Assembly (NCBI GenBank): GCA_014871385.1
Contig: CM026426.1
Span: forward strand, 108,844,457-108,908,456
Source of the DNA: Ceratodon purpureus
Taxonomy: Eukaryota; Streptophyta; Bryopsida; Pseudoditrichales; Ditrichaceae
Direction: 5' to 3'
Length of the DNA: 64,000 nucleotides
The notes beneath the pieces were generated by a model. It saw only the letters and a list, made by a program, of their open reading frames with translations. It made no database searches and was not told the DNA's origin. A program made the position numbers and the translations under genes. Shown here piece after piece: positions 1-64,000 of this stretch (positions are counted from its first letter, which is position 1; each line of letters opens with the position of its first letter).

Positions 1-3000
1 AGTCCTTGATATGGTGTGGAATGCAAACTGGTATGTGCTGTTCTCCTCATTTTGCTGCAGGAGTTGAATCTGAGCTCGCATCATTAGCCCCTCCTTCCTA
101 CGGTTCTCCCCAGCATCTGTAATCGATCTACGATTTACACGCTTTCCACATCGCCGAAGAGGTCTCTTCGTTGGGTCATGATCTGACTGAGGAAGGTATC
201 TAGGATTCTCTAACTGGCTTCCGGAGTTGGGGTTCCCTATAACCTCCGGAGTTGATGATGTGCTTACCAGTATGAAACCTGCGGCACCTAATGCTGACGC
301 CTCTGCATCAGTTAACTTCGTACCTGATTCAACTGGCCAGATATTCGGTAGTCTAGGTGGCTTTCCACCTTTTAGAAGCTGGACGTGGTCACAACTGACG
401 CACCCTGTTACCGAGGATGCGCAAAACCAAAAGTTCTGGAAACTCTTTTTGTATCGTACCTCACTGCACCCGTAAAAACATGGTGCTGCATATGAAATAT
501 CAATATCCGGCTTTATGCTTCGACCACATGTATCCCATCGTCCATTCCGAAGCACCACTGCAGCGCACCTTGGATTCTCATGTGGTAAACACCTTCGAAT
601 CGCCCAAAGTTTGTGATCTGTCTCTTTTTCGACTACCATTAAACCGTACTGCATAGCATACGAAAATCCATTATCAAAGGTAGGACTTGTGATGCCCATG
701 GAAGGACCGGGGGTTCCCATAACATCTCCAAAATGAGACCCTCTCATATGATTCCCGAGGATATTGTCACCCCGAGGATAAACCGAGCCATGCCACCCCG
801 GAGATTGCATTGCTGCGAGTCCAGGGTTATATGAGTTCGTTGGGACGCCATCTGAAACCATTTCCTCACTTCCTCTCCAGCAAGGTGGCCTCATAGAATT
901 TGCTCCTGGATTTGAAGTTGTCGCATAGTTTGCACCATGGTCTTGAGTCCCAGTGTTTTCCCAGCGCCGGGGTGTCCCTGGGTTGGCCATTGAACCGATT
1001 GTACGTCTCAATTCAAACCTTGGCGATGGCGACACGATAGTCTCGGGCCGAAATGGAACTCCATTGTACAGCTGCTTTGATGATGGTTCTAGAGAGCTTG
1101 TCCTAACAAGTCCGTTTAGATAACCTCCTTGGGTCTGACTCGGAAGGTCGTGGTGCGGTGTTCGAAAGGGCTCCTGGTTCCCCAAGGTATTCAATCTTGG
1201 AGTTGGCATTGGAGGGCGTCTTCCATTGGTGCCGTTAAATATCCTTGGATCAGACATGCACTCCGATCGGGCCCCCCCCCTCCGGTGCTGTTCCGAGGAA
1301 TATAACATGCTGGATGGCGCCGGCGCCATCTAGTAAGGGCCGGGTTGGTGATTTCCGTGTTGAAAGGTTTGTGGACGATGGTCTGCGCTGGCCCCCGGCG
1401 CTGTTCCCAATGCCGAAGTTGAGTAATTACTCAGATTAATATCGTGAGGATTCTGCAGATGAGTTGGCGCCGGCGCCGCAGCTCCCCCAGGTGGAGCAGA
1501 TTTACGATGGTAGGAGATGTCGGGATAGGGCTGGGTGGATGCTGCCTGCGCCATTGCCGGAGGCGACTGTGTGTACATGCTTGGATAGGAAATGTTCGGA
1601 TTGGGACAACGGGATGGCGCCGGCGCCATTCGATGAGTAGTATCGGTATGCGTGAATGATGGTGCACAATCCCTGGCAGCCCTTAATGGGGATACGTGAG
1701 GGAGTTGTCCAGGATCTGCTTCACCATAATTTACATCATCTGGGACGGTCAAAGGAAAGGTCGGATCGGATAGCGACAGAGGCGGTCTTCTCTGTAAAGT
1801 ACACCTACGTCCACGACTTGGTCCTGGGACCACTGTGCTTGTATTTGGACTTAGCTGAAATCTGAGTGGCTTCCTAATTGTGCGGCTGTCCTTGTCAGGT
1901 CTGTGAGATCGGGCAACTCTTTGCTTTCCAGCTTTCGTACTGAACCTAACGCTCTGCGTCCTGTCCATTTCGCCCTCCAATCCCAAGCCTCTCGAGTGAA
2001 AAGGAGTTCCCTCAACGGCTGTCTTCACAGCTGCTGCTACTCGCTCCGGTCTGTGAGATCTTGCTAGTGTTCTAAGAATTAAATCTGCCTTGGATGGGCC
2101 AGAGCCACGTACCTCACCCTTTGATGCTGCTGAACAGAACTGCTGTTGTAGCAGCGATCGGGTCATGTCCTCTGCACATACGGTGTATAGGTCCATTTTT
2201 ACTTTGAGTCCGCTGGCAGAGGTTGCCCACATTGAACTATGTACCGGTTCGCACAAATTCGTGTTTGGGACAAGTGCCTTTCTTTCAAGGTCTAGGTCAA
2301 GCTCGTTTAGATGGTGATATGCAAAGAGCGTGCGTCTTGCCATCCACCATGTCATCCACCCCTGCATGTGCTTTACGTTGTCTTTGTGAACCGCACCTGA
2401 GGTCGCCCACCAATTCTGGAGGTCGATAGCTATCTCTAGAAATTCCTGATTAGTCGGAGCTAGAGCCCATCGCTTGCACTTCTCAGCATGATGGGTCCTG
2501 TACTGATCTATAACCCACTTGTTAGTATGATCTCGGATACTTTGAACAAAGTGGAAGTAGCATGTCCGTAAGATTGGATCGTTTGGATTGGAGAGAACCG
2601 CCTCCTCGTGCAATTCCGAACCGAAGCCCTCTGCTGATCCATACACTGATTTCACAGCGTTATAGTTTGCTGGTGCTGCATCTGCCATAAACTCTTTGAA
2701 CTTCGGTTTTGCTTGGCCACTCCTAATAACCGTTTCGTTTAGAAGCTCCCAAAACTTTATCTGGTTTTCAGTATTTTCCAGCTTCATTTCGCAAACTGCA
2801 ATTGTCAATAATCTACCTAAGTTATGATCGTACACGTGAGCGGCCATTGTAGTCCAGTGATGAACTCTCTTGATATGATCGAACATTATGAAGCTGTCTT
2901 TCAAGTCTCCGGTGGTCAAGCGCTTCACTAAAGCAACACCGCTGCCAGTGCCCACCGTGGACATTTTAAACACAAACTTGACTCCGGTGTGTGATTGGCC

Positions 3001-3632
3001 AGGAAAATGACTATCTTGAATATAACTGTACCGTGAGTATTTCTTCAACGCGAATATGCACCGCTCCTGATCGGACCTGAACTTTGTTACCACGTACTTT
3101 ACCCTGCCTTTGTCGTGGTATGGTGGAGCATTCTCCAAAAGATCCATAAGCTGCTCCTCAGATAGTATCTCCTGATCCTGAACAGAAGTTGACTGCATAA
3201 TCAAATCTAGAAAGTTCCGGTGTGCACATCGGAACCCCACCCAACCAGGAGCATTCATGAGCCAAGGCTGGTCATCAAGGAACCGGTGGATCGTATCAGT
3301 CATGTTCGCATACGCAACCCGACTTCTCCCCGGAGGAGATGGATGGTTATGCGTACCCGCGTGGACAACAGCACGTGTGTACCTATTCGAATCGTGGTTA
3401 ACAACCCAGAGAATACTAGGGCACTCGCTAAGACAAGTCGGTGTCCATCTACAGAATGAGCACCTCCAATCCCCGTCTTGTGGAGCTTCCCCAGCCTTTG
3501 GCCTCGTTTGACAGCGCCCTTCCCAATACAGTGTGTTGGCCTCGCCATGGATGTCGATGTCGTTCTTCGCTGAGATTCTTGCAACTTCTACGATTGACCG
3601 AATGTGTCCATTGTATTCTCCGGATGTGTCTT
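1..3632 (-). CDS. E1 MULE-type transposase, partial, with one in-frame stop and a long C-terminal tail
   Basis: The frame runs leftward from about 3,632 and is still open at base 1. Near the N-terminus is a WRKY-GCM1/FLYWCH-like zinc finger: a C-x2-C pair (WRCSFCRW), a second C-x4-C pair and an HNH (about 3,330-3,460). Upstream is YNGHI...YWEGRC. The catalytic core follows: a first Asp near MFDHIKRVHHWTT, a second in FMADAAPANYNAV, the C-x2-H of CYFHFVQSIRDH, and a candidate Glu in NLCEPVHSSM. This spacing fits the MULE DDE fold. A TAG at 1,330-1,332 breaks the frame, but about 440 more codons stay open in the same frame. They contain a Cys-rich segment (C..C...C-x3-C...C-x6-C-x2-C, about 380-560). 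The E1 palindrome is read as MAPAPS or AAPAPT three times in the tail. No clear start codon was found, so an upstream exon is likely. Confidence 0.7.
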
Positions 3633-5466
3633 CCTAGCGGGGTTGTTGTGTGTCACAAGCAAATTACAGATTTGTTGCGTCGACTTGAATAAGGGTCATC
3701 GCTGCGTCCAGCCATTACTGTAGGGGCCTTGAATATAGGTGTAAATTTTATTTCGCATCTTGTGACTTGCATCTTAAGTTTTATTTCGCATCTTATGTGT
3801 GTGAGGTTATGGTGCGTGAGGTTATGGTGCTTGAGGATACCGCATATGTTGCCGGCGCGTATAGATATGTTTCGAATGACAGGTGGTCTTCACACTGAGC
3901 TTTCCAATCTGTATGCATAGTCTACTATGTGATATTGCTTGTGATTTGTAGTTAAAATGTGAGACCGATTCGGCCAATCATCTGTATTTAATTTCTGAGT
4001 CGTTTCTGCTCTGACTATGATTCTTGTTAGTTCTCACATCCTTCGACATATTCGTATTAAGTCGGGTCTTTTCAGAAAATCTCTGCAGAGTACTATGAAA
4101 TAGGGTATGTTCTCAGAGCAGACTGGATTTGATTGTTCTTGACGCCTATCGCCAGCTGACTTCGAAATTCATTAAATCTAGTTAAATGAGGGTTATCTCA
4201 CAGTCCAGCCAATGAGTTAACTTGTTTTCGAATGCACCGACTTCCTTGATAACTTCTTTGGCGACCTGATGGATTTTTTCTCGCGAGAGGTTAGAGCATA
4301 TGGTGCCGGCGCCAGTAGATATGAATTTAAGGGCGGATGCGAAAATTGGAATGTGGTATACCTTGTTCGGCCCATGCTTTGTAATCGAGACGTTTCTGCT
4401 TCGTCTATTTTCCTTGCTCTTGGGTCGTTGCTCTTGGGTCGTTTGCGGTTTTTGTTCCATATGAACTGGATTGGGGCATCTTCTTGTGGCTGCTGCGCAG
4501 CAGAAGTAATATTAGAGATTTTTATCAACGGATTGAAATACAGTCATTGTAGACTCGAGCCAGAGCTTTTGACGTAACGCAATTGATATTATACTGCCAA
4601 ATGATGTGACCAGAATGATTTCGTTTTGAATCATCATGGATTACGTCCTGTTTTGGATTCGGATTTGTCTTCCTACCAACATACATCTCTATGAAGAGTC
4701 TTTCAGAGTTTGGTTGGTCATGATACTGATATAAGTGAATGGAGAATTGAGAAGCGGCATGAGTGCTCGCAATCTGAAAATCAGAGCATCTGGGACCGGC
4801 GCCAGTTGCTTACTCTTCCACGACAAATGGCAAAGACTCGGAAATCTGTCAACCGTAAACTAACTTCGCCATTTCGGTATTGTTTTGTGGGTCATATGGA
4901 GCAGGCGCCATCTGTTCCAGGGAATTTACAGTTCCATTAGTTTCCTGCTAGGTTTGGGGTGTGGTCTTTTGTATTTCATATCTAACGTGTTTGTTAATAT
5001 TTATCTCATCGATCCAATTATTTGAGTGGCGTGAAACAGGGCATATGGATCTGGCGCCATTTGAATTGTGCATGAAGTTATTATTCGGTGACGGTTTGGT
5101 TTTGTATCGATGTTTGCAATGCTGGCGCCAAGTGCACCCCGGGATTTTGGTTGCTAAGGGTTCTTGTGGAACTACCGGATATTAACGTTATATAATTCCA
5201 ATGTAAATATAGGACGTTTTTTAGTCCGAGCGCAGGATTTTGTTTTGTTGTACTAATTCATTTATAGAGCTTGGTTTGGTAAGCTTAATGCGTCGGGTCT
5301 GTGTCTGTAAATGTGTTCAAGGAACTAGTTTTATGACTAATTAATCTTTGATGTTATTAAACCGCAATTGAGAGTTCAGCCAATTCAGTTTTCATTGAAT
5401 TCCAGCAATTTTCTGATGTCATTGATTTTTAATGGTTGCCTCATTGGTATTTGAACGAACTTGCAG
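3633..5466. promoter_or_regulatory. E1 divergent intergenic region
   Basis: This spacer lies between the leftward transposase and the rightward ParB-like gene, so it should hold both promoters and first exons. It contains about six full or half copies of the E1 palindrome (3.85, 4.30, 4.79, 4.90, 5.05 and 5.12 kb), the densest non-coding cluster. A direct repeat with AGGTTATGGTGC is near 3,805-3,830. I see no convincing conserved reading frame; the short open frames here have no recognisable domain. Confidence 0.5.
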
Positions 5467-8400
5467 AACACGCACCCTGGATTCACTGCCGAATCCGGCG
5501 AAGGCGAAAGCGAACCTGATCACGAGGATGATGCTAATGAGGTTGCTATCGACAGAACTTTGAACCCCAATCCGACAGTGACCTCATTTGAGCAATTTCA
5601 AGAGAGTTTGTTTAACCAGGTTAACATCAACAAGCACTTGGCGAGTCACAAGCTTAAACCCTTGAGCCTGGAAATTCCCCTTTGTCGACTTATGCCTACT
5701 ACGTGGGTTTGGCAAGCCTTACCAACTGATGTTCAGACTGTATACGATGGATTTGACATTGGAAATTGGGGGACTAATTTCTGGGTTACATGTTGTGGGG
5801 GACCCGGATTATATCCTCGTGAAGGTTTCGAAGATATCCAGCGATGGTCAGATATGTCAGAGGAATTCGACGTTGAGCTTAGAACAAAGTGTTTGAGCGA
5901 TCCCGAGCATGCGGATGTGTATGAAGCAATGATTGGCCGATATGTTCACGTATGGGATGGCAACCATCGGGCAATAGCTTGGATGCGACATATCCAGGAT
6001 CACAACAGTGATCCAATCAAAGTGAATTGTTTCGTTTTGAAAGAGGAAGAGTCTGACAGAGGCTGGATTTCCAACTTCATGCGGGATATCAATGAGTAAG
6101 CCCCTCAAATCTTGAGTCAAGTGCGTGAGAAAGATAGGAGACTGTAATTTCTGTTTTGCATCCCTTTCCGTTCATTGCTGATCATTGTTTTGTATTGGTC
6201 GGTTTTGTATGGGTAAATATTTTTCAGTCCAACTGTTTAGGATGGTCTGTTTCCTTCTTGGCCAGGACCGGGATAGGTAGGAGTTGAATTGGCCCCCGAA
6301 CCGTAGCTTCTCCATTATGCTAATTTCTCGGTGTTGCGTGTCACCACAGTGGAACTACGAACACGACTGTGAAAAAACAACTTGCGCATACTCTTTTTGA
6401 GGTCATGCAGATAGCGAAACGAGACCCTAAGGAATACGAACCTTACTTTACTGAGGTAGAGATCAATCGAATCAAAGACGTTTGCAAAGGACGGTGGTAT
6501 AACATGACTTGTGATGCAGTCACCGAAGTCTATTTCAAGGTGCCCCGTTCTAACCTTTGTATATCATTCCGTTTTAAATAACCTCAACCCGAAGTTGGAC
6601 CAATTCTCTCAATTGAATAATTTGTGACTGTATGCCTAGCTTTAGAAATTGGTATGATTCATATGTTTGATTGTAGGGGACATTGAATGCGGCGCATGTA
6701 TCGAAGTCGATGACCATATTTTACTTAGAGTTTGGAATATCTGAGTTTCGGAATTATTAATCATTTGAATTATCTGAGTTATGGAACGTGTTTGAACTGT
6801 GCAAGCACTAACGCTGGAATTTGCCATTGGACAGCGTGAAATCCTTGTCGCCGAACGTGAAGCTGTCAAAGCATTAAAGGACAAGCATCCGCTTCCCACT
6901 GGTATGATGATTGAGGAAGCGAAACATTCTGCAGCTCAGTTGATCAGAAAAGAGAAGACCGAACACATGAAGAAAATATTTCGGTTGTGCAATCCGAAGT
7001 ACCACCCCCACCTGATTGACGAGCTCGATATTCACTCCCGAACGAATTCTCGAAAGATTGGGGCTATGACAGTGGATAATCTGGGGATTCTTGTTGGGGT
7101 TCAAGGGGTGGATATAACGAGAGTGCTGAAGTTATGGAATAGTACAAGCGAAGAGAAGCTTAAGTATCACTTCCCCGACCTCGACTTTACAAGGGCTGCG
7201 TTTCAGAAATGGCTGAATCGCCGCGCTTGGTGGGAGCAGGTTATCCACATTCTCACCCCAATAGCATTTGCAAATACTAGGTTTCTTGTCTTTTTCCCCT
7301 CGAGTGGCCATAGCTTGTGGTCTTTATTTCAGAAAATTATATTTGATTTATTGTAGACCTGTGTTACAATTGCCTATACGCTGCTTAGTTCTCCACTACA
7401 ACTTTCACTGACATAGTAGTTTATTTCGAAACAGATGGGTACGAGGGCCTTGGAGTTGACCCTTGAGTTGGCTGGAAAATCGAAAGGTGAGAAGGGCATC
7501 GGAATTTTGCGGGCTGAAGTGGTGAAGCCATTGTTCGATGAGTACTTTGACCGCGTGATGGTGTTTGGGTTCGAGAAGTATTTCCCGGAAATCTTCTCTG
7601 GGGATTGTGGACCGGTGAGGCATAAAGCCTAGAAGGATCAGACGAATTATCACCAAGGGGAGATGGCGGTTCGTCGTTTCATAATGAGATTTGTCAGGTG
7701 GGTCTTTGAAGCTCACAGCCTCATTCCTAAAGAAGATGGCGACATAAGCAAGTTTCCAATTTTCGCAGACTGGCTCTTGACAAAGCCCAGCGTGTTCGCC
7801 GCTATACACGAAAGTCCGCCACATCTCAAGTACCTCGGATGGTACATTGAGAGTATTGGTGAGGAGCGGTACTTCCTTGATTCAAAGGACAGGGAGATTT
7901 ACGAAAGAGTAGAAAGGGAGATAGAAGCCGTGAGATCTGCCCCGCTCTGCGAGAAGGCTAAGGCGCTGGATGCGACATTTGATGCAACCCTCGAGAGGAT
8001 GACGAATATGATCGGAACGGCTAATTTGGAAGGAGATCGAAATGGAGGAGCTGAAACGGTAGATGGCACTGCCTGTCGACTATCTTCTACACTTCTTTCT
8101 GCCTTATCCGGTTCGTTGGAAACTGTTTACGTTCCGAGAGACGAGTCTGAAATTGCTACTAACAGTGCGCTGGACACTCATTACGGACCAATATTGTTTA
8201 CTGAGCTGCAGGTCCTTTTTGGTGCCAAAGCTGCTGCAAAAGCTGGATTGGAGACTCCTCTCAAGGAAACGAATCAAGAGCAGTCGAATGCTATCATTTC
8301 GGATATTCTCCAACAGGTCGAGTCGATCAATGGAAATAGTCATGCCGATGAGGATTGCACCCTTACCGGTGCCACCGAAGGCAAGCAGCGTTCATCCTCT

Positions 8401-10519
8401 CCCCATGGGATGGAGTTGCGACCAAGAATTGTCAAGTCAGCTCAGGCCTCTGAAGGAGATGCCATTCCATCGAACCCTCTTTCCCTTGCCATGGTCCCGA
8501 AGAAGTCGTCTTCGAGGTCTTTGAAGAAACCTGCCAAACCCGGCCCCGAAGTATCTCAACTGAAGTTCTCTGCTCTGCCCATTGAAGGCGTTGCTGGGAC
8601 TGTGAAACTAACAATGAACATCGCATTTGAGAGCCTCTTAGAAGGGATCGACCGTTCGGTGTTCGCAACCTTTCTTGCCGCAATCAAGCAGGTTAGTTCG
8701 CAATCTTTTTTCTCTCTCTTGATATGTCACTTTCAGACTCAACTGTTCTTCAGTTCGTATGAAGTACTCCTCGCCTTATGTCTTGGCGACTGGCGCCAGC
8801 GCCGTTTGACGTTTTATTTCGGATGACTCTTTGTTCTTTTGTTGATGTATCCTGGATTGTGAGATTAGATCATTTCCTGATCAGTACACTATTGCGAACT
8901 TTACTGTTTATTGATTCATTTCGCAGAACCCAGCAATGGTTACTTAGAGTACGGGTTATGATATTTCCTGGGGACTTATTCAATCATAGTGCTGTTTATT
9001 CTACTGGTTGCGGTTCCGTTGTATGAATTCAGCTCGATATTCTATCCAGGTCCTCCTGACTGTCCTCTCATCTGATTGATGCCGGCGCAATATGCTGCTC
9101 GAGCTGTTACCATCTCGTCCTCGTAACATATGGTCTTAGCCGGGCCTTGGCAGTCGGTTTATTAGCTAGGAACTAATTGAGCATGTCAGGATGTCCTTGT
9201 TATTTTTTATTTCCCATGGGCTATCTTTTTGCTGATTTCGAACTGGTATTGGTAGAGATGGACCTTTTCACGCCGGCCCCAGATGGACTACTCTTGTAGA
9301 TCCAACTTTGCTTGTTGTTCATACTTGACATTGATCGGAACTATGGACTTGTTGCGAGACAACTATGTTTGCAGGGTCCAAGCACCATATGTTCATTTAT
9401 TTTTTTAAGTTCTGATCGAGTCTACGCTGTTGGCGCCGGCGCGATGTGTCCAACCTATGCTCATCTTATTATGCATGGCTCATGTGACAGATTAATGGTG
9501 GGAGGCTTCGGCAGCATGGTAAGGTCGCAAGCAGAAATTGCGTTGACCTCATCATCTGTGACACACCAGACAACAGCCCCATTCCCGGATATGACAACGG
9601 GGCACTCCCGCATGAATCGAAGACTCCCGCTTGGAATATGGTGAAGAAAACAACATTTCCAGCTATATTTCACATCGCGGATGCCGTCTTAGCGGACTCG
9701 GGTGTTATACTTCTATTTGTTCCTGCTGAGGAGCAGCCTCTGCTTACGACGGGGACTTGGAATAATGAATGGGAGTGTTTAAGGACGTTCTACGTCGTGA
9801 ACCACAGACCGTTTTTTCCTACATGAGTAATGTCTTCTTACTTTTTGCCCGCAAGTTTTCTGATGTTATCAATCCATAGCTAGTTTACATATTCTGAAGT
9901 ATACTAATAGCCCGATCAATCCTACTCTACAGAAGCGACTTTTCAAAGCAAAAGTATATCGGCGAAGGTGTATGAGCCAGGTGAATTTCCGTTTCCAAGA
10001 GATCGCTAGCAAGGTTATGGACTGGAGTGCCGAGTCATCGGATGTGCTCGAGAATGTTGTTACTGACGACAACTTGCTCAGATGTAAGGAGACGAATTCG
10101 TATCGCGGTTCCAAACAAAAGGCTCCGGCATTCATGGAAACCATGATAGAGATCTGCACCGGAAAGGGGAGCGCCGTCCTGGACCTGACCGCGGCTGTGG
10201 GTAAGCTGACTGCATTTCTTAAAGTAGTACTTTAGTAACATTACGGTTTGGACGAGACCTAATCTACCATTTGTTCTGCACAGGTTCATCGGTGCAGGCA
10301 TGTGAGCTTAGTGGCCGTCACATTCTTGCACTTGAGGAGGACACAACCGCTTTTAACATGTTTCTATCGGACAACGCGATCGAGCCTAGCGCTGACATTG
10401 GTACGGAGGATAATCGGATTCTTTCGCTGCAACAGCACTTACACGACCTCGACGGGACGTACTCAACCGCAAATGTCCAGTCTGCGTTAAGTGGCAATTC
10501 GCTTGGCATGGCTAGCTAA
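5467..10519 (+). CDS. E1 ParB/Srx-like plus permuted DNA-methyltransferase-like protein, decayed
   Basis: Exons supported by splice sites and phase are 5,467-6,095, 6,350-6,539, about 6,805-7,239, 7,435-8,691, 9,491-9,826, 9,933-10,200 and 10,284-10,519. The joins around 6.54-6.80 kb are unresolved, and a 5' exon is missing because the first exon follows an acceptor without an ATG. Exon 1 holds a ParB/sulfiredoxin-like signature, VWDGNHRAIAWMRHI. The last three exons look like a beta-class (permuted) DNA methyltransferase. A motif IV region, VDLIICDTPDNSP, comes first and is followed by VLADSGVILLFV. Then come KAPAFMETMIEICTGKGS and VLDLTAAVGSSVQA, the family's motif I and AdoMet loop, and finally HILALEED. 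ParB-methylase fusions are known from bacteria and phages. The catalytic D/N/S-PP-Y/F reads DTPD here, so methylation activity is doubtful; it may only bind DNA. In-frame stops are TAG at 7,630 and TGA at 9,824. Confidence 0.65.
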
Positions 10520-10742
10520 TCTATGCATCTCATGTTCAGAATAGTGGCTGCAAAACGTCAGCCACATGTATTGCATATAGTCTTAGCATCGACACAGAAG
10601 GATAATGTTAGCCACCATTTATGTTTGTTACTACTACTGTAATAACATATTATTCTTACTACCCTCGCATGCTTATGTCACTACTACATCCTTTGTCGAT
10701 GTCTAAGGTTTTCCATCACCGCTCACGGCATCACTCCTCATA

Positions 10743-11318
10743 TTACTCACTGTCGCTCACTATATCTTCCCAGAACTTGGAAATCATCTCGAAGTCTTTG
10801 AATGCTGTACCTGAACTTCCGCCTTCCTCGTTTGTTGCTTCCACCGCGTCGATAGCCAAATCCTCATAGCGATACCCCGGATATCGTTCGTTGCTGATGG
10901 ATGGAAGACTCGCCCCCTGTGCAGATTGCATGTCACGGTTTCGGGGAGACATGGATATAATTGCACTGAGCTCTGAGTGCCATACACAGCTGCAGTCTGC
11001 ACATTGTTCACTCGATATGAATTACTAGTATACAAGACTCGAGATCTAGTTTAAGCAATGTGCGGCCAAGCATTGGGCCAATCTACGTCGTACATTGCGT
11101 GGGTCTAGTTCAAGCGATAGACAATGGCAATGTCACAAACCGAGAAAAATCGAAGGAGACGGGTCAAGCAAACAGTAGCATCCCCCGGCGTTCAGCGTAC
11201 CTGGGAGCCCATGTTCCGGCGATTGTCTCCTCCTCGCGCTGAGTGTAGTAGCCCACCGTGACCCACGGCGCATCCTACGTCTTGAGGCTTTCCTCGCTCT
11301 ACGCCTCTTTGGTGCCAT
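10743..11318 (-). CDS. E1 small basic/acidic protein, unrecognised
   Basis: A likely first exon at 11,318-11,201 starts MAPKRRRARKASRRRMRRGS, which is strongly basic and could be a nuclear-localisation or DNA-binding tail. It ends at a CAG|GTACGC donor. A later exon ends with a TAA near 10,743; it encodes YPGYRYEDLAIDAVE and FKDFEMISKFWEDIVSDSE, an acidic C-terminus. The join between the two was not resolved. I recognise no family. Its position between the ParB-methyltransferase-like gene and the right side of E1 suggests an accessory gene of the element. Confidence 0.35.
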
Positions 11319-12999
11319 TCTCGATAGCAAGCTGTGAAAGAGTCAGTCGAGATCTCAAGCTTCAGGCTGTCATCATCTCCACAAGGTTGTATTGTATGAT
11401 AATCCCCGGTGTGAGTGTTCACTCACATTAGATCAGTGAGTGTTTACTCATTGTGGGCATGATGCGCTGCATTGCATCCCCCGCACGAGTCCCTAGGTTA
11501 CAAATGGCCACAATCTTGGAGGCGCCAATTTGGAACACAATTGTAATCGTTCATGGGGACTTGTGTTTTCGCCATAATGAATAAAGATTCGTACATCTGA
11601 AATTGAGATTTTATGGTTTTCATTGATTCCCTCCTCCCTGGATGTAAGGGTTGAATTACTGGCATTTTGGTGTGCAAATATACGCGTCCTATCCTTTCCT
11701 TGACGGGCCGAGGCTTCCAATGTTGATCTCAGGATTGTTTAGGATGATAATTCTAGTGCTATTAATCTTATTGTTGTCATCCGGGTTAGAACTGGTAGAG
11801 ACCTGGCAAATATTGTTGATTTCACCAATGGTTGATTTATCTGTATTATAGTCTTGGAATTTAGAATCCCTAGTTCATATATCGTTAATTTTTAGGTGCA
11901 TGTTGCTGGTTGTCAGTTTCGACATGGCCCTTACTTGTTTGTGGTATCTGACGTTGCAGAATTTCTACCTGCTTCTGTTTGTCAAGTGGCGCTGGCGCCA
12001 TTATGCTTTGTTTCTTAATGTCATTAAGTTCTTTGTGAGTTTGATATTACGGTCATTATGATTCACTTGTGAAGGACGATTTTAGCTAGATACTTGTTCG
12101 AGCTCTTCGTTTAATCATGTACTTCAGGGTATTGAACCCTTCATTTGGTGGGCTGATTTGATTCCAGCACAAACATTAGTCGTTTGGCGCCCGCGCCAGG
12201 TGAGTATTGATATCCAATCGAAGGTTCTGTTCTTTGAACTCGGAGGTACCGTTATTACTCAAGGCGTGTTTCAGAAATCGCCCAATTTTGGCACATGCTT
12301 CTTGTAATCTGTAGTCAAATTGTGGTGTTATTGAGTTATGATCTTTGGCTTCTGTGATGGTGTGGATCCGATACACATTATTGGTCATCTTCTGGTCGAT
12401 TTGTTTATTAATCGCCGAAGCTATATGGTCAGAGCTTATTCATCAATCCGAGCAACGAAAGAGCTACCCAATGTAGCAGTGGCCCCTTATTCGTAAGCTT
12501 CCGTCGTTTCTCTGACTCTGGTGTACCTCAATGGTTCTGCATGGGCTCTGTTATACGGGATCCAGTATGAAATACTGGATGATAGTATTGAATACGGGGT
12601 ACAGTAGTTTATACTGGATGATGTATTCGTAGTCAATTATCAGTTCGTGCACTTCTGTCGTATGGTATTGGTACATGCTCAGGGTGCGGATGTCTCGTTT
12701 ATCTCCTGATGAAAGCTGGTTCTCGTCGCCAACCACTGGTGGTCCCGGTTTCTTATCTGATTTTTTTCTGTCAGTTGTCAGGCTCGCTCACACCCTAAAC
12801 GACCCACTCCGAAAAGCTGTCCTCGAGAAACTGGCTGCTGCAGTAATGACTTGTGTAACAGTAGTTGGAGACTGGGGGCTCTAGAATAATTCGAGACTGT
12901 CTGGTTCAGTCCTGCGCTGCTCTCTTGACCTGTGTCAAATTCCAAAATCTTTTCTACAAAAGCTCCTCTTTTTTTCTTACGTGTTCCTGTGTTGTGCAG
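11319..12999. other. Right part of E1 and photolyase intron, no gene found
   Basis: I see no supported exon here. Two good copies of the E1 palindrome (11,987 and 12,185) show that the element reaches at least 12.2 kb. A small inverted repeat based on ATCCAGTAT is at 12,558-12,622. The remainder up to 13,000 should be intron of the photolyase gene, but no upstream photolyase exon is visible. The E1 terminus lies somewhere in this stretch. Confidence 0.5.
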
Positions 13000-13459
13000 T
13001 ATGAATTGGATGGAAGGGACCCAAATGGCTATATCGGCTGAATGTGGTCAATATGCGGAATCCACGATCAGGTCTGATTTCTATCACTGAGTCTGCTTTC
13101 ACAAAAAAATTAAAATATTAAAAAATTCACAATTTCTAGAAGTTGAAATGCTAATTCTTTGCAACACAGTGATCATTTTTAGTTGTTCTTTCATCTTATC
13201 CATCTGGCTTCCGGTTGCCATGCAAGAGTTACGTAACATCATCTGTCTCCTGATGCTGCAGGGCTGGAAGGAGCGCCCTGTGTTAGGGAAAATCAGATAC
13301 ATGAACTACAATGGTTGTAAACGAAAGTTCAATATTGATGGCTACGTAATGAATGTGAATCAGATGGTAGGCAAGACAAAGCAACAGCTGAAAGAGGGCA
13401 CCGCTGGTACAACTTCCTCAAAGCCAATGGCGGAAGGGAAGAGTGCTCCGAAGATGTAA
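13000..13459 (+). pseudogene. PHR1: Class II CPD photolyase, last two exons, with an in-frame TGA
   Basis: Exon 13,000-13,071 encodes YELDGRDPNGYIG, a stop, then MWSICGIHDQ. Exon 13,262-13,459 encodes [20 protein letters not shown] and a Lys-rich tail ending in TAA. This is the conserved C-terminal end of plant class II cyclobutane pyrimidine dimer photolyases (Arabidopsis PHR1/UVR2), the FAD-dependent enzymes that repair UV dimers. The splice sites are clean (GTGCAG acceptor, CAG|GTCTGA donor, GCAG acceptor) and the phases agree. TGA at 13,039-13,041 replaces the Cys normally found between G and MWSICG. All upstream exons are missing from the window, which fits E1 sitting in the preceding intron. 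It is either a broken paralogue or a real gene with a sequencing error at this codon. Confidence 0.85.
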
Positions 13460-13993
13460 AATGACATTCATTTGAAGTGAAAGGATTTTTGTGTTTTATT
13501 TTCAAACATCTTTTGGGCTCAATGGCTTGACAAAGCTTTGATACTTTAAAAGAAAATGCTAAGAAAAAGCTCTTTATTTCCTAAAAACCATTTACAGTAG
13601 AGAAAGCATCTATCTTGAATAGTAATTGAGGATATTTATCAATATTATAGGAATGTATTTTTCTGTGGTAGAGATTAAAATGTAAGAAATTATTTTACAT
13701 TATATTTTCCTATTTTTAATTAATCCAAGACTATTTCAATAAATGTTTTTGGAAAAATAAAAATAAAAATTGAATAATCGAAAATTTCTGAGAACGAACC
13801 CCATTTTTCCAAATATTTGTTCAAGGGTGAACGAAGCTGCTATTGACGTACGGTATGCAAGAAACCGGAACCCGGAACCAAGGAGCGCAGACCAAATCCA
13901 GACCTCAACGTCAACGCGGATACAAAGGGGGCAGGGTCCGGGTATCAACATGGAGAAGAAGCTCGACCTAGCGTGGAGGCGAAGCCGACATAA
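13460..13993. other. Photolyase 3' flank up to the E2 insertion
   Basis: AT-rich 3' flanking sequence lies to about 13.8 kb, followed by a more GC-balanced stretch with no supported coding. The final TAA (13,991-13,993) is one copy of the 3-bp repeat that flanks E2. Confidence 0.5.
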
Positions 13994-14592
13994 GAGCATC
14001 CCGAGTAAGCCTGTAAACCTGTAAGCCTGTAATCATGAGAACGTCGTTCTCTCAAACCTGAGTGTCTTTCCGAAGCAAAACATTCCAAAACCGTTAACAG
14101 GTTTACAGGTTTGCCCCTAAAAAACCTTCCAAAACCAGGTTTCGACTTGTAAATTACAGGTTTACAGGCTTGATTCCCCTGCTGGCCTGAACCACAAATC
14201 ACGTCTTTCCTGGAGAAGGCTAAATGCCATGTAGTGAAGGATAGGGCGGGAGCGGCACGCCCTGCGCACCCCCGTGGCGCGCCACGTCAAATGCCCGTTT
14301 TACACCGGAACCCGTCGTCGCGGTAATTTTCGGCCAGCGTGAATTCTTCGTTCTGTGACACAGCACTTGTGACTCTGATCCTTGTGACACTACCATTTCC
14401 TCGTGACACCGCCCTCGAGACATTGGTTTCTGTAACACTGCCCGAAAAAAAAAAACATTGTGACGCTGACATGACGTCAGCCGTCGTCTCCGTTGCTTCC
14501 CCTCCAGCAACCCTGTTTAGGGTTTCAAACATTCAGTGTTTCGGGGGTTCAGCTCCGAAGGTCCGCTCCGTCTTCAGGCAGGGATTGTTGGT
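13994..14592 (+). repeat. E2 left terminal inverted repeat
   Basis: The tip GAGCATCCC starts at 13,994. From 14,212 to 14,592 the sequence matches the reverse complement of 37,809-38,166 at roughly 90% or better by eye; an extra block of about 20 bp at 14,388-14,408 duplicates a GTGACAC unit. Between tip and main repeat this arm has about 160 bp more than the right arm, made of repeated GGTTTACAGG-like units. The arm carries three GTGACAC copies plus two near-copies. Confidence 0.9.
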
Positions 14593-15173
14593 CATTAGGT
14601 TTAGCGCAGGGAGCTCTACCGTTTCGTTGTTTCGCACCGATAATGAATAGGGTTTGTGGCCAACTCAATCACATTATCCGGAAATTTATTGTATGTAATG
14701 ATGGTTGCTTAGTTGTAATTGACACCTTGTATCTCATAAGTCGTAGTAATTGTGCAATGAAGGTGAGGCGAGCGAGGACTTGACAGTTCGTGGTTTAGAG
14801 TTACGATGGCCTATTTAAGATACGATGGCGCAGACGACTACAATATGAAGGGGGTTACGTGATGAGCAGAATGCGGGTAAGTATACGAATCCTCTCTGTC
14901 TTCTCTTTGGTTGATAGGAATTTTATCAGTGATGGGGATTGAGACACGCTCTCGCAAGAAAAGGCGCTCTCTACACACTGTTGGGCCTGTGACGCCGCGT
15001 AACACCAGAGTGTTTTTCTGGAGTATTCCGAGGTTCTACAACGGATACTGTTTTCTCGGCCCTTTTCGATTCCAAAATTGCAAATGTTTATTTGCATTGC
15101 TTCTGTCGCTTTCTTTCAAATTATTCTATTCTGTGAACCACATCAATGAGCATTTTGTGTCAATGTTTTTCCA

Positions 15174-18100
15174 GGGACCGAGTGTTCTACGAGGAAGCCG
15201 ATTGGTACTACAATTCCGTGAGCTGTCTAGGAGGCTGTGGGCGTGTACTCGGGCTTCGGAACAAATTCAGGTACATTAGGTTTACTTCTGGAGACTGCCC
15301 TACTTGTGGAGAGATGGCGAACCCTTGCAGTCCAGAAGAAATGCCGCCTGAACCAGTGACATTGATGGTGAAGATATACACTCAGACCTTCAAAGTCACG
15401 TATCTTAGCAAGAAACGTGTGGAGGATCTCAAGCGGGAGTACGCTACGCAGGCGCGCGGGGGCCTAAAAGCTTGTGGCAGGCGTAAGTTTTTCCTATGCA
15501 TATACTGTGGGAAGAATCACTATTCTAACAAGATGATGCTAAACAAGCACAGGTTCATAGAAGGATGTGACCAGGCTAAGTATCCGGATGGAAAGAGAGC
15601 TCTACTTCTTCCATATCCTGACTTCAGGACAGGGGAGGGGAAGAAAGTCGAGGTTCTGGTGAAGCAGTCAACTGCGGCTCCCAAAACACAGGATAAGCAT
15701 GATGTGGATTCGGAAGATGGAGCAGAGGACGACCTAGGAGTGGACGGAGATGACGCGGATGATTTTGAAACTGAATTGCTAAGTCGTGGGGGTGATGAAA
15801 CTGCTAGGGAGGCAAAGGGGAGTACCGAGGGCGATCAACATGGTTCAGGGGGTGCGGTAGGGGCTATTCCTCTGGATATTTTGTGCAAGGGGCCAACAGC
15901 GGGAGTCCGGATTCAGAAGCCCATCATCATGAAGACCGTCACCGATGAAGCACAGAAGAAGAAGAAGAATACAGGGGAAAAAAACAAAGGCGCTAGGGGA
16001 AAGGAGTCTGCGAATAGGTCGTCCCCGTCGCGTAACCAGGCCATTGGACAGAATACCTTTATCAACAACAGTAGGGCCGAGATTCGAAGGAGTCCTAGGG
16101 TTTCTTCTGCAGAGGAGAAGAGAGGTTCGAGGGATGTCTCACCGCAGATCCGAGCGGTGGAGAAAATGGTTCTTCCGGATTTGGCCGAGGAAGAAGAGGA
16201 AGAGATTCTGATGGCAGGAGACACCGGTAGCCCCATGTTCTGTAACACTAACTTGGCAGAGGAGCCAGACGTGAGCGGGGATGGAGCGCAAGCAGTCGGA
16301 AGAGATGCACTAAAGCGAAAGGCTCCTAGTGACGATGAATTCAAACTTTCAAGGTATTCGTCTAGGATTCTTTGGTGCATAGGAAACTGAAACTACCGAG
16401 GGCGACTAAAACTTCTACCTCCGAAGTAAGTTGGCCTTTCAACTGTACTGTAATAGTTTCAGTACTTATTTCAATACCTAAGTATCAAAAGCCCTCCCAA
16501 TAACTTGTGAATTCCGTTCGTGGATCATAGGTGGCCATGTTCGAAGCGACGGTGCCTCTCGGGATAGAGTCACAGTGTCACGGGGATAGCCACAATGTCA
16601 CAGGAATATTGTCTGTTGGTGTCTGCGGGCCCCATGTACACCTGCAATATCTGAGGACACGTCCTACATTACGACTCCTAACAGTGACGGTTGGACTAAC
16701 AATGTTGACCACCGTCGATTTTGGGCGAATGGGATGGGCACGCCTCACCCCCTTTCAGACCATCCGGATGTCGAAGTGGCGCACCAAACAGGGCTTGCTG
16801 ACTTCAAGAGAGCAGAAGACCAGTACCTCGTTCAGAATTGTCCATCAGAGGAGTGTTTGGAGGTCCAGTTTCCCCCTCCCGTTTGCCCTTCGAAACCTTG
16901 CATTCCAGGTCTGTACCATCTGAAGGACATTGGCGGGGACGTTGAGTTGCCATGGACGTGGGAATGCACAAGTGGAGAGCAGTTCGTACAGAATTGGGAG
17001 GTTGCCCTCAAGTGTCCAGATTTCAAGCAGAAGCTGATGCGTTGCGTGTATTGGTGGACTTGTAGGAAGGTGAGTACTCGTTCCTTGCATGAGGGGTCTA
17101 GGTTTTATGTTCTTGTCAAAAAAGTTCATTGACATGTGACACTGCTCCCCGAGTTCTCTACATTTCTAACAGGAGAGGTCGTTGTTCAGGGGGACAGGAA
17201 GGTGCCTTTATCTGTCGATGTAATTGATGCGGTGTCCATAGCTATTAATAGATTAGTTCTGTGCGTGGAAGAAGGCATTGTTTATAAAGATCTCGAGGGT
17301 CTCCGCCAATACATTCAGTGGACACTGGATTATTCCGCTTACGAAGAGGCTCTTGCTCCATACCGGATCAACATTACAAGAAAACGGAAGGATATATTGG
17401 AGTCTGCGATTCGCGAATTCGGGACAAAAAATGGGAAGTTCAGGGAGACCTCTGTCTGGCATTGGTGTCCCTTCTGTCAGATCATTGCATCTAACGACGG
17501 ACTACTCCAAAAGTTGCCACAGTTGCCATGGAGACACAACTGTAAGGACCAGTCGGGCCTTTCTGTTCTACTGTTTTTAATTTCTCCCGGTTACTCATTC
17601 ACTGTACTGGCTTAGTAGCTGTTAGGATAAGAAATTACTGTTTTACAGATCGTTTGCGACGTGTTCTATGGATTATGTCGCAGTGATAGAGGCTACGGAG
17701 GTGAGGCGCATTATCCTCGAAACGCGGGTCAACCCACCAGCCCCTTCGCACTTCGTATACATTATGCGGATTCTATTCAGGAACAAGTACGGGATGTTTC
17801 GACAACTCTCTTGTCCCGCTTATGGAATTACACCAGAGATATTCCGAAGTGAGTGCCGTAAGCGAGAGGATGTGGAGAAGGCCTTGTTCATGCTGATTTC
17901 AGAGGGACCTGCACTGTTTGCGGAGTTGCCAATGGAGGTGAAGGATACCGCGTTTAGGGAATCTGTTAGTACGGATATTGAACAGATAAACTCCGGTTTA
18001 GGGGATGAAGTGGTGAGCAATCTCTTTGCTTGGGTGAAATAGGTGCAATTGAAGGCTTTACAGGATTTTGCGATACGGCAGCCAAGGCAGTTCGAAGAAT

Positions 18101-20432
18101 CTTGGACTACAACAGACCCTGCTCTCTGGGCTGAACACTACACTAATTGGCGATCTGTACTAAGGGTTCGGGAGGAGCGGGATGTAGGATGGGTTCTGCA
18201 GTGTACTGTTAGCAGCATGAACCCCGCGGTGTCGGAGTTGCGACTCAAACTCCAAGACACTATTCTCAATATGAGTAAGCTTATTCGCGTGGAGGATGAG
18301 AAGCATTGGGAGGATTTATCTCGTGAAATGCGTTCTGGAGATTCTGCCAATGCGACCGAAGTCTTGCCTACTGATTCAGAACCTGCTCCAGGTTATGCCG
18401 CTGAGGTGATGTCCGAAGCCATATATTCTGCTTGTGATTCTGGTCACAAGCAAAGTGTAGCACATACTGATGATGTGGCCGACAATATTAGTGACCAAGT
18501 TCCGAGTAATGCACACGTAGAAAGTGCTGAGGAGGAGCTCCGGAGATCGGCTGGTGAGAATGTAGAGAAGACCGACTTTGAAATCGTGGACACAGAGGAA
18601 CCGGGACTCAGTGTCACAGACTGTGTGACACTGACTGCTGACAATGTCACAGTCAAAGTCACGGAAGTAGACAATGTCACGGGCACCCCAGTAACAAGTT
18701 CAGTAGGCCTTGTTGGTGTGGTTGACTTGGATGACGGCCTAGATACTGTGGTTTGTAAACCTCACGTGCTGGAGGTAGCACCTGCCAGTCCTCATCTTGA
18801 TACAACAGTTGCGGAAATTTCTGGGCTCACCGAAAACAATGTTCCAGAACCTGGTGACGACGGACAGGGTACAGTGCCAGAGTCTGCGCTAAGTGAGAAG
18901 GACATGGATGACTCCAGTTCTGTAAAAGGTAAAGTCATTACCCCCGTCAAAGCCGACTTACATTCCAGCGGCGTGAATTCAACCCAGGCGGTGTTTCCGG
19001 AGATCGATTCCATTCTACACGAAGACGTCGAGTCCCCAGGTGCGGCACCGTTGCTTACATTAAGTCAGTTTAATAATAGTGCCCATGCAGGTCAAGACGT
19101 GGTAGTTGAGAATGTCACATTCTCACAAGACCCTAGCTTTCATCAGTGGGTAAGAGATCCTATCCACATACATGTTCAAACTCCCTATAAAGGGGTGTCA
19201 ATTGTTGCGGGGCAAGACAGTGGGCATGCAGGATTTGTTGATGAAGCTACAACTTGCAGGAACCTTGCCCAGAGCTTCGAAGAGCAAGAAGACCTTGAAG
19301 CGGTGTCTCAGCTGGTGAACCTGTCCTAGGCCGCCGAGCGTGACACTGGAGTGGGCCTGCAGAAGAAACCAGGCACCCGATCTAGACATTTGGCAAAGGA
19401 TGCAGATCCGAAAAGGAGGGTTAAATCATGGCCAGATTTGTGTCTCATTCACGTTGGGGAGATTGGGGTGATGACTTTGGCGCAGTCTTACGCGTATCTT
19501 GGTATTGAGGACTTGCTCCGGAAATTACCCGGTAGGGATGGGAAGATGGACCCCGCAGATGGAGTGGTTTTTTACAACGAGCACCGGAAGGAGATAGAAG
19601 TGAAATTTTGCAACATTCGCGACTTGAAGCGTGTTCGCACTCGCCTCGGCAACGACGTTGTTGATTTTGTAATGTCACGGATGTATTATCAGTACCCGGC
19701 TCGGACTAGGCATGAAATACAATTTTTAACCTCTCGGATATCTAGGTGCTTTATGACTGTGGTGAAAGGCAGAACGTCGTTGAAGAAATGGGCGTCCATT
19801 TTCCTCCAACCTCCATCACCTGTGCGAATACATCAAGTGAAGGAGTTACTGCTTCCCTGGGTCACGGCCAATCACTGGTCTCTCCTAGTGTTTCAGTACG
19901 ATAGAGTTTTTCACTTTGACTCATATCTGGATAGTGAGTTGCATGTTCCAGCTGGACGTCATGCTGTTCTCGTAAATGCCATCAGTCACTCCTGGCAGAC
20001 TATTAGGGGGGTGGAGCTGTACGACGTTCCCGTTGTCTCACAAACAATTTTCCATCAGAAAGCGAATTACGAATGTGGTCATCAAACTCTGCGCAATGCA
20101 ATGCTCTATCTGAAGGTACTTGACAATATATCCTTTCCACCTTTATGAAATACTATATAGGACTTGGTTGAATATTGAGGTGCAAACGTTTTCGTACGCA
20201 AGATCTCAGTCGCTGTTTACCTTGTTTTCAGTTTCGAGGGCAGCTGTGCACGGACAGGGAGGACCGGTTGGCGTCGGCACTTCTGGAGCCTTACAAATCT
20301 AAAGATACAAGTCAGGAGATTCTGACGCTCTTGGCTAGAGAGCTTGACTTGAAGAGGCGAGACACAAGATATAAATCACCCTTTTGTACAGTCGCGAGTA
20401 AGTCAAACACGGGAGTAGAGGCAGAGAAGTAG
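15174..20432 (+). CDS. E2 zinc-finger plus Ulp1-type (C48) cysteine protease gene, decayed
   Basis: The first supported exon starts after a CAG acceptor at 15,173 and runs to 16,353. It has two C-x2/3-C knuckles (CLGGCG, CPTCG), a C2H2/C2HC finger (CIYCGKNHYSNKMMLNKH, then RFIEGC) and a long charged tail. Middle exons (about 16.7-17.1 and 17.17-17.55 kb) add a second finger, WCPFCQIIASNDG...HNC. A long low-complexity region follows (18.0-19.3 kb). The protease core is at 19.3-20.13 kb: TANHWSLLVF (His), VFHFDSYLD (Asp) and NYECGHQTL (Cys), the triad of the Ulp1/SENP fold that cleaves SUMO-like conjugates. The last exon is 20,232-20,432. TAG codons at 18,040 and 19,327 interrupt an otherwise continuous frame, and some joins near 16.5 and 17.6 kb do not keep phase. 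Related MULE cargo is known, so an element-borne SUMO protease is plausible; activity is unproven. Confidence 0.75.
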
Positions 20433-22642
20433 GGGCTGCTGTTAGATTCTCCGGATTAGATTGGGGTGTACATACAGTCTCTGTTGTGTATCGCACACAT
20501 TCACCGTTTCAGTACCAATTCATGGTCTTTACTCTTGAAGCGTCCTTTTTAACGCATTGTAAGAATCTTTTGTTTTATATTTGGTCATGATTAGATGTTA
20601 TCACACTTCAATGCCTCTTGTGACACTGGCCGAGAACCCCTTATTTCAACATGCTTGGTTTAGTCTAACAGTGTTACATAGGTATTCCTTCCGCGTTGTA
20701 ACACTGCTGATAGCATGTTTTATCAAATTCGTACGTTAAATTCAAATGTCACCAACGTAGCGAATGCTCTCCTCCGTCAATTCAAAAAGATCCTGAATGA
20801 CGTATTCGTCCGGCTGCTTGAAGCGGTGAAATAAATGATTCTTTTCTCCTACTTTATCATGAAGGAAACATATATCGTCTAATGTCTTTGGCACTGGAAC
20901 ATAATTTGCCACTGGTACTGACGCCCAACGATGCAGTACGTTATCGCAAGTCTTCGACTTACGTAAGTTGACATAGAAGCCCCTGACGGTTTCTCTGAGT
21001 GTGACTTTGTTCTCTTACTATGTAAATTGAAGCTTTTCCACCAAGGCCTTAAAACCATGTTTTAAAGATTATGTAAATCCCTTACTACGTTCACCGTTCT
21101 CACCAATATCAGTGAAGAGAATTTTAAATTTGCATTGAACCTCATAAACAATATAAGTGGAGGATAAATTACTTTCGAAATTTATTTGAACCAATTATAC
21201 TGGCTTACATCTTTTAAAAAAAAAACCGTGTACATATAGCCGCTAACACATTTCGAATAAAGGTTTTTTCTTATAAAGGATATAAATACATATACATATA
21301 TGCGAGCTTCTATATAGAAAAACATGTTTACATATATATAGAGGCAATGATAAATAAATATATATTCATGTTATTAATATTTAATTTGTTATTATAAATT
21401 TATAAAAATTGTGCATATTTACTTTAACATGTATTTAAAAAAATTGACGAAATGATGTATATCGTCTTTATTTTTATTTATTTACGAATGTCGGTTTAGG
21501 ATTACCGTCTTAATTATTATACAATCTTGCCGTGTTCTGATTTATGGATACCGTATTATATTATCTTCATGGATCCGTGTTATAATTTAATTACATTCAT
21601 CTTGGACGTTTAGCATCAAATGTATCATGGATCATAATCTAAGGCGTACTTATAATTTATTTTAAAAGATGCCCCAGTGGAAAGAGGAATTAAGTTCATG
21701 GTATGAAAACGTATGCCCATGGTTTTTCTGAGAAAACATGAAGCCAAATGTGAGTAGGTAGAATTTGTATAAGAAGCAGATGTCTTCATGCTTTTTATAG
21801 GTACGGCTTAGAACATGGCATTCCTGATTACAACTGCTTACAAGAGGTACATATTCCTTTGTGTTGATAAGTAGTATTATAAGAGGAATCGTAGCTTTTA
21901 AATCCAATAATCTTTTTATTTTTTTATCTGGTAGTCGTGGTATGATACGAATGTTGGGATTGATTTTTAAAAATACATACACATTCGTTGACAACTGTAA
22001 ATACATTTGTATTTATGTTAATTTAAAAAAACGTGTATATATATATATATATAAATATTTATATACATATAAATATATACATATATTCGTTTTTATATAT
22101 TAACATATACATAAACATATATATTAATATATCTAAGTATATAAAATAGGTATATTTTAATATAGACATATTTACATATGTATATATGCTCGTAATTATA
22201 ATTTCTTTTAAGGGGTTAAAATAATTTGTAAAGTTTGAAAATAAACGGACATGTTGTCTTATATAGATTTCTATTGCAACAAGTTCTCAAATGTACATTC
22301 CTTTGTTTCTTTATAGATTGTCGTTGTATACAAGATACCAAAAGGATTGAGTAATTAGTTAATGTGTGATTCATTTTTTTATTTTTGCCTAATATTTACA
22401 ATAGGCTTATATATATGTTCATCAAAGTTTTCCACATTGTCTTTATTTTAGATAAGTTTTTACTTAAGATTGATAATGTCTGTGCCTTTGTTATAATTTA
22501 AATCTTATATTTTTAAAATACCCTTGTAATAATTATTAATTAAATATTTTACAGAATGGGCAATTACAAATTTGATGCTCCTAAGTACATACATTAGTTC
22601 CTTCATAGTAAAAACTTATAACAATTAAGTCTATTCTGGTTT
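20433..22642. other. E2 AT-rich spacer
   Basis: No gene is supported here. From about 21.1 to 22.6 kb the sequence is extremely AT-rich, with (TA)n and TATACATA-type runs (22,030-22,140). It differs sharply in composition from the rest of E2 and may be a separate decayed insertion. I could not identify ends. Confidence 0.4.
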
Positions 22643-22719
22643 ATGATTAAAACAATTTCAGACGTGAGGAGGTTCCCACATGAGGAGAACGTGAACCGTT
22701 GTGAGCTCTTTGTTCCCGA

Positions 22720-23235
22720 ATGTTTGTATATAATGCAGAACTACTTTGCGTTAGACCCTCTCTTGCAGACTCTCTTTCGGACTTCCATTTCTTACTCTGT
22801 GATCGAACTGCGGGTTGTTATCCTTTCTCATATAGGAACTTAAGTATGGAAGGGCTAGAATCAGAGGTATTGGAGTTCCTAGCAACAATGGTCGACTTCG
22901 TTGAGGTAGCTGTCCCGAGAATGCGTACCTCCACTCCGTCTCCCAGTGCCACGGTTGTGCCTGTGCATAACATCCGAGGATACCTTCCGGCCTTGACGTT
23001 GGAACCTACGAAGTTTAAGCGGAAAGGGGCACTCCCCTTGGGGCTTAATTCTAAGGCTCCGGATAGAAAGAAGGTCGTACTATTCCTCGGAATTGAACAA
23101 TTCAAGGGAGTACGGCGTCCCACTTCTTACGTGTCACTATTGCAAGGGCAGTCCAAGTGGAAGAAAATGGCCTGTGACACGATGACAATCGAATGTGGTT
23201 GCAGTTCTATGGTATCGTGTACTCACAGTACATGA
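22720..23235 (+). CDS. E2 small unrecognised protein
   Basis: An open frame of about 171 codons with normal GC sits at the edge of the AT-rich spacer. It encodes MEGLESEVLEFLATMVDFVE, then a Pro/Ser stretch, a basic segment around KFKRKG and a Cys-containing end (ECGCSSMVSCTHST). An in-frame ATG at 22,846 may be the true start. I recognise no family. GTGTCAC and GTGACAC copies lie in its 3' half (about 23,130 and 23,172). Confidence 0.35.
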   Translation: MFVYNAELLCVRPSLADSLSDFHFLLCDRTAGCYPFSYRNLSMEGLESEVLEFLATMVDFVEVAVPRMRTSTPSPSATVVPVHNIRGYLPALTLEPTKFKRKGALPLGLNSKAPDRKKVVLFLGIEQFKGVRRPTSYVSLLQGQSKWKKMACDTMTIECGCSSMVSCTHST

Positions 23236-24068
23236 TTAGGTCAAATATTATGCAAATAGTTATGCGTTTCTTGAAACACATTCATGTACGTTCTCCCGAG
23301 AATAAATCTTGCAATGACAAGAGTAGTGATAAAATATCAACCTTGTTATGATTGTGCCTCTTGTCAAGCACCTATATATCGTGACTTCATGTGAAGTAAC
23401 CTTTGATTCTAATACTATGACACTAGCCGTGACGTGTTACACTGTGACATTGTGACTTTGCCTGCAATATATGCTCAACTGAATTGTACAGTCCGTGTCC
23501 ATACTGTAATGGGACGATTCAAATTACAGTGTTCTTCGTTCCAACCATCAGTTGTTCTGCTTTACAAAAATTATCCTTATCCATATTAAATAATATAATT
23601 TTGTTATGATTTTGCGCTTTTATAAGTACCAAGTTTACCATCATGTAAGCTAGATCTGCCAACATCTATGAGGTTTCCGGTTCAAATTATAAAATAGCAC
23701 GCATATGGTTTATATGACACAGTGTCACAAGTTTTATATGACACAGTGTCACAAGGTCGTTCTGACATTGCTATTCCGTCTTGCATAGAGATATTACGTT
23801 CAAAAACCCATTATACGACATGGCTCATTAATGCAAGCATTTCAACCGTTTAGAAATCCAGACAGTAGTAAAGCATAGGAAAAACAATTTCATTGGTAGA
23901 CAAACCGAGTACACATCCTATAACAAAGCACTGTTACAGAAACAGCAGGTACAAAGGGAAGATAAGAAGGGAAACCCATAAACCTACAAAGTCAAAATGG
24001 GTAGTTCGGAGCCGGAGATAACATCTAACGGTAGATTATGACGACAAACATACGAATTCTGTAATAGC
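23236..24068. other. E2 intergenic spacer with duplicated motif pair
   Basis: This separates the convergent small plus-strand gene and the transposase. It contains a near-exact 23-bp direct repeat (about 23,714-23,757), each unit centred on GACACAGTGTCAC, a palindromic double version of the E2 motif. A cluster at 23,418-23,460 holds five more near-copies. No coding is supported. Confidence 0.5.
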
Positions 24069-27000
24069 CTAGGCTGCACTGAAGTTACTCAAATTCTGGA
24101 ATTCCTCGTCTGCCATAACTCCGTAATACTGCTCTAACACCCACGCTGTATTGACATCTCTCACAGCAGATCGATCGCTTAACAGTTCTTCGTCCTTCGT
24201 TGGAGAAGCGTCCGAGACTCCAGCTTCACCGAATGTCTTCCTTCGCATATCACGGGAACACGTCGGTCTCCTTCGCCGCCTTCCCATAGCGCGGCAATGT
24301 CGGCTTCCACGAGGAGTCCTGCAACATTCTAAAGTTCCCGTCTGTACCATGCGTCGCGTGTACATGACGTAGAGTAGGGTTGCCACTCCTAACCATACAA
24401 CCCACTCGGGTAGTTCAAAGCAGAAGACGAAACCCGCCCTAAACATTGCGAAGACAATCTCGAGATGACGGAAACTAACAAATACTTGTGAACTGTGAAA
24501 GACCAACCGAGCAATATACAACGGTACACAGAATATGGAACCCTTGGGGAGGTCCACTTTAATGACGATGTCATACTGACTTGTCGAAGAAGATTCCCCT
24601 ACGGAAACACTATTCCATGACGCCGTTGAAATATTAAAGACGCCGTGACGCTGGATTGAACGACCTCTCAAGGAAGTCCTTGTTCCGACGTAGCTCGAAC
24701 CCTGACCATCATCTACAACCTGTAACACTGGTGACTCAGCAAGCGGATGGAGAGAACCATATTTAATCTCGGCCTTTAACTTCCGAAGACGACCCAATGT
24801 TCGATTCAACTCAGCTATTAGATGCTTTATCATTACGGAATCACCGTCTACTTCCTCATGTAATTCAATCACCTGAAGTCGCAAGGTTTCAGCGGGGTCC
24901 TCATCTTTCCTCCTTTGTGAAGTGGGTCTTGCTGCAGAGAAAGGTGTGTTTGACTCTGACGTAGGTGGCATTTGAACCTTGTGAGGCGTAAGTAGCTGAT
25001 GCAGTCCTCCTGTGACACTACCGGCTAACCTCCCGCAAAACCTTGCAATTGTCCCTTCCGCAACATCCGGGTTCATCATCATAACCACTTTGACATGGTG
25101 TTTACACATGTTCCCACGCTGCGCCCATACGCAGTTACAGACTGCCCATTCTGAACCCGGATTATGGACAGTGTAACGAAGATGGCGATGCTCAGTTGAT
25201 GTCACAAGCGCAGTGTCACCATCATTTTCTGGCAGTGTCACATCTTTGTCCGGAATTTTCCTGGCTCGCAGGATGGATGAGACCACGATATCCTGACCTT
25301 TCTTATTGTCCACGAAGCCCTTCTCTTTACGCAGATCCTTGTACCAGTAATGATCTACAACGTCTTCCGTTAGGGCCGTTATGCACCAATCAACCCTCCT
25401 ACTTGTCATTCTACTTCTCTCAGACTTGAGTATGGACTTTGCGAAGCCGTGGTAATCCTCTATGGCCGCATTGGTGTCTTGTCCACAGTATGATAAATTT
25501 CGAAATCCAACTACCCACATGTGCACCTTATCAAGCCATTGGAATTTCATATATTCCCAGAATTCCACTTCCTTCTAATACTTCTTTTCCAAGTCTAGAA
25601 TTGTATTCTCAGCCCATTCCCTACCTTCTGGTCCAGGTGGAGCGCTCCTATCATACATCAACATACCGAGTTCCTTCATTATGACGGCTCTCATCTTCAA
25701 ATCTGAAATCTTGTAACATGCATTTTTCTGCCACGCTCTACGTACATGCCATAGGCATAAAAATATCTCTGTCTTCGGCCATGTTTTACTGCACGCACAT
25801 AATAATAAACTTGATGGCGTTAGGACACATTCCCGGTAAGACAATCAGTCATGACTGATAAAGTGGAATAAACTGTATGAGAGGAATAACACGTACTTGA
25901 TGGCGTTGATTTCGCCTTGCGCACAGTCTACAATGAAGGCTGCTAGTTTCCAGTCTGGTTTTGTCTCCACCATCTTCGCGTTCAATGCGGCCATCCACGG
26001 AGTTAAATCAGCTTCAGCACATCTAGAGGTGAGAATGAATGCAACTGGAATTCCGTTATGCCACCTGTCAAAAACCATTAGCGTGTACAATGGGAACTGC
26101 ACAGACACAGTACATTCGAGAAGCACAGTTAGGTCAATTCTGGTCAGTGTCACAATGTCACGTCAGAAATGTAAAAAATAAATCGAACTAAAGAGATACC
26201 AAATCCGCGAAGTACCTTCTTCTCATTAGTGCCGAATGTTGCGTCAACCGAAATACTGGGAAAGTTAGCATGTGAGCGGAGAGCGGAGAGCAGAGAGCAG
26301 AGAATGGAGAGCAGAGATTTGACATTTAGCCAAATTTTTAAAAGCAAAGTAAACCCTATAACCGTGGAAAAAAACTAAAAAAGGTATGATTTTTTTACTT
26401 TTTTTAGTAAAGGAGTATATTTCCGTGGAATTCAGAGTTATGTCTGGTAAAAACTTTTTTACGTTTTATTTTTGAGTACAAATTAGGGCTGATGTCATGA
26501 TGACGTCATCCATACAATCCTTTAGATTTGGTCCCTTATTGAATCTAGATACGAGTATTCCAGCGTCATGTTCGTAGATCTCAATATTAAATATTGAATA
26601 GGAAAGTATAGGAAAAAATATATCACAAAAGCTAAAGTTTATGGTCTGAAACCTTCGTGGAATATATCAAAGTTCGTGTACAATAATCGAGCTGCGAAAA
26701 CCAAGATGTATACCATGTCAGAGTGCTTGTTTTGGTTGAAGAATTCTCGGTCTTTAGATAGGACCATTTGTACCTTTAATGTGAAGGAACGATCTATATA
26801 AACCATTGGGACGTCCTTGAAGTTGTATTAGCTCAATGGTTTCTGTAGAACTAAAGCTTGTACTTGCTAGGGAGTTGTTTGAAGGTATGGGCGATTCATT
26901 TGAGGTCGTTGCCTGTGAAACGATTTTACACGATTTGCTTAAGCGGATGGCGGATGGGCCTAACCTGTGGGATCATATAGGTAGTAGTGCAACGCAGGGT

Positions 27001-30000
27001 TGGACTCCTCCGACAGTAATCACGTTTAAAGACGTCGAGAACGCTCGTGCTGTGTCGAAGAGGTGGAAGCGTGAGATTGACAGCAGTCCTGAATACGCAT
27101 GCCTTCGGCTAGCGAGGTGGGATTACTTTTTGTACGAGGGTCGCCATTGGAGTCCGAAGGACGAATATGAAGTTAATCGGTTCAACATGAAGTGGAGTGT
27201 TTTTAGGAGTTCTTGGAAACTTGCAACTCCAATTTACAACGAGAGGTTAGAGACAACGTCCTTTGGAGAACTTAGTTGCGTTGAGTTAGATCAATTGAGG
27301 ACATTGCTATGGGCCAATGGGAATGAGGTCTTGGATGTGCTGGAACAACGGATCATACCATTCGAATGATGTGTACAGCCTTGTTCCATTCGCGATCGCC
27401 ACCACCGTCTTCAAGTTCCTTGTGTCGGGATAGAACCGAATCCACAGAGGAGTTGATGACAGAAACCTGAGAGGAATTTAGAGTACCAGCAGAAGAGGTA
27501 GTCTGCGGGAATTTCTTGGTTTTCCTCTGCTCGAGGAGACCTCTGGTGATCTCGGAAGCACTGATCGAGGAAGGAGCCGGCGAAGAAGTTGAAGAAGGCT
27601 TCGTAACGACATTGCCAGGAGAGGGCTTTGGTGCCTGTTGCCCTGGCGCGGAAGACTCCGCACCGGTTTGCTGTGATGCCTCTGACTGAGAACGGAGAGA
27701 TTTCAGTCGCCTTCCTCTTCCTCTCTTCGGTGGAGGAGCAGAAGATTGATCCTCCTGTCCTTCGTCTTTGGTTGCACCATCCATGGAGGCTTCGACTACC
27801 ACCTCACCCCCATTGTGTAGCATCTTGACGTCCGCCTCCGAGTCAATAGTGAAACCACGAATACAATCAAGATACCAGCATCCAGCATCCAAGTGAGCAC
27901 CTTTGTACCTTTTTATCTGCTGGGGAGAGTACATACACTGGTCCGAGGTTGTCTGCGTCCAAAGCTTGAAATACTTGGGGAGGTGTTGAACGCTGATGGC
28001 CCCCTTCAATAGAAACTCACGCTTGAAGTACCTATGGGAAGACATATAGAAAAGGTAAGTATAAAAAACAATCGCAATGAAAATTATGAAATGGAAACGC
28101 AATTAAGTTACTTCACGTACCGGTAAGTAACCCGCTTGACAACTTGAGCGGTTCCAGGGAATTTTGCGAAGTTGGACTTCTTGTCGAAGTGCTTCTCAGC
28201 CTTTTTTCCAATGAACGTAGGGAAGGCCTTGTCCCACAACAGAATACGTGAACTCTCGACAAAATCGCCTGGCTGTTGGACATCAGGAAATGCCATCCAA
28301 TTGATATCGAGGTTCTCCGTTTTGAATATGTCCTCGACTTCGTGGATGACGGCTTCCTCCAACTGTAATACAAAATTCATATAAGTAGCAACGAAGAAGG
28401 AATACGGTAAAATAATAAAGGAACAAGGAATTGGAAAGGATTTTTTATGAAAATTACCCTAGCCCAGAATGAAGCTTTGTTCAACCATGGGTCGAATTCG
28501 GTGTCTTTGAATTCAGATGGCAGAAATCTGTAAGACGTTTGAGCACTCGGGGATGAGTTCCACCACTTCAACCAACGAGCCTTGTATTTGGCCTCAACGG
28601 CCGCTGGAACAGTCCTCTGAAGCTTATCGATTGACATCTCAGGCTTATTGTTGAGACTGAAATGGCGATTGATCTGCAAGAAGCACCAAAGTTTTAAAAA
28701 TGATTAATACAGAAATTATTGAAGTCATACGAAACAGTGAATTGAACAATGATCAGTGAGTCACCTCATTGAGGAAGTCGTCACCATTCTTGGGATTTGC
28801 GACAGCCAAGTACTTGGTAAAGTCCTTCTTCTTGATGGCTTCGACCATTCTATCTAATGCCTCATTCATGACATCCCAAACTGCACATGCAGACTGGTCA
28901 TCCTCGGGTGTCTTGTTGCGGTAGGCCTTGGCTGCTTCATCGGAGGCCACAGCGAGTTCCCGCTATAGAAAGATAATTAAGCCTTAGGGAATTCCATGAA
29001 TATTGAATAATAAGAAACAAATAGAGAGAGGAGGTAGGACTTACTCGGTACAAAAATGCGATGAAAACTTTAGTTGTCAAGGGAAACCAGGAGGGATTAG
29101 GTGGCTTGTTCTTCAAACATGCGTCAAATTCTTCAGGACTGAGGAGGTCTTTAAATTCCTCCAGCTTCATCATTCGAATGAGCGGATTCGAAATAGTTTT
29201 GCGGGGAGATTACTCTTCACGTGGTCATTCTCAGTCGACCTGAAAATAAACCAAAATACGTATTATGAATAATAGAGATGAGATAGGCTAACAAATGAAA
29301 AAACAGGAAAAATGAAACAAGTACATACCAGTTGATGTCATGCATTGCGTGAAGAAGATTGCCAACATGGCCACGGGGGTCGAGTACTATGCAGTGCACA
29401 GATATGTGCCATGACGGGTCGTCTGCGTGGTGCTTGTTGATATGACGAAGCCATGCTGAGAGGCGATGGTTACCTTCCTAGACAAAAAACATCTTCCCCG
29501 AGAACTGCGACCACTCCTCGTCACTTTGAATCTCATATTCAAAAGCATCATTCGCGTCCCTCCATAATGGGCTCCATCTGGCCATGACCTCATCCGTAAC
29601 ATCTCTTGTCTGCTCTTCGTTGTTGTACATAGAGATGTACATGACGCGGTCTCCATCTCTATATCCCTTAACAAACTCCCGCTCCAAATGTTGTACCCCC
29701 ACTACGCCCACTAGTCTAACCTTGGCCATTGGGATCATTCTGCACAAGGGCACTAACATTCGGGACTTCTGCGATGGCTTGATCCTGAGCTTGTTGATGA
29801 CGGCTATAGAGTCCACCTTGTATTGGGTTCGATGTTGCAATTCCCCTTCCCTAGCAATCTTCAAGTTTATTGGACAAGATGGTTTCACCAACACATTTTG
29901 TGTTTGCGTAACCTGCGAGAAGGTGCGCAAATTAGAAGAACAAGCACAATTGAAGAAAGTCATGCAAAGAAGACAAGTATGTAAAAGAAAGTAACAATAT

Positions 30001-33000
30001 ATCTTCATACTGTCATCTCTCTTTTAACAACTCAATCATCATCCTGTGATTGATAAAACTATCTACGTGATGCACGACTATAGTACTCCTTAGACTGTCT
30101 ACAGTTCCAGTGACGGCGCCTCCTCCAAAATCGCCTGGTCTGTTGGACAGGGCACGGCAGAATTGCCGGAAGGGCAAAGACCACATGGGCTGGCCTCCTC
30201 ACTCTAATAGGCGAGGAAGGAGAGGGTGGAGACATCGGCGAGGAGCCCTGTGGAGGAGACGTGGGCATATAGCCCGGGGAGGTTGGCTCATACACCGGGG
30301 ATGTAGGCATGTCCACTGGAGAGGTAGGCATGTATTGTGGAGAGTGGACCTCGGAAGGTCCACTTTCCACACCCATAGGGTTGGTTACATCACAGGTACA
30401 GTAGTACTGATCAAATGAATCCGAAAGATCGGAAACATTGATAACAGAAATGGGGGAAGTGGCGGATAGCTCAAGAGCATCAGACGATACCTATAGTAGA
30501 AGATTTGAAGTGAGAATTAAATTCCACCTTTATAAGAGTAGCAAGCAAAGAATAGTACAAGTTTAACTCAATGTGAATTGTAAATTGAATGAAATACCTC
30601 GGTCTCTGCTGGCGTCGGGTCTTGACATTCGCTCCCCAAATGATCTCCATCAGATTCCTATTTCATAAACAAAGTAATAAGTATTAGAAAAAACAGTAAC
30701 TATGAATAACAAATAATTACATTAACTTAATCAAAAATATGAAGATTTTAATTAATATGTTGTGAGCGGAATTGATTTATATAACAGAAATGGTCAAAGA
30801 AAAAAAAAATTAAAAAACTTTACAAAAATCCCCAAATGGTCACCCATGCCCCCGGCCTATTGTCGGCAACGACAGTAGGCTTGGGGATTTTTTAATTTTT
30901 TAAAATAACAAAAAAAAACCAAATAATTACATTAACTTAATCAAAAATATGAAGATTTTAATTATTATTTTGTGAGCAGAATTGATTTATATAACAGAAA
31001 TTGTCAAAGAAAAAAAAATAAAAAAACATCGCAAAAATCCCCAAATTCATACCCATGCCCTCAGCCTACTGTCGTTGAGGACAGTAGGCTTCGGGTTTTT
31101 TTAATTTTCAAAATATTACAAAATAAATTAATAAAATGCGTAATCTTCATCAAAAAAGTTCAGATTTTTTAATATTTTGTGAGTTTACAATCACTTATAT
31201 AACACAAAATGTCAAAAAAAAAAATACAAAAACAAACATTGCAAAAATCCCCAAAGTCATACCCATGCCCTCGGTTAATGGCTGAAGATATGGCTAATGG
31301 CGAGTTTTAACGTCGGTTCAGTTGCGCGAATTCAATGACATTGTCTTGTTCCAAATCCTGGGGGACCGTTCAGTGCTATAGAACATGGAAGAGAAACACA
31401 CACAGTGGTTCAAAGACTCATTCTGAAACAATCATAAGATCATTTCAATATTTTCTACACATGCGATGTCTTCCTTAGTTTGTATTCAATAAGCAATCCT
31501 GATTTTTAACGTTTTATTTTCAATCTATAATGATGAGAGCGCCACCTCCATGAGCTCAAAGATATAGCATTGAATTTGACTTAAAATTCTCCAATCTCCC
31601 CCACTCTCTACAAACCATCAAATAAGATCGACAAGGCGTATACGGTATCCAATAGCAAGCATGCACTTCCATGCAGATTTTGCAAGTATATCATTTGTTG
31701 TTGCATCTCAAGGAACTGACGTTCCAAAGTCCGTCCTTTGGAATACATGACAAGCATTAAATGTGATGAAAATCTTTAGGCTAGTATCCAATTAATTCAG
31801 ACACAACGATACTTGGATCTCTATAGCCGTGACCAACACAAATACCGAGCATCTCATATGGATGCTTCCTTCCCGATAGATACTTTGAGTCTGTACATCA
31901 GATCAGTTAGAAGCTTAAAACGTGGATAACTTCCTTCTAAGATGTATCCTCTTAGTAGCTTACATTTGTTTGCTGTGGATTCTGCAATTGTCTTTGAGGT
32001 CAACTGAGAACAAGAAATTGTACCTGAATTAAATCTTTGTGATCTGCGCGTCAAGCGTATATGCATATACAATCTCACCATATCATTTACTAACACCTTA
32101 CATGTCATGTCTAAAATACTACTGCTGGAAGATATTCTTGTGAATGCCTCCGCATTTGTACATAATATGAACTCTTGTGAATGGTAATCTTGAATGTCAG
32201 TAGACGAATCACATCTGCAATTGATGAAGGTGCTTTCTGTAGAACTCTACTCCTTCAATATGCTTTGGCAGACTTGGCTTTGTAGCATATGAATGATTTC
32301 TGAAAAATCACTTCCTACATTTTTGTTGCAACACTTTGAATTTGTAGCTCCCAGCTATTACGAAGTTCCATCATATGAGCATTCAATTGTCTTTATACGC
32401 CCACCTGTAGAGCCCCAGCAAACTAAGGTATGCTCGCTTTTTCCAAAAGGATTGACTATTAAATGAATTTGAGTTGTATCTATTTACTAAAATTTTGATC
32501 TAAGTTGTGTGACCCGCTGATAATCAGACCATTCAGCAGCTGACAACATATAACATTTGAAAAGTACAAAAAATAATTGAAGAGAATACTGCCTTCCATC
32601 TACGGATCTCTGCCTGAAAATCACTGTGGAGTATCATATTCGAGGGACTCAACATCCAGAATTAAACAATGGGGTACATAGTAATATTATTTTTTAACAG
32701 TAGCATTCACTCTTAATGACAGAAGGTTGGCTGTGGCCCCAACATACCAGATGATTGGCGGCAAATTCTGAAATAAGAAGGAATAAGGCCTTGTTAAAGA
32801 AATCTTATGCTGCACAGTCAAAATTTTACACATGACAAAGGTTTTTTTTTTGGGGGGAGCAAATTAAGAAAATTCATTGCAAAAATAGATTATGACAAAG
32901 CTTTAACAATGTTACTTTAAATAAGAAAATTCCTTCTTCAAGCTCCTTAGGAGCTGCCCATTCAAAGAAAGGCTCTATCATTGATGTGAACTAAAATATG

Positions 33001-36000
33001 GTAGTTCAAGCCTTAAAGCCTCAAGATTATCAGAGCATGACGAGCTTCAAGGTGGTTGGAGTATCACCAGCTTTTAAGGTAGCAGCACCAGAAACCATCG
33101 CAGCTTTGTGAGCCTTTTTGCTGGTTGAATGGCACAGTTGGTGTGGAAAAATACACAAAGGTTGGGTAATCATCGAGAATATGGTTTTTAGAAATTTAAT
33201 TTTTTGTGAATTTTACCAATCTAAAATCAAAAGTTCTAATAAATGGTGATAGGAGGGTGCTAGAGTTATTTCTAAGTGAACCAGAAACCAAGAAAGAGTC
33301 TTGTTGATTAAAGCTACTTACATACATCCACTTGTTGCTTTAAGTTGCTTCCATTTATTAGCGCACCTACATTGACCAGTTAGTCCTTTTGGGTTATAAC
33401 TTTATTGGTACTCTTATCTAATGCACCATACCCACATCATTAGATAAGTTGTTATACTAGCTACCCTCCAAGAAAAAATTGTCTTTTCTTTTTGGGAAAT
33501 AAAAGGTTCATTCTTCAAAAACAAACTTGATTTTGAAACGATTGAATATTTTCAAAATAAGTAGATCACTAAATTACATGTCATTAATATGGGTTCCACT
33601 CACCTAAGCAATGGCCCTCATTGACACACCAAACTGAAAATGATATGAAAGAAATGAAGAAAATAAAGTGAAAGTAATATGAAAGTTAAAATTAAATGAA
33701 AGAACTCTTTCGACTGCATTAACAATTTAGATAGAATAAAGGAAGTTAATAAAAAATACAAGATAATTATATAATATCCCATGTACTAAGTCAGCAATAC
33801 AGAAGCTATATTGACTTTTTCATTATAAAGGCTTTGTCGTTCACATTAATTGCATTCTATTTCAATACATTCTATCTTGAACAAGTGCACTATAAACCTC
33901 GTATCCCGTGACATGTACCCTTTATGACAGCCAAGATATACTTGTTATTAGACGTCCTAATCTTTGAACTTAACACGTTTAGGGTTGCCCACTACATTAT
34001 CAGCAGGACTGCCAGCCTCTGACTGTACTACATGACAAATTACATTCGCGTTCACTTTCGGTCCCACACTTGGCAAGTGTCCTTGGTATGAACGTTTCAG
34101 CAATGGCCGACCTCCCCGCCTCTGATTCACTGATTCCCTGGAATAGGTTCCCCTTGGGATCTTTCCTACCTTGGAGTATGCATGAGGTTGCAAAGGCACA
34201 TATGCGTCCTCCTCGAGCACTATGATCTCATCCGAATTTTTTGAACGTGGAGGGTCAGCTCTCACATCCGATTGCACATCCACAGCCGTGGTCAAAGGAC
34301 GCCCTTGGCTGTTGGCCATCACCTCCTCTTTGTCCTCCACCTCAACATACGGTTGAAATGGGCAAACATCGTCAGCGAGTGAAACAACAATATCTCTGAC
34401 GTCTTCCATAACCGCTATCCGCCACTACGGAAAAGAGCTTCACAAAACACCAACACAAAAGAGGAAGAGACATTCCATAATCTTAACTTAAATATCCCTG
34501 AAGAAGATACTTGGCGCCCTTGAAAATCGGCATTTCATTCATTTAAAAGTTATCATCCTTCTAAACTTAATGAAAAAGGACGATGGTTGTGCAGAAGTCA
34601 ATAACCATTTAAAAATTAAAAAATTAAAAAATATTTTAAAAAATGAAATTAAAAAAGAAAAAAAAAAAAAAAGCAAAAAAAAATATTAAGGTTGAAAATA
34701 ATATGAAGGAGATTAAGAAAATGAAAGAGAAAATTAAATGAAAGATAAAAATAAACAAAAGGACTCTTTTGACTCCATTAATGAGATAGATAGAATAGAG
34801 GAAATTAATACAAAATACAAGATAATTACAAATAAAATTAATAAAAAGATTAAAGGCACGTAGACTAGAATGGATGAGTTCTAGTAATGTTTAGAAAATG
34901 TTACAATATTAAAGGTTACTTGATCCCTCATAAGAGGTTCAATACCAATACATTTAAAGCAGTAATTTGGATATAAATGTCACGGGATAAGGGGAATTAA
35001 TGTATGCCAAAACTAGTTAGAGGGAGCTGGAGCATAGTAATTGGTGCACGTCAAAAAATTTATCATCAAGAAAAGAGAAAACGAACTACAAATTCAATGA
35101 GAATACTGTAATTAGTCCACGGTTATAGGGTCAATTGAATTACTAAAATAAGTATATTTCTAAAAATATACAGAGAATATTCGAATCTTTTAATTTTATA
35201 TTTTATTTTTGGTAAAAACAGTTCTATTTTTAGGTTCAGACTCACATTTTGTGCTCTCTGCTCTCCAAATCTCCGCTCTCTGCTCTCCGCTCTACGCTCT
35301 CTGCTTACATACAAGTCTCCCTCACCGAAATACCACCCGAGTGACCATGCTTAAGCATCATTAGACGTTGCCATGGTGTTTGGATCCCAATTGTAAATGG
35401 CATATTTTCCCCTGTGAGTTGACCTTCAACTGGTTTGGCCTTCTCCTTATTTGATTCAGAGTAATAGAAAATCTTTTCTGGATTTCTTTGCACCCACATC
35501 CTAACACTTTGGGCATCATTTTTGTGTAACATGTATGTCTCCTCGGCCAGCTTCCCCGAGATATTACGTATATCTTTCGTAGTGAGGAGTAAATCTCTGG
35601 TTAGATCTCTACCCTGTGCCTGCCACTCCTTCAGCAAGTCAAGATGTTTCCTCATGATCTGGTTCGGGGTGTCCTTTCGTCTCAAGCATTCCTCCACAAA
35701 CTTCCTGATTTCCGGAGACAAATGAGCTGAAAAGGCACTGCGATCTCCAATTTTCATTCCCCCGTGAACCACTAGACCGTCGCAATTCACATGTTTCTCC
35801 TGAATGATACAAATCTCGGACACATCAGGAAGGTACAGGAGCGTCTTCACTGTAAACTGCGCCAAGCAGCCTCTCTTAATGGACGAACCCCATTTCTTCT
35901 TTGAATCCCGAGATAGTCGAGGTGGCTTCTTGACATTCTTTGGATTCGGAGTTTCCCCAGTGCTGTGCATCTCTACTTTCGGGGTCAGAGTATCGACGAC

Positions 36001-36993
36001 CTCCCCATCAGAAGAAGGTCCACTCTGAATCTCTGGTAAATCCATAGAGGTGTCGGTAATGTCACAGAGCGCGGAAAGCAGATCCGATAATTCATCACTG
36101 TCGCCATTGGTGACGGACTTCGGTGCAGGATCTTCAACAGTGGATGCACAACCGGAACGCGTCCCCATGCTGTCCGTCACCTCTGAACATGAAATCCCGC
36201 TCGCAATCGATTTGTCCGCATCCGATGTCGCTGCAGTGTGACACTGGACCACTTCGCTGTCGCATCCCTTCTTCTTGCGTGGACCAGACTTTCGTCTTGT
36301 TGGTGTTTTTTTCTTCGCTGCATGTTTAGTACCAGCTGTACAAGAAGACTGGGTCGCATCCACTACACTGGGCTCAGCCGTTATGATTCCCGGTGGTTCG
36401 AGAGTAGTCTTCTGTTCGGAAGAAACGTCGCTTTTTTTCTTTCGAGGCTGTCGCTTCTTCTTCTCCTTTACGGGAGGTTCGAATGCGTGCTCTAACGTAG
36501 ATCCCTCAGATTCGATGGGAACTTTCTTCTTCCTAGGAGCTTTTTTTTTAACAGTGGACGTCGAATTCACAATGGTATCATCAGCAGCGGGAACCTCGTT
36601 CAGGTCCGGAAGGCACACTCTACAAGCATCGATAGGAACATGTGCTCAGTCACCGCCCTCCACAACTCCCTTCTTCTTCCTACTCGCTCGCTTTTTAGGA
36701 GGCACTATTGGATCCTGTAGCATCCAGTCCATAGCGTCGACATCATTTCCTTGAGACTTCGGCTTAAACTTCCGTGGAGGCTTCCGTGCTTGACTCTTAG
36801 GTGCCCGTTTTGCCCTAGCCTTCCTAGTCGGAGCCAATACGTTCCCTTCTGGAATCGAATCTGGAACACGCTGCTTCTTCCTCTCTTTAGGGAGAAGGTC
36901 CTCAGTAATTGGTTTCACAATGGGGGAGTAGTCTTTTGGACCATATTCGCATTTGTATCTGCGCACAACCTCAGAAGCATTGCAGTGAGGCAA
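24069..36993 (-). CDS. E2 MULE transposase with SWIM finger, interrupted by nested element E4
   Basis: Exons on the minus strand are 36,993 to 35,324 (a 5' exon may be missing), continuing after E4 at 26,246-26,217, then 26,096-25,897 and 25,788-24,069. The N-terminal third is Lys/Arg-rich with many PRKKK blocks. A finger-like segment follows (KRGCLAQFTVK...HVNCDGLVVHG). The catalytic core has SVDATFGTNEKK (first Asp), VFDRWHNGIPVAFILTSR, FIVDCAQGEINAI (second Asp), CLWHVRRAW and TNAAIEDYHGFAK (Glu). The C-terminal SWIM finger is C-x-C-x7-C-x-H (CNC...CKHH). Stops are TGA at 36,646 and TAG at 25,575, with frame kept on both sides. A hydrophobic stretch read at about 24.35-24.53 kb may be an intron ending at GTTGCAG before GACTCC. 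The E4 insertion kills the gene as it stands. Confidence 0.85.
26257..26368 (+). repeat. E4 left terminal inverted repeat with AGAGCGG heptads
   Basis: Starting at 26,270 are back-to-back purine heptads (GAGCGGA, GAGCGGA, GAGCAGA, GAGCAGA). They are mirrored as CTCTCCGCTCTCTGCT at the right end (about 35,256-35,305). The right arm is about 95 bp longer because of extra AT-rich sequence. Confidence 0.85.
26836..27369 (+). CDS. E4 177-codon unrecognised protein
   Basis: A single open frame from ATG to TGA, with no stops and normal composition in an AT-rich setting, so probably real. It begins MVSVELKLVLARELFEGMGD. It is rich in Trp and charged residues (WDHIGS, KRWKREIDSS, ARWDYFLYEGRHWSPKDEYE) and predicts as mostly helical and soluble. 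I recognise no domain. It faces the ParB-like gene, and the two frames overlap tail to tail by 17 bp (27,353-27,369). Confidence 0.5.
   Translation: MVSVELKLVLARELFEGMGDSFEVVACETILHDLLKRMADGPNLWDHIGSSATQGWTPPTVITFKDVENARAVSKRWKREIDSSPEYACLRLARWDYFLYEGRHWSPKDEYEVNRFNMKWSVFRSSWKLATPIYNERLETTSFGELSCVELDQLRTLLWANGNEVLDVLEQRIIPFE
27353..30657 (-). CDS. E4 ParB-like domain gene with CTD-like N-terminal repeats, decayed
   Basis: Likely exons run leftward: 30,657-30,598, 30,490 to about 30.1 kb, about 29.92-29.34 kb, then several short exons to the stop at 27,353. The N-terminal part has heptad-like units (YMPTSPV, DMPTSPV, YEPTSPG, YMPTSPP). The third exon holds V-stop-EGNHRLSAWLRHINKHH, the ParB/Srx-like signature seen in E1 as VWDGNHRAIAWMRHI. 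The TAG at 29,478 sits where E1 has Trp. Later exons are helical. One (GCWYLDCIRGFTIDSEADV) resembles E1's YLGWYIESIGEERYFLDSKD, suggesting homologous genes. The C-terminus is Ser/Pro-rich with an AT-hook-like KRGRGRR. No methyltransferase part is seen. The protein may be a nuclear DNA-binding factor; this is inference from the domain. Confidence 0.6.
30700..31290. repeat. Three tandem ~185-bp repeats with a conserved hairpin
   Basis: Three diverged units start with AATAATTACATTAACTTAATC-like sequence and contain GTCAAAGAAAAAAAA, CAAAAATCCCCAAA and ACCCATGCCC. Units 1 and 2 carry a hairpin: GCCTATTGTCG/CGACAGTAGGC at about 30,857-30,883 and GCCTACTGTC/GACAGTAGGC at about 31,068-31,093. Both are followed by a T-rich run. 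Unit 3 (about 31,130-31,290) has lost the hairpin. Confidence 0.75.
31291..33956. other. E4 AT-rich interior, no supported gene
   Basis: Stops are frequent in all frames. The longest frame, 31,854-32,108 on the minus strand, shows no domain I can name. The region may contain remnants of older insertions, but I cannot assign a family. Confidence 0.4.
33957..34409 (-). CDS. E4 150-codon protein with SUMO-interaction-like motif
   Basis: An intact ATG-to-stop frame in very AT-rich surroundings, so coding is likely. Around residue 60 it has DEIIVLEED, a hydrophobic-acidic pattern matching the SUMO-interacting motif consensus. A later RRGGRPLLKR is AT-hook-like and the C-terminus NPKRVKFKD is basic. 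The rest looks disordered. No family is recognised. Short motifs of this kind arise by chance, so a SUMO link is only suggestive. Confidence 0.45.
   Translation of the reverse strand: MEDVRDIVVSLADDVCPFQPYVEVEDKEEVMANSQGRPLTTAVDVQSDVRADPPRSKNSDEIIVLEEDAYVPLQPHAYSKVGKIPRGTYSRESVNQRRGGRPLLKRSYQGHLPSVGPKVNANVICHVVQSEAGSPADNVVGNPKRVKFKD
34410..35323. other. E4 right terminal region
   Basis: AT-rich with long A-runs (34,615-34,690) and no coding. From 35,116 to 35,322 it forms the right terminal inverted repeat, ending in pyrimidine heptads CTCTCTGCTCTCCGCTCTAC, the mirror of the left end. Confidence 0.7.
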
Positions 36994-37808
36994 AACTTTG
37001 ATATGACTGTTACCCTAAACGAAGAGAAACAGAACATGCCATTCGAGAGCCGTCACAGTTCATGTGGAAACTACTTCCTGTGATACTGTACATAACGTTC
37101 TCTTGGAACACAGATGTCACATTACACCACTACTGACATTACAACCGAATCGAGTACAACGTACCTAGTAAAGCATAGAGGCGTCCGAGGTCCATCCCGT
37201 CATAGATTTGGTTTGCGGTTCTCTTTATTCGGCCTGAACTTACACTGAGTCCCTTCTCGTCTACATTGCATACCTTCTATGAAATCCACAACTCGCCCTG
37301 TAGGAATGTAACACTGCTGAACGAGGTGTGACTTCTTGTGTTCTCCTCGAGGAGGCCGATACTCCAGGTCCCATCTTAGGTCACGAGCACCGACAACACC
37401 AGGGGGTGGATCCTAAACTAGGCACTGAATCTGTTGCAGCTGGAGCGCATGAATATCAAATTGAGAAAGATCCACATCAACACCCATATCCTCGTGAAGG
37501 AAGGGTTTCTGCTCGGGTTTGCCATTGCAGAATTGGTCCATGTTAACCTAGTGAGTTTGTGCAAATGGAAGTGCAAACAGAAGGTAAGAAGAAATAGCGA
37601 ACACCACATCAGAACTGTACTCCTTCAAAGTCGATGGTACCCTATACACGAGAATTTCTGAAAACCCTAAAACCTGAACGCATGCAACTTTTGCAGGTGA
37701 CATTGCTCATATCGAGGTCAAAAAGAGAAGATGGAAACAACAACAGATCTCAGACGTAAACTGGTAGAAGAAAGAGCAGAAAGTTCTAGCGGAGACACAG
37801 AACCCTAA
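36994..37808. other. E2 region upstream of the transposase
   Basis: It lies between the first recognised transposase exon and the right terminal repeat, so it probably holds the promoter and a 5' exon. It contains near-copies of the E2 motif (GTAACACTGC near 37,307, ATGTCACATTAC near 37,112). No other gene is supported. Confidence 0.45.
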
Positions 37809-38224
37809 ACCAACAATCCCTGCCTGAAGACGGAGCGGACCTTCGGAGCTGAACCCCGGAAACACTGAATGTTTGAAACCCTAAACAGGGTTGCTGGAGG
37901 GGAAGCAACGGAGACGACGGCTGACGTCATGTCAGCGTCACAATGTTTTTTTTTTTTCGGGCAGTGTTACAGAAACCAGTGTCTCGAGGGCGGTGTCACA
38001 AGGATCAGAGTCACAAGTGTTGTGTCACAGAACGAAAAATTCACGCTGGCCGAAAATTACCGCGACAACGGGTTCCGGTGTAAAACGGGCATTTGACGTG
38101 GCGCGCGGGGGCGCACAGGGCGCGCCGCTCCCCTTATCTTTCACTACATGGCATTTAGCCTTCTCCGTCTTTCCTCATCTTTCCGCTTTTCGCTTTCAGG
38201 TTTAGCGTACTACTGGGGATGCTC
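37809..38224 (-). repeat. E2 right terminal inverted repeat
   Basis: Reverse complement of the left arm: main block 37,809-38,166, then a 58-bp outer part ending in TACTGGGGATGCTC. It carries GTGTCAC at about 37,995 and 38,022. Next to it, at 38,225, is the second TAA of the 3-bp duplication. Confidence 0.9.
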
Positions 38225-38648
38225 TAAACAACCTCGCACCCAAGCCAGCCACGGCACTCAATACCAACACATATCACCATTCTCGTAGATATTATGGAAG
38301 AAAATGTACGCAAAGGATAGATACTGCTGCCACGTTGGTCATGTAGCGGCTGTAAGTCGTCGTCTCGTCTGAACAGAAGTGAAGGGAACAGATCTCTACA
38401 CGCTCTGCTTCTCCTGCGAGCTCGCCATCTCCGCGTTCCGCCATCGTCACTCTCCGCGCACTCGGCCGGTGTCTCCGCTCCTCGCTTAAGATCCCTCTGC
38501 TGCCGCTCGCCGAGCCAGTCTATCGATCTTCGCCGCTTCTCTGGCCGTGATGATTCCGGCTTGGTGACGGTGAAGGATCGCGCCCAGGGTTTCGTTCCGG
38601 GATCTCTTGTCGCGGAGGATTTGAGGATATTGTTCGAGGTTTGAGGTT

Positions 38649-41408
38649 ATGGCGGAGGTGGATGCGCCTGCGGCGATGGATTTCTCCGTCGGGACTACGG
38701 AGCAGAAGATGGACATGAGTCTTGGTATGTTTTGTTTGGAGTTTGAACAGCGGAGGCTCGTTGGTTTAGTGTGTCGTTGGCGAATTTTGCTTCAGATTGG
38801 GACGTGCCGCTATTTTCTTTACCGTGAGAGGAAGAGAGATGTCGTGTGGTTTGTGTGGCGGTGTTGTCTGTTTCGTGGATGGGTGTCGCCGTGGATTTTC
38901 TTTTTCGTGGTTGTCTTCCTTGTGAGGTTTTGGTGTTGTTGAGGGAGTTTGTTTGGTTCTGCGCTGTTTCTACTTTGGATTCGAGAGTGATTAGGATTTA
39001 TTTTTTTGGTTTAGGTCGCATGCGATTCTCGATTTTCTTTCTGCTTGGTTTATTTGAGGTTCATCACCGTCTTTGGACACGTTCGTGTTCTAAACGTGCT
39101 ATTTTTGTGCTAGATCTTGAGGATTTCTAGGGTGTTGTCGGAATGAAATAATATCATTTTTGTGAAAATTAGGGTAAGTTTGTATTTGACGCCGCCCGGG
39201 GTTTGTCCTGTGCTCAGTTAAAGTAGCCTCGTTCTATGATTTATGGCTTAAATTTATGCGTTCTTGTTTATTTGTCTGCAGACGATATTATCAAGCAGTC
39301 CAAGAAGGCTAATGCTAAAACTCGAGTTCCGGTGAGTATTTACTGCAATGAGATTCCATCTTCCTTCTTTTCAGTTTCGTACCGGTGTGGATTTCACTGT
39401 CAGAGATAACTTAGCCTGAAATAACCTTTTTGTAGAACAAGGGAAGGAACAAGCAACCGAATGGCCCTGCTGCTAAGGCTGCTCTACAGAAGTCTGTTGC
39501 GTCTCGATCGTCAAGCATGCGACAGGTACGTAATTGCAACAATATATGGGGATTTCAGGCTAATATCAACTCCATTTTTATGGAATATTCTTTGGAGATT
39601 TCATGGAGTTATATGCCGTGTCGACGTTCGACTATTACTCGTCTTTTCTAACGTAACGTCATTGCGCTTTGCAGGGAAAGTTTGCAGAGGCAAGAGCCCG
39701 GAACAGTGGAGCACATTTCCCCGCCACTCAAGCCGCTTCTAAGAGAGCCTTTTCTGCCCCTATTAACACAAGAAACAGGCAAATTATGAAGAACGATACT
39801 GAGGTGTCCGGACGACCTGCGTTTTCGAGGAAGCGTAATTTTCAGAGAGCCCCCAATACGTTCCCCGTTGCTGCTCGGAATATTGCAGTATCGGTCGTCA
39901 ATAATGCGAGCAAGTGAGTGGCTGGTGTGCCCGATTCCAATTGCTGCCACGTTATGGGCATTTTTTTGGTGTTTGTGCTGGCCTTTGCAGTGTCGGGACT
40001 GGTTTTTGTGACGAGAGGTTCTTCAGAACGAAGTTCCGTGCAGTTTCTCCTTATATCATGGCTGTAGAATTGAACAGATCTACTAAGTGAACGGATCGAG
40101 GATATTCTTAAGCTTACAATCAACGCAGTTAAGGTGGAGTGGAGAGTATAGATGTTTCGATTGAGACTGCCGACGATCTCAGACAGGGGTCCACCACCTT
40201 AAGAGACCTGTATGAGACGGGTATTCTGCTGTTTTAAGGAGGCATGTCACACATAATTTCGCCGGCCTTCGACCTCCTTTATCAGTGAGGTTATACGCAA
40301 AGGCTACTTGCAGTGACACATAGGGGGAACAACTTATGCTGCAGCCTATGAGAAGCCTTCAATGATGGAAGTCGCAGTGCGTTGGCTCTCAGTGAAGTTG
40401 GAAACCAGTATGGCGTGGTTAAGGGTAGAGGGTTGCAGACTTGATTTGGTTGGGCTTTTCAGTTGCAGTTGCATCTTTGAATGAGCAGTCCATGGGGTTC
40501 TCTGACATCATTGAACGAGTAGATGAGCATCAGTTCGAAACACTACAAACTTAAAGAAGAGGAGATGTTTGGTTTGAGCAACTCGGTGCATCTCATTCTC
40601 AGAGGTCTTGCTTGATGCGTGGCCTTGAATCTTATATCCAAGGAAATTGTAGCTTTATGGTTCTATCTCATATCAGTGCATCTCCAGCTGCTACCTGTCG
40701 CGAACTGGTTTCAGAGCTCTAATTCAAGTTGGACAAATCTTCTACCTTCCCCTTTTAACTTACCTTGTACTTGGATCATCTCAGAGGTATTTGGGTCTTA
40801 ATGGCCCATGTGGTATGTCTCCATCCCTTTGTTCGTCCAGGTTGGTTTGCTGGCGATTCTTGGCTTCATGCCAAGAAGGATTTCGTGAAATATCAATTCG
40901 TCATGTTTGCATTTGTGTTACAGGGTTGGTGCAGGTAGGGCAGCTGGCAACCCTCGCAGACGCAACGCAGCACCAGCACCAGCAGTTGCATTTCGACAAG
41001 TCTCAGAAGTTCCCGTTCACAACTCGGTATTTTGCTTGCCTTCTCACTCATTCAGTTATGTCGATTTATTATCCAGGACGCTGGAGTTGGAAATTGGAGT
41101 TTTGCTCCCGCAAATATTTCGAGTTACCTACATTGTTGCTTTTGCTTTTGTTGTATTGTAGTTATTTTCTTGCCAAATATAAAGTTCCTGACAATGGAAA
41201 CCTTTTGCGTCTTCTGAATTTGTATTAGGCAAATCATTTCCAATCTCAGCCACAGAGGCCAAAGACATTGGATTCATTATTCGCAAGTATCCGCAACACT
41301 CCGCAGCAAGTAGCACCGAAGTTCAACGTTCAGCAAGGTGGTCGTAGGAGAGGTGGAGGTGCCGGTGGAGGTGGCAGAGGACGTGGACGCGGTCAGTCCC
41401 ACTATTGA
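38649..41408 (+). CDS. UIEF-like mRNA export factor (UAP56-interacting)
   Basis: Six exons: 38,649-38,724, 39,282-39,331, 39,436-39,525, 39,675-39,913, 40,924-41,026 and 41,229-41,408. All have GT-AG introns and consistent phase, giving 245 residues. Near the N-terminus (about residues 21-34) is the UAP56-binding motif MDMSLDDIIKQSKK, as in ALY and UIF-type adaptors. Near the C-terminus (about 198-208) is a second one, KTLDSLFASIR, followed by an RG/GGR-rich RNA-binding tail (RRRGGGAGGGGRGRGRG) ending QSHY. This layout matches plant UIEF proteins, which bridge the helicase UAP56 to mRNA in the nucleus for export. The frame is intact and likely functional. E2 ends 425 bp upstream of the ATG, so the promoter is probably altered or truncated. 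Plant UIEFs are not known by a single symbol, so none is given. Confidence 0.85.
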
Positions 41409-42458
41409 TCTGGTCGATTGTGTTCGACCATCGAAGTGATCCTAAAGTTTGACTTGAACGAGCACCATATATCCCATCATGCTCCAAAGATGGTTGGTTT
41501 AGGGTGACACTTGTGATAACTCTTCTCTCATCCAGGAGATTGAGTGTTAGCATTCTGTTAATACTGGATAGTTTTTGTTTGGATCCATTTTTCTGAACTT
41601 AGCCAACAGGATAGTAAACTCATCGAATTTCGTCTGGTCATTTGGGCACGAGTGGCTGGATCGGAGCATGTATTTTTCTGCTTATTTCAAACCAGATTCC
41701 ATGTAAACTTGGGTTTGTGTAGTTAGCTTTTGCATGGGATGGCTTCCGGTCGAGTACTTCATAGGTGAAAAACACCAGAACATTTGTCTCGTTAAACAGA
41801 AGTGCAGAACCTAAGGAATCAGAGAGTTCATCGAATAACTCAAGCTTTGAACCAGTTTCTTGGAACCAGAAAGAGACATCGAAGCGAATTCGAATTTACA
41901 CGAAACCAGAAAATCATTTACACACTAATGAGTACCTGAAGAAAGCTCTAGTGCATTATCGATGCGTGGATTTGTTTGAGAAGTTATTGTTGCACTTGTC
42001 GGATCTATTTCTGTAGTTCACTCTGAATGTCATAATACGATAAGGCTTCCCCTTCTAATGTCTAATTGCATTACGTGATAAATAGTGGTTTAGTATTTCA
42101 AAACTGGCATTCATCTGTAATATCTTTTCAATTCGGTTATTTTTGGAAGTGTTGCATTTTCAATTATGGAAGCACTTGAAAAGCTGTAAGATTCAATTCA
42201 CCCGCAAACTGTAGAAACGCCATTTAATTTTATGGAAAATTTATACAATACAGAAGCTAAATAATTACCGACTACTAAGGCAAAATCGGATGAGTGCTGA
42301 AACGAATTTAATGAAATGCCACAAGTATTACGTACACCACTTTTTGGATGCTGCATGCTCCAGATGTTGACGTAAATTGTAATCAGTAATTTGGACTCAC
42401 CACTATGCTGAAGTCGAAATGGGCCATGTTTTTAGGACCCCGACTGATGTTATGAAGC
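41409..42458. other. Spacer between the convergent UIEF and SEC5 genes
   Basis: It holds the 3' regions of both genes. I see no coding, repeat or RNA gene. The 41,765-42,016 open frame lacks any recognisable domain and is probably chance. Confidence 0.6.
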
Positions 42459-45400
42459 TCAACCGTCATGAAAGATTCTCGAAGCAGGCCTTTGGGTTGT
42501 CCGCCTCAAATCCGATTGCCCCCTTGAATACCGGTCAGTAGCATTGCTGGACCCTCTGGAACGCAAATCGGCGATGCCTCCATCACTTCCAACCTCGGAA
42601 CTTGCATAGCCGCCATAAGGTGAGAGGGGAGGAAGCGCACTGGCGGGCTTTCCTGACTCAGAGTCGGTCAGGCTCGATGCTGAATTTTTCCTGCGGTGCC
42701 TAGTTTTCAATGCGCCTGGAACACCACTTGATCGAGTTCGTTGTTGGTTAGAAATGGTCCGCCTTCCTTGCAGGTCCGAGTTCAAAAGTGCATCCCTGAA
42801 GCAGAAGACGTTCACTCGTGTTCTCTTCAACTCGTTTGGAAGGAAGTCACCAAATACTTGTCGTACAAGTATCTGCACACATGGGCAGATCTTTAAGCAT
42901 GAGAATGGAATTTTATGTCAGAGACCGCGAAAGGCAAGTATGGATAAGCACACAGAACCTTCACCAACGAGAAACATGACCTTCACCTGTATATCCTCCT
43001 GTGAAATGCTCACGATGGAACCCCTGTCCTCAGTTCCATCATCACTGCTTCTGGTGGACCTTCTTAGACCTGGTTCAGATATGTCACCAACAGTCTCAAG
43101 AACCCTGTCGAGAAGCAAGTCGCGCAAGTGAAGAGCTGCTTCGCGGGCTGGTGGGGTTAGGTATCCTCCAAGTACAGCTTCAATGTACTCAACCTGCAAG
43201 ATGGTCGAATGTCAGGATCGTTTGGAAATTCCACCTGATAAATTGACAATTAGATCTTCCACCGTCGGCCTTGAGGACAGACCCCTGAATAGGCTTCTCC
43301 CTAAGAACAATTATCCAGCAATTTTTGTTTTCCTGTGTGCTTTTAAAACAAGTCACAAAAGTCGAATCGCAAACTTGGACAATAGAAGAAAATCAGCATG
43401 TACCTCGAGCATGAGTTGGCAATACCCTTGAACATCAAGAGATTTTAGAACTTTGGTCTTGTTCTCTGTGAAGACGTTGAGCAACGCTTCCAAAAGTCCT
43501 TCCGCAAGATGGTTTATCACCTTCTCTACAAAAGGTTTCGCCCCCGCATATACCTGTCCATAAAATTCCACGCTTCAAGTAGGTTAATATGATGGAATAC
43601 TTACACTAGCAATCAAACCAATTACCTGGTTATTAAGCCAGAGCTAGAGAACAATGAGAATTAAGCCGCATGAAAATCTCCATCCAGTAATTCAAGTGAA
43701 AAGTCTAAACTTATGTTTAGCAACTAAATTGCCTAATTTTGATGATTCGCAAGAGGTGGCATGAATGGACGATCGCTTGGAAACAGGTTGCAAAACACGA
43801 GTCATTACCCACCTACTAGTGCCAGTCATGTTTCAAAGCATTCGGTGCACGGCAACGAAAACGTAGTCTACAAAACTCTCGACTATCAAAATAATTAGGT
43901 CAGGCGCAACTAACCTCTGCATGAACAGATACAAGAGGATGAAGTAATTCCACCACTGCGTCACGTATCCCCTGGAATGAATCAACATGACACTGTCAGG
44001 CTGGTTGGTCTTTCTAGAACTATCAAACATGGACAAGACTAGTTTGAGGAACAGTAAGCAAGTCGCGACTCTGAATCATTAAAAATCAGTAACTAAAAGA
44101 TTCTCAAAGCAGCGCTCTTGCTAAGAGTCTTCTTGAAGTCACTGAATGTGATAAGAATATACCTTGACAGGTGGGGAAGCAGACCATTGAGTCCCATCAT
44201 CTAGCAGGTATGCTGCTGCAGCGGTTCCAACAGATGTCGCCTGCATGCAAACGACCAGGCCAGCCACGTCGCAGATTCAGTTGCAATCAAATGAACCCAA
44301 CGGTACAAATACTAGAAACATAAATAACAAATGCAACAAATAATAATAGAATAACTCAATGAAGTTACTCAACGAACCTTTGCATAGTTGTACTGATTGA
44401 GAATTTTCTCTTCCAAAGCTGACAAGCTTGAAGCAGCTTCTTCAGCAGTGACGTGACTGCCCCCAGGTCCTACTCCCTTCGTCTCTTCCATCCTGTCAAC
44501 GCAGATCCGAAGTCGTAGAAGTGAGGTTGAAGCATTCATCATCTAGAGATTATTTAATTATTGTTCAATGGCATTAAAATTCCGAGGTCATTCACGAACC
44601 AAAGACAGGATAATAACTCGAAATAAAACAGTCATCCCCTTACCCTGCATAAGACCAAACATGTTGATACTTTCTAGAGAGTTCTGGCAGGAGGTGAGAG
44701 TTGCAAAATCCGGCGTTACTAAGCACCATCAGGAAGCGCTGATGGTTGCTGGTCACTTCGTTTCCAGCAATCAGTCCCATAAACCTCTCCGGCCCTGGTT
44801 GTTCTTGGTCCATGTCTGTTTCTGCACTTTCATCTAGTTGAGAAGTTCTCGAGAGCTCAAAGGCTAATTTCTCCAAATTTTCTGCAAAGAGAAAATAGAG
44901 AAGGTTAGAAAGTAAAGATAAGAAGACATTTGCCAGCAACTTAGTACTTAGTCTCACTAACCCCATTTAAAAATTTATAAATAAATTATAAATTTAAAAA
45001 AAAAAAAAAAAAAAAAGAAGAGAGAGAGAGATGGTCGCTATGTGGAATTAATTAATGAATAAGGAAACGATTCCTGAGATAGAAGAGCTGACCAGCAAGA
45101 GTAAGGAAGCACTCGAAGAAAGTGTAGTGCACATTGTCCTGCATTTGATGGAGTTGATTAACCATATCGTCATGCTCAGGAGATTCCCGCTTCAGTCTGT
45201 CCAGCATCCTATGAAACATGACATAGGACCATTTGGTCAAGAGTGCTATTTTCTCAACTTCCTAGAAATTAGTCCAGATAATTTACACCAATAAGGGCAA
45301 CAGACTAAGAGATAAGAAAATAGTTTCAGAAAAGAACTTACTCTATGAGATGTTCCATTGAAGATTCGAGCATATCCCGAAATCGTAGAGGTATGCTTGA

Positions 45401-48400
45401 AATTGTGAAAGGTGAACCACCTCGTTCCACCGTGGCTACAGGAATCCAATCCTCGTCATTGACCAGCTCGGTAGTAGCCGCGTGCATGAGAGCACATAAT
45501 CGTAGGACAAATACTCTTGTCACTTCAGTCCTCAAAACCAACAGCATTTGGACTGCCAAAAACAGAGACAAGTACATCAAAAGGTCGGATACTCTGCTTC
45601 GGCATCAATTAGAATATTTCATAGTAGTCCTCCCTGCTCAGCAATGAAGCTCACATGCATGTAAGTAAGTATGTCACCCATGCAAGTATGCAGCATTCCT
45701 TGATATGTTCAATCCAAATTCTCCCATCATTAAGCTGTGAAAAAACTATCTGAACAAAGACGTCGACCATTAAAGTTCTTATTCGTCATGAAACAATATA
45801 CAAATAACTATTAGGTCGTTGCACGGGATAATTTTTCATTAATAATTTAAGGTTGAAGCTATTAGACCCTCGATTTAGAAATAATGAGTGGTTGGAATAT
45901 TGTTTGCTAAAGCCCCACTGAACATCATGTACTCTGAATTGTTCGCATTGGAATAAAAATTTGTTTCTTTAATGTCCGAAAAGGGGAAAAAAGGGAGGTT
46001 TTAAAAAGAGGTTACATGCACTTGCGGGAGCACAATCTTTTCCCTCAAGTGCAATACAAGCTTTAGAAATTTCCGCTACTCCCTCCCGCATGTATGGACG
46101 AAGTACATTGGCTTCTGCCAGAGCAAAAAATGCAGTCTGAACCTGGTAGACAAATAACAACAATGTATACTGTCAGTATCTAGTATTATAGTTTAATACA
46201 CCACACAGTGAATATTGTTACAATATAATAGAATAACATAACCAGATACTAACGCATAGAGAACAATAATTTCAATGTTTTTTTTAGTACCTTGGACTCA
46301 TAGAGAGAAATGATGCAGTCGACCATGGTTACGACTTCATCAAGAGAGTGAGAGGTGAACTTCGACTCGGCGACCTCTTCAAAGGGATATTGACCGCTCT
46401 CGTTATTCAACACATTGCCTGACTTTCGCATTCCCAGGCTTCCACTTGTAAGCTGCAAAATGTAAAGTCATGTTGTTAGTCGACTGTATCCCACCACTAC
46501 TGCATGCAGTATTGGACCTGTCTTGACGGTACCATAATTTCCTTTACAACGTATCTTCATCAACAGCTGTCCTCCCACTAATATGTGCATTGTGATAATG
46601 CTCTGTTGCCGAATGAACAATTCTCCATTAAAGGTGATGATGAAGTGCCCCATCACAATCAGTTTCACTTCAATTCAAGAACGTCAAGTCAATTTTAAAC
46701 CAAAGAAAGAAGAATTTCAAATAGCACATAGAGCGGCCAAGCTGTATTTCTTGACTGTTAGCCTCTGTACTTGATAACTTGTGCAGAGAGGTTCTAACCT
46801 TTGCAAATTTCCCATTGAAGATAGAGATAGCTAGACGCCAGAAACTTGGCAAGTGCGTCACGACAACAGCCGTAAGTCGTCGAATCAAGCGACCCAATAG
46901 TGCATCTGATTCATTGCCAGTTGATTCTTTGAGACTGCCTCGGTCATGCTCCTTATCATTGCTGCCTAAAAGCAGGTTGAAGTCTACATCTGACTGCAAA
47001 CACAACATCGTATACATGAGGTTATGTGCTATAATAAAAACGACATAAAAAATTGCACTGCCATGACCTATTTCGCTGGTCAATTGTATTCATAGAATCG
47101 TTCATTTGTCATAATACACCAACAATGGCCTTAATTGTCAGAACAAATACATCTTATTGTGTAAAAAACTGAAAAAGAAAACTTTCTCTCATACAGCCTT
47201 ATTAGATTCTCGTTGAAGTTGCTTCCAACGAGCATCAGACTGAACTCGTTCCCGAACACGGCCATGAAGAGCATCCATGCGAGCATCATGTTCTAAAGTA
47301 CACCCTTCCAGGAGTCCTCTAATTCTTCGGTCCTGTGAAAGTGAATCATAAAGATAATTAGAACACAAACTAGATGCATTCGGTGAGAATATGAAGATGA
47401 CTTTATTAAGGAAAATATTCACAAAGTCAAAGAGTAAGCTTGCTAAGCATGAAGTAGCCATCACAAGGATTATGGTGATAAACTATTTTTTAGAAAATGG
47501 GACAGCGGAAAGAAAAGACACCTGAATGGTTAGATAGTGCCAAACAGGATCCGAATCTGGTTCAAGCTCCAGCAGGAGCCGAATTGTGTTCTCCAACTGC
47601 ACAGACAAGAAGGAAGCACTCACATAAATTTTTAGCTTTGAGATTCTCAACTATGGCAGTAAAGCATGACAACAACCCAAGCAATGAAGTATTCACCTGC
47701 TTCTACTGAATCATACTTCACGAAATCTGGTGGTAGCAAAAAGACACAAGCTCAAACCTGAGCAATTTCGATATGAGGATCCTCCATCTTCTTGTAAAGC
47801 ATCTCTTTAAATTCCTGCACAATTTTATCTACCTCTTCCAGAACCCTGCTCAAGATGCCAACCTGCAGGAATATCAAGCACATGATATAGTCCTAGTCGA
47901 ACTCACTGTATCATGAATGCTCTCGATAACAATGTGTACACGGGACCAAGATCAAACACGCAGTTCAAAATTTCGTAAACGTACATGCGAATATAAGACC
48001 AAGGACTTTGCTTTCTTATACTCCCGAATTGCAAGGTCGTATTCACCCTTGCTGATGTTTGCCCGAATCATACTGGGCAGATTGAAAAGAGTTCTAAAGC
48101 GTTGGAGCATTCCTTGCACAGACCTGATCCGCTCCACTTGAGCCTGCCCAAACAACCAAAGAGATTGGATACTTTGGACGATGAAGAATTTCATATCAAA
48201 GTCGTGATATTTCCTGGAAAACAACATGCACTGCTGAAACGAGTATTGGTTCATTAAGTGTTATGATTGATTTGAGTTCGAGCAAAAGAAAACAAGCAGG
48301 TCCATGAATCCATGAAAAAAAAAAAAAAAAAAAAAAAAGAGCGAATGTCTGAACCTGTCGTTCAAGGAGGGGTGCAAACGCTCGCTTGGCAACTACATCC

Positions 48401-50881
48401 ACTTCCCCAATGGCGTTGTTAAGATGCACAGTACCAGTCCCCTCTTTAGCAGATTCTATTTGCTGCAGTTTTAAATGAATATCTGCAAAATTTGAGAAAC
48501 AAGATTTGTTAACATGCTGACTCGACAAAATCAACGCGTTCAAAACCAAAAACCAGGATCCTTCCATCAATGTCTACATCCATACAGGTTGGCGAGTAAA
48601 GATATGTTCACGAAGAAACTTCTGTCACATTGCAGCAGGAGCTAGATAACGATATAAAAACGCATACAAGCAAGTAGAACATCATTTACAATTTGAGATG
48701 ATCCATGTCAGGGGAGAATGCTACGTTTAAATCCGGCAGAGTTGATTAAATGTTGCAGTGCAACAGGTTCCTGGCCAGTGTTACGTATCTTGTTAATGCC
48801 AAACAAGACCATTCATACCAGGTAATGATAGAATTGTTACCGTCTATGGTGTTTTTACACGAGATAAAACAGTCGAAATTTTCTTTGACCAATTTCTTAA
48901 GCTGCTCTTTGCGGCTTTGTAAATCTCGTTTCAAGGCATCACCAGCGGCCTCCAGATCATGAGCACTGGTGTTCTGATGTATACGAGCCAAGAAGAACTT
49001 CGGTTCAAACTTCTCTGAATGATAAATCACTTTCTCTGCACACATAAAGAAATCAACCATACACCTAATTCAAAAGCAGACATCATACTCCATGGGCACG
49101 TACACAGGCTACTCTAGACCTACACATTGGTGAAAACATTGTAATAATTCTTACAAAGGAATCAGAACTGGTGAAGAAACCAGATAAAACATGAAACACA
49201 ATCCAACACAGCAAAGCTGCCACAAAAGTGAAAATCAAATGATAATGTGAAACCATAAAGTCAAAATGATAAGTGAAATCATTTTGTATTGAACATCGAA
49301 AAGACTTGTACATAATGACTCACCCCTGGTAGCGTGATCTTTCACGACTGGGAGTTCGGGCTGGTCATTATCCTCGTCCGTTTCATCCCTTCCTGCCTTC
49401 ATACCATCCTTCTTGCCTTTCAAAAGACCTCGTCCTCTGTCACTACCCTTATCCGTTGTAGATGGATGACCTCCAAGCTTATCTTTAGGAATAAGTGTCA
49501 AACTTTTGATGTCTATAACACTGCAGCAATAAGCAGAGCGAATTCAGACCTTACGGGACCTAAGATTTTGAGGTGTGTTATCAGAAAGTTGCAACTAATA
49601 TCTTCTCAGCACGTTTGAGCTACATGGATGTTTTGTTGCCACATCTATTGCAATTACAGATTAAGTGAGTGATATGTTCCTGTCAAGGTTTTGACAAACA
49701 CAACCAATAAGGTGAATATTACAGAGTTCTATCAACTTCTTTAAAAAAATAACAATCAAGAAGAAGACATGTGTCTTTCAGGTCCATGTTGGGACCTGTA
49801 ACTTTTCAAATATCTAATATTGCAGACAGAGCGAAGCACAAGCCTTCTAAAACGAGAGAAGATGCAGTCAGTACTCCACAATTCAAAGTTCGACGCAATA
49901 ATATGGCCAATAAAAGGCCTTTCGGCGTGCCATGAAAGCCGGTTCGATTCAGTATGACATGTAAATTTATGAGTGTTTACAGTGCACATACCCAAGCCCC
50001 AACGGATCAACGAAGTCTTCAGCTCTGGTGGGAGCATCCACAATATTGGTGGATTTACGCAAGCGGGTAGCTGGTGCATAAGTGGTTGGTGCTGTTCTAG
50101 TTTCCCGCATCTCCCGCACCCTTCGTGCCAGCTGCAGTTCAACACACCCACAAACGATTTCAGGGCCTTCAGAATCAGCGCTTACTCTTGTGATATTCTA
50201 ACCGATGAAAAGAGCCACATGCCGAGTAAATACCCAAGTCCTCCAACATATCTGAGCGTTTCTATGTAATTTGAGAAGAACCGTGTCATAACACATTGAA
50301 CTCTCAGAACGAGACAACAACTCTGTTAGGTTGCAAGACGTAGGGTAGACGACATTGACCTCTGCCTGATCGACTCCACCCCAATTCTGAGGCTCTTCAT
50401 CGTTCTCATCCCACAGATCGTCGTCCTCGTCCAATGCAGCGCCCTGCGACCTCAACTGCTGATTACCGACCACCATTGCGCGACGTCCCTGCGACGGATT
50501 CTCATCCTCCTCATCCGACGACAAGCTCAGCATCTCAACATCCGACTCATCATCATCATCAACCGGCGGCATTGGCTTCACAACTGGCGCCTGCCTCCTC
50601 GGCGGAGCGACAGCAGGAGCTCCATTGACCTTAGGAGGCTCCCTCCTCGGCGGACCGTTCGCTTCCGTCTGCGGAGCCTCTCTTCTTGGCGGTCCTCCGC
50701 GAACCGGCGTTGGAAGCGCATGCTTCACAGTGCGCGGAGGCTCCCGTCTCGGCGGCCCCGACGCTGCAGACGACACACTCGGAGGCGGATGATTCCCCGG
50801 CCGCTGATAACTCACCTCCCTGGCCGCCTGCTCCGCCAACGCCCGCTGCAAGAGCTCCTCCTCCTCATCGTCCTCCCTCAT
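42459..50881 (-). CDS. SEC5: Exocyst complex subunit SEC5
   Basis: Twenty-one exons on the minus strand: 50,881-50,360; 50,131-49,992; 49,520-49,324; 49,035-48,841; 48,482-48,355; 48,143-47,985; 47,862-47,758; 47,596-47,522; 47,332-47,195; 46,993-46,799; 46,452-46,291; 46,142-46,022; 45,552-45,342; 45,208-45,093; 44,881-44,644; 44,492-44,378; 44,240-44,163; 43,971-43,915; 43,553-43,404; 43,193-42,987; 42,872-42,459. They sum to 1,241 codons with no internal stop. SEC5 is part of the octameric exocyst that tethers secretory vesicles to the plasma membrane. Matches to plant SEC5 include LARRVREMRETRTAPT, VQGMLQRFRTLFNLP, ISKGEYDLAIREYKKAK, LLLELEPDSDPVWHYL and ELKRTRVN near the end. The N-terminus is extended and disordered with repeated PPRREPP units, making it longer than Arabidopsis SEC5A (about 1,090 residues). 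The start chosen is MREDDEEEELLQ, which aligns with the plant N-terminus. Confidence 0.95.
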
Positions 50882-51189
50882 CCTCCTCCACTTCCGCCAC
50901 TCCTCGCCAAATCCCTGAATCCCACCCTCCCTTAATCCTAAAACCTCCAACACACAACAGCCGAAACAAAGCAAAACAAAAAAAAAAACAAAAAAAAAAC
51001 AAAACACAACGGAGCTAAAACCACAACACTACCGCCACGATCTCCCTCCTCTCAACCTAATCACAACCATCCCGGACGCTCCAAATCAACAACAACCTCC
51101 ACGAAACCAGGATCAAGAACCATGTACTCCTCGCCCTGCACATCAACCTCCTCCTCCACTACAATGCGCCAACGCAGGACCTCCCGACA

Positions 51190-51565
51190 ACTAAGAAAAC
51201 CGTAACGCACACAATGCCACACACCGCATCTCTCCGCGATGCCGACTCGAGCAAAAAAACACGACACATCCGTGATCACAGCGTAGCATCCATACCTGAT
51301 GTAAAGGCACGCGAATGCAATGACGAATGCAACGCAGAATCTCCCCGCTAGCAACCTAACCAAACCGTAACGGTCCACTCAAGCTCCAAACGCACACAAT
51401 GCCATCAGCGCAAAACCTCCGCAACGTCGCCGACTCGAGCAAAAACACGACACATCCGTGATCCATCCAACCATAGCCTAATAAGTTTCTTATCGATCCG
51501 AAATCACAGCGTAGAATCCATAACTCGTGTACGTTACGCGAATGCGATGACGAATGCCGCGTCCG
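51190..51565. repeat. Imperfect tandem duplication in the SEC5-MDH promoter region
   Basis: Copy 1 and copy 2 share AACGCACACAATGCCA, GCCGACTCGAGCAAAAA, ACACGACACATCCGTGATC, ATCACAGCGTAG and GCGAATGC-ATGACGAATGC in the same order. Copy 2 has an extra block of about 38 bp. It may be a duplicated promoter or 5'-UTR segment. Confidence 0.8.
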
Positions 51566-51693
51566 CTCCCGTCTCCCCGAGCTCCCGAGCTGCGCCAAAG
51601 CGAGGTTGTCGCGTCGAAGTGAGCTCGGTCGAGTGAATTGCAAATTGGATTTCGTCTCTCTCGCACAGACACAAACTCACTAACTCGCTAACT

Positions 51694-51817
51694 TAGGCCC
51701 AGTTTATACATGGGTCCCGATTGAGGGCTGGCCCGAACTCTCCACTTTTCAACCAATAGGATTGTTCCATTCTCTCAAATCGGGCCCAAGGGTTTTATAC
51801 TAGGGCCCGTCCCAAGC
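51694..51817. mobile_element. Small MITE-like inverted-repeat element
   Basis: The ends pair imperfectly as GGCCCAGTTTATACATGGGTCCCGATT against the reverse complement GGGCCCTAGTATAAAACCCTTGGGCCCGATT. The interior has no coding. Related but diverged sequence, sharing the CAATAAGATT and GAGCCCAATGGTTTTATA(A) pattern, lies at about 55,180-55,290. A GGGACC/CTAGG relative is near 53,480-53,540. Confidence 0.6.
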
Positions 51818-52322
51818 ATCACCATATCCTACATGGCAGCTTATGTGACAGTATTTTGGCGCCAAATCTTTGGGCCTAAGTGGTGTAATCGGGCCAAGGT
51901 TTTCCGTGGCCCGAAGATGAAACTTGGACCCGATTGTGCACCTCCGTTGGATCCTTTGAATCCCCACCGTCCATCAATGAATTGTAAATTCACCTCCAAG
52001 AAATTCCTTCTCCCGTCATCTCTTGCATCCTCTCTCGGAGATCTCTCGTGCAGCGTTTGTTCTCTCCTTTTTAAATCAAATGTCACAAGCTTGGAGAATT
52101 GCAATCCGGACAGAGATTCAGCACTTCTGTGCATCTCGCATGCTTATGAGATGAAGCGAACGATTGTTTGGTTGGTTGATTTGCTTGGTTGTGGCACGAT
52201 TTTGCCTTCAAAAGGCTAGTTTCGAGTCTCCACTTTCGCCCACAGACACACTAACCACACTCTGTACTCTCGCCACACAACCCATCTGCCCAATTCGTCT
52301 TCCTCGCTCTCTCATCTTTGTA

Positions 52323-52365
52323 ATGGCCAAGGATCCAGTGCGCGTCTTGGTCACCGGGGCCGCTG
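52323..52365 (+). CDS. Cytosolic malate dehydrogenase, first exon only
   Basis: The exon encodes MAKDPVRVLVTGAAG and ends at a good donor (CTG|GTACGT). This is the start of plant cytosolic NAD-dependent malate dehydrogenase, including the beginning of its NAD-binding glycine motif, and introns at this position are common in plants. The expected continuation (QIGYALVPMIARG) was not found on the plus strand before base 64,000. Either intron 1 exceeds 11.6 kb because of inserted elements, or this is a separated first exon. The enzyme interconverts malate and oxaloacetate in the cytosol. Confidence 0.8.
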
Positions 52366-55300
52366 GTACGTCGTTTTTCCCTCAGTTTTTCTGTTTTTGT
52401 TCGGGGTTTGGTTCATCGTTTTTTGTGGGTTGGTTGTAATTTGAAGTACTTTGAGGGTGTGTGATCAGAGATGGGAGTTGAAGAAGTTTGGGGAGGTGGG
52501 TAGTGGGTAGTGTGGGTCAGATTGGTTGTTTTCTGTTTTTGAGAATTTCGGTTTTGATGGGATTAATGTGGGATTCGTGGAGTGGGGTCTGTTTGTTTCG
52601 GTTTGTAGATGGGTTCAGGGTCGGGTTTGTGAGAGCGATCTAGGAGTGAGTTTCAGAAGTATTGATTTTTCTGTATCTTTTTGTAGTTTTTTGGAGTTTT
52701 TTGTGGTTTTAGCTATTTTCTTATTTTTTTCATGTTCTGTTATTATGGTGGTAGTGGAAGTTTGGTTATAATTACGCCGAGAAGTACATTATTTTTTTTT
52801 TGATTAGTACTGAAGGGAGTGTTTTAGTTGCTCTTGGTGGATTTTAATTTGAAAACCAAACTATTTTTATGATGTTATTCAATTTTATACATTTCTAACT
52901 TTGTATGTGAAATTTTATAATATTATGTACAATTATGTGAAGTTATATGACGTTATGTAATGTTATACGTATGTTAATTTTCTGTTATGTTAATGTCCAT
53001 AATATATTTAGAATGTTAGATGTATAAATTTCAAAGTTAAGTCTTAATATAGCAAAAATTTAACCAATAAGAAAGCACAAGTTATATTCAATCAAGTATA
53101 TATTTTTTTAATGATTTAATCCAAGTTCCTATTTACAATTTCAAATGAATTATACCTTCTATCTTCAAGTGTTAGGTACAAAGAAATTTATTGTTGTATT
53201 ATGAAAAAGTGGCAAATTTATAATTCACATTGACCACTTCAACATTAACAATTCAATATAGAAGTCATAAATTTGCTTAAAATTATTTTTTCATTTTATA
53301 TTCACACGACCCAACAAGAGTGATCAAGAAATTCACAATTATAAATCACTAGCAATCATAAATAAATTATGAACACAACGGGTCTAAGGGCTTTAAATGC
53401 AAAAGAATTATAAACAGGTCCAAGAATTGGGCCTAATGGGTTTAGATGTGAAGGGTCTGGATCCCAAAAGTTGAGCCTGATTGGGGACCGGAAGGTCCCC
53501 AAATCGGGACCGCCTTCGGGCCGGCCCTAGGCTGTGTGTAAACTCACCCTTAATCACTAACTCACTTACTCAATCAGTCACTAACTCACTTACTTAATCA
53601 CTAACTCGCTTAGTCAATCAATCACTAACTCACTCACTAAATCAATCACTAACTCGTTCGCGCAATCACTAACTTGCTCATTCAGTCACTAACTCGGATT
53701 GGGTTGAGTTGAGTTACTGTGTACCCGGGGTTTGTTCATGGTTGCGTGATGTCATGCATCTCTATATCTCTGGTATGCCTAAGTGTGGAGGCTCTTGTGT
53801 TGTGTTGTGGGAGGTCTGGTCCTTTGATGGTGTTGTGCGTGTTTGTGAGTTTAGTGTTTTGGGGGAGTGTAATGGCATGTTTTCTCATCCGGTTTGTTTT
53901 ATTTTGGGGGTATGTCCAGGTGGCTCTCATTACTTGTGGGGTGTTAAAAGTCATGTGGAGCAATGATTGGGGAGATCCGGTAATTAGTTGTAGGTAAGCC
54001 GAATGAAAGTGCCAAATTATCGATTTGATTTTGGAGGTTTAGGATTTTCTCTCGTTCAAAATCTAAACCTAACCAAAATATTAGATGAGTATCATCTAAG
54101 TATCACATAATTATCATAAATAAATTACCAAATAATTTAATTTAAAAAATAATAATAATAGTCAGATGACCTTTGAAACTTTCTGAACCTTGATGTGAGA
54201 ACACATGCTATGGTGAATGTGAATAGGGATGTCAGATTTCGTGTATCGTAGTTAAGTACCAGATTTGTCCATCTCAAATCAAATATATATTGGTGTTTGG
54301 TATTTGATGTTTGTGTTTTCTCATCCGGGTTTATTTTATTTTGGAAGTATGTTCAGGCGGCTCTTGCTACTTTTGGAGGTGTTTGTGTGAATATGAGATT
54401 CTAAGAGCCAATATAGAATGAGGCTAAACTTCAAGAAATGAAGCATTTTGACCAATGAAAATGTAAAAATGGCCAAAGTTCCTCCTCTCAGCCTTCATAC
54501 TAGAGGCCAAAGTCTAAAGGACGTTGCCTTCAAAAGAGCCTAGATGGCAGAACTTTTAGGAAATTATGGCGCCAAGAGTTTGGCCTTTTTAAACATAGTT
54601 TGAGACCGGCAAAGTGCTCGACTCAATCTTTTGTCGAGAGGCTAAACTTTTTTTCCCATTAAAATATGTACAAGAAGACAAGGCTCTTAGGCTATTAATA
54701 GCTATTCATGCTTCACTAATGAACCTTTTGACAATCATTGTCATTACACCAATGCTGATCTAAAAATAAGCTGAATTTCAATCAGTCATAATTTTGTTAT
54801 AACAATATATGTTTTCCTAAAATGTTTTTACACATTCTTCATTAATTTTTACATCTTCCCTATTTTTTTCAATTTTTTTTTCAATTTTCTATACTATGTT
54901 TAGACATCCGGATCATAGGTCTTAGCCATTGAACTTCTCCTTTGGGCCTTCACACTATGACCGACCAAAGGTTTCGAGTGGATTAATATACTCTTTTTGT
55001 CCATAGTCTTCTCCTCTTGACATAGTTTGGGCTGGGAAAATCATGCTTATCCTCTCGACTTTGGCCCAATCTAAACCCGCCCTGAGTCATGTGTAGAGGC
55101 ACTTGCTTGAGAATGTCAATTTCTTACAAGTGGTGGACTTCTTTAAAAGTAATATAGTTCTTATAGAACTAAGGGGCACTTTATACTTGAAAGTGGATTG
55201 AAGGCCCGTCTAAATTCTTCAAATTTCAATCAATAAGATTCCTAGATTGTTTCAAATTGAGCCCAATGGTTTTATAATAGGATCATATAAAAACTTGCAC

Positions 55301-56686
55301 AGCATTGTTTAGTCACTACATTTTTTGGATTGATTTTATGTAATGATGGTAAGTTTTTTTTTGCTCAAATTCCAAACTTAGATTGGAACTTGGAATGGAT
55401 TTGGTATTTAAATTTTTTTAAATATGGCTGACCTTCCATCCAATCGCAGTATGTGCTAAAATTAGGTCTAATTAATCTGATGGTATATCGTAGAAGAGAG
55501 TGATTTGCTTAGGAACCTAATGCAATCTTCTATGAAAAGAGCTACTTCACAATGCAAAATCTGGTCACAATGAACTAAAACTAAGAAGAATAATGTTATG
55601 GACCGTATATTGAGGGGCTGAATACAGATCAACTATATGAGATAAAACATTCTCTTTAATTAAGAAATAAGCTCATCACTTGGCAAACACAAACCGCAAA
55701 AATTAGACCTCTACTTCAAAGCTTTTATTTTATTTATACATTTGCTAGTACTAACTTTTGGTTATTGATTATTTGCTGTTACTTAAGTGTTTCCTTTTGG
55801 AGAAGAAAAGTAGGTCTATACAACTAACCTATGTACCATTAACTTAAGCTTAACGTTAGAATAAGGAAACAGTGATATCTTTTGAAAACTTAAATTTTTT
55901 TTATCTTTTATATCTTACACTAAAAATACATCAATCTCACTAAAGATCTTCCATTTTAACTATATATAATACAAAATCCAAATTGAATTATACAAGTTAT
56001 TATAAAATGATTGATTTATTTATTCAATTATTTATTCATTTATTTATTTACATGTTGAATCAAAAAATATGATTTTTTTTTTTAAAATTCAAAAACAATT
56101 TGTTCATAAGATTTAAATTGAATGTCAAATTATAAATCTACAATAGTGAAAAATCTTACAAATTGTTAAAACGTGCAATATAAAATTAAAATAAACATAT
56201 CAAATTTTTTAAGTGAAACTATAGTCATTTATATAAAGGCTTGTATCTTCAAAAGATGTGATGAAGAAAAATGCTTAATCCTTCTTTTATATTGATAATT
56301 AATTGGACATTCATGACATTTAATAACATCATGGTGCTCATTTCTATAAATAATGCACCATTTGTTTTAAAAAAAAATTAATATTTAATAAATTCTTTGG
56401 TTTAAAAAAATATTAATGATTTTCTCATTTAATGAGAATCCTTAAATTTGAAATGTTCTTCAAAATTTCTGGGTCGCCTTGAAGAAGGCAAGGGCCAAAA
56501 TTATCTAAACTCTAGAATTAAAGCCTTTAGCGACGGGATTTCAATCTTATGCTTTACAAAATCAAACGCACTAACCTTCCCTCGTCTCAGGGCCTCGGAT
56601 GATGAGTGATTCTTCTTAGAGGTTGCATCCATGGAAGAGACCTGATGGGAATTTGATGCGGCAGGTGCTTAATTGCCTGATCAGAG
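52366..56686. other. AT-rich repeat-laden stretch, probable MDH intron 1
   Basis: No exon is supported. It contains a T-rich first part, AT-rich runs, a short tandem array (53,555-53,695), an imperfect direct repeat (about 53,880-53,950 and 54,315-54,385, sharing TTCTCATCCGG and TTTATTTTGG) and diverged MITE-like sequence near 55.2 kb. It looks like a layered pile of old insertions without preserved genes. Confidence 0.55.
53555..53695. repeat. Short tandem array based on AATCACTAACTCACTTA
   Basis: About seven imperfect units of roughly 18-24 bp built on TCACTAACTCRCT, with variable spacers. A shorter run of the same unit (ACTCACTAACTCGCTAACTTA) sits at 51,676-51,696, directly abutting the MITE-like element, so the two sites may share an origin. 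Confidence 0.7.
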
Positions 56687-57097
56687 ATGGCATCAACCTA
56701 CGGTATCTTGGTTGGTGTGGAACAAGGTGTTATGCGGAAGTATTGTCACACAGCGATGGGGAGAGGCTGCCAAGCACAATCTGTAGATTACAATGCTTAC
56801 AAGCGCGACTCATTCCTCCATCATGTGCTTTATTTACAAGGATTGCACACATACAGTCCTACAATCACACTCCCTCATGATAAGAAGAGTATAAGAGGAG
56901 GGAATGAAACTTTGTTTAATATTAACAAAGGGAGTGCCCTTGTTGTATTCATGGAGGATCATACGAGATATCTTCAAATGCTTCCTAGCACTGGTGAAGT
57001 TATCTCGGCCTCATTTCTTGAGGATGTGATTCTTAAAACCTATAAGCAGTGGAAGCAATTTCTTCCAAGTGAGATAAGTCCCTATATGGTTTTGTAG
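56687..57097 (+). CDS. Unrecognised gene fragment
   Basis: An open frame of 136 codons with sensible composition (GCQAQSVDYNAYKRDSFLHH; SFLEDVILKTYKQWKQFLP) ends in TAG inside an AT-rich setting. Just upstream, the same frame has stops, so it is either a 3' exon or a remnant. No family is recognised. It precedes the first E3 motif copy by about 0.65 kb and may or may not belong to E3. Confidence 0.3.
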   Translation: MASTYGILVGVEQGVMRKYCHTAMGRGCQAQSVDYNAYKRDSFLHHVLYLQGLHTYSPTITLPHDKKSIRGGNETLFNINKGSALVVFMEDHTRYLQMLPSTGEVISASFLEDVILKTYKQWKQFLPSEISPYMVL

Positions 57098-57346
57098 AAT
57101 TCATTAATTACTTTTTGTGAATGTTCAATTTTTTATTTTTTTTGTTAATTTAAAAACTTTTAAGGTCTTTAAACAAGGCTTGCTTTTCCAACTAAACATT
57201 GCTATTAATTTATTTTTTTGAGAAACTAGAGAAGATGAAGTCTCTTGGTGATGAAATGGCAGAGTTGTTTTAGGAAAGTGCTGAAGGAAACTCTGAAACT
57301 CCAACTTCTATTACACATGATGGCTAATTCGCTTCATTTCGTCAAT

Positions 57347-57610
57347 TCATTCGAACCAAGGCAACATAAGGTTTTTCTGAATGCTCCATAGCACTCGTGC
57401 ATGTAAACGCCCCCGTGTCATACAATGCATAAAAATCACCACATCTCTGGAGTGATGCCATATTGTATTTCGCAAAATTGAAAGTATCTTCAAATCGAAA
57501 TAATATGGCTCATATCTGCCTCGAATCGTTTCTCGTAGATCTTCGGCAAACAAACGGCCCACCAACTCGTGAACCTTACCAAACATCAACTTCAGAATCA
57601 ACAACTCCAT
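57347..57610 (-). CDS. E3 unrecognised exon
   Basis: An open frame encoding LMFGKVHELVGRLFAEDLRE, FDLKILSILRNTIWHHSRDV and a basic end, terminating in TGA. It probably belongs to a longer spliced gene, because a plausible coding stretch (DDLVKVDKSCCDLCIGIF) lies just upstream in another phase. No family is recognised. Confidence 0.3.
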   Translation of the reverse strand: MELLILKLMFGKVHELVGRLFAEDLRETIRGRYEPYYFDLKILSILRNTIWHHSRDVVIFMHCMTRGRLHARVLWSIQKNLMLPWFE

Positions 57611-58271
57611 TGATGAGTGTTAAAAGATGCCAATACACAAGTCGCAACAAGACTTATCAACCTTCACCAAGTCATCTTTGAAGGGATATTTAGGTAATTC
57701 TGGACAAAAAAAAGTCCAGAATTCAAAAATGACCAATGCGAACTCAGCGGACCGCCGATGGATGGAGACCACAGATGAACACTGTCATTGTACATGAATA
57801 CCACAGAATATGGAATGCAAAACTGGACATCGATATGTGCATGGGCGGAATTTGCTAGTGATGGATATATGAAACCGAAGATTGCGACATATAATGCAGA
57901 ATAAGAGTTACAATGAATACTTTAAAGAATATCATGTTGATTCAAGTAATGAAATGTACAATACAGAGTCGGCGACCCGCCGATAATAGAACACGCTAAA
58001 CTAACTAGTCCCGTAGCACTTTGAGTCATTAAGTCCTACAACATTAAGTCTACATCCACCACTATGTACCAAGTTGACGTAAATCCTATCACATTATAAC
58101 CTACTCGGGGAACTATTTCCTTGAAAGCATAGCCGTAAGGTCGATGAGTAAATCATATATTTGAAGGCCGCACAAACGGATCGACCAAGTCGGCGGGCAG
58201 CCGATGGAAGGCGTTCTGTTTGTTAGGAGGAGGGAAGAAGTGCAAGTTGTAGGCGAAAAAGTCCGCTTAAC

Positions 58272-58908
58272 TCAGTCCCAGCAAACTTCAGTCCAGTCCA
58301 CTCGTGCACGTCCAAACTTTCTCGTAGCTTCAATTGCCCAGTGCACTTGCCCCGGCCTATACGCCTGCGCCATATACTCCGGTACAGATCCAAACTTGTG
58401 CAAGGGATAAACCAGAGGAAGGATATCTGTAGCAATGTTAGGTATAACGCCGTCATCGTTCGGAAAGATTAGATGACCCTGAAAAGGCCAAGGAATGTAG
58501 CACATACAGTTTGGTGTCTTCCTCAATGACCTCGGGTCAACATCCACAAATAGCACCTGATCTAGTTTGCAGACGTTACGAGACTGTACCTTCGAGCAAA
58601 CTTGACCTAACGTCTTATAACTCCAGGGGAAATTCTCTCGGTCGATAAGGTCACTTCACTACATTCCGATGCGTATCCCATGGCAAAGCCTCTGTCCTGG
58701 GATCCACATAGCAAAGAAGGCCATTGACGCATAGGACAATACATTTCTTGACATGATGGGGTGGACCGTGAAGGCATTTGAAATAAAACGAGGAACCCTG
58801 AAGAATATGAAGTGCAATCAGTGAAGGAAAGCAAGGAACAGGAGGAAGTATATGAAAGAAATGGAGTCTATTCAAGGTCGTCGGCAACCCGCCGACAAAA
58901 CGATGCAT
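58272..58908 (-). pseudogene. E3 FCP1/NIF-like HAD domain fragment (copy C)
   Basis: Two pieces resemble the beginning and end of the FCP1-homology fold. One is KKCIVLCVNGLLC at about 58.77 kb (the position of the DxDx(T/V) motif, here C-V-N). The other is VLFVDVDPRSLRK at about 58.55 kb followed by a tail to 58,272 (FGSVPEYMAQAYRPGQVHW). The middle of the domain, including the WS-containing motif, is not seen between them. With both catalytic Asp positions changed it is unlikely to be a phosphatase. An E3 motif lies at its 5' end and is read as FVGGLPT. Confidence 0.55.
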
Positions 58909-59105
58909 TGAAGAAACCTTAAAGGTAAATGTGCAGCAAGGGAAATGTCATGCATGGATCTACAAAAAGAAGTACCGAATTGCAGCACTGGAAACAAATG
59001 TGTGGTGTAGGGAAGTTCAGAAAGGGTCAGTCTTAGCGTATTTAGCTAAAGAGTGTAGAGTATCATATGTGATTTTTTAAACAAGTGGCGCCGCTGGTAT
59101 AGGCT

Positions 59106-60131
59106 CTAATCAGTCGGCTGCCCGCCGACGATGGAACTACCAGGGGCCTCCGGAGGACAAGGTAAATTCACAAACCAAGATCCAGAATTACCCGGGACGT
59201 CAAACCCGCATGCATGAGAAGGAATAACCTCCCTATACTTCTGGTATTTGCAAGATTCTGGAAAAAGACGTGGCTTCCCCACGCTAGAATTCTTCCTACA
59301 ATACTCCTGGACATCCAATCCAGACAGCTTAAGTCCTGCAAGGAATGGTGTAACTACCCTACTTAAATAGGAATTGGGGGTGGAGTAAGGTTCTTTGCAC
59401 TCTGCAGAGTCCCAGAAGAAAGAATTAGGATGGACAGCGCTAAATGGATGATTAAGTACATTCCTATAAGGCCGGTCGTCTACCAGTAGGGTATTCTGGA
59501 CACTGGCACCTGATTGAGCCAGTAGCCTAGTGTCGCAGAATAGTCTATCCAAACGCTTCAACAAGTACTCCCGTTTTCCATTCGAATTATTTCTTGTCGA
59601 GATATCACACCAGTATCCTGGAAGGCGTCTGTAATTGCTCCTGAGCAAAGGATGAATGGCTAACAGCTTCTGTTAGTGACGATCAAGATTCTTTTCAGAA
59701 ACCGTGGACCAAAAGACTACCTCGAAATTCGCCGTGCAGAACTCTAGAAATGAAAGAAGTCCTGGTCTAGCCCGGATATGAATTTTTGTCTTCTGGTCAT
59801 CACCGATATACCCGTGGTGCTCCGCGATGAGCAATCCCTTAATGTCAAGGACAAGGTAGTATCGTTGGAGAGGTACCTCAATATTACGCGCAATAATATC
59901 AGTGCTAGAATCATCGCGCGGGGAACCGGTGCGCGGGATCGCAATGTTGGTCTCGACGAACGAGGTGGAAGCCATAGCACACCGGCCGGAGCTATGTGCA
60001 GCAGACAGCGTCGGCGGCCCGCCGACTGAATAGTCGTACTCGTCCTCGCCATCACTTTCGTTCTCGGCTTCCGCTCCCGGAGACTCTTCTTTGTGAGCAT
60101 CACCATCAGGAGATGTTGGGTACTGCTCCAA
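59106..60131 (-). CDS. E3 FCP1/NIF-like HAD protein (copy B), one in-frame stop
   Basis: From the ATG at 60,131, an acidic N-terminus (ESDGEDEYDYSVGGPPT) precedes the HAD domain. It contains YYLVLDIKGLLI (motif I, D-I-K instead of D-x-D), RPGLLSFLEFC, VVFWSTVSEKNL (motif II), then NTLLVDDRPYRNVLNHPF (the paired Asp) and a C-terminal LDVQEYCRK...PRLFPES. The fold is that of FCP1/SCP phosphatases that act on RNA polymerase II tails. Loss of the second Asp in motif I argues against activity. TAA at 59,673 interrupts a frame that otherwise runs on in phase. The frame ends IVGGQPTD-stop, within a motif copy. Confidence 0.7.
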
Positions 60132-60451
60132 GAGCGTACTAAAAAGGGAAGGTCCCTAGCGCACTTCGACTCCGTCGTCATCCGCCAGTGACTCCTGAAA
60201 AATGAAGGACAAATTCCAAGTAAACAGCGGCGGTCAATTACGTGTTCACAATTCATACATACTCTGGCGCACAATAGGAGATACAATAAGACACCCACGA
60301 CAGAATACACAGTCTCGACACTGAGTTCCGTTCTCATATATTTAAAAGGAGGAAAACTTTATTTACTGTATAGTTCTAAATACATGAAGATCCCATCGGC
60401 GGGCAGCCGACTGAATCATGTGCATGTTCTCTAAAACAGTTTCTACTTCTC

Positions 60452-61253
60452 CTATGTTCTCTTCTCTTTAGGGCAATCAATGTGTGGAGAGAAGAGACTA
60501 TAAGCTTCATCCCCCGGAAACAGACGAGGCTGACCAAATTTGGAGTGTTTCTGGCAGTACTCGGGCACGGGGAGTTTAGATTCTTTCAAACTTGTAAGCC
60601 AAGGAATCAATTCTCCCACTTGATAATTCCTCTTATTTTCCGACTCCTTCGACTCTAAGGTATATGGTGTAGGGTGCACACCGTTCCAAGGAGTGTTTGC
60701 GACATTCTTATAAGGGGAATCATCAACCAAGAGAGTGTTAATTGAAGAACGCCCCCGTCCCCTTCAGCCCGTCATCGAGGTCGAAGAAGGTCTGGAGTCT
60801 CTTCAAATAAAACTCCCTACCAGCCTTATGTACGCAAGTCTCGCGGAAACTCTGGTCGAACTTGTAGCGCACTTCAGCATCTACACGAGGACAGCGCTGC
60901 TGCAACACTTTCCACAGCATCTCGAACCTCTTTTCCTGAACGCAGCTCCAGAAGACCACCTTGAAATTGTCCAGGCAGAACTCTAGGAACTTCTCTAAAC
61001 CCGGTCTAAGTTTAGTATTCCACCTAGTGCCCTGCTTCGTCTGGACTAATAGCAGGCCGTTAATATCCAGAACCAGAAAGTACTTCAGCACTAGATCGTG
61101 TACCTGAATACTAGCCTGTTTCGGGGCTATGTGAACTGAATTCAGAGGTGGAGGTCCCTGCTCCAGAACTGCACTGGGTCTGTCTTCGCGAAGTTTTCCA
61201 TGGACTTCCTTGTCCGCGGACTCTGGAGTGACCGAAAACGAAGCAGAAGACAA
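60452..61253 (-). CDS. E3 FCP1/NIF-like HAD protein (copy A), frameshifted
   Basis: It starts MSSASFSVTPESADKEVHG. The HAD domain reads YFLVLDINGLLL (motif I as D-I-N), LRPGLEKFLEFCLDNFKVVF, WSCVQEKRFEMLW (motif II), then TLLVDDSPYKNVANTPW and a tail ELIPWLTSLKESKLPVPEYC...PRLFPGDEA. The two parts are in different frames joined near 60,738-60,760, inside the G-rich stretch GGGGACGGGGGCG; this is a small indel or a sequencing slip. It is clearly a paralogue of copies B and C, so the three form a tandem array. Motif copies flank it at 61,274 and 60,395. Confidence 0.7.
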
Positions 61254-61454
61254 ACGTGACGGTTAGGACGACGGTCGGCGGACAGCCGACTTGCAAGCAA
61301 CATTATTTGGAAAAAGGGGGAGCGTACAACTTGGCATTTACCGAAAATTTATTCATATTTGGCAGTACAAACATCTAACACAATCCTAGCGCCCGAGCAC
61401 TACACTAATTTATCAATGCAGGCATTTAAAAGATGGACTGGGCCACCGCCTGAT

Positions 61455-62581
61455 TTACTGACCTCCACCTTTGTGCTTCTTTGACCTAGGCTCCTTTTTG
61501 GATGCCCGCGGAGGTGACAGAACGTCCTCTCGAGCGTCCACATTTTTGGGACTCATGAGCTGTTCCCCAGATGTGCCCTTCTTGGAGGAAGTCTTCTTCG
61601 AAGCAGCCTTCCGTTTGCCCTTCCCAGACGACTCCTCTCCTTCCTGAACCCCTGAGAAATCGCGCGATAAGTTACCCACAAGAGAGGAATCCTGAGCAGT
61701 ACCATCGGTCTTACTTCTCTTCAATGCTCGTGTCTTGCCCAGAGGGTTCTCATCTGGGCCAATCATCCGAGTTGCGCCCTTCACACCCTGAGTGACGAAT
61801 GCGATTGACTTCCCTGTCAACTTGGACTTGGTAGAGGGGTTAGATGAGGTTTGCTCGTCTGCCGTCGGCTGCCGCCGACGGCAGCAGGAGGAAGAGGCCC
61901 TTCAATGCTCACTGCAGGCTCCTCAGTTGGCTTATGGACACGGACAACCACTTCATCGTCAGGCCTCGATGCTAGAGGAACCTGCATCTTCTTTGGAGGC
62001 CCCGCCTGGTCTAGGTCACGTACTCGCTCGGCGAGAGGAGTCTCCTGCTCATGTATTGTAGGAGAATTATTACCGAAGCCGAGGGAGTCAGTTCCTTGCT
62101 CCCCTGTAACTTGCGACACCGCTGGGTTTACGTAACGAGGATTCGAATCTTCCAGTGGTACCACGTCGGGTTCTGGTTCATAGTCTAAGTCCTCCGTGTA
62201 TCTCCCCTCTACCTCTGCATCTCCAGTTGGAATGCGAGCCTCAGCTTAGTCGTCCTCGTTTCTTGCCTGTTCCTCAGCATCTCCAGTTGGAAGGTAAGCT
62301 TCACCTTCAACGTCTGGGTCGGGTACATCTGGTGGGTCCTCGTCGACATCGTCGTCGGAGTCCTAAATATTCTGTGAGGGAACCCCCGCACTCTTCCCCG
62401 AACCCATACATCCACCCTTTCCGACCAAATGGGCCTCCTCCGCATTCACACCCAAGTCGGCAGGCGTGAGAGTGCCAGTCCTGGCTCTAGCAGAGGCGGG
62501 GACAGACGGCCCGGCCCCAGACTACGTGGTCTGAACTGAAGCGTCGACGGGCACGTTATAAACGCCCGGAACGAATGTCAT
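61455..62581 (-). CDS. E3 disordered acidic/basic protein, decayed
   Basis: From ATG at 62,581 (MTFVPGVYNVPVDASVQ), the frame contains two TAGs (about 62,522 and 62,363) and a TAA (about 62,246), all with open frame on both sides. It has an acidic block DSDDDVDEDPP, repeated IPTGDAE/LPTGDAE units, and a Lys-rich C-terminus (GKGKRKAASKKTSSKKG; KKEPRSKKHKGGG). The frame shifts by one base exactly at the E3 motif copy at 61,864-61,879, which is one C shorter than the consensus. The whole protein is low complexity, perhaps a DNA- or chromatin-associated protein. No family is recognised. Confidence 0.45.
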
Positions 62582-62862
62582 ATTCCGAACCTGACAGTGC
62601 GCTTTGTATCTCTCTTCCTCGGTACGCACGATCTCAATTACAGTCAAATGGTTTTTCTGCAGAAGAACAAGACGAAACGGTTAAGGAAATCTTATATCCA
62701 AGAAACACAAAGGATGCAATGAGTGTCGGCTGCCCGCCGACGATCGGTGAGCAAACAGCGAAGGCACTAGAAGAGACAGCAGTGACTTATCAGAGCGAGG
62801 GCCGTGACGTTCCCCCCTCCCCAGCAATTGATCACCCAAACGTCGTCTAACTGCATCGCTTT
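62582..62862. other. E3 spacer with a motif copy
   Basis: Short intergenic region; it contains the full motif copy at 62,725-62,741 and no supported coding. Confidence 0.5.
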
Positions 62863-64000
62863 CTACAGAAGAGATTGGAGGTAAGTGTAACTAGCGTGGC
62901 AGTCTCCATTAGACCAATCCTCCCCAAGACCGTCTTCTCCTTCGTCCACATAGGGAGGAAGCGGACGTTTCAAACCAGTGAAGTCCGAGAAGGTATTCCA
63001 TGCATCCCCGGGCATTGTTTTTGGATACATAACGGACACATAAACCTTGGGTCTAGAGTCAATGAGAGAACTCCTTTGAAACCCGGCGGAACTATCGGGG
63101 AAGTATTGCATAGTATGCACCGTCCACGAACTACCCGTCAGCCTTGACACGCCTTGAAGAATGTAATTGGACTCAGCATCGAGTAGCCACAAGGATGGGG
63201 TGACAAGTTTATTCACCTTAATTGTTTCTCCCTCCCCATCCACCTGAATGACCTCCTCCTCCACCTCACGGTGAATCCCCTCAGCGACGCTTAGAATGTC
63301 TCTTTGTCGCAAGTTCGGCATCTCCTTTCCCGCTGGATCGTAGCCAAAGACTACGAACATCGCATACTGCACCTTGTCGAAGGAGAACGCTCCGCGAACG
63401 TCAAGAGTTGTGCACACTTCACCTAGGTCCTGTGCAATCCGGGCATCGAATTGTACAGACGACTGCGAAGACTTGTCCACATCCGACTTCCAGTACTTCT
63501 GCACAATGTCTTTGAAGAATTCGGGTGTTGGCCCGTGCAACGGCGTGAGCTGATAATTTCGTCCCTTAAGCTACTCCTTCCCCTCAGGACTATCTTCCAA
63601 GTCAGCCCGAATATTACTAATCATCGTATCATTGAACCCCTTCTCGACTTGAAGGGAATTCCAATCATCCAAGCTCCACTCAATATGCTTCCTAGTCCCT
63701 GGTTTCTTAAGTGCGAAGCCCCTGTAAATGCACATAAGCTCGTTTCGGACAACATACTCGTACTTCACATGAAATCACCAATTCTTTAATGATATCCCAT
63801 CCCGTTGAACCAGCTCTTTCCCAGTGACCTTGACGTACACTTTAAGGTCCAGAATTTCCTTGGCCAGCCTCTTGGCTTCGTGGTCCCAAAGACCGATCAC
63901 CCACTGCACGTCGTTGAGTGTTATGTCCCGGCACGCTGGCTTTAGGGGAAATCCTGGTTTTAAACCGTCTTCCCCAATGATCCTCCCCTCCTCCCAGGCG
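62863..64000 (-). CDS. E3 unrecognised protein, extends past the window end
   Basis: A continuous frame enters from beyond base 64,000 and ends at 62,863. It has in-frame TGA (63,775) and TAG (63,571). Readable stretches are DITLNDVQWVIGLWDHEAKR, HIEWSLDDWNSLQVEKGFND, TPEFFKDIVQKYWKSDVDK, VYVSVMYPKTMPGDAWNTF and a Gly/Asp-rich end. It looks globular and conserved in composition, but I cannot name a domain. It is the first gene of the E3 minus-strand series seen here. Confidence 0.5.

Follow-up and report, generated by a model that had tools for sequence, protein, structure and literature searches.

Proteins that combine a ParB-like domain with a DNA methylase domain have been described from an Ectocarpus transposon, where both reside in a single chain of 1104 aa. 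The authors of that report propose active 4mC/6mA methylation of the element by its own protein, and similar transposon proteins are also reported from green and red algae (PMC12477816). A second study states that fusions of ParB folds with N6N4 methylases are frequent in phages (PMC12704722). Another transposon system is that of the VANC proteins, which counter silencing on behalf of Arabidopsis VANDAL elements (PMC5735166, PMC10398659) and whose targets are motif clusters in noncoding stretches of the element itself, introns included (PMC5735166). In the literature accessible to us, bacterial-type DNA-recognition or DNA-modifying proteins in transposons are only briefly described.

Here we analyse a window of 64,000 nucleotides from Ceratodon purpureus (assembly GCA_014871385.1, contig CM026426.1, positions 108,844,457 to 108,908,456), in which an element designated E1 carries a barely described kind of transposon accessory gene (Table 1). 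Our best explanation, to which we give roughly even chances, is that this is a decayed gene consisting of a ParB-like N-terminus (an unproven assignment), a middle region of ~550 residues and a permuted methylase-like C-terminus, whose product would bind the DNA of its own element.

Table 1. Features of the E1 and E2 elements (positions within the window)
Feature	Position	Strand	Remarks
14-bp palindrome TGGCGCCGGCGCCA, span	1021..12198	.	at least 11/14 matches per site; sites at 1021, 1315, 1465, 1540, 1615, 4301, 4791, 4897, 5046, 8791, 9077, 9268, 9431, 11987, 12185
E1 transposase-like ORF	1333..3633	-	767 codons
Exon 1 (DGNHR motif, ParB-like N-terminal region)	5467..6095	+	homologous to 29912-29329 (-)
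Exon 2	6350..6539	+	flanking intron positions and phases common to copy 2 (by eye)
Exon 3 (middle region)	6835..7239	+	homologous to copy 2
Exon 4 (middle region)	7435..8691	+	in-frame TAG 7630-7632
Exon 5 (motif IV-like VDLIICDTPD)	9491..9826	+	last codon TGA (9824-9826), then GTAATG
Exon 6 (QKAPAFMETMIEICTGKGSAVLDLTAAV, where motif I begins)	9933..10200	+	methylase HMM rank 1
Exon 7 (rest of motif I; motif II-like ILALEED; stop)	10284..10519	+
E2, terminal-inverted-repeat element carrying copy 2	26257..35323	.	flanked by 10-bp repeat ACCGAAATAC; nested in MULE-like gene
Copy 2 of N-terminal and middle part (diverged, decayed)	27353..29912	-
Copy 2 exons	29912-29329, 29239-29045, 28962-28765, 28673-28458, 28362-28121, 28031-27353	-

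A spliced and decayed accessory gene

In spliced translation, the E1 gene comprises seven exons joined by GT-AG introns with matching phases, giving a coding length of ~1,100 codons exclusive of a missing first exon. VWDGNHRAIAWMRHI, VDLIICDTPDNSP, KAPAFMETMIEICTGKGS and VLDLTAAVGSSVQA, singled out in a sequence-only reading that preceded this analysis, are all present in the translation, at the place and on the strand given there. The reading frame is not intact: a TAG at 7630-7632 and a TGA at 9824-9826 interrupt the frame, and no start codon is found in exon 1 (5467-6095), so that the exon model is incomplete upstream. An intron removing the TAG at 7630 was rejected, as no acceptor preserved both the frame and a plausible length (by eye). 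The end of exon 5 is placed at 9826 in preference to 9829, with which the splice model was computed, because the ORF table puts the stop at 9824-9826.

A diverged relative of the N-terminal and middle part, copy 2, lies in E2 and is itself decayed: a TAG interrupts it at 29478-29480, and its second exon is frameshifted. Because it matches the E1 gene at E=3e-26 (364 columns, 26% identical) and three intron positions and phases are common to both (compared by eye), the predicted exons 1-4 are parts of one real gene. The methylase HMM, run over the window's six-frame ORFs, detects no methylase exons in copy 2, and the join from exon 4 to the methylase exons is argued from E1 itself: the donor of exon 4 (CAG/GTTAGT) is in phase 0, as is the acceptor before 9491, and exon 5 has no in-frame ATG ahead of motif IV. 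The proposal of one spliced gene thus holds for the N-terminal and middle part, where copy 2 supports it through the same intron positions, while comparative support stops short of the methylase join.

A permuted methylase-like C-terminal domain

The last three exons encode a permuted N4/N6 DNA-methylase-like domain, recognizable above chance and most strongly in its motif-I half; given the splice model, motif IV precedes motif I in one chain, which is the beta order. Pfam N6_N4_Mtase (PF01555) matches the spliced exons at E=1.2e-4 over profile positions 137-216 of 221, with a score of 22.6 bits that lies under the gathering score of 26.7 bits, so that the match anticipated to this profile is present but below threshold; the exon-6 ORF by itself reaches E=0.21. 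The best PHROGs match has an E-value of 3.1e-5, and six of the six families listed are methyltransferases; PADLOC reports MTase_II at 1.1e-5, and tblastn finds closely related Flavobacterium phage DNA methyltransferases over 81% of the query (E ~1e-4). The motif-I half is matched more strongly than the motif-IV half by Pfam, PHROGs, PADLOC and the methylase HMM.

The Pfam, PHROGs and PADLOC results are independent of the phage tblastn, whereas the motif alignment, hhalign and the six-frame HMM search are not, because the phage proteins were chosen from matches to E1. Nine of these proteins were translated, a further record with a split gene being left untranslated; one alignment holds eight (P0004, a near-copy of P0003, omitted) and the other seven (P0001 and P0004 omitted). 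Comparison with the phage methylases by hhalign covers 73 columns around motif I and scores 82, whereas none of 60 shuffles exceeds 25, and among the window's six-frame ORFs the phage methylase HMM ranks exon 6 first (E=0.0021), the exon 5 ORF second (E=0.016) and exon 7 third (E=0.03). Matches of the methylase part in NCBIfam are uniformly weak (including CcrM at 0.084), the PDB gives two by sequence (0.74 and 0.75, one named methyltransferase-like), and none of six stretches in viral contigs is confirmed. Pfam additionally reports TNF at 0.07.

At the catalytic site, E1 has no DPPY-type motif: DTPD aligns with D[L/I/P]PY of the eight phage proteins, and the AdoMet loop LDLTAAVGSS, with one glycine left, aligns with their MGSG or GGSG. 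Motif IV keeps its D and P, and motif II its acidic residue. Pfam, PHROGs, PADLOC, the phage tblastn and the motif alignment together bear out the early assignment of a permuted methylase-like domain with a degraded DPPY-type motif, although the altered residues may reflect decay rather than function.

The N-terminal region

GxxR is the ParB box, and both copies contain it, as DGNHR in E1 and EGNHR in copy 2, within the densest conserved block between them. The conserved arginine of box II of ParB is named in PMC12704722. The resemblance of the N-terminal region to ParB is confined to this one short motif, VWDGNHR. With the N-terminal 273 residues, no family is matched in Pfam and NCBIfam and a single one, of unknown function, in PHROGs (E=0.025); for a 149-residue E1 piece, PHROGs reports a single family at E<=1, namely a ParB-like partition protein that aligns at the motif (E=0.42). 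Pfam searches with both copies return no ParB, their only match being CAF1A_dimeriz at 0.13. A tblastn search against 50,697 phage records gives no match, none of 11 stretches from prokaryote genomes is confirmed and, with the two-copy alignment, neither is any of 224 from viral contigs. Four weak matches are obtained in the PDB with the two-copy profile; by sequence, two chains of Minor Editosome-Associated TUTase (0.0058 and 0.0059) were rejected as an unrelated protein. On copy 2, PADLOC reports UzuA at 0.0087.

Neither copy reaches zero bits with a broad ParB HMM built on the domains of 75 prokaryote loci together with YbdM and some viral sequences. By hhalign, the score is 13.9 against the ParB set and 10.3 against a phage-only set, and in each case at least 8 of 100 shuffles score higher. 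Two AlphaFold2 models are of low confidence (mean pLDDT 34.9 and 47.3), and none of the 164 Foldseek matches of the second reaches E<=0.001. The ParB half of the sequence-only reading, including its expected match to PF02195, is therefore not recovered at significance by sequence, profile or fold search, and the assignment is unproven.

A palindrome concentrated in E1

The 14-bp palindrome occurs 15 times in positions 1-12300 and once in the rest of the window, against a mean of 0.29 and a maximum of two in 100 Markov controls of 1-12300, with a consensus and boundary that were picked after the sites were known. Palindromes sit in an intron of the accessory gene and to either side of the gene; moreover, three at 150 bp spacing lie in the transposase frame, one of these just beyond its TAG (1330-1332), past which the frame is open over 1-1329, to the window edge. 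The E1 transposase is MULE-like only by motif resemblance: Pfam reports nothing at E<=5 on this ORF, and an hhalign comparison to the other MULE-like protein in the window aligns a single stretch containing a D, with a score of 20.3 versus 26.7 in the best of 40 shuffles.

Word enrichment in E2 picks out its terminal repeats, AT-rich words and fragments of a tandem array, and nothing comparable to the palindrome cluster of E1. The neighbouring MULE-like element that hosts E2 has a dispersed motif of its own, and no ParB/methylase-type gene is detected in it outside E2. The suggestion that the accessory protein reads the E1 palindrome accordingly gains from the strong clustering and loses from this neighbour, which has a motif without a detected gene.

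Interpretation and alternatives

An intact protein would have bound the DNA of its own element, probably at the dispersed palindrome. Its methylase-like domain could either mark the element or, given DTPD in place of the DPPY-type motif and AAVG in the AdoMet loop, bind DNA or AdoMet without catalysis. By analogy with VANC of VANDAL elements, the likeliest benefit would be an escape from host silencing that is sequence-specific. That the accessory protein recognizes self DNA is the main functional claim that we infer; anti-silencing is a weaker second step, drawn from the analogy.

The palindrome could instead be a transposase-binding or structural site not tied to the accessory protein, a serious possibility that we put a little short of even: the regularly spaced copies in the transposase frame and the motif of the neighbouring element both favour it, whereas the copies in an intron of the accessory gene and on both flanks are placed like VANC targets (PMC5735166). 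That the N-terminal region is unrelated to ParB/Srx, its DGNHR having arisen convergently in another DNA-binding or enzymatic domain, is conceivable but on balance doubtful; the ParB HMM, the shuffle comparisons and Foldseek on the low-confidence model all speak for it, and the position of the motif in the most densely conserved block of two copies of about 30% identity, the lone PHROG being ParB-like at that very motif (for all its weak E-value) and the publication of the Ectocarpus protein as ParB-like (PMC12477816) speak against it. We consider it unlikely that two adjacent genes are involved, the first, with the N-terminal and middle regions, terminating near 8691-8826 and the second, methylase-like, having its first exon in 8692-9490. 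Such an arrangement would suit copy 2, in which the N-terminal and middle regions are present but no methylase is detected, and the 799 nt that separate exon 4 from exon 5, which contain palindromes like the intergenic region; it fits poorly with the phase-0 junction, the lack of an ATG before motif IV and the single chain described for Ectocarpus (PMC12477816).

That the intact protein was an active methylase, modifying the element that encodes it with 4mC or 6mA, is quite improbable. The motif order and the retained motif IV and motif II residues agree with activity, which is also what was proposed for Ectocarpus (PMC12477816), but DTPD and AAVG depart from the D[L/I/P]PY and xGSG of the eight phage proteins, and the gene has two in-frame stops. 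Equally hard to credit is a captured or degenerating passenger gene without a role: stops in both copies and the frameshift in copy 2 are what it predicts, yet 26% identity over 364 columns between two elements suggests long maintenance before decay, and a similar gene is present in an algal transposon (PMC12477816). Compared with these alternatives, a decayed self-DNA-binding fusion remains our preferred reading. Its boldest extension, a long shot, is that non-algal transposons recruited a bacterial-type ParB-like/methylase fusion whose catalysis lapsed and which now reads, sequence-specifically, a palindrome amplified by the element throughout its introns and intergenic DNA, with VANC-like anti-silencing of independent origin and a methylase-less relative in a different element.

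Comparison with known systems

The E1 gene resembles the Ectocarpus protein in domain order (as first read), in its size of ~1,100 residues and in lying on the strand opposite the transposase, a likeness by description. It differs in that the ParB label is not reproduced, the catalytic motif is altered and the gene is decayed; moreover, the Ectocarpus protein belongs to a Sola1 element, whereas the E1 element is only MULE-like by motif resemblance. In the open-licence literature we found no plant case of such a ParB/methylase transposon gene, a weak negative. The methylase half of the phage ParB-methylase fusions is of the same permuted class as that of E1; the fusion of Vibrio phage 1.213.O is 404 aa long, shows AGHGR and DPPY at the ParB motif and motif IV, respectively, and is unlike E1 in having neither the 550-residue middle region nor introns. 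VANC and the E1 protein can be likened in mode of working, by analogy, as transposon accessory proteins whose elements carry a specific, repeated short motif; the VANC21 motif, however, is 9 bp long and arranged in same-orientation tandem repeats, whereas that of E1 is a dispersed 14-bp palindrome with some copies in a coding frame.

In summary, the algal precedent is known, and what is new in this locus is the altered catalytic site, the methylase-less relative in another element and the palindrome concentrated in the element, which together offer a concrete candidate protein-DNA pair for self-recognition and escape from silencing.

Methylase-like domain and altered motifs

When spliced together, exons 5-7 of the accessory gene of E1, the transposon at the left of the window, match Pfam N6_N4_Mtase (PF01555) at E=1.2e-4, although the 22.6 bits stay below the gathering score of 26.7; since the exon-6 ORF alone gives E=0.21, the score is raised by joining exons 6 and 7. 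All six PHROGs families listed are methyltransferases (E 3.1e-5 to 0.13), and six of the seven PADLOC families listed are MTase_II (best 1.1e-5); NCBIfam yields weak matches only, including CcrM at 0.084, and a PDB sequence search two at about 0.75. Phage tblastn returned 156 records at E<=10; among the 20 matches listed, one is unannotated and 19 are annotated DNA methyltransferases of closely related Flavobacterium phages (81% query coverage, E 1e-4 to 2e-4). Alignment by hhalign with seven phage methylases scores 82 (probability 97.5, 73 columns around motif I), compared with a top score of 25 in 60 shuffles, and a profile of seven phage methylases, searched against the window's six-frame ORFs of at least 25 residues, places E1 exon ORFs at ranks 1, 2 and 3 (E=0.0021, 0.016 and 0.03; next 0.82). 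Because most profile hits sit in the motif-I half, with the Pfam match covering residues 148-225 of 279, the methylase reading is firmer for exons 6-7 than for exon 5; the motif-IV half is supported by colinear phage alignments, by phrog_67 over residues 16-226 (0.0013) and by the exon-5 ORF (0.016).

Aligned with eight phage proteins, E1 has VDLIICDTPDNS at motif IV versus D[L/I/P]PY, retaining the D and P and substituting the aromatic residue, which bears out the degraded DPPY-type site of the sequence-only reading. LDLTAAVGSS lies opposite the phage AdoMet loop MGSG or GGSG, one loop glycine being gone, and the acidic residue of motif II is retained. In this methylase family, such changes in motif IV and the loop would be expected to abolish catalysis; because the E1 copy contains stops, they may represent decay.

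Gene structure, copy 2 and the host elements

The sequence of 5467-10519 is as originally described, and seven exons spliced at GT-AG junctions of agreeing phase yield about 1,100 codons, but two in-frame stops interrupt the frame. The splice model took 9829 as the end of exon 5; according to the ORF table 9826 is the better end, the last base of the second stop, with GTAATG immediately after. The same table offers no usable start codon ahead of the motif region of exon 1, and because of this and the two stops the copy is not translatable as drawn, its model lacking a first exon. The transposase-like ORF on the opposite strand meets a TAG and is thereafter open up to the window edge.

A protein search of the window detected copy 2, a diverged relative of the N-terminal and middle part of the gene (E=3e-26, 26% identity, 364 columns), with PLCR, GNHR, AWxRHI and other positions in common. 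Compared by eye, three of the six E1 introns, those after exons 1, 2 and 3, are matched in place and phase, and two introns of copy 2 are absent from E1. These shared introns argue best for exons 1-4 being one gene, as initially proposed. Copy 2 is itself decayed: it carries a TAG, and its second exon is frameshifted. The phage methylase profile detected no methylase for it among the window ORFs; the proposed continuation from exon 4 into exon 5 is therefore supported only by the phase match, by exon 5 having no start codon ahead of its motif IV, and by a published single-chain protein with ParB-like and methylase domains from an Ectocarpus transposon (1104 aa, PMC12477816).

E2, the element housing copy 2, interrupts an exon of a transposase gene that we take to be MULE-like from its motifs, and joining the flanks of E2 restores the frame KHGHSGGISVDATFGTNEKK. 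Upstream of copy 2, an E2 ORF contains four 7-residue units (YMPTSPV, DMPTSPV, YEPTSPG, YMPTSPP), which resemble RNA polymerase II tail heptads. The left end of E1 is beyond the window edge. No right end was detected; its probable location is 12.2 to 14.2 kb, unless the larger MULE-like element is an insertion within E1.

Features of the window
Feature	Position (strand)	Details
Transposase-like ORF of E1	1333-3633 (-)	TAG 1330-1332
E1 accessory gene	5467-10519 (+)	stops TAG 7630-7632, TGA 9824-9826
Larger MULE-like element, host of E2 and the interrupted gene	14212-38166	terminal repeats about 390 bp, 90% identity; target repeat 9 bp GTCTTTCCT, 10 counting a shared C
ORFs of larger element	15137-20145 (+)	one Ulp1-type protease-like by eye, no Pfam hit
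E2	26257-35323	9,067 bp; terminal inverted repeats (55 aligned columns, 87% alike); target repeat 10 bp, ACCGAAATAC
E2 ORF opposite copy 2 end	26821-27369 (+)	weak F-box match, E=0.033, under cut-off
Copy 2	29912-27353 (-)	TAG 29478-29480
Heptad-like ORF	30490-30059 (-)
E2 tandem array upstream of copy 2	30710-31272	210 bp; inverted repeat in units by eye

N-terminal region

The proposed ParB/Srx-like front fared less well: the VWDGNHR motif is present, and beyond it nothing significant supports a ParB assignment. The N-terminal 273 residues match no family in Pfam or NCBIfam and one of unknown function in PHROGs (0.025); for a 149-residue N-terminal piece, the sole PHROGs family listed is a ParB-like partition protein, aligned at the motif (E=0.42). 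An HMM of ParB domains from 75 prokaryote loci, YbdM and some viral sequences scores below 0 bits against both copies, its best-aligned stretch being the motif in each, and the hhalign scores, 13.9 for this ParB set and 10.3 for a phage-only set, are each exceeded by at least 8 of 100 shuffles. AlphaFold2 models are poor (mean pLDDT 34.9 and 47.3), and of the 164 Foldseek matches for the second model, none reaches E<=0.001.

Palindrome and possible self-recognition

With a consensus and a 12.3-kb boundary picked after the sites were seen, TGGCGCCGGCGCCA at >=11/14 matches has 15 occurrences in 1-12300 against one in the remaining 51.7 kb (100 Markov controls of 1-12300: mean 0.29, maximum 2), and at >=12/14 it has 10 against none; at >=10/14 the counts are 16 and 12, so clustering is limited to close matches. 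Word enrichment without a preset motif ranks the palindrome core first. Sites fall in the transposase frame, intergenic DNA and the 799-nt intron of the accessory gene. Three perfect or near-perfect palindromes within the transposase frame (1315, 1465 and 1615), the first just beyond its TAG, are spaced exactly 150 bp apart, and the DNA between them is non-repeated (identity 0.46, 0.32 and 0.33).

This strong clustering fits the suggestion that the accessory protein reads the palindrome, but the larger neighbouring element has a dispersed motif of its own, ARTGTCAC (25 of 29 window copies inside), and protein and methylase profile searches detected no ParB/methylase-type gene in it outside E2, which counts against a special link between palindrome and accessory gene. 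Our committed reading is self-recognition. The analysis shows the palindrome, a gene family and a methylase-like domain with altered motifs; beyond these, we infer that an intact E1 protein would have bound its own element, probably at the dispersed palindrome, with the methylase-like domain as a marking or binding module and protection against silencing as the element's putative gain.

The main text of a survey of eukaryotic adenine methylation (PMC12695648) makes no mention of ParB. ParB-methylase fusions are described as frequent in phages in a ParB fold survey (PMC12704722), and VANC proteins are reported to bind short motifs clustered in noncoding parts, introns included, of their own VANDAL elements and to lift silencing (PMC5735166; PMC10398659); the E1 gene may have acted as these systems do.
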